DNA of 64,000 nt, from NCBI RefSeq assembly GCF_900176425.1, contig NZ_FWXS01000005.1, positions 62,001-126,000 of the forward strand, read 5' to 3'. The number at the start of each line of letters is the position of its first letter. The first letter of the stretch is position 1. This DNA comes from Moheibacter sediminis (lineage in GTDB: Bacteria; Bacteroidota; Bacteroidia; Flavobacteriales; Weeksellaceae). The notes under the pieces were generated by a model, which did no database searches, was not told the origin of the DNA, and saw only the letters and a program-made list of their open reading frames with translations. Shown piece by piece: positions 1-64,000 of the stretch. The position numbers and the translations under genes are program-made.

Positions 1-2
1 TT

Positions 3-167
3 GTGAAAGCATTCGTTCCACTTTCTGAAATGTTTGGTTACGTAACATCATTGCGTACATTAACTTCAGGTCGTGCAACATCGACAATGGAATTTGATCA
101 CTATGAAGCAGCGCCTCAAAACGTAGCTGAAACTGTTATCGCAAAAGCAAAAGGTGCAACTGTTTAA
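3..167 (+). CDS. fusA: Elongation factor G, C-terminal end (partial)
   Basis: The window opens inside a reading frame encoding 54 residues before a TAA. They contain the domain V signature of EF-G ([20 protein letters not shown]) and the usual tail with FDHYE. EF-G is the GTPase that drives ribosomal translocation. The 5' end lies outside the window. It sits 11 nt before rpsJ, the usual end of the str operon (rpsL-rpsG-fusA-rpsJ). Confidence 0.97.
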
Positions 168-178
168 ATCTTATCAAG

Positions 179-484
179 ATGAGTCAAAAAATTAGAATAA
201 AATTAAAATCATACGATTACAATTTGGTAGATAAATCTGCTGAGAAAATTGTAAAAACTGTAAAATCTACAGGTGCAGTTGTAAACGGACCAATTCCGTT
301 GCCGACTAACAAAAGAATTTTTACAGTATTGAGATCTCCGCACGTAAACAAAAAAGCGCGCGAACAGTTTCAATTAACTGCTCATAAAAGATTGTTGGAC
401 ATCTATAGTTCTTCATCTAAAACAGTTGATGCTCTTATGAAATTGGAGCTTCCAAGTGGAGTAGAAGTTGAAATCAAAGTGTAG
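179..484 (+). CDS. rpsJ: 30S ribosomal protein S10
   Basis: 101 residues, full length for S10. It has the conserved loop [20 protein letters not shown] and ends in the usual short basic tail. S10 is a head protein of the small subunit and, in other bacteria, also the NusE antitermination factor. It follows fusA by 11 nt and is closed by an intrinsic terminator 24 nt downstream, so here it ends the str transcription unit instead of opening the S10 operon. Confidence 0.98.
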
Positions 485-507
485 TACACTATTTCAAATT
501 AGATATG

Positions 508-537
508 AATCCGCCTCAAAAGGGCGGATTTTTTTTT
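508..537 (+). terminator. Intrinsic terminator after rpsJ
   Basis: A perfect 8-bp stem (AATCCGCC / GGCGGATT, 508-515 and 523-530) with a 7-nt loop is followed by seven T residues. It sits 24 nt after the rpsJ stop and uncouples rpsJ from rplC. Confidence 0.9.
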
Positions 538-589
538 GAATTCATTTTTGATTATCAAAAATTTGAAGTTAATGGAGAGACATATTTAT

Positions 590-597
590 TACATTTG
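590..597 (+). promoter_or_regulatory. Putative -7 element for the LRR gene
   Basis: TACATTTG matches the Bacteroidota -7 consensus TAnnTTTG and lies 20 nt before the start codon. The nearest upstream TTG is 24 nt away, longer than the usual 19, so the -33 element is weak. Confidence 0.45.
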
Positions 598-617
598 TTA
601 GAACTCAATAAACTACC

Positions 618-2297
618 ATGACAAAATCGCTACTCTCACTTTTTCTCATCTTCGCTACATTTTTCCTTTTTGCTCAAACAACATATGTGCCCGACGATAA
701 TTTTGAACAGGCTCTTATAGATGAAGGACTCGATGATGTTTTAGATGATTATGTGCTGACAAGCAATATTTCCGCAGTGACTGTCTTATATCTAACTGAA
801 AGAGGAATTTCTGATTTGACGGGAATTGAAGATTTTACAGCTTTACAGAGATTACAATGTTTAGGTAATCAATTAATTAATTTAGATGTGAGTCAGAATT
901 TGAATTTGACGCATTTATATTTTTCTCAAAATCAGTTAACCCATGTAGATTTGAGCCAAAATATAAATTTGATTGAATTGGGTTGTTCCGAGAATCAATT
1001 AACAAGTTTGAATTTAAATGAAAATATTAATTTAAAAAAATTGTTTTGTCACAACAACCAGTTAACTACTTTAAATCTTAGTCAAAATAAAAGTTTAGTT
1101 GAGTTGTACAGTTTTAAAAATTTATTAACCAATTTAAATGTGAGCGACAATATAAGTTTAGAAGTTTTGTATTGCTGGGACAATCGATTAAACAATTTGG
1201 ATTTAAGTAATAACACTTCTTTGGCATATTTAGATTGTGCTAAAAATCAATTAAGCGATTTAGATTTAACTCAAAATATAGATTTAATCGAAATTAATTG
1301 TTCAGAAAACAATTTGGCAAATTTAGATGTAACTCAACATCCAAACCTTACAGAATTGTTTTGTAGTCATAATCAGTTAACTAATTTAGATTTAAGTCAA
1401 AATACTAATTTAGGTGATTTGAATTGTAGTTATAATGATTTAACTAATTTGGATGTGGACAATAATCTGAACTTGTGGCGATTGCATTGTAACAACAATC
1501 AATTGACCGATTTAGTTGTAACTAATAAATTAGATTTATCAGATTTAAACTGTAAACAGAATCAATTAACGCTTCTCAATATTGATGGTCTTACTTCTTT
1601 AGAACAATTAGTATGTTCTGACAATAACTTATCCAGCTTGGACTTGAGTACCAACGTAGCTTTAAATTATTTAGATTGCTCTGAAAACCAATTGACAAAT
1701 TTAGATGTTACACAAAATATAGCGTTAAGTTGGCTTGATTGTAAATCCAATCAACTGACAAGTTTAGATTTGAGTCATAATGAATCTTTAGGGAATTTAG
1801 AATGTGGATTCAACCGATTGATCAATTTGGATTTGAGTAATAAACCCAATTTGTGGAGATTGCATTGTAATGACAACCAATTAACTCGGTTAAATGCTAA
1901 AAATGGGAACAGCATGAATTATAGCTTAGGTTTTAATTCACTTAATAATCCTAATTTGCTCTGCATACAAGTAGATAATCAAAATTGGGCAACTTCCAAT
2001 TGGGGGCAGAAAGACCCTTGGGCAAGTTTCAGTGAAGAATGTGCATGGTTTTCCACCAAGGAAACTAAATTATCTGAAATCGTCCTTTATCCCAATCCTG
2101 CGGTAAATTATATTTTTGTGGAGAATTTTCAAGAAGGTTCAAAAATTATGATTTATGATTTAACGGGCAAACTGATAAAATCAGAAGATTTAAAAGATAA
2201 TCGCATTGACCTTTCTGAACTTGTTTCCGGTTCTTATTTAATCAAAATTATAACTGCAAATCATCATATTTACACCAATAAAATTATAAAAATATAA
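618..2297 (+). CDS. Secreted leucine-rich-repeat protein with T9SS sorting domain
   Basis: 559 residues. Residues 1-19 are a signal peptide ending at FAQ. Residues 76-432 are 17 tandem 21-residue leucine-rich repeats of the form LxxLxCxxNQLTNLDLSQNxN, most with a Cys at position 6. The last 75 residues or so (YPNP motif, ending IYTNKIIKI) are a type A T9SS C-terminal sorting domain, so the protein should be exported by the type IX system and anchored at or released from the surface. LRR proteins of this type usually mediate protein or glycan binding; the ligand is not visible. It lies between rpsJ and rplC, an unusual place. Repeats 9-11 and 15-17 match with an offset of six repeats, suggesting internal duplication. 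Confidence 0.9.
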   Translation: MTKSLLSLFLIFATFFLFAQTTYVPDDNFEQALIDEGLDDVLDDYVLTSNISAVTVLYLTERGISDLTGIEDFTALQRLQCLGNQLINLDVSQNLNLTHLYFSQNQLTHVDLSQNINLIELGCSENQLTSLNLNENINLKKLFCHNNQLTTLNLSQNKSLVELYSFKNLLTNLNVSDNISLEVLYCWDNRLNNLDLSNNTSLAYLDCAKNQLSDLDLTQNIDLIEINCSENNLANLDVTQHPNLTELFCSHNQLTNLDLSQNTNLGDLNCSYNDLTNLDVDNNLNLWRLHCNNNQLTDLVVTNKLDLSDLNCKQNQLTLLNIDGLTSLEQLVCSDNNLSSLDLSTNVALNYLDCSENQLTNLDVTQNIALSWLDCKSNQLTSLDLSHNESLGNLECGFNRLINLDLSNKPNLWRLHCNDNQLTRLNAKNGNSMNYSLGFNSLNNPNLLCIQVDNQNWATSNWGQKDPWASFSEECAWFSTKETKLSEIVLYPNPAVNYIFVENFQEGSKIMIYDLTGKLIKSEDLKDNRIDLSELVSGSYLIKIITANHHIYTNKIIKI

Positions 2298-2310
2298 TGA
2301 ATCAAAATAA

Positions 2311-2346
2311 AAAAGGATTAGCACGAAGCCAATCCCTTTTCTTTTT
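2311..2346. terminator. Bidirectional terminator between converging LRR and glycosyltransferase genes
   Basis: AAAAGGATTAGC pairs, with a single bulge and one mismatch, with GCCAATCCCTTTT across a short loop. T-rich runs follow on both strands, which suits two converging genes that end at 2297 and 2374. Confidence 0.75.
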
Positions 2347-2373
2347 AATGGATATTGAGTTTAGAAGTTAAAA

Positions 2374-3762
2374 TTATCGTGTTAACCAACCTCCATTTTT
2401 TACGGTTAGAATTGAAAATGGATATATCCAGAATAGTGCAAACATATAGAACAAACTATAAGGATATGCCCAAAGTGCTTCTATGAAATTATATTTTTTT
2501 GTAAAAAACAACATCTGAATACTTGAGAAAATGAATGTTCCTACCAACGCTGAAGTCAAGTATAGAAAAGGATGCGTAAAGAAGAAGTACAACATCAACA
2601 TTACCATCGGAATTGCTAACAATAAGGTAATCCATTGGTTAATGAACACAAAACGAGCACCACCTTTATTTTTACCTCTGAAGTTTTTGAAAACAAAACT
2701 ATTCATCGCCAAAGTTTCTCTCACATTACTTCGCCCCCAACGCGTGAACATTTTATGAAGCGTTTTAAATCCTGTTGGTGTATTGGTCAAAACATTGGCG
2801 TTTTTTTGAAATTGCACATCGTAACCTTGTTTCAAAATCAAATTTGTCATCGCACGGTCTTCACCAATTGTAGCATAATTTCCCATGAATTTCTGCTCGA
2901 TCCAATCTTTTAATGAATGCATTACCGCTTCTCTTTTGTAAGCGGACAATGCGCCGGGAGTACAAAGTACAAATCCCAATGAACTTTGAGCAGCACGCAC
3001 AAATTCAAAACTAAATACAAAACTTACATTCAACATTTTAGGGATGATTCCTTGCTTTTTGTTAAGCACCTTTACGTTTCCTGCAACGCCTCCACAATTT
3101 TTGTTGACCACAAAAGGACTTACTAAATTTCTTACCGTATTTTTTTCTACAACAGAATCACTGTCAATCGTAATGAAAATCTCACCGGTTCCGGTCGTAA
3201 AACCTCTGTGCAAAGCATGACGTTTACCTCTGTTTTCGGGTTGTTGATATACTGTCAGTGAATGATTTAAATCTCTGTTCGCTTTATTGATCCAGTACCA
3301 GGTATCATCTGTACTTCCGTCATCAATAGTGATGATTTCCATTTTTCCTTTTGGGAAATTACTCGCCGAAATACTCATTAAAGTATCGTAAACCAATCGA
3401 CCTTCGTTATACGCAGGAACTATGATTGTACAAGTTGGAAGAGCTTCGTCCGTTACCGATTGAACGGGCTTGTATTTGATGTATAAATAACCAAGATAGA
3501 TTAAAAATGAAACCTGAAAAACCAAAAGACCTAATAATGTATAAACCAAAATCTGTCCTGGAAGGGTTTCCAATCTTTCAAAATGAATTGCTTCAAAATA
3601 AGGACGGAAATAGGTGAAGACAAATATAGAACTGATCATTAATAGCAAAACGCCAATTAAAATCCCAAAATCTCTTCCGTTCAAATCCTTAAATTTTGAT
3701 AATGAGAACTCATTTTTTGTACTCGATGAAAATTCAGTAGTATTAGTAAGTATCTTTTCCAT
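2374..3762 (-). CDS. Processive membrane glycosyltransferase, family 2
   Basis: 462 residues from the chosen ATG; an upstream in-frame ATG would add 19 residues that look non-conserved. Two N-terminal membrane segments (about 33-52 and 70-94) precede a GT2 catalytic domain with DDGS (147-150), DSD (200-202) and GED (300-302). A following MFTRW motif (338-342) stands where processive synthases such as hyaluronan, NodC and cellulose synthases have QxxRW; Met replaces Gln. Three or four membrane segments close the protein. This layout predicts a polysaccharide synthase that extrudes its product through the inner membrane. The polymer cannot be told from sequence. It is downstream of, and in the same direction as, a two-component pair, separated by a 223-nt gap with a palindrome. 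Confidence 0.85.
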   Translation of the reverse strand: MEKILTNTTEFSSSTKNEFSLSKFKDLNGRDFGILIGVLLLMISSIFVFTYFRPYFEAIHFERLETLPGQILVYTLLGLLVFQVSFLIYLGYLYIKYKPVQSVTDEALPTCTIIVPAYNEGRLVYDTLMSISASNFPKGKMEIITIDDGSTDDTWYWINKANRDLNHSLTVYQQPENRGKRHALHRGFTTGTGEIFITIDSDSVVEKNTVRNLVSPFVVNKNCGGVAGNVKVLNKKQGIIPKMLNVSFVFSFEFVRAAQSSLGFVLCTPGALSAYKREAVMHSLKDWIEQKFMGNYATIGEDRAMTNLILKQGYDVQFQKNANVLTNTPTGFKTLHKMFTRWGRSNVRETLAMNSFVFKNFRGKNKGGARFVFINQWITLLLAIPMVMLMLYFFFTHPFLYLTSALVGTFIFSSIQMLFFTKKYNFIEALWAYPYSLFYMFALFWIYPFSILTVKNGGWLTR

Positions 3763-3985
3763 TTGCTTGTTATTTACATGATTGTTGCTGATAACAAAGA
3801 AATGGGAAAATTGAGCCAATTCAGCAGAATTACATTCGATGTTTATCGAAGAAGTTGTCGATATAAATCGACAGTGCCAAAATCAATATCATTAAATCCA
3901 ATGTCATTCACAGCAGAAAATAGTAGAGTGGAAGAATCTAAGTGAATAAGATTTCTCCTACGTTGAAATGACAATATCTGGTTAA
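3763..3985. other. Gap with a palindrome and a REP-like inverted repeat
   Basis: There is no convincing gene here. TGTCGAT-ATAA-ATCGACA (3856-3873) is a perfect 7-bp dyad and a possible operator for the downstream glycosyltransferase gene. A 70-nt degenerate inverted repeat follows at 3903-3972. Confidence 0.5.
3903..3972. repeat. REP-like dispersed inverted repeat
   Basis: Outer arms GTCATT and AATGAC and inner arms GGAAGAATCT / AGATTTCTCC (two mismatches) bracket a 9-nt centre. The right arm resembles the AGATTTCTCC...GAAATGAC element that recurs between genes in many Bacteroidota genomes (from memory, not searched). It may also end transcription of the two-component pair. Confidence 0.45.
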
Positions 3986-4636
3986 TTAAATCGAATGATG
4001 AATCCGCATCAGTTCTATTAATTCAACCAAAGATTCCACTTTTAATTTCTCAAAAATCCGCTTTTTAAAAGTGCTTACGGTATTTTGTTTGATGTCCAGA
4101 ATGTTTGCGATTTCAAGATTCCCGGAACCTTTGACATACAGTTCTGCAATTTGTAACTCTCTTTCAGATAAACGATTCAGCGGATTGAATAAATTTCGCT
4201 CCTGCGCCGATACTTCCATCAATTTTTTTGTAAAAGGAGGGAAGTATTTGCCGTTTTGGATCATTTCTGAAACTGCATTTTGTATTTCGTTTTCTTCGCT
4301 TAGTTTGCTTAGAAAACCATCTGCTCCTGCATTGATGAACTTTAGAGAATAATTTTCTTCCTCAAAACTCGTGAAAACCATGATTTTCACATCAGGCTGA
4401 AGTTGTTTAAATTCCGGGATGACAGAAATACAATTTCCGTCTTGAAGTTCCGCATCCAAAATCGCAATGTCGAATTGATACAGTTTAATTTGTTGACGAA
4501 TCTGAAACAAACTCGAAGCAGTATGAATTTCAAAATCTTCGACCAAATCTTCAATGACCAATTGCATGCCTTGTCGGACAATCGTGTGGTCGTCAGCCAA
4601 TAAAAATTTTAAAGGTTTTTGTTCAGATGAATTCAT
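3986..4636 (-). CDS. Response regulator, NarL/FixJ type
   Basis: 216 residues. A receiver domain has the acidic pair D15-D16, phospho-acceptor D61, T89 and K111. A LuxR-type helix-turn-helix occupies about residues 150-210 (LSERELQIAELYVKG...NTVSTFKKRIFEKL). It should be phosphorylated by the kinase encoded immediately upstream, with which it overlaps by 4 nt (ATGA), indicating translational coupling. Likely targets include the glycosyltransferase gene 223 nt downstream, but that is inference. Confidence 0.93.
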   Translation of the reverse strand: MNSSEQKPLKFLLADDHTIVRQGMQLVIEDLVEDFEIHTASSLFQIRQQIKLYQFDIAILDAELQDGNCISVIPEFKQLQPDVKIMVFTSFEEENYSLKFINAGADGFLSKLSEENEIQNAVSEMIQNGKYFPPFTKKLMEVSAQERNLFNPLNRLSERELQIAELYVKGSGNLEIANILDIKQNTVSTFKKRIFEKLKVESLVELIELMRIHHSI

Positions 4637-6339
4637 TCTGCTAAGTTCAAATTAATTTCAAAAATAAGATTTGTTCCTTTTCCGGGAGTACTGTAAGCTG
4701 AAATTTTACCATCAAAAAGCTGCACAATTTCTTTACACAAACTAAGTCCCAATCCGGCTCCTAAATTATTAATTTCATTTGAAACAATTCCCTGAAAGTA
4801 AGGTTCAAATATTTTTTCCAAGTCTGATTTCGAAATTCCAAGTCCGGTATCGGCAATCGTCACATGAAGTTTTACCGTTTTTTCATTTTCAATCGTAGTA
4901 TGCGTGAGAACTTCGATTTTTCCGTTTTCTGTAAATTTATTGGCATTTCCCAGAAGGTTGATAAACAGCTGATGAATCTTAATTCTATCTGAAAGAACTA
5001 AAGTTTCCGAAGGAATGTCATTTTGTATGAAAAACACATTGTTCCTTGATTCTACATACGGCTGAAACATTTGCAGAATTGAATCTATTTCTTCTTTCAA
5101 ATTAAATTTTACAGATTGTAATTCCACCTTTTTCTGTTGATTTTTGGCGTATTCCAAAACCTGATTGGCTTGGATCAAAAGTGAATTATTTGTGAATTCT
5201 ATCGAATTTAAATATTCGATAACTTTTTCATCATCTGTTTTTTTCCGAATTCTTTTGGTAAAAATATTGATGATTTTGAGTGGCGCACGCACTTCGTGGC
5301 TGAGCATTCCGATGATTCGGTTTTTGAAGTTTAAACTTTCATTGATTTTTTGGTTCGCGGTTTTGAGTTCTTTTTCATATAGGAAAGTCAATTTTGTGGT
5401 GTAAACGAGCAATGCCAAAACGAAAAACATGAGCACCATCAAACCCAATACAGAATACTTTCTAATTTTATTGTTGATAGAATTTTGTTCGTCATATTCA
5501 TTTTCCAAACCCGAACTGAAATCCTGAACTTTGTTATCATAAATTCCCATGAGATTATTGCTCAGCACAATCAAATTGTCATAATTATGATAAAGATTTC
5601 GGTTTTTTGAATCTACCGTAGAAATGTGGGTTTCATATTTTTTTATTTCTTTTAGATAGTGATCATTGATGATGTTTATAGTGCTGTCAAAATCAGATTT
5701 TACTTTCGCAGTATCAACTGAATTATTGTATTTCGTGATGATAACCGCTGTATCTCGCTTTACATCAACATTTCCCTGAATTGCATCTGCTATCCTCGGG
5801 AAAAACTTTTTCTTTTTTGTCGTACTGTCCGTGACATAGTAAACTTCTACATCAACCAATTCCGCCGGACGATCTTTGATTTCTATTTTTTCAATTTTCG
5901 GCAGTTCTTTTTTATCAATAGGTTTTTGAGATGCTTTGTAAGTGGACTCAATTAAATTTTCAAAATCTTTCAGTTTCGAAATTTCATCTTTTGTATTGAT
6001 TGGATTTTTGAAAACAGCATCCGCATTTCCATAAATATTAATGCTGTCGATGTTGCCGGATAATTTTCGCAAGGATTGGAAATAGGCTTCCAAAAAAGTT
6101 TTGTCCTGATTGGTTACAAATTTCTGGAGATTGTTTTGAGCGCTTAAAAGTTCTTTTCGGGAATCATCGGTCAAAGTCCTAAGGACACGCGTTTCTTTAA
6201 TTTGGTTTTCGATGGAAGTCAGCTTTTTTTCATTGAAATATTCATTGTAGAAGAATACCAAAATCACAATCTGAATCAGGATGATAGATGCAATTAATAA
6301 ATAATGAATGGGCTGTCTGTATTTTGTTTTAATAATCAT
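4633..6339 (-). CDS. Membrane sensor histidine kinase
   Basis: 568 residues. Transmembrane segments at about 13-31 and 296-314 flank a 260-residue periplasmic sensor region with predicted coiled coil, which I do not recognise. The cytoplasmic part has a HisKA H-box (SHEVRAPLK, H348), an N box (GNANKF), and G boxes DTGLGIS and GAGLGLSL of a HATPase_c domain. It has no fused receiver domain and works with the response regulator whose start overlaps its stop. The stimulus is unknown. Confidence 0.93.
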   Translation of the reverse strand: MIIKTKYRQPIHYLLIASIILIQIVILVFFYNEYFNEKKLTSIENQIKETRVLRTLTDDSRKELLSAQNNLQKFVTNQDKTFLEAYFQSLRKLSGNIDSINIYGNADAVFKNPINTKDEISKLKDFENLIESTYKASQKPIDKKELPKIEKIEIKDRPAELVDVEVYYVTDSTTKKKKFFPRIADAIQGNVDVKRDTAVIITKYNNSVDTAKVKSDFDSTINIINDHYLKEIKKYETHISTVDSKNRNLYHNYDNLIVLSNNLMGIYDNKVQDFSSGLENEYDEQNSINNKIRKYSVLGLMVLMFFVLALLVYTTKLTFLYEKELKTANQKINESLNFKNRIIGMLSHEVRAPLKIINIFTKRIRKKTDDEKVIEYLNSIEFTNNSLLIQANQVLEYAKNQQKKVELQSVKFNLKEEIDSILQMFQPYVESRNNVFFIQNDIPSETLVLSDRIKIHQLFINLLGNANKFTENGKIEVLTHTTIENEKTVKLHVTIADTGLGISKSDLEKIFEPYFQGIVSNEINNLGAGLGLSLCKEIVQLFDGKISAYSTPGKGTNLIFEINLNLAE

Positions 6340-6816
6340 TAATCAATTTAAACGCTATCATATTTAATAGGTAGTCTTTATTATAGATTAGATGATAGGT
6401 TTTTTGCGGTTAGGGATTTACTTCATCAAAATTCTATCCAAAATTACAAAATAATTAAAGAATGGTTTGTTAAGGAATTGCTATTTGGGGAAATTAACAA
6501 TAGATAATATGTATTTAAGTTTTGTTTTCAGTTAATTAGAAATATAAATATATTTTCAATGTCGAATGAGTTATTCAAACTAAATAAATTTTCTAAATCA
6601 TTATCTATTTGTATATCAGTGATATATTGAATTAGTCAAAATGCATATAAAAATCTTTAAAACATTCTCTAAAAAATACTTAGATAAAATTTGTGTCGTA
6701 ATAAATAATTACTATTTTTGCACACTCTTTTTTAGGGGTGAATTGTGCCTATTTCACAGATAGTTAACCTGAAACCCATAGAACAGAAGATTTAATTAAT
6801 TAATAAAAAGTAAAAA
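6340..6816. other. Long AT-rich intergenic region upstream of rplC
   Basis: No gene is visible in these 477 nt. The region separates the divergent kinase gene from rplC. It holds a 15-nt dyad (TATATCA-G-TGATATA, 6612-6626), the rplC promoter at 6691-6720 and a leader of about 90 nt. Confidence 0.7.
6691..6720 (+). promoter_or_regulatory. Promoter of the rplC (S10-spc) operon
   Basis: TTG at 6691-6693, a 19-nt spacer and TATTTTTG at 6713-6720 match the Bacteroidota promoter TTG-N19-TAnnTTTG exactly. Transcription should start near 6727, giving a leader of about 90 nt before rplC. The leader contains GTGAA / TTCAC arms but no clear terminator. Confidence 0.8.
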
Positions 6817-7443
6817 ATGTCAGGAATCATTGGAAAGAAAATTGCCATGACGAGCTTGTTCGATGCGAACGGGAAAAACATCCCGTGTACCATCATCCAA
6901 GCCGGTCCCTGCGTCGTAACACAGGTCAGAACCGAGGAGAAAGACGGATACAAGTCCGTACAGCTTGGTTTCGATGACGCAAAAGAGAAGAACACTTCCG
7001 CTGGATTGAAAGGTCATTTCAAAAAAGCAGGAACTACGCCAAAAAGAAAATTGGTGGAATTTTATGGAGACTTTGTAGACACTTTAGAACTTGGAAAAGA
7101 AGTGAATGTTGAGTTATTCGCAGAAGGCGAATACGTTGACGTTACCGGAGTTTCTAAAGGTAAAGGTTTTCAAGGGGTAGTGAAACGCCACGGTTTTGGT
7201 GGGGTTGGTCAAGCTACTCATGGTCAGCACAATCGTTTGAGAGCGCCGGGATCTATCGGTGCGGGTTCAGACCCTTCACGTGTATTCAAAGGAATGCGTA
7301 TGGCGGGAAGAATGGGTGGTAAAAATGTTACTATTCAAAACTTGAACGTAGTAAAAGTGGATACAGAACAAAACCTTTTGATCGTGAAAGGTGCAATTCC
7401 AGGTCCTAAAAATTCATACGTAATTATCAGAAGATGGAAATAG
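6817..7443 (+). CDS. rplC: 50S ribosomal protein L3
   Basis: 208 residues with the L3 core signature ([16 protein letters not shown], then [15 protein letters not shown] and [13 protein letters not shown]). L3 is an early assembly protein near the peptidyl-transferase centre. It is the first gene after the 6.3-kb interruption and has its own promoter. Its 3' end overlaps rplD by 10 nt, so the two are probably translationally coupled. Confidence 0.98.
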
Positions 7444-8063
7444 CAGTACTAAACCTACAAGGTAAAGAAACCGGAAAGAAAGTTTCTTTAGATGATGCAA
7501 TTTTTGGTATCGAACCAAGTGAGCATACTGTTTATTTGGAAGTGAAACAATACTTGGCTGCACAACGTCAGGGAACGCATAAAGCAAAAGAACGTGCAGA
7601 GATTGCAAAGTCAACTCGTAAGATCAAGAAGCAAAAAGGTACAGGGACCGCTCGTGCAGGTTCAGCGAAATCACCAGTTTTCAGAGGTGGAGGTAGAGTT
7701 TTCGGTCCAAGACCAAGAAACTACGATTTCAAATTGAATAAAGCGCAGAAGAAATTGGCTAAAAAGTCAGTTTTGAGTCAGAAATTGAAAGACAACGAAA
7801 TCAAAATCGTAGAAGACTTTTCATTTGACGCTCCAAAAACCACAGCGTTTATCGATGTGTTAAAAGGCTTAGGCTTAGAGACTAAAAAGACGTTGTTCGT
7901 GTTGGGTGAGTCAAATAAAAACGTATATTTGTCGTCCAGAAATTTACAAGGAACTAAAGTTGTAAGTAATTTAGAATTAAATATTTACGACATTATCAAC
8001 GCTTCAGAAGTTGTGTTTTTAGAAGGTTCAATTGAATCAATTCAGGAAAATTTAAGAAAATAA
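7434..8063 (+). CDS. rplD: 50S ribosomal protein L4
   Basis: 209 residues with the L4 loop ([35 protein letters not shown]). L4 lines the peptide exit tunnel and in enterobacteria also represses the S10 operon; no E. coli-like S10 leader is evident here. It starts inside the end of rplC. Confidence 0.97.
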
Positions 8064-8073
8064 AACGAAAGAT

Positions 8074-8358
8074 ATGTCAATTTTAATTAGACCCGTAATC
8101 TCAGAAAAGGCTACCAATACCAGTGAAGTATTGAGCCAATACTCGTTTTATGTTAACACCAAAGCAAACAAATTGCAGATCAAAGACGCAATCCAAAAAG
8201 CTTACGGTGTAGATGTAGTAAAAGTGAGCACGCTTATTTCAGCTCCTAAAGTGAAATCCCGTTACACAAAAACAGGCGTTCAGGTTGGGAAAACAAACAA
8301 AATGAAAAAAGCAATTATTCACATAGCAGAAGGACAGGAAATAGACTTGTTTAGTTAA
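8074..8358 (+). CDS. rplW: 50S ribosomal protein L23
   Basis: 94 residues, starting MSILIRPVISEKAT and typical of bacterial L23. It binds 23S rRNA at the exit of the tunnel and is the docking site for trigger factor and SRP. It lies 10 nt after rplD. Confidence 0.97.
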   Translation: MSILIRPVISEKATNTSEVLSQYSFYVNTKANKLQIKDAIQKAYGVDVVKVSTLISAPKVKSRYTKTGVQVGKTNKMKKAIIHIAEGQEIDLFS

Positions 8359-8372
8359 TATAATTTTTAGAA

Positions 8373-9194
8373 ATGTCAGTAAGAAAATTAAAACCTATCA
8401 CTCCCGGTCAACGTTTCAGAATTGTAAACAATTTTGATAATGTTGAATCAGTGAAACCTGAAAAATCACTTACAGTAGGTAAGAAGAGATCAGGCGGTCG
8501 TAACCATTCTGGTAAAATGACCATGCGTTACATAGGGGGTGGACACAAGCAAAGCTATCGTATCGTAGACTTCAAAAGAGAAAAAGAAGGTGTTGCAACT
8601 GTTGATTCAATTCAATATGACCCAAACAGAACTGCATTCATCGCTTTGATCGTTTATGGAGACGGCGAAAAACGATATGTGATTGCTCAAAATGGATTGA
8701 AAAAAGGTCAAACCATTGAATCAGGAGAAAATGTAGCTCCTGAAATTGGAAACACATTGAAATTGAAAAACGTGCCTTTGGGTACCGTGATTTCATGTAT
8801 TGAATTGCGACCTGGACAAGGTGCTTTAATGGCGAGAAGTGCCGGTTCTTATGCTCAGTTAGTAGCAAGAGACGGTAAATACGCAACCGTTAAATTGCCA
8901 AGTGGAGAAAGCCGCATGATTTTAGTGGAGTGTAAAGCAACTATCGGTGTAGTATCTAACTCAGATCATCAGTTAGAAGTATCCGGTAAAGCTGGTAGAA
9001 CAAGATGGAAAGGACGTCGTCCTCGTACAAGACCAATGGTTATGAACCCAGTCGATCACCCAATGGGTGGTGGTGAAGGACGTGCAACGGGAGGTATCCC
9101 TCGTTCTAGAAACGGTCAACCTTCAAAAGGTTACAAAACGAGAGCACCAAAGAAAACGTCTAGCAAGTATATTGTAGAAAGAAGAAAGAAATAA
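8373..9194 (+). CDS. rplB: 50S ribosomal protein L2
   Basis: 273 residues, full length. It contains the RNA-binding core ([20 protein letters not shown]) and the C-terminal block [16 protein letters not shown] with the conserved His near the peptidyl-transferase centre. It lies between rplW and rpsS as in the canonical S10 operon. Confidence 0.98.
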
Positions 9195-9197
9195 TCT

Positions 9198-9476
9198 ATG
9201 GCACGTTCATTAAAAAAAGGACCTTTTATCCACTATAAATTAGATAAAAAAGTACAAGATAACGTAGAATCTGGAAAGAAAACTGTGATCAAAACCTGGT
9301 CAAGAGCTTCCATGATTTCTCCGGATTTTGTAGGACAGACATTCGCAGTTCACAATGGGAAACAATTCATCCCGGTATATGTAACTGAAAACATGGTAGG
9401 GCACAAGTTAGGTGAATTCTCACCAACCCGTACATTCAGAGGGCACGCAGGTGCAAAAAATAAAGGTAAAAAATAA
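9198..9476 (+). CDS. rpsS: 30S ribosomal protein S19
   Basis: 92 residues with the typical start [19 protein letters not shown] and the block [20 protein letters not shown]19 binds S13 and the head of 16S rRNA. It starts 3 nt after rplB. Confidence 0.98.
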
Positions 9477-9483
9477 GTAGGCA

Positions 9484-9906
9484 ATGGGATCTAGAAAAAG
9501 AATAAGCAACGAAAAAATCAAAGAAGCAAAAAAAGACATTGCTTTTGCGAAGTTGAACAATTGTCCTACCTCTCCTCGTAAAATGCGTTTGGTAGCAGAC
9601 ATCATCCGTGGAGTAGAAGTTCAGAAAGCATTGGGTATCTTGAAATACTCAAAACAACACGCTTCTGATAAATTAGAAAAACTTTTATTGAGTGCTATTG
9701 CCAACTGGCAGGTGAAAAACGAAGGAGCTGACATCGAAGAAGCAGAACTTATCGTAAAAACCATTACAGTTGACAGCGGACGCCAATTGAAAAGAATTCG
9801 TACGGCTCCTCAAGGTAGAGCTCACAGAATCAGAAAACGTTCAAACCACGTTACATTGATTTTGGGAACTAAAGAAGTAAAAGTTAAAGCAGAAGACAAG
9901 AAATAA
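9484..9906 (+). CDS. rplV: 50S ribosomal protein L22
   Basis: 140 residues with the tunnel-loop signature ([20 protein letters not shown]). It has a longer, Lys-rich N-terminus than E. coli L22, starting [17 protein letters not shown]. It is 1 nt before rpsC. Confidence 0.97.
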
Positions 9907-9907
9907 T

Positions 9908-10642
9908 ATGGGACAGAAGACTAATCCAATCGGAAATCGTTTAGGGATCATCAGAGGATGGGACTCAAACTGGTACGGAGGAAAAGACTACGGTGATAAA
10001 ATTGCAGAAGATGCTAAAATCCGTGAATATTTGAAAGCACGTCTTTCAAAAGCGGGAGTATCTAGAATTTACATCGAACGTACTTTGAAACTCATTACCG
10101 TTACCGTTACGACAGCTCGTCCCGGAATTATTATCGGAAAAGGCGGACAGGAAGTTGATAAATTAAAAGAAGAGTTGAGAAAAATCACCGGAAAGGAGGT
10201 TCAAATCAACATCTTCGAAATCAAACGACCTGAATTAGATGCAGTTTTAGTAGCTGATAGCATCGGAAGACAAATCGAAAATCGTATTTCGTACAGAAGA
10301 GCAATCAAAATGGCTATTGCAGCAGCAATGAGAATGAATGCAGAAGGAATTAAAGTTCAAATTTCAGGTAGATTAAACGGTGCTGAGATGGCACGTTCTG
10401 AATCTTATAAAGAAGGACGTATTCCTTTGTCAACCTTCCGTGCAGACATTGATTACCACATCGGAGAGGCACATACAACTTACGGTCGTATGGGTATCAA
10501 AGTATGGATCATGAAAGGCGAGGTTTATGGTAAACGTGAATTATCACCACTAGTTGGATTGCAGAAAAAGCAAGCCGGCGGAAAAAAAGGACCGGAAGGT
10601 AGAAGAGGAGGTGATAGAGACAGAAAAAGACAATCACGTTAA
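9908..10642 (+). CDS. rpsC: 30S ribosomal protein S3
   Basis: 244 residues. A KH domain is visible with [14 protein letters not shown], followed by the S3 C-terminal domain (NGAEMARSE, LRAxIDY-like block) and a basic tail rich in Gly, Lys and Arg. S3 forms part of the mRNA entry channel and its helicase site. It contains an internal AAGGAGGT (10193-10200), a perfect anti-Shine-Dalgarno match in coding sequence. Confidence 0.98.
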
Positions 10643-10668
10643 TTATTAATGATTAAGATTTAAGAGAA

Positions 10669-11088
10669 ATGTTATCACCGAAAAGAACAAAATTTAGAAA
10701 GACCCAGAAGGGCAAGATGAAAGGAGTCACCAAAAGAGGTGCCGAGCTTGCCTACGGAACCTTCGGTATCAAATCTTTAGACGAAGCATTCGTAACTGCA
10801 CGCCAGATCGAAGCAGCGCGTATCGCCGCAACTCGTTTCATGAAAAGAGAAGGTCAGTTATGGATTAAAATTTTCCCGGACAAGCCAATTACCAAAAAAC
10901 CTGCAGAGGTTCGTATGGGTAAAGGTAAAGGAGCACCAGAATATTGGGTTGCACCAGTACAGCCAGGGAGAATTTTATTTGAAGTTGGAGGAGTTCCTCA
11001 AGATGTTGCAACCGAAGCATTGCGTTTGGCTGCTCAGAAACTTCCAGTTAAAACAAAGTTTATCATAGCAAGAGATTATTCTGCTTAA
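10669..11088 (+). CDS. rplP: 50S ribosomal protein L16
   Basis: 139 residues beginning [19 protein letters not shown], with the conserved block [25 protein letters not shown]16 organises the A-site region of the large subunit. It is 26 nt after rpsC. Confidence 0.98.
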
Positions 11089-11101
11089 ATATTGAAATAA
11101 T

Positions 11102-11296
11102 ATGAAAACATCAGAAATTAACGATTTAAGCATCGAAGACATCAAAGCTAAACTGGCAGAAGAAAAAGCAAGTTATGCAAAACTGAAAGTGAACCACAAA
11201 GTATCTCAGTTAGAGAATCCTTTGTCTATACGCAAAGCGCGTAAGCATATCGCAAGGTTGGCAACCGTGTTGAACCAAAAATTAGCTCAACAGTAA
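11102..11296 (+). CDS. rpmC: 50S ribosomal protein L29
   Basis: 64 residues, typical length and helical pattern ([20 protein letters not shown] ... [19 protein letters not shown]). It sits beside L23 at the tunnel exit and lies between rplP and rpsQ. Confidence 0.96.
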
Positions 11297-11309
11297 AAAT
11301 TGTCTCAAG

Positions 11310-11567
11310 ATGGAAGAAAGAAATTTAAGAAAAGAAAGAGTTGGAGTTGTTTCAAGTAACAAAATGGATAAAACCATCGTTGTTTCTGAAACCTACAAAC
11401 AAAAACACCCATTCTATGGGAAATTCGTTAAGAAAACGAAAAAGTACACTGCACACGATGAAACAAACGAGTGCAATGAAGGGGACACAGTTCGTATCTC
11501 TGAGACAAGACCTTTGAGTAAAAACAAACGTTGGAGATTAGTAGAAATCATAGAAAGAGCTAAGTAA
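11310..11567 (+). CDS. rpsQ: 30S ribosomal protein S17
   Basis: 85 residues with the OB-fold signature ([48 protein letters not shown]). S17 is a primary 16S rRNA binder. It lies 1 nt before rplN. Confidence 0.97.
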
Positions 11568-11568
11568 T

Positions 11569-11937
11569 ATGTTACAGCAAGAATCAAGATTAAAAGTAGC
11601 AGATAACACAGGAGCTCGTGAAGCTTTGGTTATCCGTGTTTTAGGTGGTACTAAAAGACGTTATGCTTCTGTTGGAGATAAAATCGTAGTGGCTATCAAA
11701 GACGCTACACCTTCAGGAAACACGAAAAAAGGAAGTGTTTCGAAAGCAGTCGTAGTTCGTACCAAAAAAGAGGTAAGAAGAAAGGACGGATCTTACATCC
11801 GTTTTGATGACAATGCGTGTGTATTGCTTAACGCTCAAGGTGAGATGAAAGGAACACGTGTTTTTGGTCCTGTTGCGAGAGAACTTCGCGACAAGGAATA
11901 TATGAAAATCGTATCACTAGCCCCTGAGGTATTATAA
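11569..11937 (+). CDS. rplN: 50S ribosomal protein L14
   Basis: 122 residues, full length, with [18 protein letters not shown] and the end block [27 protein letters not shown]14 contributes to the subunit interface with L19. Confidence 0.98.
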
Positions 11938-11947
11938 AAATAAGACG

Positions 11948-12259
11948 ATGGCAAAGTTGAAAATTAAAAAAGGAGACAACGTAGTAGTGTTGTCAGGATC
12001 TTCAAAAGGAACCAAAGGTTCTGTTTTGAAAGTGTATCCAGAAAAAGCAAAAGCAATCGTTGAAGGTGTGAATGTAATTAAAAAACACACCAAGCCTAAT
12101 GCTCAGAATCCTCAAGGAGGAATCGTTGAAACAGAAGCACCTATTTATGTAAGTAAATTGGCTTTGGTTGACTCAAACGGTAAACCGACAAGAGTTGGGT
12201 ACGAAGTGAAAGATGGTAAAAAAGTAAGAGTAGCGAAGAAAACCGGTAAAGAAATTTAA
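11948..12259 (+). CDS. rplX: 50S ribosomal protein L24
   Basis: 103 residues with a KOW motif near the start ([20 protein letters not shown]). L24 starts large-subunit assembly. It lies 10 nt after rplN and 2 nt before rplE. Confidence 0.97.
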
Positions 12260-12261
12260 AG

Positions 12262-12828
12262 ATGAGTACAAACACATACACACCGCGTCCGCAGCTGAAA
12301 TACAAAGAAGAAATCGTTTCTGCGTTGAAAGAAGAGTTTTCTTATACTTCAGTTATGCAGGTTCCAAAATTGCAGAAAATCGTAATCAGTCAAGGTTTGG
12401 GTGCAGCAACAGCTGACAAAAAAATAGTTGATTATGCAATCGAAGAATTGGAACTAATTACAGGACAAAAAGCCGTTGGTACTATTTCAAAGAAAGACGA
12501 AGCTGCATTTAAACTTCGTAAAGGAATGCCAATCGGAGCGAAAGTTACTTTGAGAGGAACTAAAATGTACGAATTTTTGGACAGATTGGTATCTTCATCT
12601 TTACCACGTATCCGTGATTTCAACGGAATCAGTGCAAAAGGTTTTGACGGAAGAGGAAACTACAACTTGGGTATTACCGAGCAAATCATTTTCCCTGAAA
12701 TCAACATCGATAAAGTAAAGAAAATCCAAGGTATGGATATCACTTTTGTGACTTCTGCAAACACAGACAAAGAAGCAAAAGCATTGTTAGAAAAATTCGG
12801 TTTACCATTCAAAAAAGATACTAAATAA
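12262..12828 (+). CDS. rplE: 50S ribosomal protein L5
   Basis: 188 residues with the L5 signature ([39 protein letters not shown] near the end). L5 binds 5S rRNA and contacts P-site tRNA. It lies 1 nt before rpsN. Confidence 0.97.
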
Positions 12829-12829
12829 G

Positions 12830-13099
12830 ATGGCTAAAGAATCAATGAAAGCGCGTGAGCGCAAGAGAGAAAAGTTGGCAGCTAAGTATGCAGACAAACG
12901 CAAAGCGTTATTGGAAGCAGGTGATTATGAAGGACTTCAAAAATTACCAAAAAATGCTTCTCCAGTACGTTTGCACAACAGATGCAAATTGACAGGCCGC
13001 CCAAGAGGGTACATGAGAACCTTCGGAATTTCTCGTGTGACTTTCCGCGAAATGGCTAACAACGGTTTGATCCCGGGTGTTAGAAAAGCAAGCTGGTAA
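12830..13099 (+). CDS. rpsN: 30S ribosomal protein S14, zinc-free form
   Basis: 89 residues of the longer, E. coli-like class. The motif [20 protein letters not shown] is intact, but the CxxC pairs of the zinc-binding class are absent (one Cys only). It ends the first half of the spc genes: a terminator follows 53 nt downstream. Confidence 0.97.
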
Positions 13100-13106
13100 G
13101 ATTTTC

Positions 13107-13130
13107 GTCATCCTGAGCTTGTCAAAGGAA
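13107..13130. repeat. Dispersed intergenic repeat, CCTGAGCTTGTC type
   Basis: GTCATCCTGAGCTTGTCAAA followed by GGAA closely matches a short element (consensus GTCATCCTGAGCTTGTCGAAGG) that I recall as scattered between genes in many bacterial genomes, Bacteroidota included. It has imperfect TCCT / AGGA arms. It lies just after rpsN. Confidence 0.45.
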
Positions 13131-13151
13131 TAGAAAATCTCTCAATATTAT

Positions 13152-13188
13152 AAAATCCAATCTTTTTTCGAAGGGATTGGATTTTTTT
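13152..13188 (+). terminator. Intrinsic terminator after rpsN
   Basis: AAAATCCAATC pairs with GATTGGATTTT (13152-13162 and 13175-13185) and the T run continues to 13188. It separates the rplC-rpsN unit from the inserted small gene. Confidence 0.85.
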
Positions 13189-13217
13189 GTATTTTAGAGA
13201 ACCAAATTCTAAAACCT

Positions 13218-13658
13218 ATGATCTCTAAAAGCTATTTTCCCAGAGTAATTTCAATTACTTTAATTCTATTAATTATTTTATTCGTTTTTTTGTCAATTTC
13301 AAATTATGATTTGGACATAATTTATTGGGTTGTATTTTTAATTCTTCCGTTGGTAATTATATTTCTATCTGTAAATTTAAAAGTGGAATTCAATAAAAAT
13401 GAAATACATTACACCTTATTTCCTTTTGTAAATAAAAAATTAGCTTGGAATGAAATCGATAAATATGAAATTGTGAAAATTTCTCCTCTTGGAGATTTTA
13501 TGGGATGGGGATTTCGTTATTCGTCCAAATATGGATGGTCTTATATTCTAGACACCAAATATGCAATAGCCATTCAGAAAAAGAATGGAAAGAAATTGGC
13601 TCTTTCAGTTAAGGAAGGACAAGAAATTTTAAGTTATTTGGAATCGATTGGAAAATAA
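13218..13658 (+). CDS. Small membrane protein with a PH-like domain, inserted in the spc genes
   Basis: 146 residues, not a ribosomal protein. Two hydrophobic segments (about residues 9-27 and 33-51) form a short hairpin anchor. The rest is a predicted cytoplasmic beta-rich domain (GWGFRYSSKYGWSYILDT, then a Lys-rich strand and a final helix), resembling bacterial PH-like domains found in small Bacteroidota membrane proteins. Function is unknown. It lies between the rpsN terminator and the rpsH promoter, and its base composition is AT-richer than its neighbours, so it is probably an insertion. I do not recognise a gene symbol. Confidence 0.75.
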   Translation: MISKSYFPRVISITLILLIILFVFLSISNYDLDIIYWVVFLILPLVIIFLSVNLKVEFNKNEIHYTLFPFVNKKLAWNEIDKYEIVKISPLGDFMGWGFRYSSKYGWSYILDTKYAIAIQKKNGKKLALSVKEGQEILSYLESIGK

Positions 13659-13694
13659 TATTTTAGATATTATTAAAAGTATTTATACACTTTT

Positions 13695-13724
13695 TTGCTA
13701 AATCAAAAAAACTTCCTACATTTG
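13695..13724 (+). promoter_or_regulatory. Promoter of the rpsH-secY-infA unit
   Basis: TTG at 13695-13697, a 19-nt spacer and TACATTTG at 13717-13724 match the consensus exactly. The leader to rpsH is about 85 nt and contains a stem TAGAATC / GGTTCTA (13775-13781 and 13787-13793) that could be a regulatory site. Confidence 0.8.
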
Positions 13725-13815
13725 CACGCCTAAATGTACTTGAACGAGTCATTTGGGAAGTTTAAGTTTAAAAGTAGAATCAAAGTGGTTCTATACTGTA
13801 AAATAAACAAAATTT

Positions 13816-14217
13816 ATGTACACAGATCCAATTTCAGATTATCTGACGCGTATCAGAAACGCGATGCAAGCTGGCCACAAAGTAGTGGAAATTCCTGCTT
13901 CCAACCTTAAAAAGGAGATTACTAAAATCCTTTTCGAACAAGGTTACATCTTGAACTACAAGTTCGAGGACACGACAAATCACCAAGGTTCTATCAAAAT
14001 CGCTTTGAAATATGACAAAGCAACCAAAGAACCGGTTATCAAAAAACTGAAAAGATATTCCCGTCCGGGTTTACGTCAGTACAAGGGCTCGGGAGAACTT
14101 CCAAGAGTATTGAACGGATTAGGAGTAGCAATCGTTTCTACTTCGAAAGGTGTTATGACTGACAAGCAAGCTCGTCAAGAGAATGTAGGTGGTGAAGTTT
14201 TGTGTTTAGTTTATTAA
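13816..14217 (+). CDS. rpsH: 30S ribosomal protein S8
   Basis: 133 residues with [17 protein letters not shown] and the end block [21 protein letters not shown]8 is a central-domain assembly protein and the known autoregulator of the spc operon in E. coli. Here it is the first gene of its own transcription unit. Confidence 0.98.
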
Positions 14218-14236
14218 TCCTTAAAAGAAAGAGAAA

Positions 14237-14782
14237 ATGTCAAGAATAGGAAAAGCAATCATCGCTATACCTGCAGACGCTTCAATCGAATTGAAGGACG
14301 GAGTAGTTACAGTTAAAGGAAAAAACGCTGAAATGACACAACCCATCAAAGAAGGTTTTGAATTGAAAATCGAAGATGGTCAGTTAACAGTAGTTCGTCC
14401 TTCAGACTCAAAAGAAGACAGAGCATTACACGGATTATACCGTGCATTGATTAATAATATGCTAACAGGTGTTACTACCGGTTTCAAAAAACATTTGGAA
14501 TTAGTCGGTGTAGGTTACAGAGCATCTAACCAGGGTCAAAGATTAGAACTGGCTTTAGGATTCTCTCACAATATCGTTTTGGAATTGCCAAAAGAAGTTG
14601 CAGTAGAAACTACAGCTGACAAAGGTAAAAACCCAACGATCATTTTGACTTCACATGACAATCAGTTGTTAGGAATGATTGCGGCAAAAATCCGTTCATT
14701 CCGTAAGCCTGAACCATACAAAGGAAAAGGTATCAAATTCGTAGGAGAAATAATTAGAAGAAAAGCAGGTAAATCTGCATAA
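14237..14782 (+). CDS. rplF: 50S ribosomal protein L6
   Basis: 181 residues, two L6 folds. The C-terminal signature reads PEPYKGKGIKFVGEIIRRKAGKSA. It lies near the factor-binding site of the ribosome and 19 nt after rpsH. Confidence 0.98.
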   Translation: MSRIGKAIIAIPADASIELKDGVVTVKGKNAEMTQPIKEGFELKIEDGQLTVVRPSDSKEDRALHGLYRALINNMLTGVTTGFKKHLELVGVGYRASNQGQRLELALGFSHNIVLELPKEVAVETTADKGKNPTIILTSHDNQLLGMIAAKIRSFRKPEPYKGKGIKFVGEIIRRKAGKSA

Positions 14783-14798
14783 TACATAGAATCGAACA

Positions 14799-15146
14799 AT
14801 GGCACTATCAAAAACAGAAAAAAGACAAAAGATAAAAAGACGTGTTCGTCGTAATATCTTTGGAACAGCTGAAAGACCTCGTTTATCAGTTTACCGTTCC
14901 AACAAAGAAATTTACGCTCAAATAGTTGACGATAATTCAGGAGTAACTTTGGCTTCAGCTTCATCAAGAGAGGCAAAAGCAACAGGAACTAAAACTGAGC
15001 AGTCAGCAGCAGTAGGGAAATTGGTTGCAGAAAAAGCAAAAGCAAAAGGAATCGAAACTGTAATTTTTGACAGAAACGGTTTCATTTATCATGGTCGAAT
15101 CAAAGCTTTGGCAGACGGAGCTAGAGAAGGTGGTTTAAAATTCTAA
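14799..15146 (+). CDS. rplR: 50S ribosomal protein L18
   Basis: 115 residues with [20 protein letters not shown] and the end block [24 protein letters not shown]. It binds 5S rRNA with L5. It lies 16 nt after rplF. Confidence 0.97.
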
Positions 15147-15158
15147 GAACAGAAAAAA

Positions 15159-15683
15159 ATGTTAGGATACAAAAATATAGAAAAAGTAAAACCAGCCGGA
15201 ATCGAATTGACTGACCGTTTGGTAGGAGTACAACGTGTAACCAAAGTGACCAAAGGTGGTCGCGCATTCGGATTCTCAGCTATCGTTGTGGTAGGTGACG
15301 GAAAAGGTGTAGTAGGTTACGGTTTAGGAAAATCTAAAGAGGTTGCTTCAGCTATCGCAAAAGCAGTAGAAGATGCAAAGAAAAATTTAGTAAGAATCCC
15401 ATTGGATGGACATACAGTTCCTCACGAAATTGAAGCACGTTATGGTGGTGGACACGTATTCTTGAGACCAGCTTCTCACGGTACAGGTTTGATCGCAGGT
15501 GGTGCAGTTCGTGCGGTATTGGAATCAGTAGGAATCCACGACGTATTGTCAAAATCAAAAGGATCTTCAAACCCTCACAATGTGGTAAAAGCTACTTTCA
15601 AAGCATTGTTGAATTTGAGAAGTGCGAACGTTGTTGCACGTCAGAGAGGTATTTCAATCAGTAAAGTGTTCAACGGTAAATAA
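15159..15683 (+). CDS. rpsE: 30S ribosomal protein S5
   Basis: 174 residues with the double-stranded RNA-binding block ([40 protein letters not shown]) and the S5 C-terminal fold. S5 takes part in decoding accuracy. It is 7 nt before rpmD. Confidence 0.98.
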
Positions 15684-15690
15684 GCGAAAA

Positions 15691-15867
15691 ATGGCAACAG
15701 TAAAAGTAAAACAAGTACGTAGCGCAATCAATCGCGATAAATCTCAAAAGGCAACTTTAGTAGCTTTGGGATTGAAAAAATTGAATCAAGTAGTTGAACA
15801 CGAATCTACTCCTCAGATTGAAGGTATGATTAGAAAGGTTCTGCATTTAGTTGAAGTGGAGAAATAA
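15691..15867 (+). CDS. rpmD: 50S ribosomal protein L30
   Basis: 58 residues, full length. The start is the ATG at 15691, giving MATVKVKQVRSAINRDKSQK; the upstream open frame lies within rpsE. Its presence is worth noting because L30 is missing in some bacteria. A short hairpin (TTTTTGC / GCAAAAA) follows the stop, before rplO. Confidence 0.96.
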   Translation: MATVKVKQVRSAINRDKSQKATLVALGLKKLNQVVEHESTPQIEGMIRKVLHLVEVEK

Positions 15868-15925
15868 TTTTTGCTGAGCAAAAATTTAATTTAACATTCA
15901 AAATTCATCATTCAAAATAATTAAA

Positions 15926-16399
15926 ATGAATTTAAGTAATTTAAAACCTGCACAAGGTTCAGTAAAAAATAAATTCCGTAAGGGTAGAGGGGAAGGCAGT
16001 GGAAACGCCGGAACTTCAGGTCGCGGACACAAAGGTCAGAAATCTCGTTCTGGTAACAAGAAAAAAGTAGGTTTCGAAGGTGGACAGATGCCTTTGCAAA
16101 GACGTGTTCCTAAATTCGGCTTCAAAAATATCAACCGAGTTGAGTACAACGGAGTGAACTTAGATGTTATCCAACAATTGATCGATAACAATAAAATTAC
16201 AGACACGCTTACAAAAGAGATATTGGTACAACAAGGTTTAGCTCACAAAAACGATTTGATCAAAATTTTAGGTCGTGGTGAATTAAAATCAAACGTAACA
16301 ATCATCGCTGATAAATTTACTAAAACAGCTCAAGAAGCAATCGAGAAAGCTGGAGGTAAAGCTGAAATAGTAGCAAAAAAAAGCAAAGTAGCTGAGTAA
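15926..16399 (+). CDS. rplO: 50S ribosomal protein L15
   Basis: 157 residues with the Gly/Arg-rich start ([20 protein letters not shown]) and the block [19 protein letters not shown]15 is a late assembly protein. It lies 58 nt after rpmD across AT-rich sequence with repeated ATTCAAAAT-like words. Confidence 0.97.
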
Positions 16400-16557
16400 A
16401 TTAATACTGAGATGCAACCCTAACCGGTTGCATCTTTATAGTAATTAAATAACAAGATTGAACACATGAAAGAAAAATATATGTGTTCAATAGAAAAATA
16501 ATCTTTAACACATGAAACATAGTTCCATGTGGCGAATTGTAAAAATAAACAGGACAC
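16400..16557 (+). promoter_or_regulatory. Structured secY leader with 46-nt tandem repeat
   Basis: The 158-nt gap holds three hairpins: GATGCAACC / GGTTGCATC (16411-16434), an 11-bp stem ATTGAACACAT / ATGTGTTCAAT (16457-16491), and CACATG / CATGTG (16509-16531). ACACATGAAA occurs at 16462, 16508 and 16554, exactly 46 nt apart; the third copy is the secY start. The first copy opens an 11-codon frame (16466-16501, MKEKYMCSIEK). Confidence 0.5.
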
Positions 16558-17925
16558 ATGAAAGGGTTTATACAAACTATAAAAAATATCTGGAGCATAA
16601 AAGAACTGAGAGAAAAGTTGATTCTTACGTTCACTTTTCTTATTGTTTACAGATTTGGTTCTTACATTCCACTTCCGGGTATTGACATCAATGAAGTAAC
16701 TCGATTGTTGGACGCTCAGTCAGATTCTCAACAAGGTATTTTGGGATTGTTAAATTCTTTTACGGGAGGTTCGTTTAACCGTGCTTCCATTTTAGCATTA
16801 GGGATCATGCCTTACATTTCTGCGTCGATTGTAGTTCAGTTGATGGGATTGGCTGTACCTTATTTGCAAAAATTACAAAAAGACGGAGACAGCGGCCGTA
16901 AGAAAATCACTCAGATTACTCGTTGGTTGACCATCGCCATTTGTTTGGTTCAGGCACCTGCTTACCTTACATTATTACAAACACAATTGTTACCATACAA
17001 TGGAGGTTTCCACTCTGCGTATTTATTAGATCCGGCTTCATTCTGGTTCATGGTTCCATCTGTAATTATTTTGATTACGGGAACTGTATTCACAATGTGG
17101 ATGGGAGAAAAAATCACAGACCGAGGAATCGGAAACGGTATTTCAATTTTGATTATGGTGGGAATCTTGGCAGATTTACCAAGAGCTTTACTGAATGCAT
17201 TTGAATTGGATACAACCGGAGGGATTTTCTTCTTGTTGGAAATAATCGGACTATTGATTGTCATCATGCTTTGTGTATTGTTAGTACAAGCTGTAAGAAA
17301 AATTCCGGTACAATACGTAAGAAGAGCTCAGGCAGGAAGCAGTAGTTACATGCGTTCTGTTACGGATTCAGTTCGTTCATACATTCCATTGAAAGTAAAT
17401 GCATCAGGGGTAATGCCAATAATCTTTGCGCAGGCAATTATGTTCTTACCGGCAACTTTGGTGGGAATGGTAGCTGATCAGGATTCATCCTGGGTTGTAT
17501 TTTTCCAGAAAGTAGCAGATCCGTTCTCTTGGCAGCATAGTGTTATATTTGCAATATTGATTATTGTATTTACATTCTTCTATACGGCAATTACAATTCC
17601 AGTTAACCAAATGGCTGACGATTTGAAACGCAACGGAGGAATCATCCCGGGTATCAAACCAGGAAAAGACACAGCTGATTATTTAGATGATATCTTGTCA
17701 AAAATTACATTTCCAGGATCATTGTTCTTGGTATTGATTGCAATTTTACCGGCAATCGTAAATATGCTTGGAGTAGATCAGAGCTTGGCGATGTTTTACG
17801 GAGGTACATCATTGTTGATCATGGTTGCAGTTATCTTGGATACAGTTCAGCAAATCAACACATATTTATTAAATCATCATTACGATGGTTTGATGTCAAC
17901 AGGTAGAAATAAAAACGTAGCTTAA
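16558..17925 (+). CDS. secY: Protein translocase subunit SecY
   Basis: 455 residues, ten predicted membrane segments, with the conserved RFGSYIPLPGID start, the plug-region block GSFNRASILALGIMPYISAS and the C-terminal cytosolic loop with KRNGGIIPGIKPGKDTADYL. It forms the Sec channel with SecE and SecG. It is preceded by an unusually structured 158-nt leader and followed 8 nt later by infA; adk and map, often found here, are absent. Confidence 0.98.
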   Translation: MKGFIQTIKNIWSIKELREKLILTFTFLIVYRFGSYIPLPGIDINEVTRLLDAQSDSQQGILGLLNSFTGGSFNRASILALGIMPYISASIVVQLMGLAVPYLQKLQKDGDSGRKKITQITRWLTIAICLVQAPAYLTLLQTQLLPYNGGFHSAYLLDPASFWFMVPSVIILITGTVFTMWMGEKITDRGIGNGISILIMVGILADLPRALLNAFELDTTGGIFFLLEIIGLLIVIMLCVLLVQAVRKIPVQYVRRAQAGSSSYMRSVTDSVRSYIPLKVNASGVMPIIFAQAIMFLPATLVGMVADQDSSWVVFFQKVADPFSWQHSVIFAILIIVFTFFYTAITIPVNQMADDLKRNGGIIPGIKPGKDTADYLDDILSKITFPGSLFLVLIAILPAIVNMLGVDQSLAMFYGGTSLLIMVAVILDTVQQINTYLLNHHYDGLMSTGRNKNVA

Positions 17926-17933
17926 GAAAATAA

Positions 17934-18149
17934 ATGGCAAAACAGAAACATATAGAGCAAGACGGAACCATCATAGAAGCATTGTCAAATGCAATGTTTC
18001 GTGTAGAATTAGAGAATGGTCACATAGTAACCTCTCACATTTCCGGAAAAATGAGAATGCACTATATCAAATTATTACCGGGAGACAAAGTAAAATTAGA
18101 AATGTCACCCTATGATTTATCAAAAGGAAGAATTACATACAGATATTAA
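17934..18149 (+). CDS. infA: Translation initiation factor IF-1
   Basis: 71 residues, the usual IF-1 length, a single S1-type OB fold ([54 protein letters not shown]). It blocks the A site during initiation. It is the last gene of the rpsH unit and is followed by a terminator. Confidence 0.98.
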
Positions 18150-18168
18150 TTTGTAATTTTAAAAATAC

Positions 18169-18207
18169 AAAAGCTGTTTCAATATAAAATTGATTCAGCT
18201 TTTTTTA
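18169..18207 (+). terminator. Intrinsic terminator after infA
   Basis: AAAAGCTG pairs with CAGCTTTT, with a second inner stem TCAAT / ATTGA, and a run of T follows. It separates infA from the alpha-operon genes. Confidence 0.8.
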
Positions 18208-18278
18208 AGTTAAAAATGAATGTAATTCACTCATTAATAAAATAATTTAGAAATGCATAAGTATTTAAATAATTTTTA

Positions 18279-18286
18279 TACCTTTG
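18279..18286 (+). promoter_or_regulatory. Promoter -7 element of the rpmJ-rplQ unit
   Basis: TACCTTTG matches TAnnTTTG and is followed by CACA like the rplC and rpsH promoters. No TTG is present 19 nt upstream, so the -33 element is weak. Transcription should start near 18292. Confidence 0.65.
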
Positions 18287-18315
18287 CACACTTTAATGGG
18301 TAAAAATGATACAGT

Positions 18316-18366
18316 TAGTAAGTTGACAAAGCTTACTACCTTTTTTATTGTTTACTCGTGAGTAAA
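18316..18366 (+). promoter_or_regulatory. Attenuator-like leader of the rpmJ-rpsM-K-D-rpoA-rplQ operon
   Basis: Just after the predicted transcription start, TAGTAAG (18316-18322) pairs with CTTACTA (18332-18338), followed by CC and six T residues: the form of an intrinsic terminator. A second stem TTTACTC / GAGTAAA (18351-18366) follows. This could be a premature terminator that an operon product, such as S4, controls; that role is inferred. Confidence 0.5.
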
Positions 18367-18417
18367 TAAAATACTGACTGGAGGCATAATGCCGGAGCAA
18401 ATTAAATAACAGCAAAA

Positions 18418-18534
18418 ATGAAAATTAGAGCATCTATCAAAAAAAGAAGTGCTGACTGCAAAATTGTACGCAGGAAAGGTGTACTGTACGTGATTAATAA
18501 GAAGAATCCTAAATTTAAACAAAGACAAGGTTAA
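18418..18534 (+). CDS. rpmJ: 50S ribosomal protein L36, zinc-free variant
   Basis: 38 residues ([20 protein letters not shown], ending KFKQRQG). The zinc form has Cys11, Cys14, Cys27 and His33; here only Cys14 remains, so no zinc ribbon can form. This matches the variant usual in Bacteroidota. It is 3 nt before rpsM and opens the alpha operon. Confidence 0.95.
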
Positions 18535-18537
18535 GAT

Positions 18538-18915
18538 ATGGCACGTATTTCAGGAGTAGATTTACCAAAAAACAAAAGAGGAGAAATAGGTCTTACCTAC
18601 ATCTACGGTATTGGTAAAAGCACAGCACAAAAGATATTAGCGGAAGCTAATGTTGACAAAGACAAAAAAGTAAATGAATGGAACGATGATGAAATCAACG
18701 CAATCCGTTTGTCAATTACTGAAAACCACAAAGTGGAAGGAGAACTTCGTTCTGAAATCCAATTGAACATCAAACGTATGATGGACATCGGATGTCAGCG
18801 AGGAATTCGTCACAGACTTGGATTACCTTTAAGAGGTCAGAGAACCAAAAACAACTCTCGTACGAGAAAAGGTAAAAAGAAAACAGTTGCTAACAAGAAA
18901 AAAGCCACTAAATAA
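18538..18915 (+). CDS. rpsM: 30S ribosomal protein S13
   Basis: 125 residues with [26 protein letters not shown] and the C-terminal block [25 protein letters not shown]13 contacts P-site tRNA and bridges the subunits. Confidence 0.98.
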
Positions 18916-18926
18916 TAGATAGAGTT

Positions 18927-19316
18927 ATGGCAAAGAATCAAAAAACAGCAAAGAAAAGAAAAGTAATTGTAGAGGCGGTAGGTCAAGCACATATCCAAGC
19001 TTCTTTCAATAACGTAATCATAACTTTGACTAATAAAAACGGAGAAGTTATTTCTTGGTCATCTGCCGGGAAAATGGGCTTCAGAGGATCTAAAAAGAAC
19101 ACACCTTACGCTGCACAAGTTGCTGCACAGGATGCTACGGCTCAAGCTTTGGAAGCTGGTCTTAGAAGAGTGAAAGTGTATGTTAAAGGACCGGGGCAAG
19201 GACGCGAGTCTGCCATCAGAACCATCCACAACAATGGTATCGAAGTAAGCGAAATTATTGATGTTACGCCATTGCCGCACAACGGTTGTCGTCCACCAAA
19301 ACGCAGAAGAGTGTAA
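18927..19316 (+). CDS. rpsK: 30S ribosomal protein S11
   Basis: 129 residues with [20 protein letters not shown] and the end [19 protein letters not shown]11 is a platform protein near the mRNA exit. It lies 11 nt after rpsM. Confidence 0.98.
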
Positions 19317-19389
19317 CAAATTGAAAATGTTGAATTCTAAATTAACAATTTAAAAATTCAAACTTCAAAAATCAAAATTTTAAAATAAA

Positions 19390-19992
19390 ATGGCAAGATA
19401 TACAGGACCAAAAACTAAAATCGCAAGAAAATTCGGACAACCTATCTTTGGTGACGACAAAAGTTTCGAAAAGAAAAAATACCCTCCAGGACAACACGGC
19501 CCTAACAAAAGGAGAGGTAAAAAATCTGAATATGCGGTTCAGTTAGAAGAAAAACAAAAAGCTAAATATACGTACGGAATCCTTGAGCGTCAGTTCGAGA
19601 ACATGTACAAAAAAGCAAATGCTGCAAAAGGAATTACCGGTGAAATCCTTTTACAATATTGCGAATCTCGTTTAGACAACGTGGTTTACCGTTTAGGTAT
19701 CTCACCTTCACGCAGAGGAGCTCGTCAGTTGGTAGGACACAAGCACATCACTGTAAATGGTGAAGTAGTAAACATCCCTTCATACCAATTGAAAGCAGGT
19801 GATGTTGTAGCAGTACGCGAAAAATCAAAAACATTGATCGCTATCACCGAATCATTGAGATCCCGTTCAACTTACGATTGGTTGATTTGGAACGATGAGC
19901 AAATGTCAGGTACATTTAATTCAGCTCCTGAAAGAATCCAGATTCCGGAAGACATCAAAGAACAATTGATTGTCGAATTATACTCTAAATAA
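19390..19992 (+). CDS. rpsD: 30S ribosomal protein S4
   Basis: 200 residues with [21 protein letters not shown], the S4 RNA-binding domain ([20 protein letters not shown]) and the end block LIVELYSK. S4 starts small-subunit assembly and is the autoregulator of the alpha operon in E. coli, so it is the best candidate to act on the leader at 18316-18366. Confidence 0.98.
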
Positions 19993-20017
19993 TTTTAAAT
20001 TAAAAGAGAAACAGCAA

Positions 20018-21010
20018 ATGACAATTTTAAATTTTATAAAACCAGACAAAGTAGTTTTAGTCGAATCAGATCATAACTATGGACAATTCGAATTCCGCCC
20101 TTTGGAGCCGGGTTACGGATTGACTATAGGGAACGCTTTGCGCAGAGTATTGCTTTCTTCACTAGAAGGACACGCAATCACTTCTGTAAAAATCGAAGGA
20201 GTTGACCACGAGTTCTCAACCATTTCAGGTGTGGTAGAAGATATGACTGAAATTATTTTGAATCTGAAAAAAGTTAGATTCAAAAGACAGATCAGTGACT
20301 CAGATACCGAAACAGTTACTGCTTCTATCTCAGGTCAGGATCAATTAACTGCCGGTGATTTAGGGAAATTCATTTCTGGATTCCAGATTTTAAACCCTGA
20401 TTTTGTAATCGCCAACATGGATAAAAAAGTGAAATTAGACTTCACTTTCACTATCGAAAAAGGTAGAGGATATGTTCCAGCTGATGACAACAAAAAAGCA
20501 AATGCACCTATCGGGACGATAGCTATAGATGCCATTTATACGCCAATAAAAAACGTAAAATACAGCATTGAAAACTACCGTGTAGAGCAAAAAACCGACT
20601 ACGAAAAATTGATTCTTGAAATCACTACTGACGGTTCTATTGCACCACAAGATGCTTTGACTGAAACAGCTAAGATCTTGATTCACCACTTCATGTTATT
20701 CTCTGACGAAAGAATTACCCTTGAAACAGAAGAAGTAGCATACGGTGAAACTTACGATGAAGAAGCACTTCACATGAGACAATTGTTGAAAACCAAATTG
20801 GTTGATATGGACTTGTCTGTACGTGCTTTGAATTGTCTTAAAGCAGCTGAAGTGGAAACCTTAGGAGAACTGGTTTCTTACAACAAATCAGATTTGATGA
20901 AATTCCGAAACTTTGGTAAAAAATCTCTTACAGAATTAGAAGAGTTAGTGGACAACAAAGGATTGAATTTCGGAATGGATATTTCAAAATATAAGTTAGA
21001 CGTAGAATAA
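20018..21010 (+). CDS. rpoA: DNA-directed RNA polymerase subunit alpha
   Basis: 330 residues, the usual length. The N-terminal dimerisation domain has [20 protein letters not shown] and [14 protein letters not shown]; the C-terminal alphaCTD ([21 protein letters not shown]) binds upstream promoter DNA and activators. The chosen ATG at 20018 gives [13 protein letters not shown], the conserved Bacteroidota start; an earlier in-frame ATG lies in rpsD. Confidence 0.98.
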
Positions 21011-21022
21011 TTTTTCAATAAA

Positions 21023-21592
21023 ATGAGACACGGTAAGAAAATTAATCACTTAGGGAGAACCGCTTCACACAGAAGCGCGATGATGTCAAACATGGCTTCC
21101 TCTTTGATTACACATAAAAGAATCAACACGACTTTGGCAAAAGCTAAATCGTTACAACGTTACATAGAACCATTAATCACAAAATCTAAAACAGATGACA
21201 CGAACAACCGTCGTGTAGTTTTCAAATATTTGCAAAACAAAGAATCTGTTGCTGAATTGTTCCGTGAGGTAGCTCCGAAAGTAGCTGACCGTCCGGGTGG
21301 TTATACTAGAATCATCAAGACAGGATTCCGTCAGGGAGACAGCGCTGAAATGGCAATGATCGAATTGGTTGACTTCAATGAATTGTACACTTCTGCTAAA
21401 CCAGAGAAGAAAACAAGAAGAAGCAGAAGAGGGGGAGCAGCTTCTACAAAAGAAGAAACTACTCCAGCTGCTGAAGTTGAAACGAAGGAAGAAGTTGTAG
21501 AAGCTCCGGTTGAAGAACCAAAAGCTGAAACAACTCAGGAAACTCCGGAAGCTACAACTGAAGAAGGTTCTGAAGAAGAAAAGAAAGACTAA
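21023..21592 (+). CDS. rplQ: 50S ribosomal protein L17 with long acidic tail
   Basis: 189 residues. Residues 1 to about 120 are the normal L17 fold ([42 protein letters not shown]). The remaining 65 or so are a low-complexity tail, first basic ([10 protein letters not shown]), then rich in Glu, Thr, Ala and Pro. E. coli L17 ends near residue 127 without this tail, although Bacteroidota often have one. It ends the operon at a strong terminator. Confidence 0.96.
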
Positions 21593-21611
21593 GAATTTCT
21601 TTAATGGATAT

Positions 21612-21643
21612 AAAAAAGCAGTCATTTATGACTGCTTTTTTTG
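21612..21643 (+). terminator. Intrinsic terminator after rplQ
   Basis: AAAAAGCAGTCA pairs with TGACTGCTTTTT around a TTTA loop and a T run follows. It closes the ribosomal supercluster. Confidence 0.92.
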
Positions 21644-21689
21644 TTATAATATTTTATAATTTATTCCAGACTTTATAATGCCATATGAA

Positions 21690-21720
21690 AAATCCGGAAA
21701 AGCATTGATTTTCCGGATTT
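21690..21720 (-). terminator. Terminator after oligopeptidase B gene
   Basis: AAATCCGGAAAA and TTTTCCGGATTT form a near-perfect 12-bp inverted repeat. On the minus strand it is followed by more T residues, 49 nt past the oligopeptidase stop. Confidence 0.8.
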
Positions 21721-21768
21721 ATATTTTAATTAAAAACTGATTTTTGAGTCTTTACATTTTCATTAAAA

Positions 21769-23877
21769 TCATTTTGTAATTCCTTCTAATTTGAAGATGA
21801 ATGCATACTCAAGCGCAACCTCTTTTAAAGATTCGAAACGTCCTGATGCGCCGCCATGTCCGGCTTCCATATTTGTCTCAAGCAAAAGTAAGTTGTTGTC
21901 TGTTTTTAATTCTCTCAATTTTGCAACCCATTTTGCAGGTTCCCAATACTGAACTTGTGAATCGTGCAATCCTGTTGTCACCAACATATTTGGATAACTT
22001 TTCTTTTCGATGTTGTCATATGGAGAGTATGATTTCATGTAGTCGTAATAAGTTTTGTCGTTTGGATTTCCCCATTCGTCATATTCCCCTGTTGTCAAAG
22101 GAATTGAATCGTCTAACATCGTCGTCACCACATCCACAAAAGGAACTTGTGCAACCACACCGCGGTACAAATCAGGCGCCTGGTTAATGATGGCTCCCAT
22201 CAATAATCCACCCGCTGAACCACCCATTGCATAAAGATGTTTGGCTGAAGTGTAGTTTTCATCGATTAAATATTTTGAAACATCCACGAAGTCATTGAAT
22301 GTATTCTTTTTAGTTAACATTTTTCCGTCTTCATACCAAGGACGACCCAATTCTTGCCCTCCGCGAATGTGTGCGATGGCATAAACGAATCCTCTGTCAA
22401 GCAATGACAAACGCGTTGAGCTGAAGTAAGGATCCATGGTTGCACCATACGAACCGTAAGCATAAAGCAGGAGCGGGGTATCGGCGTTTAGTTTTGTAGA
22501 GTTTTTGTAAACTACAGAAACGGGTACTTTTTTACCGTCACGTGCTGTCACCCAAATTCTTTTGGTAGTATAATTTGCTTTGTTGAAATCGCCTAAAACG
22601 GGTTGCTCTTTTTTGACTTCCGATTCTTTTGTCTTCATGTTGAAATCAATGGTAGAATTGGGCGTCGTCATGGACATATAACCGTAACGCAAAACGTCTG
22701 TGTCGAAATCGATGTTGGTGGAAACGTACGCTGTATAGGCTTCTTCTTTGAAAGGTAAGTTATAATTGATCTTGTTGTTCCAGCTTCTGATATTCATTTC
22801 AATCAAACCATTGGTTCTTTCTTCCAACACCAAAAATTCTTTGAAGATTTCAAAACCTTCCAAATAGGTGTCCGCTCTATGCGGGATAACATCTACCCAA
22901 TTTGCTTTTCCAGGTTTTGTAACCGGAGTTTTCATGAGTTTGAAATTGGTAGCTTTATCTTTATTGGTCAAAATGTAGAAGTCTTCACCATAATGTTCAA
23001 TGCTGTATTCCAAATCGCGTTCACGCGGTTGAAGAACGGTCCATTCCGCATTTGGCTGATCAGCCGGGATGAAACGGTATTCGTTTGAAACGGTGCTTCC
23101 CGAACCGATAATGATGTATTTTCTTGATTTTGATTTGTAAACGAAAGTATTGAAAGTATCGTCTTTTTCTTCAAAAATTAATTTGTCTTCGCTTTGCGGC
23201 GTTCCCAAAATGTGTTTCCAAATCTGGTATGCACGAAGAGTTTCGTCTTTACGGGTATAAAATAAAGTTTTGTTGTCAGCAGCCCAAACGGAACCTCCGG
23301 TTGTATTTTCTAATTTGTCAGAAAGAATTTTACCCGACTTTAAATCTTTGATTTGGATGGTATAAATTCTACGGCTAACAACGTCTTGTCCGAAAGCAGC
23401 TAATTCGTTATTTTCGCTGATGTTGAGACCATTTAAGTTGTAATAATCATAGCCTTTTGCCATTTCATTTACATCAAAAAGAATTTCTTCTTTGGCATCG
23501 ATGTTTTCTTTTCTTCTGGAATGAATAGGGTATTCACCTCCTTTTACGTAGCGGGTGCTGTACCAATAACCGTTGTATTTGTATGGAACTGAAGCGTCAT
23601 CTTCTTTGATGCGGCTCTTCATTTCTTCAAAAAGAGATTTTTGGAAAGCATCTGTATCACTTAATTGGGATTTGGTATAGGCGTTTTCGTCTTCGAGGTA
23701 TTTGATTACTTCTTTATTCTCGCGGTCGTTTAACCAATAATAATTATCTACGCGGACATCGCCGTGAATTTCTAGTTTTTTCTCTATTTTTTTTGCTTTG
23801 GGTGCTTGCATTGATTGTGCATTTAAGGCTGCAAATGTAAAGCAAATTGCAGTGAGGGTAATTACTTGTTTTTGCAT
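21769..23877 (-). CDS. ptrB: Exported oligopeptidase B-like serine peptidase (family S9A)
   Basis: 702 residues. A signal peptide (residues 1-20, ending LNAQ) precedes a beta-propeller (about 70-410) and an alpha/beta-hydrolase catalytic domain. The nucleophile Ser near residue 554 sits in GGSAGG, the acid in GLHDSQV near 638, and the base in EAGHGG near 672. This family cleaves after basic residues in short peptides, with the propeller excluding large proteins. E. coli PtrB is cytoplasmic; the signal peptide here suggests a periplasmic peptide scavenger. A 253-residue secreted protein is encoded 19 nt upstream on the same strand. Confidence 0.92.
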   Translation of the reverse strand: MQKQVITLTAICFTFAALNAQSMQAPKAKKIEKKLEIHGDVRVDNYYWLNDRENKEVIKYLEDENAYTKSQLSDTDAFQKSLFEEMKSRIKEDDASVPYKYNGYWYSTRYVKGGEYPIHSRRKENIDAKEEILFDVNEMAKGYDYYNLNGLNISENNELAAFGQDVVSRRIYTIQIKDLKSGKILSDKLENTTGGSVWAADNKTLFYTRKDETLRAYQIWKHILGTPQSEDKLIFEEKDDTFNTFVYKSKSRKYIIIGSGSTVSNEYRFIPADQPNAEWTVLQPRERDLEYSIEHYGEDFYILTNKDKATNFKLMKTPVTKPGKANWVDVIPHRADTYLEGFEIFKEFLVLEERTNGLIEMNIRSWNNKINYNLPFKEEAYTAYVSTNIDFDTDVLRYGYMSMTTPNSTIDFNMKTKESEVKKEQPVLGDFNKANYTTKRIWVTARDGKKVPVSVVYKNSTKLNADTPLLLYAYGSYGATMDPYFSSTRLSLLDRGFVYAIAHIRGGQELGRPWYEDGKMLTKKNTFNDFVDVSKYLIDENYTSAKHLYAMGGSAGGLLMGAIINQAPDLYRGVVAQVPFVDVVTTMLDDSIPLTTGEYDEWGNPNDKTYYDYMKSYSPYDNIEKKSYPNMLVTTGLHDSQVQYWEPAKWVAKLRELKTDNNLLLLETNMEAGHGGASGRFESLKEVALEYAFIFKLEGITK

Positions 23878-23896
23878 AAATTGTCTGTGGTGTTTG

Positions 23897-24658
23897 TTAT
23901 AGCTGTTTGAATTGTATCAATTTCTTTTGGTTGTTGTCGGAATTGATTTCAATCTCGAGATTATTTCCGTCAAAAAAACCTATAGTTTCATAATTTCCTT
24001 TGGGATCAGTCACTTTTACACGGTAAACTCCGTTTTTTGATGATGGGAAAAACTGTGCATAAATCTGAGAATTGCTTTCATTGATCAGAAAAAATGAACC
24101 GTCTGTCAAGTCAGATTTTGTAAGTTTGATTTCACCGTTGGAGTAAGCCTTAATTCCTGAATTTTGCATGGAGGGATTTACTTTAGGTTCTTCATATTTT
24201 ACAATTTCTACAGGCGTTTCTGAGTTTTTTATTTGTTCAATTGGTTTTGCATTTTGGTTTTTCACATTTTGAACTGCGATTTTTACAGCTTCTTGATAAC
24301 CTTTGTCATATTCTTTGACAGCAGATGTACCTTCTAAGTTAGCGATTGTTTTTTGCTGACAATCTGTAAATGAAACGTCTAACTTATTTTTTAATAAGCT
24401 TTTCCCCTTTTTTAAATCGGCTTTCAATACAGAGCATGTATTTTGTTGTGCTTCTGCCGGCCATTCCTGAACGTTTTCAGAAAGGATTTGGTAATCTTTT
24501 CTTTCCAACAAATTTTTCAAATAAGTATTCAGATGGTATTGATTTGTTTTGAAATCGCTAAAGGTTTCAGGAATCACAATGTATTTATAATCGGAAATTT
24601 GTTGGGCATTTAGCATTGAAAATGAAATTAATACCAAAGCTGTAATGAAGTTTTTCAT
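23897..24658 (-). CDS. Secreted protein of unknown function
   Basis: 253 residues. Residues 1-19 are a signal peptide ending LNAQ. The first half (to about residue 130) is a mixed alpha/beta domain (DYKYIVIPETFSDFKTNQYH ... LLERKDY) with two Cys that may form a disulfide. A linker rich in Asn, Glu and Lys leads to a beta-rich C-terminal domain (GVYRVKVTDPKGNYETIGFF). I recognise it as a type common in flavobacteria but know no function. It is 19 nt from the oligopeptidase gene, so both are probably cotranscribed. Confidence 0.75.
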   Translation of the reverse strand: MKNFITALVLISFSMLNAQQISDYKYIVIPETFSDFKTNQYHLNTYLKNLLERKDYQILSENVQEWPAEAQQNTCSVLKADLKKGKSLLKNKLDVSFTDCQQKTIANLEGTSAVKEYDKGYQEAVKIAVQNVKNQNAKPIEQIKNSETPVEIVKYEEPKVNPSMQNSGIKAYSNGEIKLTKSDLTDGSFFLINESNSQIYAQFFPSSKNGVYRVKVTDPKGNYETIGFFDGNNLEIEINSDNNQKKLIQFKQL

Positions 24659-24682
24659 TTTATAGAATTAAAATTTAATTTT

Positions 24683-24690
24683 CAAATATA
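24683..24690 (-). promoter_or_regulatory. Putative -7 element for the secreted protein/oligopeptidase pair
   Basis: TATATTTG on the minus strand matches the consensus 25 nt before the start at 24658. No TTG lies at the right distance upstream. Confidence 0.45.
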
Positions 24691-24694
24691 AAGA

Positions 24695-24731
24695 AAAAGA
24701 CCTCACGGAATTTATAATCGATGAGGTCTTT
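24695..24731 (-). terminator. Terminator after META-domain gene
   Basis: AAAGACCTCA / TGAGGTCTTT arms surround a 16-nt loop. On the minus strand the second arm runs into TTTTTC, 22 nt past the stop at 24753. Confidence 0.8.
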
Positions 24732-24752
24732 CTATGTAACAGGAAGTTAAAA

Positions 24753-25454
24753 TTATTTCTTGATGATTTTTTGGGTTTTAATGATTTTTCCTTCTGATTT
24801 AAATGTGATGAAATAAATTCCTTTTGGATAGTTAGAGAAATTGATTTCGGTCTTATCAGAATTTATTTTTTGGGTAAATAATAATTTGCCATTTGAGTCC
24901 GTGATTTGAGTGTTTAGGAGCTTTGAATCGGGGTTTTGAATGGTTAGTTTGTCATTTACGGGATTTGGGGAAAATTGTATTTTATTTGTTGAGATTTCTT
25001 GATTTGATAAAATAGCATTGTGGTAATTGGCTTTATGTCCAAATGGATTTGTAATAATAAGTCTTTTTGAGTTTGGGAAGTCAGGATTAGGTTCAATCGT
25101 ATATGTGAAAATTTCATTTTCATTTCCGCTAAAAATATAAAAGTAAAATTCATCAAAAAAATCATAATCTTCGTATTGACATTCTAACAAGGTCATTGCA
25201 ACATCAGTAAGTTGGAAAGAGTTGTCATTTAAATTGTTGAATTCTCCCATAATTGCGTTGCAGCCATTTGTAGAAAATGTATTGTTTGTAAAATTGGTTT
25301 GATAATCTATTTCTGATTCAGTTTCCGGAAATAATGCAATCATGTCATCGACTTCCATCTCATATAAATACCAATTAGAATTTTGTAATTCTTCAATTTG
25401 AGAGAAAGAATTGATAGAACAAAAAAGAAGAGAAAGAATAAATAGTTTTTTCAT
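24753..25454 (-). CDS. Secreted META/HslJ-like domain protein with T9SS sorting tail
   Basis: 233 residues. Signal peptide at 1-18. Residues about 24-120 show the META/HslJ pattern: NSNWYLYEMEVDD at the start, then STNGCNAIMGEF and MTLLEC with the paired cysteines typical of the family. From about residue 158 there is a type A T9SS sorting domain (FSPNPVNDKLTI ... KTQKIIKK). META domains occur in heat-shock protein HslJ and in lipoproteins; their biochemical role is unclear. Linking one to a T9SS tail suggests a cell-surface version. It has its own terminator. Confidence 0.8.
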   Translation of the reverse strand: MKKLFILSLLFCSINSFSQIEELQNSNWYLYEMEVDDMIALFPETESEIDYQTNFTNNTFSTNGCNAIMGEFNNLNDNSFQLTDVAMTLLECQYEDYDFFDEFYFYIFSGNENEIFTYTIEPNPDFPNSKRLIITNPFGHKANYHNAILSNQEISTNKIQFSPNPVNDKLTIQNPDSKLLNTQITDSNGKLLFTQKINSDKTEINFSNYPKGIYFITFKSEGKIIKTQKIIKK

Positions 25455-25540
25455 AAGTAGTTAATTTTTAGCTAATTTAATGAAAGTATAGTTTAATTAA
25501 AATTAATTTAAAAGATGGTGTGTAAGTTTTTAAATCCGCT

Positions 25541-25548
25541 TAATTTTG
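25541..25548 (+). promoter_or_regulatory. Putative -7 element for the transaldolase-like gene
   Basis: TAATTTTG matches TAnnTTTG 16 nt before the start codon. No clear TTG is found 19 nt upstream. Confidence 0.5.
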
Positions 25549-25564
25549 CGCAAACACAATTTTC

Positions 25565-26221
25565 ATGAAATTTTTTATAGACACAGCAAATTTAAATGAC
25601 ATCAAGGAAGCTCAGGATTTAGGCGTTTTAGATGGCGTAACGACCAATCCGTCTTTGATGGCAAAAGAGGGAATCTCGGGAAAAGAAAATATTTTGAACC
25701 ACTACAAAGCAATCTGCGAAATCGTAGATGGTGATGTAAGCGCTGAAGTAATCGCAACCGATTTTGACGGAATGGTAAAGGAAGGTGAGGAGCTGGCTGC
25801 GTTGCATGAGCAAATCGTGGTGAAAATCCCGATGACAAAAGACGGTGTGAAGGCTTGTAAATATTTTACAGAAAAAGGAATCAGAACCAATGTTACCTTG
25901 GTTTTCTCAGTAGGGCAGGCATTGTTGGCTGCGAAAGCGGGTGCGACTTATGTTTCTCCATTTTTGGGAAGATTGGATGATATTTCTACCGATGGTTTGA
26001 ACTTGATTGAAGAGATCCGTTTGGTTTATGACAATTACTTATATGATACGCAGATTTTAGCAGCCTCAATCCGTCATACTATGCACGTTGTGAATTGTGC
26101 GAAAATCGGTGCTGATGTTATGACCGGACCGTTGAGCTCTATCTTGGGATTATTGAAACATCCTTTGACGGATATCGGTTTGGCTCAGTTTTTAGCTGAC
26201 CATGCAAAAGCAAATTCTTAA
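25565..26221 (+). CDS. fsa: Transaldolase-like / fructose-6-phosphate aldolase
   Basis: 218 residues, the short TalC/FSA class (about 220) rather than the 310-residue TalB class. [20 protein letters not shown] and [13 protein letters not shown] are family signatures; K87 in VVKIPM is the Schiff-base lysine. Short-class enzymes either transfer dihydroxyacetone between sugar phosphates or cleave fructose 6-phosphate; the sequence alone does not settle which. It is a single-gene unit with its own promoter and terminator. Confidence 0.9.
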
Positions 26222-26242
26222 TTAAGAAATCAAAATAAAATG

Positions 26243-26274
26243 AAAAGACGGAAATGATTTTCCGTCTTTTTTTT
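26243..26274. terminator. Terminator between converging fsa and deacetylase genes
   Basis: AAAAGACGGAAA and TTTCCGTCTTTT form a strong stem with a long T run on the plus strand, and A-rich sequence that gives T residues on the minus strand. Confidence 0.88.
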
Positions 26275-26277
26275 GTT

Positions 26278-27111
26278 TTAATTCACCGCTGTTCTCACAT
26301 CAGGATAATCCCTGATTTTCCTCACAACGATGTCTTCGCGTGTTTTAATTCGTTTCAGAAATTTTTCTAATTCTTGGGTGCTGATTGAATCTTTGAAATA
26401 TTGGTCATGTGTCAGCAGAACCAAATGATCTTGTGTTCGTGTTTTATTATTGAAAAATAAACTGTCTATTTCGTTGAATAATTTATCTCCGGTTTGTTTC
26501 AATCCGCTTTTTTCATCCGATTTCCATTCCCAATCCCAACCGATTAATTTGTATTGATTTTTTGACAGATAATCAGCACTTTCTTTGCTTGATTTGATGT
26601 CTGTAATGTTCAGAGTCGGTGTGCGCCAAATGTTTCTGCCCGGTGTTCTGCCAATCAGAAGTTTTCGTTTCAGACTGTCATTCATTCGGTTGAAATCATT
26701 TAAAACCAAAACAGAATCTTTGTAATATTTCATGAATTGATTATTGGCGTGCGAATAACTGTGGTTTGCGATTTCAAAAATCGTATCGTTAATGATCTCA
26801 TTGAAATCGAACCATTGGTCTTTGCTTCCAAAAATGTGTTCTCCGACGAGGAACATCGTCACACTGACTTGTTCTTTTTTGAGGGTTTTAATGACATTTT
26901 GGGTTCCCTTGTTCGGACCATCATCAAATGTGATGTAGAGGTACTTTTTGGGTGTGGGAGTTGGTTTTTCAATTTCTTCGGGAATTTCTCTTTCCGGGAT
27001 TTTTGCACTGCTGAGTGCTGTTTTTGGTTCTTGGTCTGAAGCTGATTGGCAATGGGTCAGGGAGATGAATATGCTCAAGATGAAAGCATAGACAAAAAGT
27101 TTTTTTGACAT
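26278..27111 (-). CDS. Polysaccharide deacetylase lipoprotein (NodB domain)
   Basis: 277 residues. The lipobox LTHC puts the lipidated Cys at residue 21; a Pro/Glu-rich spacer follows. The NodB domain starts near residue 56: TFDDGP (D63, D64) and HSYSH (H117, H121) supply the metal ligands and catalytic Asp of carbohydrate esterase family 4. It probably removes N-acetyl groups from peptidoglycan or an exported polysaccharide. The C-terminal half departs from the usual family (WDWEW block), so substrate is uncertain. Confidence 0.87.
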   Translation of the reverse strand: MSKKLFVYAFILSIFISLTHCQSASDQEPKTALSSAKIPEREIPEEIEKPTPTPKKYLYITFDDGPNKGTQNVIKTLKKEQVSVTMFLVGEHIFGSKDQWFDFNEIINDTIFEIANHSYSHANNQFMKYYKDSVLVLNDFNRMNDSLKRKLLIGRTPGRNIWRTPTLNITDIKSSKESADYLSKNQYKLIGWDWEWKSDEKSGLKQTGDKLFNEIDSLFFNNKTRTQDHLVLLTHDQYFKDSISTQELEKFLKRIKTREDIVVRKIRDYPDVRTAVN

Positions 27112-27227
27112 AAAATGATGAAATGAATTAAGTTAATGAATTGTTAAAAAATTATCATTTCATTAACAAAATCTATTCCAGATTTCATCCTAGATATGTT
27201 AAACTTTATAATTATTTCAAAATAAAA

Positions 27228-27250
27228 ACAGTCTCCTGAAAGAAGACTGT
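27228..27250 (-). terminator. Second minus-strand terminator
   Basis: On the minus strand, ACAGTCT and AGACTGT form a 7-bp stem with a 9-nt loop, followed by TTTTATTTT. It would stop transcripts reading past the first terminator. Confidence 0.75.
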
Positions 27251-27283
27251 ACAAAAGCATTTTTAAGTAATTGATTTGGAAAC

Positions 27284-27336
27284 AAAAATACCGTCAATCC
27301 CGAGAGACTGACGGTATCTTTTAACCAACCTAAACC
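27284..27336 (-). ncRNA. Candidate small RNA, about 50 nt
   Basis: A consensus promoter directs transcription to begin near 27336 on the minus strand. About 20 nt of single-stranded leader (GGTTTAGGTTGGTTAAAAGA) precedes an 8-bp hairpin TACCGTCA / TGACGGTA, whose 12-nt loop includes CTCTCGGG, and then TTTTTG. No open frame of useful length is present. The unit lies between a receptor gene stop (27412) and the deacetylase start (27111). Confidence 0.55.
27289..27316 (-). terminator. Terminator of the candidate small RNA / receptor gene
   Basis: TACCGTCA / TGACGGTA arms with a 12-nt loop, followed on the minus strand by ATTTTTG. Confidence 0.8.
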
Positions 27337-27341
27337 TATGG

Positions 27342-27370
27342 CAAATATACAGCAGGCTTACCAGCTACAA
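27342..27370 (-). promoter_or_regulatory. Minus-strand promoter of the candidate small RNA
   Basis: On the minus strand TTG (27370-27368), an 18-nt spacer and TATATTTG (27349-27342) match the Bacteroidota consensus. One base upstream of the TTG is a perfect 18-bp palindrome (ATACCAAGATCTTGGTAT, 27372-27389) centred near -44, a position typical of activator sites. Confidence 0.65.
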
Positions 27371-27411
27371 CATACCAAGATCTTGGTATTTTTATGGAGA
27401 ACCGTAATTTC

Positions 27412-30105
27412 TTAGAATTTATACCTCAATTGTACGATAAAATATCTACCCAAAACTTCTCGGGTATCAATAATTGTTCTGTTGAGACTTGCGTCAAATC
27501 TAGTGTTCACTATTTGTTCGTTTCCTAAAATGTTTCCCGCCATGAAAGTTAAATAAGTGCTTTTTGCGATATTGTATCGGATAGAAGCATTCAGTGCTTG
27601 ATTTTCATTGATTAATTCATCTGCATCATATTGCAAACGGTATGAGTAATCAGACTGTAATAATAATTTGTCAGTTATAGACCAAGCCAGTTTACCAAAT
27701 GGTCTCCATGTTGTAAACTCGGATTTTGCAGTTGATTCGAAGTCATTTCTTAAATAATTCAATCCGGCATCCAATTCAACTTTCTTTTTGATTTTAAATT
27801 TATTGGTCAAAGTGTAATTCTGAATCAATGAAGTATTATTGGTTAATGTTGAAAGTACATTTATGCCATCCGAAAAACCAATTTGAGTGGAATAATCTAA
27901 ATAACTTACATTTCCATTTAGACTTAATGAATAAAATCTTGAGAATCTCTTGTTTGCACCAAAATAGGCAGATATTGTCTGGTCTTGTTCAGGATTGTTA
28001 ATGAGTGAATTGATCTGAGGTCTGTTGGTATTATCATTGTCATCAGTTCGTGTGAATATTATAGAAGAGCTTTGCATATTGTCAACTGTTCTGCTGTACG
28101 TACCGCCTACATAAAAATTAAAGAAAGTAAATGAATTGAAATATCCATAACTTATGTTTGCGGTATGGTACAATGCCTCTTGCAAACCTAAAAATCCGCG
28201 ATAAACAGAGTAATAGTTTTGTATGTCATAGCCATTTGATAAATCCACAAGATTTGGTAATTTATATTCTTGTTTATAAGATAAATTCAAAGCTTGCGCA
28301 TTGCTGAATTTAACTTCTGCATCTAAATGCGGAAGGATTTTGGTCAACTCCAGCGATTGGCTTGCGTTGAGCAAATTGGTTTTATTTCTGAAATTGTGAA
28401 TTCCCACTCCGGCATCAAATTTAAAGATTCCAAATTTTTTGGTGTAAGTTGCATCTGCATAAAATTCAGAATAATTAAAATCAGAATCTGTCAGGAAATT
28501 TTCATTTGTAATCAATGAATTGTCTTCGTAAATAGAATTTTTCAAATTTTGCCAGCTGAAATTTGTGCCAATTTTTAAGCGTAAATTGCTGGTATTCGTC
28601 AACAAATGATTGTAAATACCGTACACCTGTAAATTGTTTTTATTGAATTTTTGTTGCTGCCAAATATTGTTGAAATTTAAGGTGTCGATAACCATTGGAT
28701 TGCCATCAGAATAAATCTCCATATCAGGTCTGTCATCCATCATTTGGTGGCGCATATAGATGCCTAAGTTGTTGTCGCGTCCAATTTTACGGATATAAGA
28801 TAAATTCTGACGAAGGCTGAAACTTGTTTTATCCAATAAACTATTGGTATTTCCTGTGAAAATATTATTGGAGGATCTTTGCGCGGATTGATCATCTTCA
28901 TTTTCAATGTAATTAAAACTCAATCGGTATTTGATTTGAGATTTGGAATCCGGTGTATAATCTACACGCAATCTTCCCAAAGTTGAAAGTAAATGCTGGT
29001 CGTTGTACTGTTCGTCACGTTCATAGTTGTTTGCGTCAATTCTTTCCTGAACAGATTTATAACTTAAATTATTATTGTTAAAAAGAACGAAAGCATTGGT
29101 GTATAATTTTTTACTCGGCTCATAACCAAAGTGCAAAGCACTCAAAAACGAACCCATTTCAGAAGCATCCTGTGCACTTCCTAAACGAAGCGAATTGGAA
29201 TTGTCGCGAAGTGAAAAACTGCTTCCTTCTTCCATCAATTCAGACATTCCACCCAAAAAGGCAAAATAATCTTCGTTGGTAAAAACTTCTTTTCCGTAAG
29301 TATTGAAATCGGTGATGAAAGTTCCATCTGTTTTCGGACTGAAATAAAACAGTTTAGATTGTACATCTGAATGTTCATGGGCATCTCCGCCCAATGTTGC
29401 ATTTCCAAAAAGCAAGCTTTTTTTGTCTTCTTTCAATTCGATGTTGAGCATAGCTTCTTCATCGCCGGAAAGAGAATTGGCAAAAGGATTTTGTTTGAAT
29501 TTCTTGTTTAATTGGACTTTATCAATTGCATCTGCGGGAAGATTTTTGGTCAGCAATTTTGTATTTCCGCCTAAAACTTCACGGTTTCCGACTTTGATGG
29601 TTGTGATTTCTTTTCCTTCGTAAAATACTTTTCCATTTTCAACCTGGATTCCCGGCAATTTTTTCAAAATATCTTCCAGATTTTCATCGGCTGCGGTTCG
29701 GAAACTGTCTGCATCGTATTCGATGGTATCGCCTTTTACGGTAATGGGCTGTTTCGCACGTACAACGGCTTCTTGAAGCGAAATAACGCCACGGTTCATC
29801 TTGAAACGGACAGATTTTGATTTATCCATCGAGATGTTTTCAGAATAAGATTCAAAATCGATATGCTCCACTTCAACGTCATAACTTTCATTACAAGGCA
29901 AATCCAAAACGAAACTTCCTTCCGTATCGGTAAAAGTAAAAGCAATACCTTCATTTTTTGAATTAAATGCCGAAACAGAAGCGTCAAAAACCGGAAGCCC
30001 AATGCTGTCACGGATTTCGCCGCGAAGTTTGCATGTTTCTTGTGCGTATGAATTTGCAGAAAATAGAAAGTAAAAAATAGAAAATAGATAGGACAGTCTT
30101 CTCAT
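27412..30105 (-). CDS. TonB-receptor-like outer-membrane protein of the GLPGLI cluster
   Basis: 897 residues. Signal peptide at about 1-21. Residues 24-105 are a carboxypeptidase-regulatory-like beta sandwich (CKLRGEIRDSIGLPVFDASV). Residues about 112-220 resemble a receptor plug (VKGDTIEYDADSFRTAADEN, LKKLPGIQVENGKVFYEGKE). The rest is a large beta-barrel ending in LRYKF. The usual N-terminal TonB box is not obvious. This family is typically found beside GLPGLI genes, as here with three of them upstream on the same strand. Substrate is unknown; it could import or export a small molecule or peptide. Confidence 0.85.
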   Translation of the reverse strand: MRRLSYLFSIFYFLFSANSYAQETCKLRGEIRDSIGLPVFDASVSAFNSKNEGIAFTFTDTEGSFVLDLPCNESYDVEVEHIDFESYSENISMDKSKSVRFKMNRGVISLQEAVVRAKQPITVKGDTIEYDADSFRTAADENLEDILKKLPGIQVENGKVFYEGKEITTIKVGNREVLGGNTKLLTKNLPADAIDKVQLNKKFKQNPFANSLSGDEEAMLNIELKEDKKSLLFGNATLGGDAHEHSDVQSKLFYFSPKTDGTFITDFNTYGKEVFTNEDYFAFLGGMSELMEEGSSFSLRDNSNSLRLGSAQDASEMGSFLSALHFGYEPSKKLYTNAFVLFNNNNLSYKSVQERIDANNYERDEQYNDQHLLSTLGRLRVDYTPDSKSQIKYRLSFNYIENEDDQSAQRSSNNIFTGNTNSLLDKTSFSLRQNLSYIRKIGRDNNLGIYMRHQMMDDRPDMEIYSDGNPMVIDTLNFNNIWQQQKFNKNNLQVYGIYNHLLTNTSNLRLKIGTNFSWQNLKNSIYEDNSLITNENFLTDSDFNYSEFYADATYTKKFGIFKFDAGVGIHNFRNKTNLLNASQSLELTKILPHLDAEVKFSNAQALNLSYKQEYKLPNLVDLSNGYDIQNYYSVYRGFLGLQEALYHTANISYGYFNSFTFFNFYVGGTYSRTVDNMQSSSIIFTRTDDNDNTNRPQINSLINNPEQDQTISAYFGANKRFSRFYSLSLNGNVSYLDYSTQIGFSDGINVLSTLTNNTSLIQNYTLTNKFKIKKKVELDAGLNYLRNDFESTAKSEFTTWRPFGKLAWSITDKLLLQSDYSYRLQYDADELINENQALNASIRYNIAKSTYLTFMAGNILGNEQIVNTRFDASLNRTIIDTREVLGRYFIVQLRYKF

Positions 30106-30190
30106 TTAAGGAAATTTAAATTATTAGTAATAAAAATTGGAGAATTGTTACAATAAAGGCAAAACTCGAAGTTTGAAACACACATTTCAT

Positions 30191-30979
30191 TTAATCTTTA
30201 TCCACGCCGCCGCCGTACATTTCTTTCATTTTTTCCATTTGTTCCTTATTCCATTTTGTAAATTCATCCTGAGTTAATTTTTTTCCTTTTTTTGGACGTT
30301 CAATTCCTTTTTTATCATTTATCACATTGAGTGAGATTGCTTTGTAAGAAATTTTTCTTTTTCCTTTTTGCTGAGAATCAGAATTAATTTCTATTTCCAT
30401 AATTAATCCCGGAAGACCGCTATAGACATCAGGACCATCTTTGTATGTTAGTTTAGGAGCATACCAGGCAATGATATTTGTAATGCTGTCCGCAATTGCT
30501 TCTGCTTTGCGTACTTCGTACCCTAAGATTTCTTTTGATTCTCGCGTAATTTTCCAATCATAATTCTGTAGAGAATCAGAAATAAGAAAATCCTGATTAA
30601 AACTGGAAACAGCTTTCAAAGAAATTTTTTCTTTAAGATTTTTATAAGTAGTTCCTCCGCCGGATGAGATTTTTATTTGCATACCGCCCTCAGAAGGTTG
30701 GTCGTTGGTTACTTTTTCTACTATTTTGAACTCGGATTCGTCTGGGGTTAATATCAAATTATAATAAGAAGGTTTGTTCATTGCTTCTTTTAATTTGTCC
30801 TCCATTTCTTTGTTGGCCCCGATTTTAGTATTTGAACTACCGCCATCAGTAGTTGTAGTCATTACAAAACCTTTATTGACATCGAATTCTATTCTGGATT
30901 CATATTCTACAATTAATTTTTCTTGAGCAAAAAGAGACATTGATGTCAAGATTAAGAAAGGAATTAAATACTTTTTCAT
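30191..30979 (-). CDS. GLPGLI family protein, third of three
   Basis: 262 residues with a signal peptide (1-19). The family signature GLPGLI is at 188-193 within GPDVYSGLPGLIMEIEI, preceded by AWYAPKL. It ends MKEMYGGGVDKD, nearly the same C-terminal motif as the first GLPGLI protein. GLPGLI proteins are exported, Bacteroidota-specific and have no known biochemical function; they resemble small beta-rich binding proteins. Its start is 15-20 nt from a predicted transcription start with its own consensus promoter, and the receptor gene follows after 85 nt. Confidence 0.92.
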   Translation of the reverse strand: MKKYLIPFLILTSMSLFAQEKLIVEYESRIEFDVNKGFVMTTTTDGGSSNTKIGANKEMEDKLKEAMNKPSYYNLILTPDESEFKIVEKVTNDQPSEGGMQIKISSGGGTTYKNLKEKISLKAVSSFNQDFLISDSLQNYDWKITRESKEILGYEVRKAEAIADSITNIIAWYAPKLTYKDGPDVYSGLPGLIMEIEINSDSQQKGKRKISYKAISLNVINDKKGIERPKKGKKLTQDEFTKWNKEQMEKMKEMYGGGVDKD

Positions 30980-30995
30980 AACTATATTTTTAGTT

Positions 30996-31025
30996 CAAAT
31001 TTAAACTAATTTTTTAGTTTGACAA
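30996..31025 (-). promoter_or_regulatory. Promoter of the third GLPGLI gene
   Basis: On the minus strand TTG (31025-31023), a 19-nt spacer and TAAATTTG (31003-30996) match the consensus exactly, 17 nt before the start codon. Confidence 0.75.
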
Positions 31026-31040
31026 ATTAATTGAAATATT

Positions 31041-31625
31041 TTAGGGTTTTGCGGGATCTGAGATTGTCTTTGTGTTTTTGGATAAATCAACCGCTATTGC
31101 GGTAAATGTAGTACGTTGTTTTTGTCCGTTAATTTTTTCATTGACTTCAATTTCAAGAATTAATCCGGGAAGCCTGTGGTAATTTTCGGGTCCGTTTTGG
31201 TACGTCATATTAGAATACCAAGCCGTAACTTGTTTTTCCGCTCCCAAATCTAAAATTGCTTTTTTGACGGAATATCCCAAGATTTTTTTTGTTTCAGGTT
31301 TTAAAACCCAATCTAATTTCGGGAGAGAATTGTGCACATATTCACCTGATTCCAACTGTTGGGTGTAAGTGTTGGTTTCCATATTTTTATAAAGGAAATT
31401 TGTAGGTATGTACTTGCTCTCGTCAAAATTTTCTGTAACCAAGAAATATTCTGAAACGGTTTTGGTTAAATTCAGATAATAAAGAGTAGGAGCGTCCTGG
31501 GTAACTTTTGTGGAATCCTGTACATCAAAAACCTTAGTTTCTTTTTTATAAATTACATTTAATTTTGGTTGTGCAGCTAATTGCAGAGATGCAAATAGCA
31601 GAAGTGCAGCAATAAATCTTTGCAT
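31041..31625 (-). CDS. GLPGLI family protein, short form
   Basis: 194 residues with a signal peptide (1-19). The family motif is altered to RLPGLI (151-156) within GPENYHRLPGLILEIEV. It lacks the 60-70 residue C-terminal extension of its two neighbours, including their MKEMYGGGVD end, so it is either a truncated or a minimal family member. It has a consensus promoter and is separated from the upstream paralogue by a terminator. Confidence 0.88.
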   Translation of the reverse strand: MQRFIAALLLFASLQLAAQPKLNVIYKKETKVFDVQDSTKVTQDAPTLYYLNLTKTVSEYFLVTENFDESKYIPTNFLYKNMETNTYTQQLESGEYVHNSLPKLDWVLKPETKKILGYSVKKAILDLGAEKQVTAWYSNMTYQNGPENYHRLPGLILEIEVNEKINGQKQRTTFTAIAVDLSKNTKTISDPAKP

Positions 31626-31647
31626 AAGTTTAAGTGTTTGATTATTA

Positions 31648-31677
31648 CAAACATAAAAAAAATGACAGATTATACAA
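31648..31677 (-). promoter_or_regulatory. Promoter of the second GLPGLI gene
   Basis: On the minus strand TTG (31677-31675), a 19-nt spacer and TATGTTTG (31655-31648) match the consensus. It overlaps the loop and lower arm of the preceding terminator. Confidence 0.75.
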
Positions 31678-31693
31678 AACCTGTCATTTTTTT
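31658..31693 (-). terminator. Terminator after the first GLPGLI gene
   Basis: AAAATGACAG / CTGTCATTTT arms with a 12-nt loop; a T run follows on both strands. It lies 22 nt past the stop at 31715. Confidence 0.85.
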
Positions 31694-31714
31694 ATTTTTA
31701 TATGTTATTAATAA

Positions 31715-32476
31715 TTATTCCGTATCAACACCGCCACCATACATTTCTTTCATTTGTTCCTGAAGTTTTCTCATTTCTTCGTAGAACTCTTTTTCAGTAA
31801 TTTCCTGACCTTTTGACGGTTTGTTAATTTTGATTTCTTCCTCCTTTACAGCAATATTTTTAGCTGTGATGATGATTCCTGATCCGTTCATTTCAAATTC
31901 AGTTTTCAAAATTAAACCTGGTAATCCCCAAACTCTGTCCGGACCATCCTTCATGTTTAATTTTGGTGTATACCAAGCTGTTACAGGAATTGAATCATTC
32001 ATAACTCCTGTAGCTTTCATTGCATCAAAACCAGCAATCTGAACTTTTTCTTTGGTAATTTTCCATTTGATATCCTGCAATTTATCTTTCATCAAATAAG
32101 CTTTCCCAACGTCATAAGGCTTCAAATAAAATCCTTCTTTGATGTTTTTGTACAAAGGTTCTTTGTCCATCGCGGTGATTTGTTGCAAAATCATTCCGGC
32201 AGCCGACTGGTCGTTATTGATTTTTTCCTGCATTTTATACTCAGATTCCGAACCATTTGTTTTTAGTTTATAATCGATGAAAATTCCTTTCTGGATTTCC
32301 TGTTTTAATGGTTCTTCAACCTGAGAACGCCACTGAGCCGGAACATTTTTGATGATTTCTTCGAAATCAAATTTCATTTCCATCTGGTAATCAACTTCCA
32401 AAAACTGAGGTTTGTCTTGTGCGTTCAAGACTACTCCTGAAAACAAAACTGCAAAAGCAAAAAAGAATTTTTTCAT
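31715..32476 (-). CDS. GLPGLI family protein, first of three
   Basis: 253 residues from MKKFFFAFAV; an earlier in-frame ATG adds seven residues before the signal peptide and is less likely. The signal peptide ends at NAQ (20). The motif GLPGLI is at 184-189, preceded by TAWYTPKL. It ends MKEMYGGGVDTE. It shares layout and C-terminal motif with the third GLPGLI protein, so the two appear to be the closer pair and the short form the outlier. No clear consensus promoter is visible in the 63 nt upstream. Confidence 0.9.
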   Translation of the reverse strand: MKKFFFAFAVLFSGVVLNAQDKPQFLEVDYQMEMKFDFEEIIKNVPAQWRSQVEEPLKQEIQKGIFIDYKLKTNGSESEYKMQEKINNDQSAAGMILQQITAMDKEPLYKNIKEGFYLKPYDVGKAYLMKDKLQDIKWKITKEKVQIAGFDAMKATGVMNDSIPVTAWYTPKLNMKDGPDRVWGLPGLILKTEFEMNGSGIIITAKNIAVKEEEIKINKPSKGQEITEKEFYEEMRKLQEQMKEMYGGGVDTE

Positions 32477-32539
32477 ATTAAATATAGTTTTATTCATTAG
32501 TGTAAAATCTGGACTGAATGTTACAATTTAAACTAAAAA

Positions 32540-32746
32540 TTATGCCACATTTATTTGAAAACCTGCTTTTTTCACCGCTTCAATGATTTCTTGTTCAGAT
32601 ACTTTATCCGAATCTACTGTTAAAATTTTATCAGGATTTTCGGTATCTACTTTCCAGTTGATTCCTTCTATTTGATTTAAATGTGGCGTGACAGATGCAA
32701 TGCATCCACCACAATTGATATTTGTTTTAAATTTCATTTCTTTCAT
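32540..32746 (-). CDS. Small HMA-domain metal-binding protein
   Basis: 68 residues, one heavy-metal-associated domain (ferredoxin-like fold). The metal site is CGGC (residues 12-15, after the chosen start), a variant of the usual CxxC. Such proteins carry Cu(I) or similar ions to P-type ATPases. Its start overlaps the upstream NTF2-like gene by 4 nt (ATGA). It lies just upstream of the GLPGLI genes, raising the possibility that the cluster deals with metal. Confidence 0.88.
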   Translation of the reverse strand: MKEMKFKTNINCGGCIASVTPHLNQIEGINWKVDTENPDKILTVDSDKVSEQEIIEAVKKAGFQINVA

Positions 32747-33216
32747 TTTTCTTTTTCTTTAAATGGTGTCGAATGGAGCGCTTGTATTCTCCATCCATTT
32801 TTATCTTTGATGAACATAGCTGTTTCAATCCAATGAATTTTGGCGATGCTCGTTTCATTCATTTTTATGTCGGCATAATTGTGATAAGCAATCCAGCCTG
32901 AATTATTATCAGAGTGACTTTTGAGAAATTCAAAACGGTTGATGCGCTCAAATTTGTGCATTTTATTTTCTTCACTTTGAAATCTGGATTTGATGTCATT
33001 GATGGCAACTTTTACGGAATCATTGTTCCAAATCTCGCCGTCCTCGAGCAAAAGGAAATCTTCTGTATAGTATTTTGAAATTTTGGATTCATCCATGTTT
33101 GACCAAATTTCCTGAAAAGAATTTTCAACCAGTTTTTTGAATTCTGATTCATTTGCGGATTGGGCAAAAGAAACCGAAGCCAACATTAAAATTAAAATCG
33201 TTATTGTATTTTTCAT
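32743..33216 (-). CDS. Exported NTF2-like (SnoaL/DUF4440-type) protein
   Basis: 157 residues with a signal peptide (1-18). The remainder fits the cone-shaped NTF2-like fold: helix (EFKKLVENSFQEIW), YYTEDFLLLEDGE, and terminal strands (IHWIETAMFIKDKNGWRIQA). Family members bind small hydrophobic ligands or act as small enzymes. It overlaps both neighbours by 4 nt, so translation is coupled with the HMA gene and with the upstream small gene. Confidence 0.8.
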   Translation of the reverse strand: MKNTITILILMLASVSFAQSANESEFKKLVENSFQEIWSNMDESKISKYYTEDFLLLEDGEIWNNDSVKVAINDIKSRFQSEENKMHKFERINRFEFLKSHSDNNSGWIAYHNYADIKMNETSIAKIHWIETAMFIKDKNGWRIQALHSTPFKEKEK

Positions 33217-33551
33217 TTTTCTAAATTTCTGTTTAAGTGTTCAACTAATTTGGACGAACGGTAACCAAAATCTGCGCCATAACTATTGATGACAATTCCT
33301 TTAATGTCATGAACCGGAGAGGAAATCGCAAACAAAATACTTTCATCACCGGGGTCTGTCATGCCTTCAAATCTGTATACTTCATCAATTTTAAATTCTT
33401 CCGGAGAAAGTTCGCGGGCTGTACCGTCATTATTTTTACAGATCAAACAATCTTTTTCGGTTTCTATCAGGAAATCTGTCGTATAACCTCTTTTAATCAA
33501 ATCATTTACTGCCTGACTCAGCGTGTCGTAATCATATTTGTTCGAATCCAT
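33213..33551 (-). CDS. Conserved small protein of unknown function
   Basis: 112 residues from MDSNKYDYDTLSQAV. An upstream in-frame ATG at 33572 would add seven residues, but a TAAATTTG promoter element at 33582-33575 would place the transcript start about there, favouring the later ATG. The protein matches a small Bacteroidota family (YDTLSQAVNDLIKRGYTTDF ... VYRFEGMTDPGDESILFAIS) often labelled phosphoribosylpyrophosphate synthetase in databases; it lacks that enzyme's motifs. It heads the cluster and overlaps the next gene by 4 nt. Confidence 0.75.
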   Translation of the reverse strand: MDSNKYDYDTLSQAVNDLIKRGYTTDFLIETEKDCLICKNNDGTARELSPEEFKIDEVYRFEGMTDPGDESILFAISSPVHDIKGIVINSYGADFGYRSSKLVEHLNRNLEK

Positions 33552-33574
33552 AAAGTGAAGTTTTTTAGCCATTT

Positions 33575-33582
33575 CAAATTTA
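33575..33582 (-). promoter_or_regulatory. Putative -7 element at the head of the HMA/GLPGLI cluster
   Basis: TAAATTTG on the minus strand, 24 nt before the preferred start at 33551; it decides that start. No TTG at 19 nt. Confidence 0.45.
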
Positions 33583-33695
33583 ATGAATTAATCCATTCAG
33601 AAAATTACCCCATTTGGATTAAATTTTACATAAAAATGGGAATCCGATTCCACGAATTCCCATCCCGATAATGAAAAACAAAATGAGTATGAGTT

Positions 33696-34607
33696 TTATT
33701 GTAAACTTAAAATATTGATTTTATCCAAATCATGAGCAGTTAAAAGCAGTCCGACTTGCGGATAATATGCCGTTGCAAATGAAGCGTTTAGTCCATCTTT
33801 GGTTTCCATACATTCTTCAGAGAAAATTTCTGCAGAAATAACTGTTAATTTTTTTGAAGTGGGAGAAGTGACATACAAGTTTCCATCGTGAAGTGTGATG
33901 TCCACAGGGTTGATGACGTTTAAATTTTGTATAGTTCCATCAGCTTTAGAGCGTTTTACCACTTTATTTTCAGCAAATTGTACATAATAGAAATTTTCCT
34001 CATCAGCAGTGATAGCTTTTACGCTTCCATTGGTTGGAAATTCATTTTGAATTACATAATTGGGGCTTGCAGGATTTTGAACGGAAACAATTCTACCGTT
34101 TCCATCGTCTGCGATGTATAATTTACCATTGTCAAAAGCAATTCCTCTCGGGTTGTTTAAATTTCCCTGAATGGTATGGCTGTAAGTATATCCATTTTGG
34201 TTTTTCAGATAAACAGCAATTCCGGCCACTTGTTCTGTTTCAGCTATGAAGAGATTTCCGCTGGTGTCAAAAGCAGCTCCCTCTGCAGCCACATTGTTAA
34301 AAGTTAAAACTGGAGGCTGGTTGTTTGCAAATACGGTATATGAAGTCCATATTTTAGTTACTCCCTGGGAACCATATCCTTGGTCAAACCCGTTGTAAGT
34401 TGTAATCGCGATGCGCCCATCAGCAGAAACAGCAATTGCACAAGGATTGATGAAATCTTTGTTTGCAGAATTCGTTATATTTGGTATTGTACAAACTACG
34501 GGATCCGGATTGTTGTCTAGGTTAGGAGTGGAGTCATCGTCTGATTTACAAGAGATGATTAATCCAAAGAGGAATAATGACAGGATTGAGATTTTTGTAT
34601 TTTTCAT
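33696..34607 (-). CDS. Surface lipoprotein with NHL/SMP-30-like propeller
   Basis: 303 residues. Lipobox ISC with Cys20 followed by KSDDDS, the acidic signal linked to outer-surface export of lipoproteins in this phylum. The rest shows repeated propeller blades (NLFIAETE, GIAFDNGKLYIADDGNGRIV, DITLHDGNLYVTS). Propellers of this type bind ligands or hydrolyse lactones; no catalytic pair is evident. It is last in a series of minus-strand genes starting with a GH5 glycosidase. Confidence 0.83.
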   Translation of the reverse strand: MKNTKISILSLFLFGLIISCKSDDDSTPNLDNNPDPVVCTIPNITNSANKDFINPCAIAVSADGRIAITTYNGFDQGYGSQGVTKIWTSYTVFANNQPPVLTFNNVAAEGAAFDTSGNLFIAETEQVAGIAVYLKNQNGYTYSHTIQGNLNNPRGIAFDNGKLYIADDGNGRIVSVQNPASPNYVIQNEFPTNGSVKAITADEENFYYVQFAENKVVKRSKADGTIQNLNVINPVDITLHDGNLYVTSPTSKKLTVISAEIFSEECMETKDGLNASFATAYYPQVGLLLTAHDLDKINILSLQ

Positions 34608-34691
34608 ATTTTTTATTTTAATTCTACAGCAAACTTATTTTTAATCCGATTGAGGTTGATGTGGCTTTTGACGAATGGTAAGTTTGGGTTT

Positions 34692-35180
34692 TTATTCAGC
34701 AGAAATAAATTCCCACTTAAACTTTTTGTCATTTTCTAAAGGTTCAAATCTGATTTCATCGAAATAATCATGGTAACTTCTCATTGCATCGCCTCTCAGA
34801 GTTTTGCTTTTGATGTTCCATTGAGTGCTGGAATCGCTGACTTTTTGCAACGTAAATGAACTTTTCTCGTCGATGTAAGGCGTATGGTCACGGTTGGGTG
34901 GATATGGTTCCAAGTAAAATTCACTTTCATAAAATTTAAACAAATAGCTTCCGTCTTTTTGGGGAATCACTTCCCATTTTTGCATACCGCTTTTAGTAAA
35001 TTTCTTGAGAAATACATTGCTTCGAACCGATTCATGTATCGGTTCCAATGCCAGTCCGTTTGCGTTGACGATGTAGTAAATTCCTTTTTTGAGTGCGGCA
35101 TCATTTTTTACTTGTGCTTCCAATCCGCTGAAAATCCCGATTGAAAATAGTATTGCGATGATTAATTGAATTGATTTCAT
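34692..35180 (-). CDS. Secreted beta-trefoil (RICIN-like) protein
   Basis: 162 residues with a signal peptide (1-22, ending LEAQ). Three similar repeats each end in an aromatic motif: QKWEV, TQWNI and FKWEF, matching the QxW pattern of ricin-type trefoil lectins. GIYYIVNANGLALEP resembles the first trefoil strand. It probably binds sugar at the surface or in the periplasm. It lies 26 nt after a small lipoprotein gene. Confidence 0.65.
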   Translation of the reverse strand: MKSIQLIIAILFSIGIFSGLEAQVKNDAALKKGIYYIVNANGLALEPIHESVRSNVFLKKFTKSGMQKWEVIPQKDGSYLFKFYESEFYLEPYPPNRDHTPYIDEKSSFTLQKVSDSSTQWNIKSKTLRGDAMRSYHDYFDEIRFEPLENDKKFKWEFISAE

Positions 35181-35206
35181 AATAATTGATTTTAATTAAA
35201 TTAATA

Positions 35207-35683
35207 TTATCCTCTTTCTTGAAAAGAACCTTGGTAATGACCGATTGCCGTTCCCTCCGCTGTTTCCAATTCAAAATCAACTGTGATATTGCTGCCTGAG
35301 ATATTGATGGTGATCTCGCCGCCAATCAATGGTTCGCCCAATGCTTCTACGAAATGATTGACAATGCTTCCGCTCCAGAAATGGGAATTGGGATCGAAAT
35401 TTTGGTCAATGACATGGAAAGTATAACTCCCATCAAGTCCTTCGAAATACACATCTCGAAAATTGACCTGTGCTCCATCGTAATAAATATCATCGTCAAA
35501 GATGTAAAGAATTACACCTTCTTCGGGAACATTGTAAAATTCAACACCATTTAGAGAAACTTCGTTTCCTTTGTAGCTCATTTTGTTGTTTGCGTTTCCG
35601 TTGTTGTCAGAGGCGGATTCATCGTCGCTTTTGCAGTTGATTACCAGCAATAAACTGCAAAGAATTAAAAAGATATTTTTCAT
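35207..35683 (-). CDS. Small surface lipoprotein, third paralogue
   Basis: 158 residues. Lipid Cys17 followed by KSDDES. The body has NKMSYKGNEVSLNGVEFYN, then a series of beta strands and a conserved end: ITVDFELETAEGTAIGHYQG. The same start (NKxxYxG) and end (FExET..G.xxGHYxGSF) are present in the next two genes upstream, so the three are paralogues from tandem duplication. Function is unknown; a lipocalin-like or immunoglobulin-like sandwich is plausible. Confidence 0.8.
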   Translation of the reverse strand: MKNIFLILCSLLLVINCKSDDESASDNNGNANNKMSYKGNEVSLNGVEFYNVPEEGVILYIFDDDIYYDGAQVNFRDVYFEGLDGSYTFHVIDQNFDPNSHFWSGSIVNHFVEALGEPLIGGEITINISGSNITVDFELETAEGTAIGHYQGSFQERG

Positions 35684-35695
35684 AAAATGTTGTAT

Positions 35696-36181
35696 TTAAT
35701 TGTTTTCGATAAAAGATCCTTCAAAATGTCCTGTTGCAGGACCAGCAGAAGTTTCTACTTCAAAATCTATTTTGATGCTTTCTCCGATGACTTCCACTTT
35801 GACAGTCCCACCGATAATGCTGTATTCAAGCGTTTCGTCTTGGTTCTCTAAACGATGGTTGATGATTGCTTTGTAGAAATTTTTCTGAGGATCATATTGT
35901 GGGTCATTGGGGTTGTTGTGAAAAGTATAAATTCCGCCTAATTCTGATATTTCAATTCCTGAAAAATGAAATTTAATTCTGTCATAAACATTTTTACCTG
36001 TTAGATTAAAACTTATTTCGTTTTCTTCAAAATCGTAATAATAACAGTAATCTTCCCACATAGTTTCACTACCTCTAAAAACCATTTTATTTTCCAGAAT
36101 TTCTCCGGTTGTTGCATCATCGTCACTTTTGCAATTGATAATTAGAAATAAGCTGAAAAGGATTATAAATAAGTGTTTCAT
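35696..36181 (-). CDS. Small surface lipoprotein, second paralogue
   Basis: 161 residues. Lipid Cys17 followed by KSDDDA. It shares NKMVFRGSE near the start and IKIDFEVETSAGPATGHFEG near the end with its neighbours, but has an unusual aromatic block (WEDYCYYYDF). It lies 12 nt before the third paralogue and 20 nt after the first. Confidence 0.8.
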   Translation of the reverse strand: MKHLFIILFSLFLIINCKSDDDATTGEILENKMVFRGSETMWEDYCYYYDFEENEISFNLTGKNVYDRIKFHFSGIEISELGGIYTFHNNPNDPQYDPQKNFYKAIINHRLENQDETLEYSIIGGTVKVEVIGESIKIDFEVETSAGPATGHFEGSFIENN

Positions 36182-36201
36182 AAAGTTAATTTTGAATTAA
36201 A

Positions 36202-36645
36202 TTAAAGAGAGCCTTTGTAATAACCTTTGACAGAGCCGGATACACCCAATCCTTCAAATTCAAATTCAAGCATTATTGTGTTGTCGTCAACATTAACACT
36301 CACGTTACCTGCTGAAATCAACATATCTGTATTGGGCAAATTCATCACAACATGACAATGTAAATTGGAATTAAAAATTTCATCTTCTCTTTTTATAGTG
36401 TAATTCCCTTCAACGTTTTCTATATCATGACTTAAAAATCTAATTATAAAACCGTTATCTTCTTGGTTGACAATTCCAGTGAGGATAATATCAGCTCCAT
36501 CGTCCAATAATTCGAAATCGATTATCGGAAATTCTTCGCCATTGTAAGTGATTTTATTTTGTGCAGACTCAGATTTAGAATCATCATCATCTTTACAATT
36601 TACAAGCATCAATGTGCTCATCAGTATTAATAATATTTTTTTCAT
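36202..36645 (-). CDS. Small surface lipoprotein, first paralogue
   Basis: 147 residues from MKKILLILMS; an earlier in-frame ATG adds nine residues before a normal lipoprotein signal and is unlikely. Lipid Cys17 is followed by KDDDDS. NKITYNGEEFPI and the end GSVKGYYKGSL align with the two paralogues downstream. It starts 31 nt after the GH5 gene, so it is probably cotranscribed with it. Confidence 0.8.
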   Translation of the reverse strand: MKKILLILMSTLMLVNCKDDDDSKSESAQNKITYNGEEFPIIDFELLDDGADIILTGIVNQEDNGFIIRFLSHDIENVEGNYTIKREDEIFNSNLHCHVVMNLPNTDMLISAGNVSVNVDDNTIMLEFEFEGLGVSGSVKGYYKGSL

Positions 36646-36676
36646 GATATTTAGAATTTTAAATTCAACCAAAAAT

Positions 36677-38008
36677 TTATTTTTTAATGATTTTAAAGGT
36701 TTCGATTCCTTTGTCAGTTTGAATTCTCACGAAATAAATTCCGCCGGATAAATGTTGTGTATTGATGGATTTTTCTTTGGATTGAATTAATTTCTTTCCG
36801 TCTGCACCATAAATTTCCACATTCAAAACATTTACTTTAGAATCAATATTTAAAACATCTTTGAAAGGATTTGGATAAATTGATATCATTTCAATTTCTT
36901 GATTTTCATCAATTGACATTCCGTCACATTCTCCATTTATCAATTTATAAGGTCTTATGGAAGTTGTTGAAACTGCATTGGGGTGCGTATTGATGAACAC
37001 TTGACCATCTGCAGTCAGATTTGCAGCCAAACCATTGGTTGTTATGTAAAGCGGACTCGTCGACCCCGGTTCGATTCTCCCCCACCACCAAATCAAATAA
37101 CCGAAATTATATTGCGCGCTTAGTGTCAGTAACAATTCATAATTGATCGGCACAACATTATTTCCCTGCGTTTCATCGTGGGCAATTTCTCCCAAAACAA
37201 TCGGCGCATTTACGCTGGCAAGTGCTGTCATATATTGAGTCATTTGCGCATCGCTTACCTGAACTGCATTTCCGCCTGCAGGCCAATAAGTATGCACACT
37301 GAAAATCAATTTATGAAGCGGATCAGCCGCCATCAAATCCGCTCCGTGATTCACGAAAAAACGATGGTCTTTTCCCCAGTGCATCCCGTCAATCATTATT
37401 GGACAATCAAGTCCTGCGTTGCGCAAAATATTTATAGCTGCAACGTTTGCTTCGTAATAAGTAGTTTGTTCTCCGGCGGTTGGCGGATAATTGGAGCTGC
37501 TTGGTTCATTGGCAATATTAAGTATCAAATATTTTTGATGTGTTTTTAAAACATGCAAAATTTCCGGTTGTACCCACCAGTTTGCAGCAGTTGTGAGGTC
37601 AGCCATCGGATTTGCGCTGCCCGTAAAATCATGCAGTTCTACGATTGGAATCATATTATTTGCAAGTGTGGCTTCAATCATAGTTGTCAGCTGAGCAGCA
37701 GTTGTAGGTACTTCCACACAAGTATAATTGGGTGGCGGGAATGTGCAGTATTCTCTGTCGACTACGAGTCTTACAGCATTAGAACCAGTTTTTTCAATTT
37801 CTGCTATTTCTCCAACTCCAAAATCTGAAACATCATAAATATTTCCGTGATTGAGTCCTTTTAAAATAATGGTTTCTCCGCAGTCATCTTTCAACGATTT
37901 GCCATCGACCGTCAAAAGAGAATTCGGATATTGAGCCAATCCAAAAGTGCTTAACACCAGCAGGAATATTGAAAAACCCTGTAATTTTTTTGTAGAATAA
38001 TTTTTCAT
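36677..38008 (-). CDS. Secreted glycoside hydrolase family 5 enzyme with T9SS tail
   Basis: 443 residues from MKNYSTKKLQ; an upstream ATG adds 22 residues ahead of the signal peptide. The GH5 barrel spans about 35-330 with the acid/base Glu168 in NIANEP and the nucleophile Glu274 in VLGEIAHDE. GLNHGNIYD and FSVHTYW are also typical. Residues from about 370 form a type A T9SS sorting domain (ISIYPNPFKDVL ... ETFKIIKK). GH5 includes cellulases and mannanases; the substrate cannot be fixed from sequence. It heads the lipoprotein/lectin series. Confidence 0.9.
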   Translation of the reverse strand: MKNYSTKKLQGFSIFLLVLSTFGLAQYPNSLLTVDGKSLKDDCGETIILKGLNHGNIYDVSDFGVGEIAEIEKTGSNAVRLVVDREYCTFPPPNYTCVEVPTTAAQLTTMIEATLANNMIPIVELHDFTGSANPMADLTTAANWWVQPEILHVLKTHQKYLILNIANEPSSSNYPPTAGEQTTYYEANVAAINILRNAGLDCPIMIDGMHWGKDHRFFVNHGADLMAADPLHKLIFSVHTYWPAGGNAVQVSDAQMTQYMTALASVNAPIVLGEIAHDETQGNNVVPINYELLLTLSAQYNFGYLIWWWGRIEPGSTSPLYITTNGLAANLTADGQVFINTHPNAVSTTSIRPYKLINGECDGMSIDENQEIEMISIYPNPFKDVLNIDSKVNVLNVEIYGADGKKLIQSKEKSINTQHLSGGIYFVRIQTDKGIETFKIIKK

Positions 38009-38047
38009 GATGGATATTTTTGTATTTGTTAGAATTAATTTCTCTGA

Positions 38048-38055
38048 CAAATCTA
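38048..38055 (-). promoter_or_regulatory. Putative -7 element of the GH5 operon
   Basis: TAGATTTG on the minus strand, 40 nt before the GH5 start; the nearest TTG is 24 nt upstream. Confidence 0.45.
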
Positions 38056-38166
38056 ATGACCAACCTAATCCCATAAATTCAACTTTTTACGAACTGTAAG
38101 ATTTGATTCATGTATGGCAGTTTGCCGAACTTATCATTCATCAATGTGGTTGATTTAATTCTGAAC

Positions 38167-38174
38167 TAAATTTG
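38167..38174 (+). promoter_or_regulatory. Putative -7 element of the LLM gene
   Basis: TAAATTTG, 15 nt before the start at 38190. A TTG lies 14 nt upstream, closer than normal. Confidence 0.45.
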
Positions 38175-38189
38175 TATAAAAATTAAGCT

Positions 38190-39218
38190 ATGGAATTAGG
38201 AATAGGAATGTTTGGCGATTTGACTTTTGACAAGCAAACGCAGAAATTTCAGTCCAACAGTCAGAAATTTCAGGAATTGATCGAGCAGGTAAAATTAGCC
38301 GATGAGACTGGAATAGATGTTTTCGCATTGGGTGAGCATCATCGTCCCGATTATGCAGTTTCCACCCCCGAGATTGTTTTGTCGGCACTTTCGACTGTGA
38401 CCAAAAATATAAAATTAGCAAGCGGGGTGAGCGTTATTAGTTCGGCTGATCCTGTAAAATTGTATCAGGATTTTGCGACTATAGATTTGATTTCCAATCA
38501 GCGAGCAGAAATTATCGCAGGGCGTGGAAGCTTTATCGAATCCTTTCCGCTTTTTGGATATGATTTAAAAGATTACAATGAATTATTTGAAGAAAAATTA
38601 GATTTATTGCTCAAAGTCAACCAAAACGAAAATCTTTCTTGGGAAGGAAAACTCAGAACTCCATTGCAAAATCAAACCGTTTATCCGCGTGCCGAAAGAG
38701 AACTGCCAGTTTGGATTGCAGTAGGTGGAACACCTGAGTCGGTATTGCGCGCTGCAAAATTAGGTTTGCCGATAATTTTTGCCATCATCGGCGGGATGCC
38801 GAAACAATTTAAACCTTTGATTGATTTCTACAAAGAGAATTACAAAGTGTATGGTCACGATGTAAACAAAATGCAGGTTGGGGTTCATTCGCATACATTT
38901 TTGATGGATTCAGATGAAGAACTTTTAGAAAATTATTTTCCATATTACGAATCACAAATGAACCGAATCGGAAAAAGCCGTGGCTGGGCACCTTATACCA
39001 AAATGCAGTTCCAGGGCGGTATGGATCCGGAAGGTGCACTTTTTATGGGAGAACCTAATAAAGTTATCGATAAAATGATTTCCACAATTGAAATGTTTGG
39101 ATTGACTCGGTTTGTAGCACATATAGATGTTGGCGGACCCACACACAAAGAAATGATGAAAGCTATCGAACTTTACGGAACTAAAGTTTTACCGGAAGTT
39201 AGGAAAGCATTGGCTTAA
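38190..39218 (+). CDS. LLM-class flavin-dependent oxidoreductase
   Basis: 342 residues, a luciferase-like TIM barrel (MELGIGMFGDLTFDKQTQKF, FALGEHHRPDYAVSTPEIVL, GRGSFIESFPLFG, PVWIAVGGTPESV). These enzymes use reduced flavin and oxygen, or F420, on varied substrates; the specific one is unknown. It is a single gene and its stop codon overlaps the stop of the converging response regulator. Confidence 0.88.
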   Translation: MELGIGMFGDLTFDKQTQKFQSNSQKFQELIEQVKLADETGIDVFALGEHHRPDYAVSTPEIVLSALSTVTKNIKLASGVSVISSADPVKLYQDFATIDLISNQRAEIIAGRGSFIESFPLFGYDLKDYNELFEEKLDLLLKVNQNENLSWEGKLRTPLQNQTVYPRAERELPVWIAVGGTPESVLRAAKLGLPIIFAIIGGMPKQFKPLIDFYKENYKVYGHDVNKMQVGVHSHTFLMDSDEELLENYFPYYESQMNRIGKSRGWAPYTKMQFQGGMDPEGALFMGEPNKVIDKMISTIEMFGLTRFVAHIDVGGPTHKEMMKAIELYGTKVLPEVRKALA

Positions 39219-39895
39219 AATTTATTTTCCTGATTAATAGAAACCAAATTTTCTTTGATGGCGTATTTCATTAATCCAACAATGGATTTGGTTTTGGTTT
39301 TCATAAAGATATTGCGGCGGTGGGCTTCAACGGTTCTTTCACTTATAAAAAGTATTTCTCCTATTTGCTCATTGCTGTATTCTTTTGCAATCAATTTAAG
39401 TACTTCCAATTCGCGCGAAGATAATACAGGTTTTTTTTCTTCCTTTTGTTCCATCAAATCATCTGGGCTCATCAGGTTATCCATAATGATATTCTGAGTG
39501 CTCATACTTAGGTATTTACCGTTTTTGTGGACAGTTTTTAATGCTTCGATGACTTCGCTCATATTGGTACGTTTCAGTACATAACCTGAAGCACCTGCTT
39601 TGATCATTTTTGTAATAATGGATATATCATCGTGCATAGTCAAAGCAATTACTTTGGTATCTGGATAAAGTTCTTTGACTTGTTTAGTAGCTTCAATTCC
39701 CGAAATATCAGGCATATTCACATCCATAAAAATAACATCGATGGTATTGTCTTGTAAAAAAATCAGTGTTTCTTCCAGAGAATTGGCCCCGGCAACAAAT
39801 GCTACATCTTCTTCATCTTCGAGCAACGACTTTAACCCTTCTATCATAAGTTGATGGTCATCTACAATTAAAACTCTGATTTTTTCTTCTGTCAT
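39215..39895 (-). CDS. Response regulator, NarL type, paired with TPR kinase
   Basis: 226 residues. The receiver has D12-D13, phospho-acceptor D58 and a T in ALTMHD; the C-terminal LuxR-type helix-turn-helix is about 160-215 (LSSRELEVLKLIAKEYSNEQ). It follows the TPR histidine kinase by 7 nt. Its stop codon overlaps that of the converging LLM gene, so their 3' ends share 4 bp. Confidence 0.94.
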   Translation of the reverse strand: MTEEKIRVLIVDDHQLMIEGLKSLLEDEEDVAFVAGANSLEETLIFLQDNTIDVIFMDVNMPDISGIEATKQVKELYPDTKVIALTMHDDISIITKMIKAGASGYVLKRTNMSEVIEALKTVHKNGKYLSMSTQNIIMDNLMSPDDLMEQKEEKKPVLSSRELEVLKLIAKEYSNEQIGEILFISERTVEAHRRNIFMKTKTKSIVGLMKYAIKENLVSINQENKF

Positions 39896-39902
39896 AATTC
39901 TT

Positions 39903-41855
39903 TTACTTGAGTGGAATGAAAATACTTATAATCGTTCCTCTATTTATTTTTGAATCAATGTGTAAATTTCCGTTTAGGTTTTCCACTGCCGATTTTATAT
40001 GATAAAGACCGAAACTGGACTGCTTTTTTATTTCCTCTATATCAAATCCTTTTCCATTGTCCTCAGCCATTATTGTAATTTGATTTTGATCCTGGGCGAT
40101 TTGTATAAATAATTCCGTTGCTTCAGCATGTTTAATTGTATTATTTACAATTTCCTGTATAGTTCTGTACAAAACATTTTCAATGAGATCATCAATTTTA
40201 GCATCTAAACCAAATGTATCGAAAGTCATTTTTAAACGTGAACTTTGATTGATGCGGTCAGAAATATTTTTCAAAGCTCCTTTTAATCCATATTCAGAAA
40301 GCAGAGAAGGAGCAAGGTTGTGAGAAATCGTACGTACTTCTTCAAATGCATCATCGATGCTTTCCATAAGGGAATTTAACAATTCATTCTTTTTTTCTTC
40401 AGTTATGTCTTTTCGTTTATGAAGTACACTAGCATTGAGTCCGGCCAATGAAAGCAGATAGCCCAGGCTATCGTGCAGTTCCTGTCCGATTCTTTTTCTT
40501 TCCTGAATTTCAGCTTCCAGAGCGGCCTTTGATTTTTTTTTGGTCAGTTCAATGACGGTTGTTTGAAGTTTTACTTTTTGTTTGTGTCGGTGGTTTCTGT
40601 AAGCAAGATAAAACCCAATCAGCACCAATAAAAAAACGAGAGAAATAAAGAAAAGTAAACTGTTTTTATTACTGATTGCCATTTCTTTCTTTTCCAGTTC
40701 CAGATGCTGCATTTTATTGAGCTGGCTGAGGTGATTGAATTCTACATCATAAATCTGATTGACGACAGTTTGATTTGTAAGTTCTTGCTGTGATTTTACG
40801 TGTTCTTGAAAATTTATCAGGCTTTTTTCAAATTCATTGTTTGCTTTATATACATCGGACAACATGTGGTGGGCTTCACTTTTCAGTACTAGGCTGTTTT
40901 GTTCTTTGGCAACATGCATGACTTCGTGAGCAATGTTTAGAGCCGAATCTATTTTATCCATACTGAGAAAAACTCTACCCAGTCCTACTTTGGAAATAGA
41001 AAGCTGATGAGAAAGATTTGCTTTTTCTGCAATCTCAATGCTTTTTGTATAGGCATCGTAGGCTTTTTGTTTTTCCTTTGAATTCAAATAAATATTTCCC
41101 ATTATCTGGTAGGAAATGCATAAACCATATTGGTTATTAACTTTTTCAGAAAGCGCTATTCCGTTTCTTAATTCTTCTAATGCCTGTTGAGGATTTTTTT
41201 CAGAATAGCATATTGCCAGATTATTTAAAACAGAAGCGACCAATATAGTATCCTTGTGTTGAACTGTAGAATCCAATGCTTCTTCAAAAAACTTCAGAGC
41301 TTTTTCATGATTTTGGAGATTTAAATATATGACGCCAATATTATTGAGAGTTCCTATTTTTTTATCTTTATTTTTTGCCAAATCATAATTATCTAATGCG
41401 GCAAAATAATATGTGTAAGAAGTTTTGAAATTACCGATTTCATTGAAAATCATTCCAAGATTATTATTTAAATTGGCAATCTCATTGTAATTATTTGTTT
41501 CTTCTGCAATGTTGAGTGCCTTATTATAATACTTAATTGCTTCGGGATAATTGGTTTCAAATACGTAAGAAGAACCTATATATTTTAGTAGTTTTATTTT
41601 GGAATTTAAATCTTTAGGAGAAATCTTTTTTAATAAATCAAAGCATTTTTCTCTTGTAGCCAATGGCGCTTCATATGTCTGTTTGTGAAGTTCTTCAAAT
41701 ATTTTTTCGTTCAATTCATTAATTTTCGAACTGGATTTGGATGAATCTTTTTCAGGCTGATTACAAGAAACATTAATCAAAATTAAACCTGCAAACAAAA
41801 ATACAATTGCTTTGCTCAGTTTTATTTTGCATATAATTATGTTAGTGTAACTCAT
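39903..41855 (-). CDS. TPR-containing sensor histidine kinase (HisKA_3)
   Basis: 650 residues. A lipobox-like site (NVSC, Cys31) ends the signal region; about seven TPR repeats span 88-350 outside the membrane, then a coiled coil, one membrane helix (about 400-418), a HisKA_3 H-box (RKRIGQELHDSLG, H461) and a HATPase domain (NNTIKHA, DNGKGF). This TPR-TM-kinase design is common in Bacteroidota paired with NarL-type regulators. Signal unknown. Two short dyads are in the upstream gap (41944-41961 and 41967-41983). Confidence 0.92.
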   Translation of the reverse strand: MSYTNIIICKIKLSKAIVFLFAGLILINVSCNQPEKDSSKSSSKINELNEKIFEELHKQTYEAPLATREKCFDLLKKISPKDLNSKIKLLKYIGSSYVFETNYPEAIKYYNKALNIAEETNNYNEIANLNNNLGMIFNEIGNFKTSYTYYFAALDNYDLAKNKDKKIGTLNNIGVIYLNLQNHEKALKFFEEALDSTVQHKDTILVASVLNNLAICYSEKNPQQALEELRNGIALSEKVNNQYGLCISYQIMGNIYLNSKEKQKAYDAYTKSIEIAEKANLSHQLSISKVGLGRVFLSMDKIDSALNIAHEVMHVAKEQNSLVLKSEAHHMLSDVYKANNEFEKSLINFQEHVKSQQELTNQTVVNQIYDVEFNHLSQLNKMQHLELEKKEMAISNKNSLLFFISLVFLLVLIGFYLAYRNHRHKQKVKLQTTVIELTKKKSKAALEAEIQERKRIGQELHDSLGYLLSLAGLNASVLHKRKDITEEKKNELLNSLMESIDDAFEEVRTISHNLAPSLLSEYGLKGALKNISDRINQSSRLKMTFDTFGLDAKIDDLIENVLYRTIQEIVNNTIKHAEATELFIQIAQDQNQITIMAEDNGKGFDIEEIKKQSSFGLYHIKSAVENLNGNLHIDSKINRGTIISIFIPLK

Positions 41856-41943
41856 TTTTGATTAAATATATAGATGGCAATTTTCTACAAATTTGGAATT
41901 AAAAATAGAATTTTAATCAGGATAATGCTTCAAATTAAAATAT

Positions 41944-41983
41944 TTAAGTGTCAGCACTTAATTTCATGCTATATAAAATAGCA
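41944..41983. promoter_or_regulatory. Two dyads between divergent kinase and adhesin genes
   Basis: TTAAGTG-TCAG-CACTTAA (41944-41961) and TGCTAT-ATAAA-ATAGCA (41967-41983) are perfect inverted repeats in the divergent promoter region. Either could be an operator, for example for the paired response regulator. Confidence 0.4.
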
Positions 41984-41996
41984 GTAATCCCCAATT

Positions 41997-42025
41997 GTCG
42001 TAAACTTTTAATTAAACTTAATTTG
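41997..42025 (+). promoter_or_regulatory. Putative promoter of the T9SS adhesin-like gene
   Basis: TTG at 41997-41999, then TTAATTTG ending at 42025, a one-base variant of TAnnTTTG with the usual spacing, 33 nt before the start codon. Confidence 0.4.
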
Positions 42026-42058
42026 TAGAACATTGTTTCACATAAAATTACACATGAA

Positions 42059-43744
42059 ATGAAAAGATTTTTTACAAAATTATTAATCCTTCCTTGTTTG
42101 ATGTCAGCAGGATTTCTTTCTGCACAAGACGTCTTATTTTCAGAAGGTTTTGATTACACTCCAGGACCACTTCCATCCCAATGGATGATTGAAGCAGAGC
42201 AGCCACCGGGATGGTCCATAAACAATTCACAGATTTCCGGAGGCACCGCACCTGAACTATATATGACGTATGGTATGCAAGTAGGATTGAGCCGTTTGGT
42301 CTCACCGGTAATAGACGTTGCGGGTTATGAGAAATTAGCTATCCGATATAAACAATATTTAATCAACTATCTGGGAGATTGGGGGGAAACCATTGGAATG
42401 GATGTGACCTTTGACGGAGGAGCAAATTGGCAGCCGCTTTGGGAGAAACCACTTGGCTTATTAAACATTCCTCAGGATGAATTTTCTTATTTCGTGACTG
42501 CTCCGACAGGTGCTACAGAAATGAAGATTGCTTTCCGATTTGAGGGAAATAATCAGGGAATCAATGGTTGGGCAATAGATGATATAATAGTTGAAGATGC
42601 TACAAACAATGATCTGCTTGTTACCAATATTACCGCAAATACGACTCCAAAAGTAGGAGAACCGTCATTTTTTATGGCTGAGGTTCAAAATGGAGGAAAG
42701 ACCACACAAAGTAATTATACTGTTAAGTTAATGACGGAAGAAAATGCGGGACTGGCTTCTGCTATAGGTCAGCCAGTTGAATTTGGTGAAAAAGCATATA
42801 TAATGCTAAATACTTGGATTCCTTCAGAAGGACAAATCGGAACTCATAAAGTTTATGCAATAGTAGATTTTGCACAAGATGAAAATTCGGATAACAATCA
42901 GTCAAAAAGTGTAGTCATAGATGTTGTTCCATCTGGAACTGAAAACGTACAAATCGGAACAGGATCCTATACTTTGCAACATTCTATTCCTTATAATTTT
43001 TTTAATTTGAATAGTTTATCACAGTCCATGTATTTGTCAAGCCAAATCGGCGAAGTGGAAGAATCTTCTTCTATTACCGGTATTCAGTATACTTGCCAGT
43101 TTGACGAAGACGTACAAGATGTCCCGATCCAGATTTATTTGGCTGAAACTACTCAGACAGATTTAGCAAATGACTGGGTAGATCCTGCAACTTTTACTTT
43201 GGTTTATGATGGGTTGATGGATTTTCAAAAAGGTCTTAATTCTCATTACATCGAATTGGATACACCATACGATTATCAAGGAGGAAATCTTGTGATTTAT
43301 TCTAATAAAACATATTCCGAGCAAGTATTATGGTCAACATTTATCAGTACATATGATGAAAATACAATCTATTCCAGAATGATTGACTGGGCTTCTGAGC
43401 CATATGATCCTATGAGCCCACCAGACGGATACATGGTATTTTATACCCCAAATATCAATTTATTTTTCTCGTCAGGGCAGATGTCTGTTATCGACAATGA
43501 TTTAAACTCTTTTTCTTTGAGCGTTTATCCGAATCCTGCATCAGAAATAATAAATATAAAATCCCATAATGAGGATACAATTTTAGAAGTGCAATTGATT
43601 AATTCTTTAGGACAAATCGTTTCTAAAAAATCTGTAAATGACAAACAAACTACATTGAACGTTAAGGCGCTTAAGGCTGGTTTCTATTTGGTTCAGGTTA
43701 AGACTTCAAACGGATTCATCACAAAGAAATTTATCAAGAAATAA
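42059..43744 (+). CDS. Secreted choice-of-anchor-J / adhesin-like protein with T9SS tail
   Basis: 561 residues. Signal peptide 1-22. Residues about 24-180 form a jelly-roll of the cleaved-adhesin/choice-of-anchor-J type (SEGFDYTPGPLPSQWMIE ... GWAIDDIIVED). Residues about 185-290 resemble a CARDB/Ig-like domain (NDLLVTNITANTTPKVGEPS). A second sandwich follows and the last 75 residues are a T9SS sorting domain (LSVYPNPASEIINI ... TKKFIKK). The protein is probably displayed on or shed from the surface and may bind host or glycan targets. Confidence 0.85.
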   Translation: MKRFFTKLLILPCLMSAGFLSAQDVLFSEGFDYTPGPLPSQWMIEAEQPPGWSINNSQISGGTAPELYMTYGMQVGLSRLVSPVIDVAGYEKLAIRYKQYLINYLGDWGETIGMDVTFDGGANWQPLWEKPLGLLNIPQDEFSYFVTAPTGATEMKIAFRFEGNNQGINGWAIDDIIVEDATNNDLLVTNITANTTPKVGEPSFFMAEVQNGGKTTQSNYTVKLMTEENAGLASAIGQPVEFGEKAYIMLNTWIPSEGQIGTHKVYAIVDFAQDENSDNNQSKSVVIDVVPSGTENVQIGTGSYTLQHSIPYNFFNLNSLSQSMYLSSQIGEVEESSSITGIQYTCQFDEDVQDVPIQIYLAETTQTDLANDWVDPATFTLVYDGLMDFQKGLNSHYIELDTPYDYQGGNLVIYSNKTYSEQVLWSTFISTYDENTIYSRMIDWASEPYDPMSPPDGYMVFYTPNINLFFSSGQMSVIDNDLNSFSLSVYPNPASEIINIKSHNEDTILEVQLINSLGQIVSKKSVNDKQTTLNVKALKAGFYLVQVKTSNGFITKKFIKK

Positions 43745-43775
43745 ATAATTTACTCATAATGTTAATTTAAATGAT

Positions 43776-43806
43776 AATCCGGTTCAGTAGAGCCGGATTT
43801 TTTGTG
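43776..43806 (+). terminator. Terminator after the adhesin-like gene
   Basis: AATCCGG / CCGGATT stem with a 10-nt loop and a T run. Confidence 0.88.
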
Positions 43807-43880
43807 GAATAAATGGATTTAACAAAATAGTAATTTAGTTTAATTAATTAATCCTTAAATTGAATTCAAATTCTTTCAAA

Positions 43881-44621
43881 ATGAAAAATCTTACAACGAT
43901 ATTTTTAATGTTTTTTATGACTCAAATGACATTTGCACAAAATTTAAAACCGATTGCATACAAAGACGGAAATCAAAAACTAAACGGACTTATTACCGAT
44001 AATACAAAAGGAAAAAAGCCGGGAGTTTTGATTTTACCCGCTTGGAAAGGAATTGATAATGAAGCTAAAACCGCAGCGCTCGAATTGGAAAAGCAAGGCT
44101 ATATTGCCATGATCGCTGATATTTATGGTGAAGGACACATCCCGAAAGACAATACCGAAGCAGCCAAAATTTCATCACAATATAAAACGGATTATGAAGC
44201 TTACCAAAAACGAATTTCAATTGCTTTGGATGAATTGAAAAAATCGGGAGCTAACGCAGATAAAATAGCTGTAATAGGATATTGTTTCGGCGGAACGGGT
44301 GCTTTAGAAACAGCTCGAGCCAATTTTCCGGTGCAAGGTGTGGTTTCCATACATGGCGGACTAGGAAAAGGAAATCGTCCTGACGGGAAATTATCGACCA
44401 AGATTTTAATCATTCATCCGGCTGATGATAAATCGGTCTCAGAAGAAGATATAAAAAATGTTCAGAATGAAATGAAAAATGCCAAAGCCGACTGGCAAAT
44501 GATTTACTATGCCAATTCAGGTCATACTTTTACCAATCCTGAATCTACAGATTACAATGAGATTATGGCCAAACGATCATGGGAGCATGTTTTGATGTTT
44601 TTGAATGAAATTTTGAAATAA
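43881..44621 (+). CDS. Exported dienelactone hydrolase family protein
   Basis: 246 residues from the ATG at 43881; a TTG seven codons upstream is possible but unneeded. Signal peptide 1-20 (ending FAQ). Alpha/beta-hydrolase fold with the nucleophile Cys135 in GYCFGG, an Asp in HPADDKS and His in SGHTF near the end. The Cys nucleophile is the dienelactone hydrolase signature. Signal peptide points to the periplasm; substrate unknown. It converges on the copper ATPase gene with a 1-nt gap. Confidence 0.88.
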   Translation: MKNLTTIFLMFFMTQMTFAQNLKPIAYKDGNQKLNGLITDNTKGKKPGVLILPAWKGIDNEAKTAALELEKQGYIAMIADIYGEGHIPKDNTEAAKISSQYKTDYEAYQKRISIALDELKKSGANADKIAVIGYCFGGTGALETARANFPVQGVVSIHGGLGKGNRPDGKLSTKILIIHPADDKSVSEEDIKNVQNEMKNAKADWQMIYYANSGHTFTNPESTDYNEIMAKRSWEHVLMFLNEILK

Positions 44622-44622
44622 A

Positions 44623-46854
44623 TTAATTTCTCCATTTCAACCTTAAACTATTGCTCACAACACTTACGGAACTCAAAGCCATAGCCGCTCCGGCAAGCAT
44701 CGGATTGAGCAAAAATCCATTTATCGGATAAAGCAGTCCTGCCGCAATCGGAATTCCAATCACATTGTATATAAACGCCCAAAATAAATTTTGTTTAATT
44801 GTGGAAACCGTTTGTTTTGATAATTTAATGGCTTCAGAAATTTTTAACAAATCATTGGAAAGAATCGTCATTTTTGCGGACTCGATGGCGATATCGCTTC
44901 CTTTTCCCATCGCGATGCCGACATTAGATTGTGCCAAAGCCGCGCTGTCATTGATTCCGTCTCCTACCATCGCGACGATTTTTCCTTGAGATTGTAATTC
45001 TTTGATAAAATTCACTTTGTCTTCCGGTAAAACGCCCGCACGAAAATGCTTGATGTCAACTTGCTCAGCAACAGATTTTGCGGTAGATTCATTATCGCCG
45101 GTCTGCATATAAACTTCAATTCCTGAATTCTGAAGTTTTTGAATTGCTTGTTTGGATGAATTTTTAATCGAATCAGAAATCGAAATTCCCGCCAAAATTT
45201 CATTTGAATTGCTAAATAAAATAAGCGTTCGCGCTTGGTTTAATTTATTACCCATCCAATTTTGAATTTCATCATTCATCAAAATATTTTGTTGTTGAAT
45301 GAATTTTGGATTTCCTATGAAATATTTTTCATTCTCATAAATTCCACGAATTCCTTTACCAGATTCGTTTTCAACTTGAATTTCTTTTAGAAATAAATTA
45401 TCATTCCGGTGGTTGAGGTTATTCGAAGCCAAATGATGTACAATCGCTTCCGCTAACGGGTGTTCGGATTGTTTTTCAATTGAATAAAGAATTGATTTGA
45501 ATTTCTCCGGATCAGCATTAAACCACTTCATCTCATTCACAACCGGTTTTCCTTCGGTTATCGTTCCGGTTTTATCCAAAACTACTGCATTTATTTTCTG
45601 TGCCAATTCTAAACTTTCTGCGTCTTTGATCAAAATTCCCAATTCCGCTCCTTTGCCGACTCCGACCATGATTGCTGTCGGCGTTGCCAATCCCAAAGCG
45701 CACGGGCAAGCAATGACCAAAACCGTAATCATAGACAAAAGACCTTGCGTAAATCCGTTTTGTCCGCCAAAAATTATCCAACTGATTAAAGTTAAAATCG
45801 AAATAATTACTACAACCGGAACAAATATCGAAGCAATTTTATCGACCAATTTTTGAACAGGAGCCTTACTTCCCTGGGCATCCTGTACCATTTTGATGAT
45901 TTGTGAAAGCAAAGTATCGCTGCCGACTTTGATCGCTTCAAATTGGAAACTTCCTTTTTGGTTTAATGTTCCGGCAAAAACGGTATCACCTAATTTCTTT
46001 TCAACCGCAATCGGTTCACCCGAAATCATACTTTCATTTACAAAAGAATTTCCTGAAATCACTTTTCCATCGACAGCTATTTTTTCTCCAGGTTTTACCA
46101 AAATGATATTTCCGGTTTGAATCGAAGCAATCGGCATTTCATTTTGAGTTCCGTTTTCATTGATCACCCAAACCGTTTTCGGCTGCATGCCGATTAATTT
46201 TTTGATAGCTGAAGAAGTATTCCCTTTGGCGCGTTCTTCGAGGAATTTACCCAATAAAACAAATGCAATCACAACACCCGCCGACTCAAAATAAACGTGC
46301 GGATGCAAACCTCTTGCATGCCAGAATTCCGGAAACAAAGTATTGAAAACACTGAACAGATAAGCTATTCCAGTGCTCATGGCTACGAGCGTGTCCATGT
46401 TGGAAGATTTATTTTTCAATTGGTTCCATGCACCGATGAAAAATTGTTTTCCGAATACAAAGACGATTGGCGTTGCCAAAATCCACATGATGTAATTGGC
46501 ATAAGGAATATTCATGAAAAACATTCCGATAATCATCAATGGAACTGATAAACCAATTGCCCAAAAAGTTCTTTTTTTGAGTTGAATGGATTTATTTTTC
46601 TGGATTTCTTCGAGATTTTCTTTGGCTTCTTCCGATTCGTCAATCATCAAATCATAACCAATGGATTGTAGTGCGGCTTTGAGCTGTTCGGGTTTTATTA
46701 CGGTGGGATTGTATTCGATTTCAGCATCTGCATTGGCATAATTGACAGATGCATTTACGACGCCTTCTTGTTGGTTCAAAATATTTTGAGAACTCGATGC
46801 GCAAGAAGCACAACTGAGATTCATTACCGGGAAATGTTTTTTGATGGTTTCCAT
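44623..46854 (-). CDS. copA: Copper-translocating P-type ATPase
   Basis: 743 residues from METIKKHFP; the upstream ATG at 46941 would add 29 non-conserved residues and overlap the preceding gene. One N-terminal HMA domain (CASC, Cys15 and Cys18), eight membrane helices, the CPC metal site near 382-384 (VIACPCALG), the phosphorylated Asp427 in DKTGT, the SEHP motif and GDGIND near 630. These mark a P1B-1 Cu(I) exporter. A regulator with an HMA domain lies nearby on the same strand, with one unrelated gene between. Confidence 0.95.
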   Translation of the reverse strand: METIKKHFPVMNLSCASCASSSQNILNQQEGVVNASVNYANADAEIEYNPTVIKPEQLKAALQSIGYDLMIDESEEAKENLEEIQKNKSIQLKKRTFWAIGLSVPLMIIGMFFMNIPYANYIMWILATPIVFVFGKQFFIGAWNQLKNKSSNMDTLVAMSTGIAYLFSVFNTLFPEFWHARGLHPHVYFESAGVVIAFVLLGKFLEERAKGNTSSAIKKLIGMQPKTVWVINENGTQNEMPIASIQTGNIILVKPGEKIAVDGKVISGNSFVNESMISGEPIAVEKKLGDTVFAGTLNQKGSFQFEAIKVGSDTLLSQIIKMVQDAQGSKAPVQKLVDKIASIFVPVVVIISILTLISWIIFGGQNGFTQGLLSMITVLVIACPCALGLATPTAIMVGVGKGAELGILIKDAESLELAQKINAVVLDKTGTITEGKPVVNEMKWFNADPEKFKSILYSIEKQSEHPLAEAIVHHLASNNLNHRNDNLFLKEIQVENESGKGIRGIYENEKYFIGNPKFIQQQNILMNDEIQNWMGNKLNQARTLILFSNSNEILAGISISDSIKNSSKQAIQKLQNSGIEVYMQTGDNESTAKSVAEQVDIKHFRAGVLPEDKVNFIKELQSQGKIVAMVGDGINDSAALAQSNVGIAMGKGSDIAIESAKMTILSNDLLKISEAIKLSKQTVSTIKQNLFWAFIYNVIGIPIAAGLLYPINGFLLNPMLAGAAMALSSVSVVSNSLRLKWRN

Positions 46855-46916
46855 GCTGCAAATCTCGGGAGAATGAATGGGAGTTTCGTTATAGAATTTT
46901 GGGGAAGGGTTATAGT

Positions 46917-47537
46917 TTAGGTAAAAGAAACATAATACCAATTTTCTGAAATCTTAGAAATACTAGTAATGTCTAATCCATTTATTCTAAATGGCTCTTT
47001 CCAAAATTCTTCTTCAAATTCTGGTTTAGGAGTATATAATAAACCATATCCATTGTCAATAAATCTATCATATACAAATAAAATTTCTGAATTGTTTTTT
47101 TCAATTTCTAATATTGCTGAATTATTAAAAAGCTTTGATATGAGTTCTTTATTTTCTTGATTAATTGTTTGTGGATATAAAATTGTTTTAGATACTAAAG
47201 AGAAATCCGTTGGCTGATTTTTTAGATAACTAAATAGTTCTGAATAATTATCCTCTATCATTTTCACCTCTTTTCTAGCTGGAATTTTCCAAACATTTAA
47301 TTCTCCTTGTAATACAGAAATACCAATTATTGAAATTACTACGATTAATCTTAATTTCCAATCCTTCAAATAATAAAGAGCAATGATTATAACTGTTATA
47401 AAAAGTAAAATTCTAATTAGTGAAAGTTTGATAGAATTTGGGAATTCAAATAATTGAACAAATGATTTGCACAGCAACAAAGTCAAAATTATACCAAATA
47501 AATATTTATGTTTTTTTATATTTTCGAACAAATTCAT
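46917..47537 (-). CDS. Membrane protein of unknown function
   Basis: 206 residues. Three predicted membrane helices (about 13-29, 37-57 and 64-80) are followed by a soluble C-terminal domain of about 125 residues (LFSYLKNQPTDFSLVSKTIL ... ENWYYVSFT). I do not recognise the family. It lies between copA (62 nt) and its presumed regulator (9 nt), so it may be an insertion into a copper operon. It is AT-richer than both neighbours. Confidence 0.65.
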   Translation of the reverse strand: MNLFENIKKHKYLFGIILTLLLCKSFVQLFEFPNSIKLSLIRILLFITVIIIALYYLKDWKLRLIVVISIIGISVLQGELNVWKIPARKEVKMIEDNYSELFSYLKNQPTDFSLVSKTILYPQTINQENKELISKLFNNSAILEIEKNNSEILFVYDRFIDNGYGLLYTPKPEFEEEFWKEPFRINGLDITSISKISENWYYVSFT

Positions 47538-47546
47538 AATTCAACT

Positions 47547-48104
47547 TTAAATTCCGTCAATCCCTTTCCTCTCCGAATTCCCCAAAGATTTAAACTCACT
47601 CGGGGTAAATCCCGTCACTTTTTTGAATTGTGCAGAAAGATGTGCAGAGCTGCTATAATCCAGTTGGAAAGCGATTTCCTTTAGGCTCAATTCATCATAG
47701 ACAAGCAATTCTTTCACTTTTTCAATTTTTTGCAGGATAGCAAAATGCTCAATTGTCATTCCGACAGTTGCAGAGAAAAGTTTGCTGAGCTGTGAATACT
47801 CTTTGTTCAACTTAAAGGAAATCAATTCAGACAAAACAAAATTTTCATTTTTCTCATGAATTTGTCCGATGATGATGGATTTGATTTTATTGATCAAAGC
47901 TGAATTTTTATCGTCCAGCAGTTCAAATCCCAACTTTTCGATTTTTGATTTGAATGTTGAAAGTTCATCCGTTTTTAATTCCTGATTCAATAAAACTTCG
48001 CCTAAACGTATTTCGATGGCGGAAACTTTCATTTCATTCAATACATTTTCCACTGCCATGATGCAGCGCGGGCAGACCATGTTTTTGATTTGGAGTTTAA
48101 TCAT
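47547..48104 (-). CDS. AraC-family regulator with N-terminal HMA metal-binding domain
   Basis: 185 residues. Residues 1-68 form an HMA domain with CPRC (Cys11, Cys14) in place of the usual sensor region; residues about 95-185 are an AraC helix-turn-helix pair (LKEIAFQLDYSSSAHLSAQF, FKKVTGFTPSEFK). The design predicts a one-component regulator that binds Cu(I) or a similar ion directly and controls copA. A TAATTTTG element lies just upstream (48109-48116). Confidence 0.85.
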   Translation of the reverse strand: MIKLQIKNMVCPRCIMAVENVLNEMKVSAIEIRLGEVLLNQELKTDELSTFKSKIEKLGFELLDDKNSALINKIKSIIIGQIHEKNENFVLSELISFKLNKEYSQLSKLFSATVGMTIEHFAILQKIEKVKELLVYDELSLKEIAFQLDYSSSAHLSAQFKKVTGFTPSEFKSLGNSERKGIDGI

Positions 48105-48182
48105 AAAACAAAATTAATTCAAATTAATTATTCAAACGAATCTTACATCCCACATCGAGCGTCCGGCATCCAGCAAAACAAT

Positions 48183-48190
48183 TATATTTG
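48183..48190 (+). promoter_or_regulatory. -7 element that decides the FecCD start
   Basis: TATATTTG spans 48183-48190 and includes the first in-frame TTG (48188), which therefore lies upstream of the expected transcript start. Translation must begin downstream, at TTG 48209. Confidence 0.5.
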
Positions 48191-48208
48191 CTTAAATTAT
48201 TTTCCAAA

Positions 48209-49198
48209 TTGAAATTCTATCTGTCCATTTTTATATTATTGATTTTGATTTTGTCTGTATTTGTATTGAATCTGCAAATCGGAGCGGCATCGATTTCCAT
48301 TTTTGAAATGGGAGAAAACGAAGTAGCGAAAAATTTAATTCTCAATTACAGACTTCCAAAAACCATAGCGGCTTTACTGGCAGGAATTGCATTGCCAATA
48401 AGCGGATTATTGTTACAAGAATTATTTCGAAACCCATTGGCAGACCCATCAGTTTTGGGCATTACATCGGCTTCGGGATTGGGGGTGGCGATGGTGATAT
48501 TTTTATCTTCGCTATTGGGATTTGGATCTTGGCTCAACAATTCCTGGCTCATTTGTCTGGCATCTTTTTGCGGAGCGATGTTTGCGCTAATCACCATCGT
48601 GTTTTTTTCTTCCAGATTAAATTCCACAACCTCTTTAATTATAATTGGTATGATGCTCGCCGGATTTTCGGCAGCGCTCATCGGCATCATGCAGTTTTTT
48701 GCACCTTCGGAGAAAATCAAATCTTACATCATGTGGACTTTTGGGTCGATGTCAGGACTTTCATGGAGTCAGATGTTCGTATTTGGATTGAGCGTTTTGA
48801 TGGGAATTATTATTTCGATTTTTACATTAAAAGGAATCTCTGGAATGCGATTAGGCGAAAATTATGCGCAGACAATGGGAATTAACATCAAAAAAACAAG
48901 ATGGTTGATTTTGATTTCATCTGCGATTTTAACCGCATCTGCAACGGCTTTTGTGGGCCCGGTTGCATTCATAGGATTGGCAGTGCCACACATTTGCCGC
49001 ATGGTATTTAAGAAAACACAAATCGTAGGACTCTATATTTTGGTAGTATTGTTAGGGATTTTCCTGATGTTGCTTTTTTCGTGGATTGCGCAGTTGTTTC
49101 CATCGGGAAGTTTACCGATTAATATCATTACTTCTTTGATTGGAGCTCCTATTGTAATGAGCATTGTATTGAATCAGAAACGTTTTATCAATGATTAA
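48209..49198 (+). CDS. FecCD-type ABC importer permease
   Basis: 329 residues from the TTG at 48209; no ATG precedes the first helix. About ten membrane helices and the FecCD/BtuC signatures RNPLADPSVLGITSASGLG (coupling region) and GPVAFIGLAVPHICR. It imports iron-siderophore, heme or cobalamin. It is followed by the ATPase gene 20 nt downstream. The periplasmic binding protein is not in the neighbourhood. Confidence 0.9.
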   Translation: MKFYLSIFILLILILSVFVLNLQIGAASISIFEMGENEVAKNLILNYRLPKTIAALLAGIALPISGLLLQELFRNPLADPSVLGITSASGLGVAMVIFLSSLLGFGSWLNNSWLICLASFCGAMFALITIVFFSSRLNSTTSLIIIGMMLAGFSAALIGIMQFFAPSEKIKSYIMWTFGSMSGLSWSQMFVFGLSVLMGIIISIFTLKGISGMRLGENYAQTMGINIKKTRWLILISSAILTASATAFVGPVAFIGLAVPHICRMVFKKTQIVGLYILVVLLGIFLMLLFSWIAQLFPSGSLPINIITSLIGAPIVMSIVLNQKRFIND

Positions 49199-49218
49199 TT
49201 TATAATGTTTGATGATTA

Positions 49219-50181
49219 ATGAATGAGTCAATTTTACATATAAAAAATTTATCTGTCGGCTATTCAAAACCGATTTGTGAGGGAATTAATGCCATTGTGA
49301 ACAAAGGCGAATTGGTTGGATTGGCAGGAAAAAACGGTTCCGGTAAAAGTACTTTGATCAAATCTTTGTTAGGACTACAACCTGTTTTTTCGGGAGAAAT
49401 TCATTTGAACCAAGACGAAATTTCCAATTGGAACGAAGCGAAACGCGCACGTGAAATTGCAGTGGTTTTTTCAAGATTGAACCAAGTTCCGGCAATTTCG
49501 GTCGAAGAATTGGTCGCTTTGGGCAGGCTTCCTTATCGAAATTGGCTTACAAAACTGGATAAATCAGAAACTGAAATCATCAATCACTCCTTAGAATTGG
49601 TTGGAATCAATCATTTACGGAATCGCTTCGCAAATGAACTCAGTGACGGACAATTGCAGATGGTTATGATTGCACGTGCTTTGGTGCAGGATACTAATTT
49701 CATCATCATGGACGAACCCACTTCACATCTCGATATAGAAAACCAGTTCAAAATCTTTGAATTGATTTATAAACTAGCAAAGGACACTTCCAAAACATTT
49801 ATTGTCGCTTCGCATCAGATTGAATTATTAATCCAAAATGCAACGCAACTTTGGTGGGTCAACGATGGGGCATTTCATGCAGGATTTCCGGAACAAATTG
49901 CTTATGAACAAAGAATTTACGAACAGCTTTCACAAGAGAGAATCAAATTTGATTACAACAAAGGAAGATTTCAGTTTCAGCATTTGAAATTGAAAAAAGT
50001 AAAATTGATCACTGACGTTAGTGATTTGGCTTACTGGACCAAACATGCTTTGGAACGGAATGGTTTTGAAATTTCCGAGAATGGTGTAGAAGTGAAGGTG
50101 GAGAAGGGATTGATTTTTTATGAAGGGAAGGGGCCTTACTCACTACAAGAATTTTTTGATTTAATTAAACCTTTAAAATAA
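49219..50181 (+). CDS. FecE/BtuD-type ABC transporter ATPase
   Basis: 320 residues. Walker A GKNGSGKST (37-45), signature LSDGQ (141-145, Asp for the usual Gly), Walker B FIIMDE (161-166) and H-loop in VASHQIE. A C-terminal extension of about 65 residues beyond the usual 255 (VKLITDVSDLAYWTKHALER) looks like a small added domain, unusual for the family. It pairs with the upstream permease. Confidence 0.92.
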   Translation: MNESILHIKNLSVGYSKPICEGINAIVNKGELVGLAGKNGSGKSTLIKSLLGLQPVFSGEIHLNQDEISNWNEAKRAREIAVVFSRLNQVPAISVEELVALGRLPYRNWLTKLDKSETEIINHSLELVGINHLRNRFANELSDGQLQMVMIARALVQDTNFIIMDEPTSHLDIENQFKIFELIYKLAKDTSKTFIVASHQIELLIQNATQLWWVNDGAFHAGFPEQIAYEQRIYEQLSQERIKFDYNKGRFQFQHLKLKKVKLITDVSDLAYWTKHALERNGFEISENGVEVKVEKGLIFYEGKGPYSLQEFFDLIKPLK

Positions 50182-50715
50182 ATGGAGCAAAATATAGAGA
50201 AGCTGAAATTTCCAATCGGGAAGTTTCATAAACCTGAATTCATCACCAAAGAATTAATTCAAAATTGGATTAAAATCATAGCAGAATTTCCTGAAAAAAT
50301 TAAAAATGAAACCCAAAATCTAACCGAAGTCGAATTGGAAAAACAGTACCGCCCCAATGGTTGGACAATCAAACAAATCGTTCATCATTGTGCAGACAGC
50401 CACATAAACAGTTTGGTGAGATTTAAACTGGCATTGACCGAAGAAACCCCAACGATAAAACCTTATTTTGAAAATTTATGGGCAGAACTATCGGATTCGA
50501 AGAATATTTCAATTCAAAGTTCTTTGAAAATTCTAGAAGGTTTGCATACAAGATGGATCCATTTATTGGAAAGTTTGGACGAAAATGATTTGGAAAAAGA
50601 ATTTTTCCATCCTGAATCAAAAGAAAAAGTTTCCTTAAAAACGAACATCGGTATGTATGCCTGGCATTGTGAACACCATTTGGCGCATATAAAAATCGCA
50701 AAAGGAAATGAATGA
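50182..50715 (+). CDS. DinB/YfiT-type bacillithiol S-transferase-like protein
   Basis: 177 residues. It matches the YfiT/BstA pattern: YRPNGWTIKQIVHHCADSH (H68, H69, H74), FKLALTEETPTIKPY and a C-terminal HCEHHLAH. These His residues bind a divalent metal. BstA conjugates bacillithiol to electrophiles. It starts right after the ATPase stop, so it is in the same operon; whether it serves the importer or is just a passenger is unclear. Confidence 0.85.
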   Translation: MEQNIEKLKFPIGKFHKPEFITKELIQNWIKIIAEFPEKIKNETQNLTEVELEKQYRPNGWTIKQIVHHCADSHINSLVRFKLALTEETPTIKPYFENLWAELSDSKNISIQSSLKILEGLHTRWIHLLESLDENDLEKEFFHPESKEKVSLKTNIGMYAWHCEHHLAHIKIAKGNE

Positions 50716-50775
50716 CAACGTAAATTTAATCTTGAAATCTTTCCCCAAGACTTCCACAATTGCAGCGGTCTTGCG

Positions 50776-50783
50776 TATATTTG
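50776..50783 (+). promoter_or_regulatory. Putative -7 element for the small membrane protein
   Basis: TATATTTG, 19 nt before the start at 50803; a TTG lies only 13 nt upstream. Confidence 0.4.
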
Positions 50784-50802
50784 GGCATGAATAATCTAAA
50801 AC

Positions 50803-51054
50803 ATGGAAAAAAATAAATTCGCAGATTTGAGTCTCGAAGAACTTCAGGCCAAACGAATCAACGCTAAAAAAGTATTTATTGTTTTAGGATGCGTCATGGG
50901 AGTGATCAACCTTTTGTTGGTATTCATGATTTTCAAAACTAAATTGTATTCACTTTTCGCTGTGGTGGTGGGGTCTATAATGACACTTTTGCCAACTTTC
51001 ATCAATTTGACACAACTCAACGAAGAAATCAAATCAAGACAATCTCATAACTAA
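50803..51054 (+). CDS. Small two-helix membrane protein
   Basis: 83 residues. An amphipathic start (FADLSLEELQAKRINAKK) leads to two membrane helices (about 23-43 and 47-68). Databases name similar small Bacteroidota proteins redox-active disulfide protein 2, but only one Cys is visible here, so that name is not supported. It is 15 nt before the DUF3667 gene. Confidence 0.7.
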   Translation: MEKNKFADLSLEELQAKRINAKKVFIVLGCVMGVINLLLVFMIFKTKLYSLFAVVVGSIMTLLPTFINLTQLNEEIKSRQSHN

Positions 51055-51069
51055 ATTTTTCATAGAGAA

Positions 51070-51849
51070 ATGGAAAACAATTGTTTGAACTGCGGACAAA
51101 TTATCACCGGAAACTACTGCAGCAATTGCGGACAGAAAAAATACCGCCGTATCGATCGCAAATACATTATCGAAGAAGCCCAATATTCATTGCTTCATAC
51201 CAACAAAGGATTTTTGTATTCTGTCAAAAACATCCTCAAAAATCCCGGTAAAACGGCAAGAGAATTTATCGATGGCAACCGCGTCAACCATTACAAACCG
51301 ATTTTATTGGCGTTTGTGTTGAGTGGTATTTCGGCCTTTATCGCTATTAAAATAGTAGGACTTTATAAAATCATGGAAGAGATGACTATTAACGGGAATA
51401 AGGTAAACTCTCCGTTCATGCATGAGTATTCTTCATTTATTACAAGCTACAATTCTTTTTTGGCTTTATTGATGATTCCTTTTTTTGCCCTTCTCACTAA
51501 ATTAGTATTTTACAAATGGGGACATAATTACTACGAACATGTAGTGATGAATGCATTTATTCAATCTTGTTATACTATTTTTTATATAATAGTTCTCTAT
51601 CCTTTGATTTATTTAGTAAAGGATGACCCAAGTTTAGCAATGACATTCACAATGTCTGTATTTTTAATCATGCCTTTTATTTTGATTTGGTTTTACAAGG
51701 GATTTTATCAGGATAGAAAGTTGAGCAGTATAATATCAAGAGTTGCATTGATGTTTTTAATTTTAGGAGTTTTGTATATAGGATTAATAATTGCAGTAGT
51801 AATAATTAATCTAGCTTTAAACCCTGAAGCAATCCAACAAGTTCCCTAA
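51070..51849 (+). CDS. DUF3667 membrane protein with zinc ribbon
   Basis: 259 residues. Starts with CLNCGQIITGNYCSNCG, a paired CxxC zinc ribbon. The DUF3667 block (LLHTNKGFLYSVKNILKNPGKTAREFIDGNRVNHYKPI) and four to five membrane helices follow. Function of the family is unknown. Confidence 0.88.
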   Translation: MENNCLNCGQIITGNYCSNCGQKKYRRIDRKYIIEEAQYSLLHTNKGFLYSVKNILKNPGKTAREFIDGNRVNHYKPILLAFVLSGISAFIAIKIVGLYKIMEEMTINGNKVNSPFMHEYSSFITSYNSFLALLMIPFFALLTKLVFYKWGHNYYEHVVMNAFIQSCYTIFYIIVLYPLIYLVKDDPSLAMTFTMSVFLIMPFILIWFYKGFYQDRKLSSIISRVALMFLILGVLYIGLIIAVVIINLALNPEAIQQVP

Positions 51850-51918
51850 ATAATTTGACAAATTTCTATACCAAACAAAACATCAATCATGCTGCAGAGT
51901 CTGGAATTTCAAGTATGC

Positions 51919-51955
51919 TGTTTGGAGTAATGCCACTGTTTAATTACTCCAAACA
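51919..51955. repeat. Strong intergenic hairpin between converging genes
   Basis: TGTTTGGAGTAAT and ATTACTCCAAACA form a perfect 13-bp stem with an 11-nt loop. Neither side has a T run, so it is either an atypical terminator or an mRNA-end stabiliser. Confidence 0.6.
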
Positions 51956-51966
51956 ACTTCACTTTA

Positions 51967-52731
51967 TTAAATAAAAATTCCTCCGGAAACTTCTATTCGC
52001 TGCGCATTGACCCATTTGCTGTCATCACTTATGAGAAAAGCAACCACTCCGCCGATGTCGTCTGGCAAGCCAACACGCCCTAAAGCAGTCATCGATGCCA
52101 ATTGTGCATTCAAGTCTTGATTATCTCTTACAGCACCTCCGCCAAAGTCTGTTTCGATAGCTCCCGGAGCAACGATATTCACACGGATTTTTCTTTCTCC
52201 CAGAAATTTTGCCTGGTATTTACTCAAGGTTTCTACCGCCCCTTTCATCGTTGCATAAGCTTCATATCCGGTGAAAGCAAATCGCGCCAAACCTGAAGAA
52301 ATGTTGACAATGCTGCTGCCGTCATTCAAAACCTGAAGTAATTTTTGTGTAAGGAAAAAAGGTGCTTTCAAATGAATGTTTACCATCGAATCAAATTGTT
52401 CTTCCGTCGTTTCTGCAAAATTTGCATGAATTCCTACACCTGCATTGTTAACCAATCCATCGATTTTATCAGCATTAAATTCGGACTTCAAAACCTCTTT
52501 CAAATTGTTTACAAAGGCATCAAAAGTATCACTCTTTGCCACGTCCAACTGAAGCGCTGCAGCATTTCTGCCTTGAGATTTGATTATATTAACTACATTT
52601 TCAGCATCATCTTTTTTACTTTGGTAAGTCACGATGACATCGATTCCTTTTTCTGCCAATTGAAATGCCATGTCTTTGCCTAGTCCACGACTTCCTCCCG
52701 TCACCAATGCTATTTTTTGTTTGTTACTCAT
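51967..52731 (-). CDS. Short-chain dehydrogenase/reductase
   Basis: 254 residues, classical SDR. NAD(P) motif TGGSRGLG (11-18), NNAG near 95-98, catalytic Ser145/146 and Tyr159-x3-Lys163. The basic Arg after the second Gly suggests NADPH. Substrate unknown. It lies 74 nt after an AraC-family regulator on the same strand, a common arrangement in which the regulator controls the reductase. Confidence 0.9.
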   Translation of the reverse strand: MSNKQKIALVTGGSRGLGKDMAFQLAEKGIDVIVTYQSKKDDAENVVNIIKSQGRNAAALQLDVAKSDTFDAFVNNLKEVLKSEFNADKIDGLVNNAGVGIHANFAETTEEQFDSMVNIHLKAPFFLTQKLLQVLNDGSSIVNISSGLARFAFTGYEAYATMKGAVETLSKYQAKFLGERKIRVNIVAPGAIETDFGGGAVRDNQDLNAQLASMTALGRVGLPDDIGGVVAFLISDDSKWVNAQRIEVSGGIFI

Positions 52732-52805
52732 CTTGATTGTTTTTATGAATTATACCTGCAAAGATGGGTAAGACGGTTGAGCATATTGTTGCGATTATCA
52801 ATCCT

Positions 52806-53756
52806 TTATTTGTAAAATTCAAATAATGACTCTCTGAATTTTAATGGAGATTGATTTGTTTGTTTTTTGAAAAAATTGGAAAAATGCGCTACTTCTTCAA
52901 ATCCCAGACTGAATGCAATTTCACTCACATTCCAGGAAGTTTGTTTCAAAAGAACTTTGGCTTCTTCCGCAATTCGGCTTGAAATAATTTCAGTCGTGGT
53001 TTTACCCGTAGTGTCTTTTAAAACTTTATTCAAATGATTAACATGAACCTTCAAAGTGTCCGAAAAATCTTTGGCAGTTCGAAGTTGTAAAATCTGTGTT
53101 GTATTTTCGATGGGAAATTGGCGTTCCAATAATTCGATGAATAATCCTGCAATCCGGCTTGCAGCATTGATTTCGTTTTCGGTTGATTTGATAGGCGATA
53201 ATTTTTGTCCCTGATGAATTAATTCCACCACATAATTGCGCAGCAAATCATATTTAAACGCATATTCAGACTGTATTTCATAGTGCATTTTCTTGAAAAT
53301 GCTCTCAAATTCATTATATTGTTCCGCATTAATTTCAAAGATAAAATCACTTTCAGGTTTGAATATTGGAAGTTCATCTGTTATAAATCCAGTCTTTGAT
53401 TTTGACAAAAAATCTTTGGTAAAAACACAAAAATGTCCTCCTTGTTCAGTATTATCAGGAAAATAAGTATAGGGAATTTTGGGCGTAGCAAATAGTATTG
53501 CATAATCAGAAATTTCCACCACTTTATCCGCATATTCCGCACGATTTTTACCTTTTATCAAACTGATTTTGTAATAAGTACGGCGATTGTAGGGCATCTT
53601 TATTTTGCCTTTGCAGTTGGCATACATTTCAGCGATGTCAAATACATTGAAATGCCCGATGTCCGCATTATTTTTTTCGTCAAAGAAATAATTGAGTTCG
53701 TTGCATTCGCCCCCAAATACTTCGTTGTAAAATTCTTTTATGGTTACGGAATTCAT
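52806..53756 (-). CDS. AraC-family transcriptional regulator
   Basis: 316 residues from MNSVTIKEF; an upstream ATG adds seven residues. An N-terminal cupin-like ligand domain is followed by two helix-turn-helix motifs (about 225-316), including VSEIAFSLGFEEVAHFSNFF and KKQTNQSPLKFRE. It probably controls the SDR gene downstream. TATATTTG at 53775-53782 on the minus strand is a likely -7 element. Confidence 0.88.
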   Translation of the reverse strand: MNSVTIKEFYNEVFGGECNELNYFFDEKNNADIGHFNVFDIAEMYANCKGKIKMPYNRRTYYKISLIKGKNRAEYADKVVEISDYAILFATPKIPYTYFPDNTEQGGHFCVFTKDFLSKSKTGFITDELPIFKPESDFIFEINAEQYNEFESIFKKMHYEIQSEYAFKYDLLRNYVVELIHQGQKLSPIKSTENEINAASRIAGLFIELLERQFPIENTTQILQLRTAKDFSDTLKVHVNHLNKVLKDTTGKTTTEIISSRIAEEAKVLLKQTSWNVSEIAFSLGFEEVAHFSNFFKKQTNQSPLKFRESLFEFYK

Positions 53757-53774
53757 AATTAGATTTGTAATATT

Positions 53775-53782
53775 CAAATATA
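53775..53782 (-). promoter_or_regulatory. Putative -7 element of the AraC/SDR pair
   Basis: TATATTTG on the minus strand, 19 nt before the start at 53756. No TTG 19 nt upstream. Confidence 0.45.
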
Positions 53783-53865
53783 GTTAATAATTCTTCTTTA
53801 AATTTAATTCAAACAAAAAAGACATAAATCATACTCAACAGTAACGAAAATCTCTTTTCAATCAG

Positions 53866-53873
53866 TAACTTTG
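53866..53873 (+). promoter_or_regulatory. -7 element that decides the HugZ start
   Basis: TAACTTTG (53866-53873) contains the in-frame TTG at 53871, so the transcript should begin later and the true start is the ATG at 53904. Confidence 0.5.
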
Positions 53874-53903
53874 AATCATTATTCAAAATTAAGTTTCAAA
53901 TTA

Positions 53904-54440
53904 ATGAGCACAGCACACATAGACCAGCATAAAGTTCAGCCAAAAGCACCGAAAATTGATGAATTATTAGACGCTTCAAAATCAATGATTTTAGGAACGG
54001 TTGACGAAAACGGGAGTCCATTGGCGAGTTACGCACCATTTGTAAAAGTAGATGGCAGCTTCCAGATTTTAGTTTCTTTCATGGCAAAACATACCAAAAA
54101 TTTACGCGACAGAAATAAAGCATCGGTAATGTTCATTGAAGATGAATCTGCAACCAAGCAGGTTTATGCGCGTGACCGTTTGACTTTGGATTGCGAAGCA
54201 TCTCAGGTAGAAAACGGAAGCGATTTATGGAACCGCGCTGTGGATGCTTTGAAAGCAAGACATGGAAAAGTGGTGGAAATGCTTGCAGATTTGAACGATT
54301 TTATTCTTATAGATTTGAAACCTCTTAGCGGTTCGTATGTAAACGGATTCGGAAGTGCATACTCAGTAAACGCGGATTTGTCCATCAATGAGCACGTTCG
54401 CGGTGCACATGGTCAGCACAAGGAAGAAGAGCAAAAATAG
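53904..54440 (+). CDS. HugZ/HutZ-like heme-utilisation protein
   Basis: 178 residues from MSTAHIDQHK. A split-barrel PNPOx-like domain with LGTVDENGSPLASYAPF, SFMAKHTKNLRDRNKASVMF and a C-terminal HVRGAHGQHKEEE resembling the His-rich heme-binding end of the HutZ family. These proteins degrade or store heme for iron. No heme importer is next to it, although a FecCD importer lies 5 kb away. Confidence 0.82.
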   Translation: MSTAHIDQHKVQPKAPKIDELLDASKSMILGTVDENGSPLASYAPFVKVDGSFQILVSFMAKHTKNLRDRNKASVMFIEDESATKQVYARDRLTLDCEASQVENGSDLWNRAVDALKARHGKVVEMLADLNDFILIDLKPLSGSYVNGFGSAYSVNADLSINEHVRGAHGQHKEEEQK

Positions 54441-54477
54441 TTGGCTTTTTATAAGCCCGCAAACCCAATGAAAAGGT

Positions 54478-54518
54478 GAAAAGTAGTAAAGTCCGACTTT
54501 ACTACTTTTCTGTTTTTA
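54478..54518 (+). terminator. Terminator after the HugZ-like gene
   Basis: GAAAAGTAGTAAAGT and ACTTTACTACTTTTC form a 15-bp perfect stem with a 3-nt loop, followed by CTGTTTTT. Confidence 0.85.
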
Positions 54519-54536
54519 GTTTTTTATTATTAGATT

Positions 54537-54570
54537 CTTTTGTGAAATCCTTTGTGAACTTTGTGGGTAA
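54537..54570. repeat. Dispersed TTTGTG repeat
   Basis: TTTGTGAAATCC, TTTGTGAAC and TTTGTGGGTAA run in tandem (units at 54539, 54551 and 54560). This resembles an intergenic repeat I recall in many Bacteroidota genomes; it was not searched. Confidence 0.4.
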
Positions 54571-54581
54571 TCAACATGAAT

Positions 54582-54911
54582 TTAATGCGAAGAAACCGCT
54601 TTCAAACCGACAATAGAAGCAATTAATGTAAAAATGAAAAACAACCTCCAGAAACTAATCGGGTCTTTGAATACAAAAATTCCCATCAAAACCGTTCCCA
54701 CCGCACCGATTCCCGTCCAAACTGCATACGCGGTTCCCAATGGCAAAGTTTCGGTAGCTTTGATGAGCAATCCCATACTCACAACGAGCGAAACCACAAA
54801 ACCACCATACCATAAATAAGCTTCGTTGCCTGTTGCTTCTTTCGCTTTTCCCAAACAAGATGTGAATCCAACTTCAAACAATCCTGCAATGATTAAAATA
54901 ATCCAATTCAT
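54582..54911 (-). CDS. Small multidrug resistance (SMR) transporter, SugE/Gdx-like
   Basis: 109 residues, four membrane helices, with the essential Glu13 (LFEVGF) and the SugE-type block LPLGTAYAVWTGIGAVGTVL. The SugE/Gdx subfamily mainly exports guanidinium; others export quaternary cations. It lies 119 nt after a Crp-type regulator on the same strand. Confidence 0.9.
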   Translation of the reverse strand: MNWIILIIAGLFEVGFTSCLGKAKEATGNEAYLWYGGFVVSLVVSMGLLIKATETLPLGTAYAVWTGIGAVGTVLMGIFVFKDPISFWRLFFIFTLIASIVGLKAVSSH

Positions 54912-55030
54912 TTATCAATAATTTTCAGACAAAGTTCCGCAATTCAAACCAAACCCAATTTTACAAATGATAAAAAATGAAATTTATTTGATTTAAAATT
55001 TTTGTGTCTTGATTCCGGAATCTTTTGTCA

Positions 55031-55594
55031 TCATTTAATTTCAGCTCTGATACGGCTTAGACTCACTTGTGTAATCCCCAGATAAGAAGCGATATGACCC
55101 AATTGAATTCTTCTCAGCAAATCCGGATTTTCATTCATCAGTTCTATGTATCGTTCCGTTGCGGTTTTGAATTGTCTAGAAATCAGCCTTTCTTCCGTTT
55201 TCACCAATTCTTTTTCGGCAAATTTCCGTCCCCAGTTGGCAATGTGGATGTCTTGCAGAAACAATTCCTTCAGTTTTTCAGCATTCAATTCATATAGTTC
55301 ACAAGCTTCCAGAGTTTCTATGGTTTCATATCCGGGACGGTTTTCCACATAACTTTTCATTGAAATTACCGTTTCGCCTTCTTTTCCAAACCAAAAAGTT
55401 ATTTCATTATCGGCTTGATCAGCATAGGCGCGCACAATTCCTTTTTTGATGAAATAAATTTTAGATTCCACTTTGTCAGCATGCATCAGTAAATGATTTT
55501 TAGGAAAAGAAACGGATTGTATATGTTCTTTTAAAGCCGCCGCAGACGAGTCTGGGAGTGGATAAATTTTATTGAGGATTTGGATTATGTTCAT
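55031..55594 (-). CDS. Crp/Fnr-family regulator
   Basis: 187 residues. An N-terminal cyclic-nucleotide-binding-like domain (FIKKGIVRAYADQADNEITF) and a short C-terminal helix-turn-helix (LGHIASYLGITQVSLSRIRA) ending abruptly at the recognition helix, the compact form common in Bacteroidota. It has no Cys cluster for Fe-S, so it is not an FNR. Probable regulator of the SMR gene downstream. Confidence 0.88.
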   Translation of the reverse strand: MNIIQILNKIYPLPDSSAAALKEHIQSVSFPKNHLLMHADKVESKIYFIKKGIVRAYADQADNEITFWFGKEGETVISMKSYVENRPGYETIETLEACELYELNAEKLKELFLQDIHIANWGRKFAEKELVKTEERLISRQFKTATERYIELMNENPDLLRRIQLGHIASYLGITQVSLSRIRAEIK

Positions 55595-55617
55595 TTTAAT
55601 TTTAATTAGTTTTAATA

Positions 55618-56079
55618 TTAAAAATCACCCCATCGATAATAAACAGTCAAACTATCCAGATTTTCGCTCAATATCACAAAACAATTATTTTGCGTATCCC
55701 TTTGAGCATCTTCATTAATAATTAAAAAATTTGTATGAAATCTTAAAACTCTGGTTTTTTTAAATTGATTCATATTTAATTCTTTATTGATGATTGAATA
55801 TGAAAAATCATCACTGTTTATAACATTTTCAACCTCAGCTTCATCCACAAACCACCATCCATTTTTCTCTGCAAATTCTACAATTTCCTTTTTTGTAAAT
55901 TTTGAATCATCTTTTTTGCTCCACTTTATATGAGTAGTTCCGCCATAAGGACCATGGTCAAATTTCTCTTGATCTATCTCGTTTTCATGAAATGCCTTCC
56001 AGAATTCTCCTGACGGAGTAATTTTATTACAGCCACAAAGAATTATTATTAATACAATTGAAATAAAAGTTTTAAACAT
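55618..56079 (-). CDS. Lipoprotein of unknown function
   Basis: 153 residues. Lipobox LCGC gives lipid Cys17. The mature part has a Trp-rich block (NGWWFVDEAEV) and ends in VYYRWGDF. It lacks the Ser-Asp-Asp surface signal, so it may face the periplasm. It lies 13 nt after the flavin monooxygenase gene. Confidence 0.75.
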   Translation of the reverse strand: MFKTFISIVLIIILCGCNKITPSGEFWKAFHENEIDQEKFDHGPYGGTTHIKWSKKDDSKFTKKEIVEFAEKNGWWFVDEAEVENVINSDDFSYSIINKELNMNQFKKTRVLRFHTNFLIINEDAQRDTQNNCFVILSENLDSLTVYYRWGDF

Positions 56080-56092
56080 AAATAATGATATT

Positions 56093-57235
56093 TTATAATT
56101 TCATAAAATCCTCCTCCAATAGTCTTTTCAGCTGAGATTGGCTGATATTATCCGGCATAATCCTTAATAGATTATTCCTCAAAAATATCACTAAACTATT
56201 ATCAGACTGAGCGACCTTACCCGCACGCCATGAAGTTTTGGTAATGTAATGGGTGCGTTTCAGCCTTCTCTTTTCAAAATTAATAAATGCAGTATTTATA
56301 TCATTTTTTATTAGTTCATCTTGCAAAACCGCCACATCTTCTAGTGCCATACAAGCACCCTGCCCCATATTCGGAGTCGTTGCATGTGCGGCATCACCCA
56401 TCAGCAGAACATTTCCAAAGCTGTATTGTGGAATAGGAGCGAGGTCAACTATCGGCGTACTGATAAGATTTTCTTCTTTAGTCAAATTCAAAACTTCTTT
56501 TAAAAATGGAAAGTAATCTTTGAAACTTTTTTTCAGATTATCTAATTTATAATTCTTCACATCATCTGTCATATCCGAATTGATGCATGCATACCAATAA
56601 ATCCGGTTGCCTTTCAGCGGCGTGATTCCAAACCGACCATTCTTTCCCCAAACTTCCGTACTTTTATGAAGTCCTTCAAAATTATGGTCAACCGTAGCGC
56701 GCCAGCACCAATAGCCTGCAAAACGTGGTTCAGAGTTGGGAATCAATAGTTGTCTTACTTTCGAGTTCACACCATCTGCGCCAATTAAAAAATCTACTGA
56801 TTGCTTTGTTCCATCTTCAAATTCCAATTTTATTTCATCTTTATTTTGAATGAAATTTTTCAGTTTTTTGTTTAAATGAATTTTCTCTGAAGAAATTTTA
56901 GTTGATAAAAATTGATGTAAATCCGCTCTGTGTATCGCGTAATTATCTGTATCATAATTTTTTTTGATGCGTTCAGTGTCTGCCGCCAAAATCGTTTTTC
57001 CTTTTTCATCACAGATCGTAAAATCTCTCAGATGATTGCTGATAGAAATAACTTCTTTATCCAAACCTAAATATTCAAGTGCTTTGATTGCATTTGATGC
57101 AAGCCCGATTCCTGCACCGATCCCCCGAACCGAATCTGCTGCTTCATAGATTTCAACTTCAAATCCCTGTTTTTTCAGCATGATTCCAACCGTCAATCCT
57201 CCAATTCCGGCACCTATGATTGCAAACTTTTTCAA
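56093..57235 (-). CDS. FAD-dependent aromatic-type monooxygenase
   Basis: 380 residues of the PHBH group. Dinucleotide-binding GAGIGG (8-13), the Arg in HRADLHQFL, FAD-binding GADGVNSKV and GDAAHATTPNMGQGA near 280. Group A flavin monooxygenases hydroxylate aromatic or related substrates with NADPH and oxygen. TetX, its antibiotic-inactivating relative in this phylum, has a different N-terminus and key residues, so that role is not supported. Confidence 0.88.
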   Translation of the reverse strand: MKKFAIIGAGIGGLTVGIMLKKQGFEVEIYEAADSVRGIGAGIGLASNAIKALEYLGLDKEVISISNHLRDFTICDEKGKTILAADTERIKKNYDTDNYAIHRADLHQFLSTKISSEKIHLNKKLKNFIQNKDEIKLEFEDGTKQSVDFLIGADGVNSKVRQLLIPNSEPRFAGYWCWRATVDHNFEGLHKSTEVWGKNGRFGITPLKGNRIYWYACINSDMTDDVKNYKLDNLKKSFKDYFPFLKEVLNLTKEENLISTPIVDLAPIPQYSFGNVLLMGDAAHATTPNMGQGACMALEDVAVLQDELIKNDINTAFINFEKRRLKRTHYITKTSWRAGKVAQSDNSLVIFLRNNLLRIMPDNISQSQLKRLLEEDFMKL

Positions 57236-57332
57236 ACTTTTCTGGTATAAATTGTTCCAACTAATTTACACAGAAAACTACCAATCACATCCTGACATTT
57301 ATCAATCAAATATTGAGTTTTCAGAAAAGTTA

Positions 57333-60300
57333 TTAAAATCCAAAATTCAATCCAGCAGAGATTCTTCCGCCATCATCTCCGTAGAAATAATTGACCTTTC
57401 CGGTAATCATTCCAACACCGTTTAACCAGATACCGCCACCATAAGATTGGTGCCATTTGGTAGAGTTTTCTTCATCCATCCAAACCCTTCCGTAATCATA
57501 CCCCAAAAGGATTCCATATTTCATCGGGATAAATGTATTTTTAGTTTTACCAATCAACAACCTCAAATCTGTACTTTGCGAAAAGGAATGCCTCCCCGTA
57601 AATCTTCCTTGACGATAACCTCTCAAATCCGCGTCACCACCAACCGTTGCGCCTTGATGAAATTCAAAATGATTGTTGAAAATCGTTTTTCCTCTGAATA
57701 ATGTGGCAAAAGTTAAGATTTCACTTGAAGTAATTTTATGCGTAAATCCTATGGCACCTGCCATGTAAGGAAAACTTTTTTTGGTATCATCCAGATTGGT
57801 TTTCCAATATCCTTCCAATTCCAACAACATTCCCATTGTAGGCAATGAAAGGTTGTCATAATTTCTAAAAGTAAATTTTGCGCCTGCTTCCCCGAAATAT
57901 TGATGGTCAAAAACTTCAGGATTGATTTCCGGGCTGAATTCAGTAATTCTCCCATCCGTTCTCGAAACCAAAATATCTTCAAAGCTGGTTTTAAATGTGA
58001 GCTTAGTATTGTTTCTTCCTAATTTATAAATCGATGGACTGATTTTCAGCGTTTGCATCCGCACGCGGTTGTAATCCATTCCCAATTCATCTTCGTAAGT
58101 TTCCGTTTCGTTTCCATATCCAAAGAAATTGGTGCTGAAAGTCGGACTTGTAAATCCTGCCATCAATTCCAGATTCCATTTTCCGATGAATTTCGCAAAA
58201 GTTCCTGTGTAAGTCAATTCATAACCGCTTGTTGCGAAATAATAATTAGCCAATAAATTGTGTTTTCGGGTAAATGGATTTCGGTCAAAACCATTGACTG
58301 TGTAAGTGAAATTCATTCCCAATTTCACACCATCATCAGGATTATAACCCGCTGAAGGCAATCCTGTAAACTTGTTGTAATGCGGTTTTCTATAATCATA
58401 ACTATTTAATTCATAGTCATTTGAAAGATATTTTCTTGCTTTTTTAGCTTGCTCGAAATCATCTTTTTTACCTGAAAAATCATAAATTCGAACTTTCTTT
58501 CCGTTTGCCACAACATAATTATCAGCATCTTGTCCGCCGATCAATCTTACAAGAATTGGGTTCTGCGGTTTACCGACAACTTCAAATTTATCCTGGTCAT
58601 TCATCCCATAAATCCAGATTTCCTTGGTTTCATTTTTGAAATAATTTTTCTCAAAAAACAATTCTTCAGCGTCCTTTTTCAAACGATAAATCTGCACTTT
58701 GGTTTCACCTTTTGGAAGCCTTGTAATCACAAATTTATCATCCTTATCAGTTCCGGTAAGTAAAACTGTTTTGCGTAAAACTTTGTAATATTCTTCTGCA
58801 TAATCCTTTAATTTTGGTTTACGGATTTTGAGTGTTTTTTTGATTTCAGCAAGATTTTCATCTTTAACTTCATCGGGCAAATTCTGAAATGAATTGTTAA
58901 TGATTTCATCGGTTAAATTTTCAATGATGTAATTTGCCTCGGAAATCCAATCTTCTTTGGTTGAATTTTTTGTAAATGCCAAATCCATCGGATAAGGCTC
59001 CATGTTGAACCATTTTACATTTCTGATGTTTTCTGTAAAGGGCTGCATGTGTTTGAGTGCAGGAATTCTCATGACCAAATTCAACAAAAACCCGTCATAT
59101 TTCGGGAAAACCTGGTCTCTGTCGCGTGCAATCGGACGGTAAATAATTTCTCCGTTTTCTTCAAATGCCGCCCAACGCCATTGGTCGGAATGCCTGTCCC
59201 AATCACCCAAAAGCATATCAAATAACCTTGCTCTGATGTACATTTTTTCATCGACTTTATACTTTTCATCGCTGCGCATATTTGCCAGTAATTCATCTGT
59301 ACCGATGATGTCATTTGGTTTTCCAAAACTTTCCTCGTCAGAGAATTTTTTCATCGGACGTTCCTCTACCATGTATAATTCATCGCCATATTCATCATTA
59401 AATTCCTGCAAAACATTTTGTTTAGGGATATAAAATAATTGTGGATTGCTGTGGTAAAGACCCAACGGATTGGCTAATTCATTAATTGCAAATGGATAAA
59501 AAGGATGCGTCGTGGTGTAAAAATCCAATAAAAATTCTTCTGTATAAGTATTTTCAAAATCCTTTTCTACATATTGGTCTTTGAACGCAACCGCCTGCAG
59601 AAAACGAGTCGCGCTTTTTTTCACGGCGCGCATTACATATTCTTTTCCTTCCGGATTGACCAATCTCAGCGACCTTGATTGGTGACCGCCGCCAGATCTT
59701 AGCGGTGACAACCCGCCTTTGTGCGTAGTTAAATCCAAAACAGTTGCTTGAATGGGAGAACTGTAATAAGTACGGTAATGTTCACCAAAAAAGAATTTAT
59801 AACCTTTGCTTTTTGTCGTCAATTGATTCGTATAAATCTGAGTTTCTTTTTTCGAAGAAAAATCAGGATTGAATACAAAAGCTTTGATTTCTTCAGGTTT
59901 TGAAATGACTTCATGTGTGAACAAAAGTTTTTCTTCTCCGTTTTCATTTCCGTAATAATTCACAATTGAATTTCCTTTTTCATATACATTTAAAACGGCG
60001 TAACCATTTCCTCCGTAAGAAAAATCATTTTCATAAATTGCTCTTGCAGCTTCTGTTTTGGAGCCCGAACCGCTGATGATTTGTCTGATATTATCTTTTT
60101 CGATGTATTGCAAATTGTGTTCGTGCCCGGAAACAAAAATAACATTTTCACGGTCTTCGAGCAAAGTTATGATGCGATTGGTCAGCGTTCTGTAAACATT
60201 GTTCTGAATGTCCTGAGGACTGACGCCCGAAGTTTTTCTGATTAAATTCGCTAAACTTCCCAAAACCGGAAGCGGAATGTTACTTTCCAGCGGGAACAAT

Positions 60301-61058
60301 TGTTTTCTCAACGAAAACTGCCCTCCATGCGTTCCATTGCTCATAATCGGATGATGAATGGCAACGATGGTCGTCTGATTTTGGTATTTATTCAAATAAC
60401 TTTCAAATTCTTCTAAAAAATCTTCACGGGTTTTGATGTCACATTCCTCATTGATTTTAGCATAACGATCCCAGTCCTCCAGAAACCATTGGCTGTCAAT
60501 CACAATCATCGAAAGATTTTCGTTAATGTCTTTGTGGTCAATTCCACAGCTTTTTCTTGGCAGAAATGATTTTTTCTTTCCTATTTTTTCTTTGATAAAT
60601 TTTTCTTGTTCCTGCAAACCTTTCAAACCATGGTACCAATCGTGATTTCCGGGAATGAAAATCATATCTCCTTTGAAATTTTCTTTTAAATCGATTTGAT
60701 TTTGAAGCTTGATTTCGGCTTGTTTTCTCTCTTCCGAATCCAATTCTGCCGGCATTCCATTTGGATAAATATTGTCTCCCAAAAACAATAGGGTAGAAGC
60801 AGAGTCGGCTTTTTCAATTCTGTTTTTCAGCAAAGCCAATGTTTCGATTGATTTGGGTTCATCTGCATTTCCGGCATCGCCAATCAGGAAAAACTGATGC
60901 AAGATTTTATCTGAATTTTCTTCTTTAGCAATAGGATCTTTAATTCCTTTTCCAAATTGAACTCTATGCGTCGAACATGAGGAAATTATTATTGTAGAAA
61001 TAAGTATGAGATACTTTATGTAATTTTCAAGCGTTAAATCCTTAATTTTACCTGACAT
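57333..61058 (-). CDS. Three-part surface protein: calcineurin-like phosphoesterase, kinase-like middle, Omp85-type barrel
   Basis: 1241 residues from the ATG at 61058; ATG codons at 61070 and 61118 exist but reach into the divergent gene. Lipid Cys28 (SSCS). Residues about 50-330 are a metallophosphoesterase: GDAG, GDN, GNHD, HHP and GHEH motifs. Residues about 465-700 have a kinase-like pattern: GGGHQSRS, then YVMRAVKK (Lys near 478), GDWDRH (618-623) and ARDRDQVF (644-651). From about 895 a 16-strand-type barrel of the Omp85/BamA class ends in GLNFGF. The first and last parts are clear; the middle assignment is inferred. Probably an outer-membrane-anchored phosphatase. Confidence 0.8.
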   Translation of the reverse strand: MSGKIKDLTLENYIKYLILISTIIISSCSTHRVQFGKGIKDPIAKEENSDKILHQFFLIGDAGNADEPKSIETLALLKNRIEKADSASTLLFLGDNIYPNGMPAELDSEERKQAEIKLQNQIDLKENFKGDMIFIPGNHDWYHGLKGLQEQEKFIKEKIGKKKSFLPRKSCGIDHKDINENLSMIVIDSQWFLEDWDRYAKINEECDIKTREDFLEEFESYLNKYQNQTTIVAIHHPIMSNGTHGGQFSLRKQLFPLESNIPLPVLGSLANLIRKTSGVSPQDIQNNVYRTLTNRIITLLEDRENVIFVSGHEHNLQYIEKDNIRQIISGSGSKTEAARAIYENDFSYGGNGYAVLNVYEKGNSIVNYYGNENGEEKLLFTHEVISKPEEIKAFVFNPDFSSKKETQIYTNQLTTKSKGYKFFFGEHYRTYYSSPIQATVLDLTTHKGGLSPLRSGGGHQSRSLRLVNPEGKEYVMRAVKKSATRFLQAVAFKDQYVEKDFENTYTEEFLLDFYTTTHPFYPFAINELANPLGLYHSNPQLFYIPKQNVLQEFNDEYGDELYMVEERPMKKFSDEESFGKPNDIIGTDELLANMRSDEKYKVDEKMYIRARLFDMLLGDWDRHSDQWRWAAFEENGEIIYRPIARDRDQVFPKYDGFLLNLVMRIPALKHMQPFTENIRNVKWFNMEPYPMDLAFTKNSTKEDWISEANYIIENLTDEIINNSFQNLPDEVKDENLAEIKKTLKIRKPKLKDYAEEYYKVLRKTVLLTGTDKDDKFVITRLPKGETKVQIYRLKKDAEELFFEKNYFKNETKEIWIYGMNDQDKFEVVGKPQNPILVRLIGGQDADNYVVANGKKVRIYDFSGKKDDFEQAKKARKYLSNDYELNSYDYRKPHYNKFTGLPSAGYNPDDGVKLGMNFTYTVNGFDRNPFTRKHNLLANYYFATSGYELTYTGTFAKFIGKWNLELMAGFTSPTFSTNFFGYGNETETYEDELGMDYNRVRMQTLKISPSIYKLGRNNTKLTFKTSFEDILVSRTDGRITEFSPEINPEVFDHQYFGEAGAKFTFRNYDNLSLPTMGMLLELEGYWKTNLDDTKKSFPYMAGAIGFTHKITSSEILTFATLFRGKTIFNNHFEFHQGATVGGDADLRGYRQGRFTGRHSFSQSTDLRLLIGKTKNTFIPMKYGILLGYDYGRVWMDEENSTKWHQSYGGGIWLNGVGMITGKVNYFYGDDGGRISAGLNFGF

Positions 61059-61068
61059 ATTTTGAATC

Positions 61069-62271
61069 ATGAGTGATTTATTACAAAAAGCTGAACAATT
61101 TGTTTTCGAGCTATTCAAAGATAAACTAAGTTCTGAACATACTTATCATAATTTTCTGCATACGGAATTTGTAGTTCAGAAAACCAAGGAACTGATTGAA
61201 AATGAATCTGTTTCAGACCAAGAAAAAGAACTGCTTCTTTTGGCTGCATGGTTTCATGATACGGGGCATGTACAAGGCGCTGAGAACCACGAAGAAAAAA
61301 GTTTTGAAATCGCAATTTCATTTTTGAAAGAAAATAATTTTTCAGATGCTGAAATTCAATCCATTAAAGAAATTATACTCAATACTTGCATCAACCATAA
61401 TGCTTCTTGTAAATTGGGTAAAATCCTTAGAGATGCTGATTCAGCGCATTTAGGAAGTGAAATGTATGAGGAAATCAGCCGTCAGCTCCGCCTGGAATGG
61501 GAATTAATTAATGGTAAAAAATTGACTGATTACGAATGGAATCTGGAGAATTATAATTTTCTAACGCGTGAACATAAATATTTTACAGATTACGCCAAAA
61601 TGCACTGGCAGCCTGTGAAAATGCAAAATGTATTTAAGATTCAAAATGAAATAAATACATACAGAAATGAAGGTTTGTCAAAACAGGAAATCAAGAAAAA
61701 GAAACTCGAAAAACTGGAACGCCCGGAGCGCGGAATCGAAACCATGTTTCGTGTGACACTCAATAATCATACGCGTTTGAGCGAGATTGCAGACAGTAAA
61801 GCAAACATTCTTCTTTCTGTAAATGCCATTATCATTTCCATTGCTTTGTCTACACTTTTACCAAAATTGGGGACGCCCAAAAATGCGTATTTGGTTGTAC
61901 CGACTTTGACGATGCTGTTAGTAAGTGTTTTGAGTATTATTTTTGCGATTTTGGCTACGAAACCCAATATCACAAAGGGAGTTTTTACGCAAGAAGATGT
62001 TCAAAACAAAAAAGTAAACCTTTTGTTTTTTGGTAATTTTTACAAAATGCCACTTGATAAATACGAATCCGGAATGAATGAAGTGATGAATGACCGTGCT
62101 TATCTCTATAATTCATTAACCCGCGATTTGTATTACCTGGGATTGGTATTGAATAAAAAATACAAAATGCTTCGCCTTACTTATTACGTATTTATGTTTG
62201 GAACGATTGCGACGGTGATTGCATTTGTGTATGCATTTCAGCAAAATGGCGGAATGGAAGGATTATTTTAA
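61069..62271 (+). CDS. HD phosphohydrolase fused to PycTM effector domain
   Basis: 400 residues. The N-terminal HD domain has H31, the HD pair (H63, D64) in WFHDTGH and D122 in RDADSAH, the metal site of the HD hydrolases. After a Lys-rich linker comes a PycTM/DUF5706-type domain (residues about 225-400) with the signature SEIADSKANILLSVN and three membrane helices (about 246-264, 276-297 and 373-391). PycTM domains are the membrane-damaging effectors of Pycsar antiphage systems, triggered by cCMP or cUMP. No pyrimidine cyclase gene is nearby, so a signalling role other than defence is possible. Its start codon is 10 nt from that of the divergent gene. Confidence 0.87.
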   Translation: MSDLLQKAEQFVFELFKDKLSSEHTYHNFLHTEFVVQKTKELIENESVSDQEKELLLLAAWFHDTGHVQGAENHEEKSFEIAISFLKENNFSDAEIQSIKEIILNTCINHNASCKLGKILRDADSAHLGSEMYEEISRQLRLEWELINGKKLTDYEWNLENYNFLTREHKYFTDYAKMHWQPVKMQNVFKIQNEINTYRNEGLSKQEIKKKKLEKLERPERGIETMFRVTLNNHTRLSEIADSKANILLSVNAIIISIALSTLLPKLGTPKNAYLVVPTLTMLLVSVLSIIFAILATKPNITKGVFTQEDVQNKKVNLLFFGNFYKMPLDKYESGMNEVMNDRAYLYNSLTRDLYYLGLVLNKKYKMLRLTYYVFMFGTIATVIAFVYAFQQNGGMEGLF

Positions 62272-63999
62272 TCCCGCAACCAATTCTTCATACGTAAAAT
62301 AAGCCTGATTTTTCATTTCTTCTTGACGCAGAATTTTCACACGAAGTGCTTTCAAACCGGTAATTCCTTGTAAATTTTCTACTTGAAGAAATTCAGTTTC
62401 AGCATCTAAAATTCCTTTGTGCTGTAGGAATTTTATATATTTCAAATATTCTGTTTCTTCGTTGGAATGAGAATACACAATTGTAATTTTTCCGGGTTGT
62501 GTGATTCTTTCATCCGTATCTTTTACAAAAGCTTTATCAATTCGTTTTTTGACGATTTCATAGCGCGCATTGTAAGTTCCGTCCACATCAAAACGTTTTT
62601 CATCCATTCGGAAACGAATCGCTAAAGGCTGATTGAAAGCGAGAATAAGAGAAGTCACATCCAATTGAATTGGTAAAAATGGCTTGATTCGATGGTGTTC
62701 ATTTTCCATTTCACAAATTGCCTGCAGCTGCCACAAACGCATATTGTACAAATACAGCAAATCGAAATTTCGGGTAGGCGTGATGGACGAACCGATGTAA
62801 ATGTTATGCTCGATACCATCGGTTTTAAATCTTTCAAAATAATGTGGGAAAACCTGCTGAATTCCAACTTGTTTTTCATCCAAAACACTTGCCAGTTTTT
62901 TGTTGATGATGCTGATGGTATCGTCAAAATTTTGTCTGGCATGGTAATACAGACCAGTAATTGGATCCAATGATTTCAAATAACGTGAAATGCTGTTGTT
63001 TTGATTTTCATCCAGATTTAAATTTGCTAAAATCGGATGAATTTCATTGGCAATGTATTGCTGGATTTCTTGTTCAGTTCCGGCTTCTAATGAGAAATTT
63101 AAATTATTCAGATGAGATTCGATTTCAAATTTCCGCTGATCCAAAAGTTCAAGTTTCGTTTGCTTTTTTAATTCATCCAAAACATCCATCAACATATTCA
63201 ATTGATTTTGAATGTCTTCTTTGATGCAATTATTTCTCGCAACAGAAGAATTTTTGATGTCCACTTCGCCATACAAAGCATATACATCTTGAAACATCAC
63301 TTCCCTGAAAGCATAATCCTGTGTCGGACTTTTGATGAAATTTTCCGCTTCTTTCTGAAATTTCCACGCAACACTTGGATGGATGCTCGTATATTCTTTT
63401 TGAATCAAAGCATCTGTCAGATTGGAAATTTCACGTTGAGCACGTTCCATCGATTCAATTAAAAAAGACAAAATCAAATCAATTCTTTGCGCAGTAATAG
63501 AATTGAAACCATGAGGCGTTTCAGAAACAAATTCCATAATACCCAAAAGATTATCGTCTTTTTTCATCGGAATCAGCATCGCACTTTTTACGCCCGATTT
63601 CTGAAGTTTCAGAGCCACTTCTTCGTCCGGATGCGATACGATGTATTTGTCTGTATTTGAAATTACAAAAGGTTTATTTTCATTTAAATGTTTCAGAAAA
63701 CGGCTATTTTCAACCGGTATAGAATCGTGATTTGAATGTACCAATTGTGATGTCACATAATCATTGAATGTAGTTTTTACGATTCTTTTAGTCAAAGGAT
63801 TGTAGTCCGAAATCCCAACACTCAAATCTTTGACGTTAAAAATAGATTTTAAATTATCTTCAAGTCTTTCAGTCGAACTGTGTTTGTCTGAATTTGATTT
63901 ATTGAGCAATTCTTGCTTCAAATTAGAAACCGAAGTTTCAATCGTCGCATCATACAAATTCATGAGCCCAAAACCTTTGAGCAGCCAGCTTTGCGGTGG
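62263..63999 (-). CDS. GAF-domain protein (5' end outside the window)
   Basis: The frame is open to the window edge: 12 codons upstream of the ATG at 63963 read PPQSWLLKGFGLM without a stop, so the true start is further right. From that ATG 566 residues remain. A GAF domain is visible at about 95-175 (NTDKYIVSHPDEEVALKLQK, MLIPMKKDDNLLGIMEFVSE). The rest is helical with coiled coil, ending in ALRVKILRQEEMKNQAYFTY. Ligand and role are unknown. Its stop overlaps the end of the HD-PycTM gene by 9 nt. Confidence 0.8.
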   Translation of the reverse strand, partial: PPQSWLLKGFGLMNLYDATIETSVSNLKQELLNKSNSDKHSSTERLEDNLKSIFNVKDLSVGISDYNPLTKRIVKTTFNDYVTSQLVHSNHDSIPVENSRFLKHLNENKPFVISNTDKYIVSHPDEEVALKLQKSGVKSAMLIPMKKDDNLLGIMEFVSETPHGFNSITAQRIDLILSFLIESMERAQREISNLTDALIQKEYTSIHPSVAWKFQKEAENFIKSPTQDYAFREVMFQDVYALYGEVDIKNSSVARNNCIKEDIQNQLNMLMDVLDELKKQTKLELLDQRKFEIESHLNNLNFSLEAGTEQEIQQYIANEIHPILANLNLDENQNNSISRYLKSLDPITGLYYHARQNFDDTISIINKKLASVLDEKQVGIQQVFPHYFERFKTDGIEHNIYIGSSITPTRNFDLLYLYNMRLWQLQAICEMENEHHRIKPFLPIQLDVTSLILAFNQPLAIRFRMDEKRFDVDGTYNARYEIVKKRIDKAFVKDTDERITQPGKITIVYSHSNEETEYLKYIKFLQHKGILDAETEFLQVENLQGITGLKALRVKILRQEEMKNQAYFTYEELVAGLK

Positions 64000-64000
64000 A

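Follow-up and report, generated by a model that had tools for sequence, protein, structure and literature searches.

The three-module gene

The window (the whole stretch of 64,000 nucleotides that was analysed) contains a minus-strand ORF, 57333..61118, that encodes 1261 aa if counted from the first TTG, whereas the ATG start at 61058 yields a protein of 1241 aa with zero internal stops in the ORF translation. The gene, its predicted parts and its two neighbours are listed below, with residue counts given for 156 non-identical relatives including the window protein.

57333..61058, minus strand: whole gene; predicted lipoprotein with a phosphoesterase of the purple acid phosphatase (PAP) type, a kinase-like domain and an Omp85 barrel (1241 aa)
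60975..61058, minus strand: signal peptide and lipobox with Cys28; positions +2 to +7 carry no acidic export signal (sequence pattern)
59904..60905, minus strand: predicted PAP-type metallophosphoesterase, residues 52-385 (PF00149, fold match to 2bq8, motifs)
58773..59801, minus strand: kinase-like domain, residues 420-762 (AlphaFold; Foldseek, VIA)
59670..59693, minus strand: Gly-rich loop GGGHQSRS, residues 456-463 (G456 in 153/156, G457 in 151/156, Q460 in 149/156)
59616..59618, minus strand: Lys481, in the beta-3 Lys position where a core strand ends (model strand E69-77; 152/156)
59190..59207, minus strand: catalytic-loop motif GDWDRH, residues 618-623 (D621 in 147/156; hhalign with HipA_C)
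59115..59126, minus strand: RDRD, residues 645-648, DFG-like metal-site motif (D646 in 153/156, D648 in 151/156)
58422..58769, minus strand: beta-rich linker, residues 764-879, about 11 short strands in the full model's secondary structure, resembling a solenoid as judged by eye
57342..58373, minus strand: 16-stranded Omp85 barrel, residues 896-1239 (full model, VIA, motif)
61069..62271, plus strand: divergent neighbour, protein with an HD domain and PycTM (Pfam)
62263..63963, minus strand: second neighbour, weakly GAF-like protein (GAF E 2e-4, just under the cut-off)

A promoter and terminator scan gave no excess over shuffles (15 vs. 13.4 and 3 vs. 3.4), and PADLOC made no call on the three-module protein itself.

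Export of the protein is well supported, in agreement with the location beyond the cytoplasm proposed in the first-pass annotation: following the signal peptide, the window protein has a lipobox-like Cys28, and a site of this kind is present in 76 of the 77 full-length relatives under a pattern widened to allow Tyr, Gln and similar residues ahead of Ser-Cys (34/77 under a narrower pattern). Most short forms have a signal peptide, lipobox or N-terminal anchor, as judged by eye. Lipoproteins destined for the surface typically carry acidic residues just after the lipobox cysteine; none of the 76 lipobox-bearing full-length relatives has at least two acidic residues at positions +2 to +7, and cell-surface exposure was thus judged unlikely. 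Since the lipid-anchor sequence comes without a surface-export signal, both enzyme domains probably face the periplasm.

The first enzyme domain is predicted to be a PAP-type hydrolase. PF00149 matches residues 56-251 with E 1.4e-9, and the modelled module aligns with human PAP (2bq8) over 269 residues with a VIA Z-score of 29.4, as expected for the metallophosphoesterase previously noticed at the lipidated N-terminus. The PAP motifs DxG, GDxxY, GNH[DE], VxxH and GHxH form a complete set in the window protein (D61xG63, GD95xxY98, GN138H139D140, H235 and GH312xH314, respectively), and their key residues are largely retained among the 28 rows of alignment A4: D95, H235 and H312 in all 28, H314 in 26, D61 in 25, and Y98, N138 and H139 in 23 each. 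The module shares with PAP/TRAP both the fold and the metal-ligand motifs, but differs in its lipid anchor and in its fusion partners, a kinase-like domain and a barrel.

At the C-terminus, the full model contains a barrel of 16 strands that matches TamA (VIA Z 25.5) and also BamA, consistent with its earlier description as BamA-like. The R-G-Y/F loop motif of Omp85 proteins is present as DLRGYR at residues 1144-1149, and the NCBIfam model Omp85_fam matches residues 1065-1210 with E 4e-14, yet under the model's cut-off. No Pfam match to POTRA is listed for the whole protein; its place is occupied by the beta-rich linker, modelled within the full protein. Taken together, the PF00149 match, the kinase-like model and the barrel matches uphold the reading of the polypeptide as three modules.

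Fold and active-site residues of the middle domain

The kinase-like fold of the middle domain is well supported by structure modelling. The AlphaFold model (pLDDT 89.7, pTM 0.88) has a two-lobed kinase-like fold according to both Foldseek and VIA, with VIA Z-scores of 14.5 for CotH, 14.3 for PI4K-II, 13.3 for CtkA, 11.2 for HipA and 10.4 for Fam20C, and with PI3-kinases also among the matches listed. All 50 VIA matches listed for this model (Z 10.4-14.5) are, by title, kinase-fold proteins or kinase-inhibitor complexes, the lack of other folds in VIA listings not being counted as evidence; with the full-length model, the 50 matches listed are phosphatases and barrels, and kinases are absent among them. 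Of the alignments used for structure prediction, A2 comprised 62 of 80 loci and A3 comprised 23 of 77 full-length ORFs. Structure prediction and fold search thus agree on what had been suspected from the motifs, the predicted fold of the middle region being related to kinases. Proteins of the protein-kinase-like fold superfamily are collected in Pfam clan CL0016 (PMC9758233).

Sequence comparisons place the domain apart from known families. The middle-domain set comprised 64 rows (BLAST E 1e-12, span of 180 query residues), and alignment A1 included the window protein and 41 of the other 63 rows. No significant match for the middle domain was found in whole-protein searches of Pfam, NCBIfam and PDB (phmmer). 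In a profile search of PDB with 42 relatives the best kinase was CtkA (E 0.35), which ranked below an unrelated chain (E 0.17), and in Pfam searches with 42 members it was CotH (E 0.014 in one member), behind an unrelated family (E 0.0018). Both the CotH profile (PF08757) and the HipA_C profile (PF07804; E 0.25) were found in one member out of 42, below their cut-offs, the window protein having no listed CotH match at E 1, and the Pfam matches listed for the window protein and for the 42-member set do not include the Fam20C family.

Profile–profile comparison by hhalign yielded for HipA_C a score of 31.4 with a probability of just 15%, while the controls scored at most 17.6 (40 column-shuffled alignments), 16.9 (reversed), and 21.4 and 11.8 (two unrelated alignments). 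In this comparison, GDWDRHSDQW is placed on the HipA catalytic loop, and D621 coincides with the loop Asp. The HipA alignment comprised 11 of 12 rows, the remaining one being interrupted by a stop in every reading; a weak thirteenth match was left aside. For CotH, the score of 21.9 (E 0.055) exceeded those of shuffled alignments (at most 17.5), but was no better than that of the unrelated phosphoesterase control (21.4), and hence only the HipA_C score was counted.

The motifs named in the first-pass annotation, GGGHQSRS, the near-invariant Lys, GDWDRH and DRDQVF (residues 646-651), stand at the positions given there. Residues were counted in 156 of the 158 non-identical rows, after removal of two that covered fewer than 18 of the 25 positions; in addition to the counts listed above, D619 is retained in 155 and H623 in 149. 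As K481, D619, D621, H623, D646 and D648 are kept in 147-155 of the 156 relatives against a mean column identity of 38% in 42 diverse rows, these motifs are not due to chance. The beta-3 Lys, the catalytic Asp and the DFG-like Asp are present as K481, D621 and D646, respectively, with roles assigned by position and not by measured geometry. One detail has changed: D648 had been singled out for mutation in the last motif, whereas it is D646 that we take to occupy the DFG Asp place, comparing by eye with HipA, CotH and Fam20C; both are near-invariant.

K481, D621, D646 and D648 are jointly present in 145 of the 156; a core residue is missing in 11, in one of them (L015) since its frame stops there, and D621 is lost in nine. 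The metal-binding Asn expected five residues after the catalytic Asp is replaced by Gln626 in 151/156, Asn being found in three. Fam20-type kinases likewise depart at this position, and thus the metal-binding Asn is not universal. In five loci an intact copy adjoins a copy lacking D621, suggesting that there is normally selection for activity.

Architectures and gene neighbourhood

Among the 395 genomes sampled from the phylum, 145 encode the middle domain; its forms are fused, kinase-barrel and kinase-only, and some kinase forms have no barrel in the same ORF. In loci L045 and L172, the kinase, phosphatase and barrel are encoded by three consecutive ORFs of the same direction; these split operons belong to a tree group otherwise lacking a fused phosphatase (tree of 111 out of 183 rows, Flavobacteriales thinned). 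The idea that every kinase form pairs with this phosphatase was not borne out: 28 genomes have a kinase form to which no phosphatase is fused, and in 20 of these no match to the phosphatase family was found at E 1e-5. Among the eight matching genomes, G177 and G193 also have a fused form, G110 and G306 have the split operons, G207 and G412 have a stand-alone gene, and in G316 and G380 the match covers only a short C-terminal stretch.

Neighbour counting covered four gene families, none of them for lipid synthesis. The HD-PycTM neighbour has a tblastn match in 67/80 and 29/40 relatives' loci, and in the 80-locus set it lies divergently upstream in all 67; in the 29 loci it is a single HD-PycTM ORF in 19, two ORFs in one and the PycTM part alone in nine. 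The GAF-like neighbour was matched in 59/80 and 9/40 loci, and an SdiA-regulated propeller gene in 25 of the 40 diverse loci.

Polyphosphate kinase 1 (PPK1) is encoded within the same 20 kb at 13 of the 40 diverse loci, from seven families, with 0.3 expected, and both PPK1 examples tested have the full PP_kinase domain set. It is also linked in L051, L053 and L182, outside the 40-locus set. Stand-alone phosphatase-family members lie approximately 2 and 4 kb from PPK1 in G412 and G207, respectively, and a fused member approximately 2 kb from it in G193. The linkage was observed in none of the 80 Flavobacteriales-type loci, which span at most 6 kb on each side, and in the window's own genome PPK1 is on a different contig.

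Relation to known systems and possible function

The Omp85 "Metallo" subfamily, with PF00149 and an Omp85-type barrel, has been listed as one of the non-POTRA architectures (Heinz and Lithgow, 2014, PMC4104836), and the window protein has both. PF00149 is treated as a metalloprotease domain in that paper (PMC4104836) and as a calcineurin-like phosphoesterase in Pfam, and the word "kinase" does not occur in the paper's main text, where the middle domain is undescribed. We regard the middle domain as a genuine and new kinase-like family within an Omp85 subfamily already on record; together with the kinase-barrel forms and the split operon, it adds to the "Metallo" subfamily of 2014. An enzyme fold is thereby assigned within a subgroup in print since that year, in a widespread protein whose middle third had no family model and whose kinase-like domain often has a fused or neighbouring phosphatase.

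CotH spore-coat kinases (PF08757; 5jd9) are the best VIA match (249 aligned residues, 13% identity), but the window family lacks membership in their profile, and we know of no barrel or phosphatase in CotH proteins. With HipA and CtkA the family shares the fold and, for HipA_C, the aligned catalytic loop, but has Gln in place of the loop Asn; HipA and CtkA are not known to have an export signal or a barrel. Fam20C and the pseudokinase Fam20A provide an extracytoplasmic kinase fold and, likewise, a pairing of intact and degenerate members. The secretory kinase Fam20C is known from animals (PMC7948968).

On balance, we lean towards an outer-membrane lipoprotein that combines a PAP-type hydrolase with a new kinase-like enzyme acting on an envelope substrate. 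The barrel and the N-terminal lipid would anchor both enzyme domains to the outer membrane on its periplasmic side, where the kinase domain, with nucleotide- and metal-site residues largely intact, could phosphorylate or nucleotidylate an envelope protein, lipid or glycan, and the phosphatase domain, where present, might dephosphorylate the same substrate or clear a by-product. Little ATP is expected in the periplasm, and we counted this against catalysis. A special case of this explanation, a lipid or small-molecule kinase of the PI4K type with an outer-membrane lipid or glycan as its substrate instead of a protein, is a tentative possibility: in fold similarity, PI4K-II alpha and beta are level with CotH, and the barrel tethers the catalytic domain to the membrane, but HipA and CtkA are close as well. 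Also compatible with it, and in our view rather unlikely, is a role in polyphosphate or phosphate metabolism, where the PAP domain would degrade polyphosphate and the kinase-like domain use or move it at the outer membrane; it would account for the excess of PPK1 in the diverse loci and for the phosphatase-family genes near it, but not for the Flavobacteriales-type loci or the window genome, and linkage is no proof of shared chemistry.

Replacement of the HipA metal-binding Asn, loss of D621 in some relatives and the doubtful nucleotide supply beyond the cytoplasm would fit a pseudokinase, that is, a non-catalytic sensor of a ligand or phosphate regulating the phosphatase or the barrel; given the joint retention of the four core residues and the pairing of degenerate with intact copies, we consider this unlikely. 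Equally improbable, in our estimation, is the more specific model of one polypeptide as both writer and eraser of an envelope phospho-mark, with a donor other than cytoplasmic ATP, possibly exported PPK1 polyphosphate, and with intact and degenerate copies paired as in Fam20C/Fam20A. Omp85 proteins in general serve protein assembly and transport, and for subfamilies of unknown function this is the conservative view (PMC4104836); that the protein is chiefly an assembly or translocation factor with substrate-binding N-terminal modules seems, however, quite unlikely, as no POTRA was recognised, two enzyme-type active sites are conserved, and kinase forms occur without a barrel in the same ORF.

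Reversible phosphorylation beyond the bacterial cytoplasm is little explored, and the apparent pairing of a phosphatase and a kinase-like domain in one outer-membrane protein would make it a testable idea. The phylum includes genetically tractable laboratory strains, and in several of its families the gene neighbourhood connects the kinase-like family to polyphosphate kinase.

Domain composition and predicted fold

The open reading frame is intact, spans 1241 amino acids counted from the ATG, and is single-copy in a search of its 3.2-Mb source genome, with no second match. It lies head-to-head with a neighbor, in a conserved arrangement:

57333–61058, minus strand: protein with fused phosphoesterase, kinase-like and barrel modules
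61069–62271: HD plus PycTM (Pycsar-effector-type membrane) protein

With the whole protein as query, only Metallophos (residues 56–251) passes in Pfam, phmmer against the PDB retrieves purple acid phosphatases and GAP50, and the NCBIfam model Omp85_fam matches residues 1065–1210, under its cut-off; none of these searches links the middle third significantly to a curated family. A model of residues 405–790, based on an alignment with 62 relatives, has pLDDT 89.7 and pTM 0.88. Foldseek yields 525 matches to it at E ≤10, eight of them at E ≤0.001, with CtkA the best (1.5e-5), then HipA (3.8e-4) and CotH (7.3e-4); TM-scores to the targets are modest (0.25–0.52 over the first eight rows). The near-full-length model (residues 42–1241; 24 alignment rows; pLDDT 81.5, pTM 0.76) retains the order of elements and has 16 barrel strands.

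Pairwise fold comparisons by VIA
Middle domain, CotH: Z 14.5, rmsd 4.0, 249 aligned
Middle domain, PI4K-II: Z 14.3, rmsd 4.4, 257 aligned
Middle domain, CtkA: Z 13.3, rmsd 4.5, 236 aligned
Middle domain, HipA: Z 11.2, rmsd 4.3, 218 aligned
Middle domain, PI3-kinase p110 gamma: Z 11.2, rmsd 4.2, 228 aligned
Middle domain, Fam20C: Z 10.4, rmsd 4.8, 225 aligned
Full model, human purple acid phosphatase: Z 29.4, rmsd 2.8, 269 aligned
Full model, TamA: Z 25.5, rmsd 3.0, 294 aligned

The first-pass annotation had described a phosphoesterase, a kinase-like domain and an Omp85-type barrel in one polypeptide, and this holds as a whole: the N-terminal metallophosphoesterase is seen both in Pfam and in the purple acid phosphatase match, the BamA-like barrel in the 16 strands and the TamA match, and the predicted kinase-like fold, given the CotH, PI4K-II, CtkA and HipA matches, is supported further than a reading of the sequence could go. 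What this domain does is something we infer.

Putative active site and probable cellular location

Residue conservation, counted across 156 non-identical sequences of the kinase-like domain, is 152 for K481, 155 each for D512 and D619, 147 for D621, 151 for Q626, 153 for D646 and 151 for D648; 11 sequences lack at least one of K481, D621, D646 and D648, among them L015, where the cause is the end of the reading frame. Since profile–profile alignment of the middle domain with HipA_C (hhalign, 11 rows) sets GDWDRHSDQW on the HipA catalytic loop, D621 is likely the catalytic Asp. This match scores 31.4, above all controls (40 column shuffles, at most 17.6; the reversed alignment, 16.9; two unrelated alignments, 21.4 and 11.8), with a reported probability of only 15%. 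HipA has Asn in the loop, whereas the kinase-like domain has Gln626 at the same place. D646, placed by eye, is likely the DFG-type Asp. For the phosphatase motif residues, conservation ranges from 23 to all 28 of the 28 aligned rows. Two kinase–barrel relatives are divergent: L058 matches the kinase profile weakly, and L057 has eroded motifs (GDWEEGMDAW) and a probably non-catalytic kinase-like domain.

The N-terminus had been noted as lipidated, in agreement with a lipobox-like site in 76 of 77 full-length relatives. Acidic residues after the lipobox Cys signal surface export; in all 76, positions +2 to +7 hold at most one such residue, and thus the lipid anchor probably stays in the inner leaflet, with the enzymes in the periplasm. 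By eye, a signal peptide, lipobox or N-terminal anchor is recognizable in most short forms. ATP is expected to be scarce in the periplasm, and this is the main difficulty for the kinase reading.

Genomic context of the kinase-like genes

Two sets of loci were considered: 80 nearest-relative loci of Flavobacteriales type (≤6 kb either side), the best 80 among the matches listed in an all-species scan, and 40 diverse loci (up to 20 kb each, some shortened by contig ends). Homologs of the HD-PycTM protein occur in 67/80 and 29/40 loci, respectively, SdiA-regulated (phytase-like) proteins in 60/80 and 25/40 (e.g., L063:8704–9588, L218:10452–11312), and GAF-like proteins in 59/80 and 9/40; all three and polyphosphate kinase 1 (PPK1) are absent from 8/80 and 9/40. 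The window itself has no match to the SdiA-regulated protein. In the 29 diverse loci, HD-PycTM is a single two-part ORF in 19, two ORFs in one, and the PycTM part alone in nine. The gene is divergently upstream in all 67 Flavobacteriales-type loci having it, with starts ≤80 bases apart in 59 of 66 measured. It also lies near kinase–barrel forms without the phosphatase, e.g., in L189 and L193.

PPK1 is linked in 13/40 diverse loci (L185, L192, L193, L196, L197, L203, L205–L207, L215, L218, L221, L222) vs. 0/80 Flavobacteriales-type ones, and is also near kinase-like genes in L051, L053 and L182; both PPK1-like ORFs checked by Pfam are true polyphosphate kinases. All 40 genomes of the diverse loci carry PPK1 (62 copies), so that chance would give 0.3 linked loci (naive P 2e-18). 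Common descent alone does not easily explain the linkage, because the 13 loci span seven families. In several loci PPK1 is convergent with the kinase-like gene, within ~25 bases; a fused gene is ~2 kb from PPK1 in genome G193, stand-alone phosphatases are ~2 kb (G412) and ~4 kb (G207) from it, and in the window's own genome PPK1 is on a different contig. Two PPK1 copies are present in ten of the 13 genomes; in every one of these, the copy linked to the kinase-like gene is the weaker PP_kinase match, and linked copies perhaps form a separate subgroup.

Kinase-only genes in L052, L174 and L176 (three genomes, one family) are divergently oriented, with intact GDWDRH copies and a GDWSRR copy; L046 and L182 have tandem kinase–barrel genes, one intact and one degenerate, and in L047 both copies are intact. 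By analogy only, the intact/degenerate pairs recall Fam20C with Fam20A, a pseudokinase described as activating Fam20C (PMC7948968).

Distribution, architecture and known Omp85 subgroups

The full-protein query (E 1e-3) matches 21/59 relatives and 89/198 genomes of the phylum, some by a single module, and the middle-domain profile (E 1e-5) matches 145/395 genomes of the phylum. Among named contigs, the window's best match is from a Flavobacterium; on the tree, rows of its family group with Chryseobacterium and Kaistella, which makes Weeksellaceae the probable family. The 183 non-identical kinase-like ORFs, which include the 80 loci chosen as nearest relatives, comprise 139 phosphatase–kinase–barrel, 28 kinase–barrel and 16 kinase-only forms (contig ends may have truncated L180 and L181, and hence their labels), and these labels require 10 changes on a quick tree. 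Loci L045 and L172 encode the three modules separately, as successive ORFs for kinase, phosphatase and barrel, and in L045 both Metallophos and Omp85 exceed the Pfam cut-off. The remaining members of their tree group (support 99) lack the fused phosphatase. No other observation speaks as strongly for joint working of the three modules as this regrouping of separate parts. It is a single event, as both genomes belong to one genus, and joint working is weighed against by 20 of 28 genomes that have a kinase form without fused phosphatase and give no match to this phosphatase family at E 1e-5.

The main text of Heinz and Lithgow (2014; PMC4104836) distinguishes ten Omp85 subfamilies, including “Metallo” with PF00149, which its section 10 terms a metalloprotease domain; a term search of that text does not find “kinase.” The name appears mistaken, because PF00149 in Pfam is the calcineurin-like phosphoesterase. 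The “noNterm” barrels, described there as resembling “Metallo,” may, at a guess, be the kinase–barrel forms. The kinase-like family, predicted from sequence and models, is new within an already known Omp85 subgroup; we found no description of the domain in the searchable full-text literature, which includes few subscription papers. A metallophosphoesterase of Riemerella is probably a different protein, since a review places it among T9SS effectors (PMC10202324). Five plasmid records match, four annotated as “hypothetical protein” and one without annotation.

Elsewhere in the window, positions 8373–21010 hold an ordinary cluster of ribosomal-protein genes, secY and rpoA (seven ORFs tested), and positions 618–2297 encode an LRR protein that carries a C-terminal sorting domain for type IX secretion.
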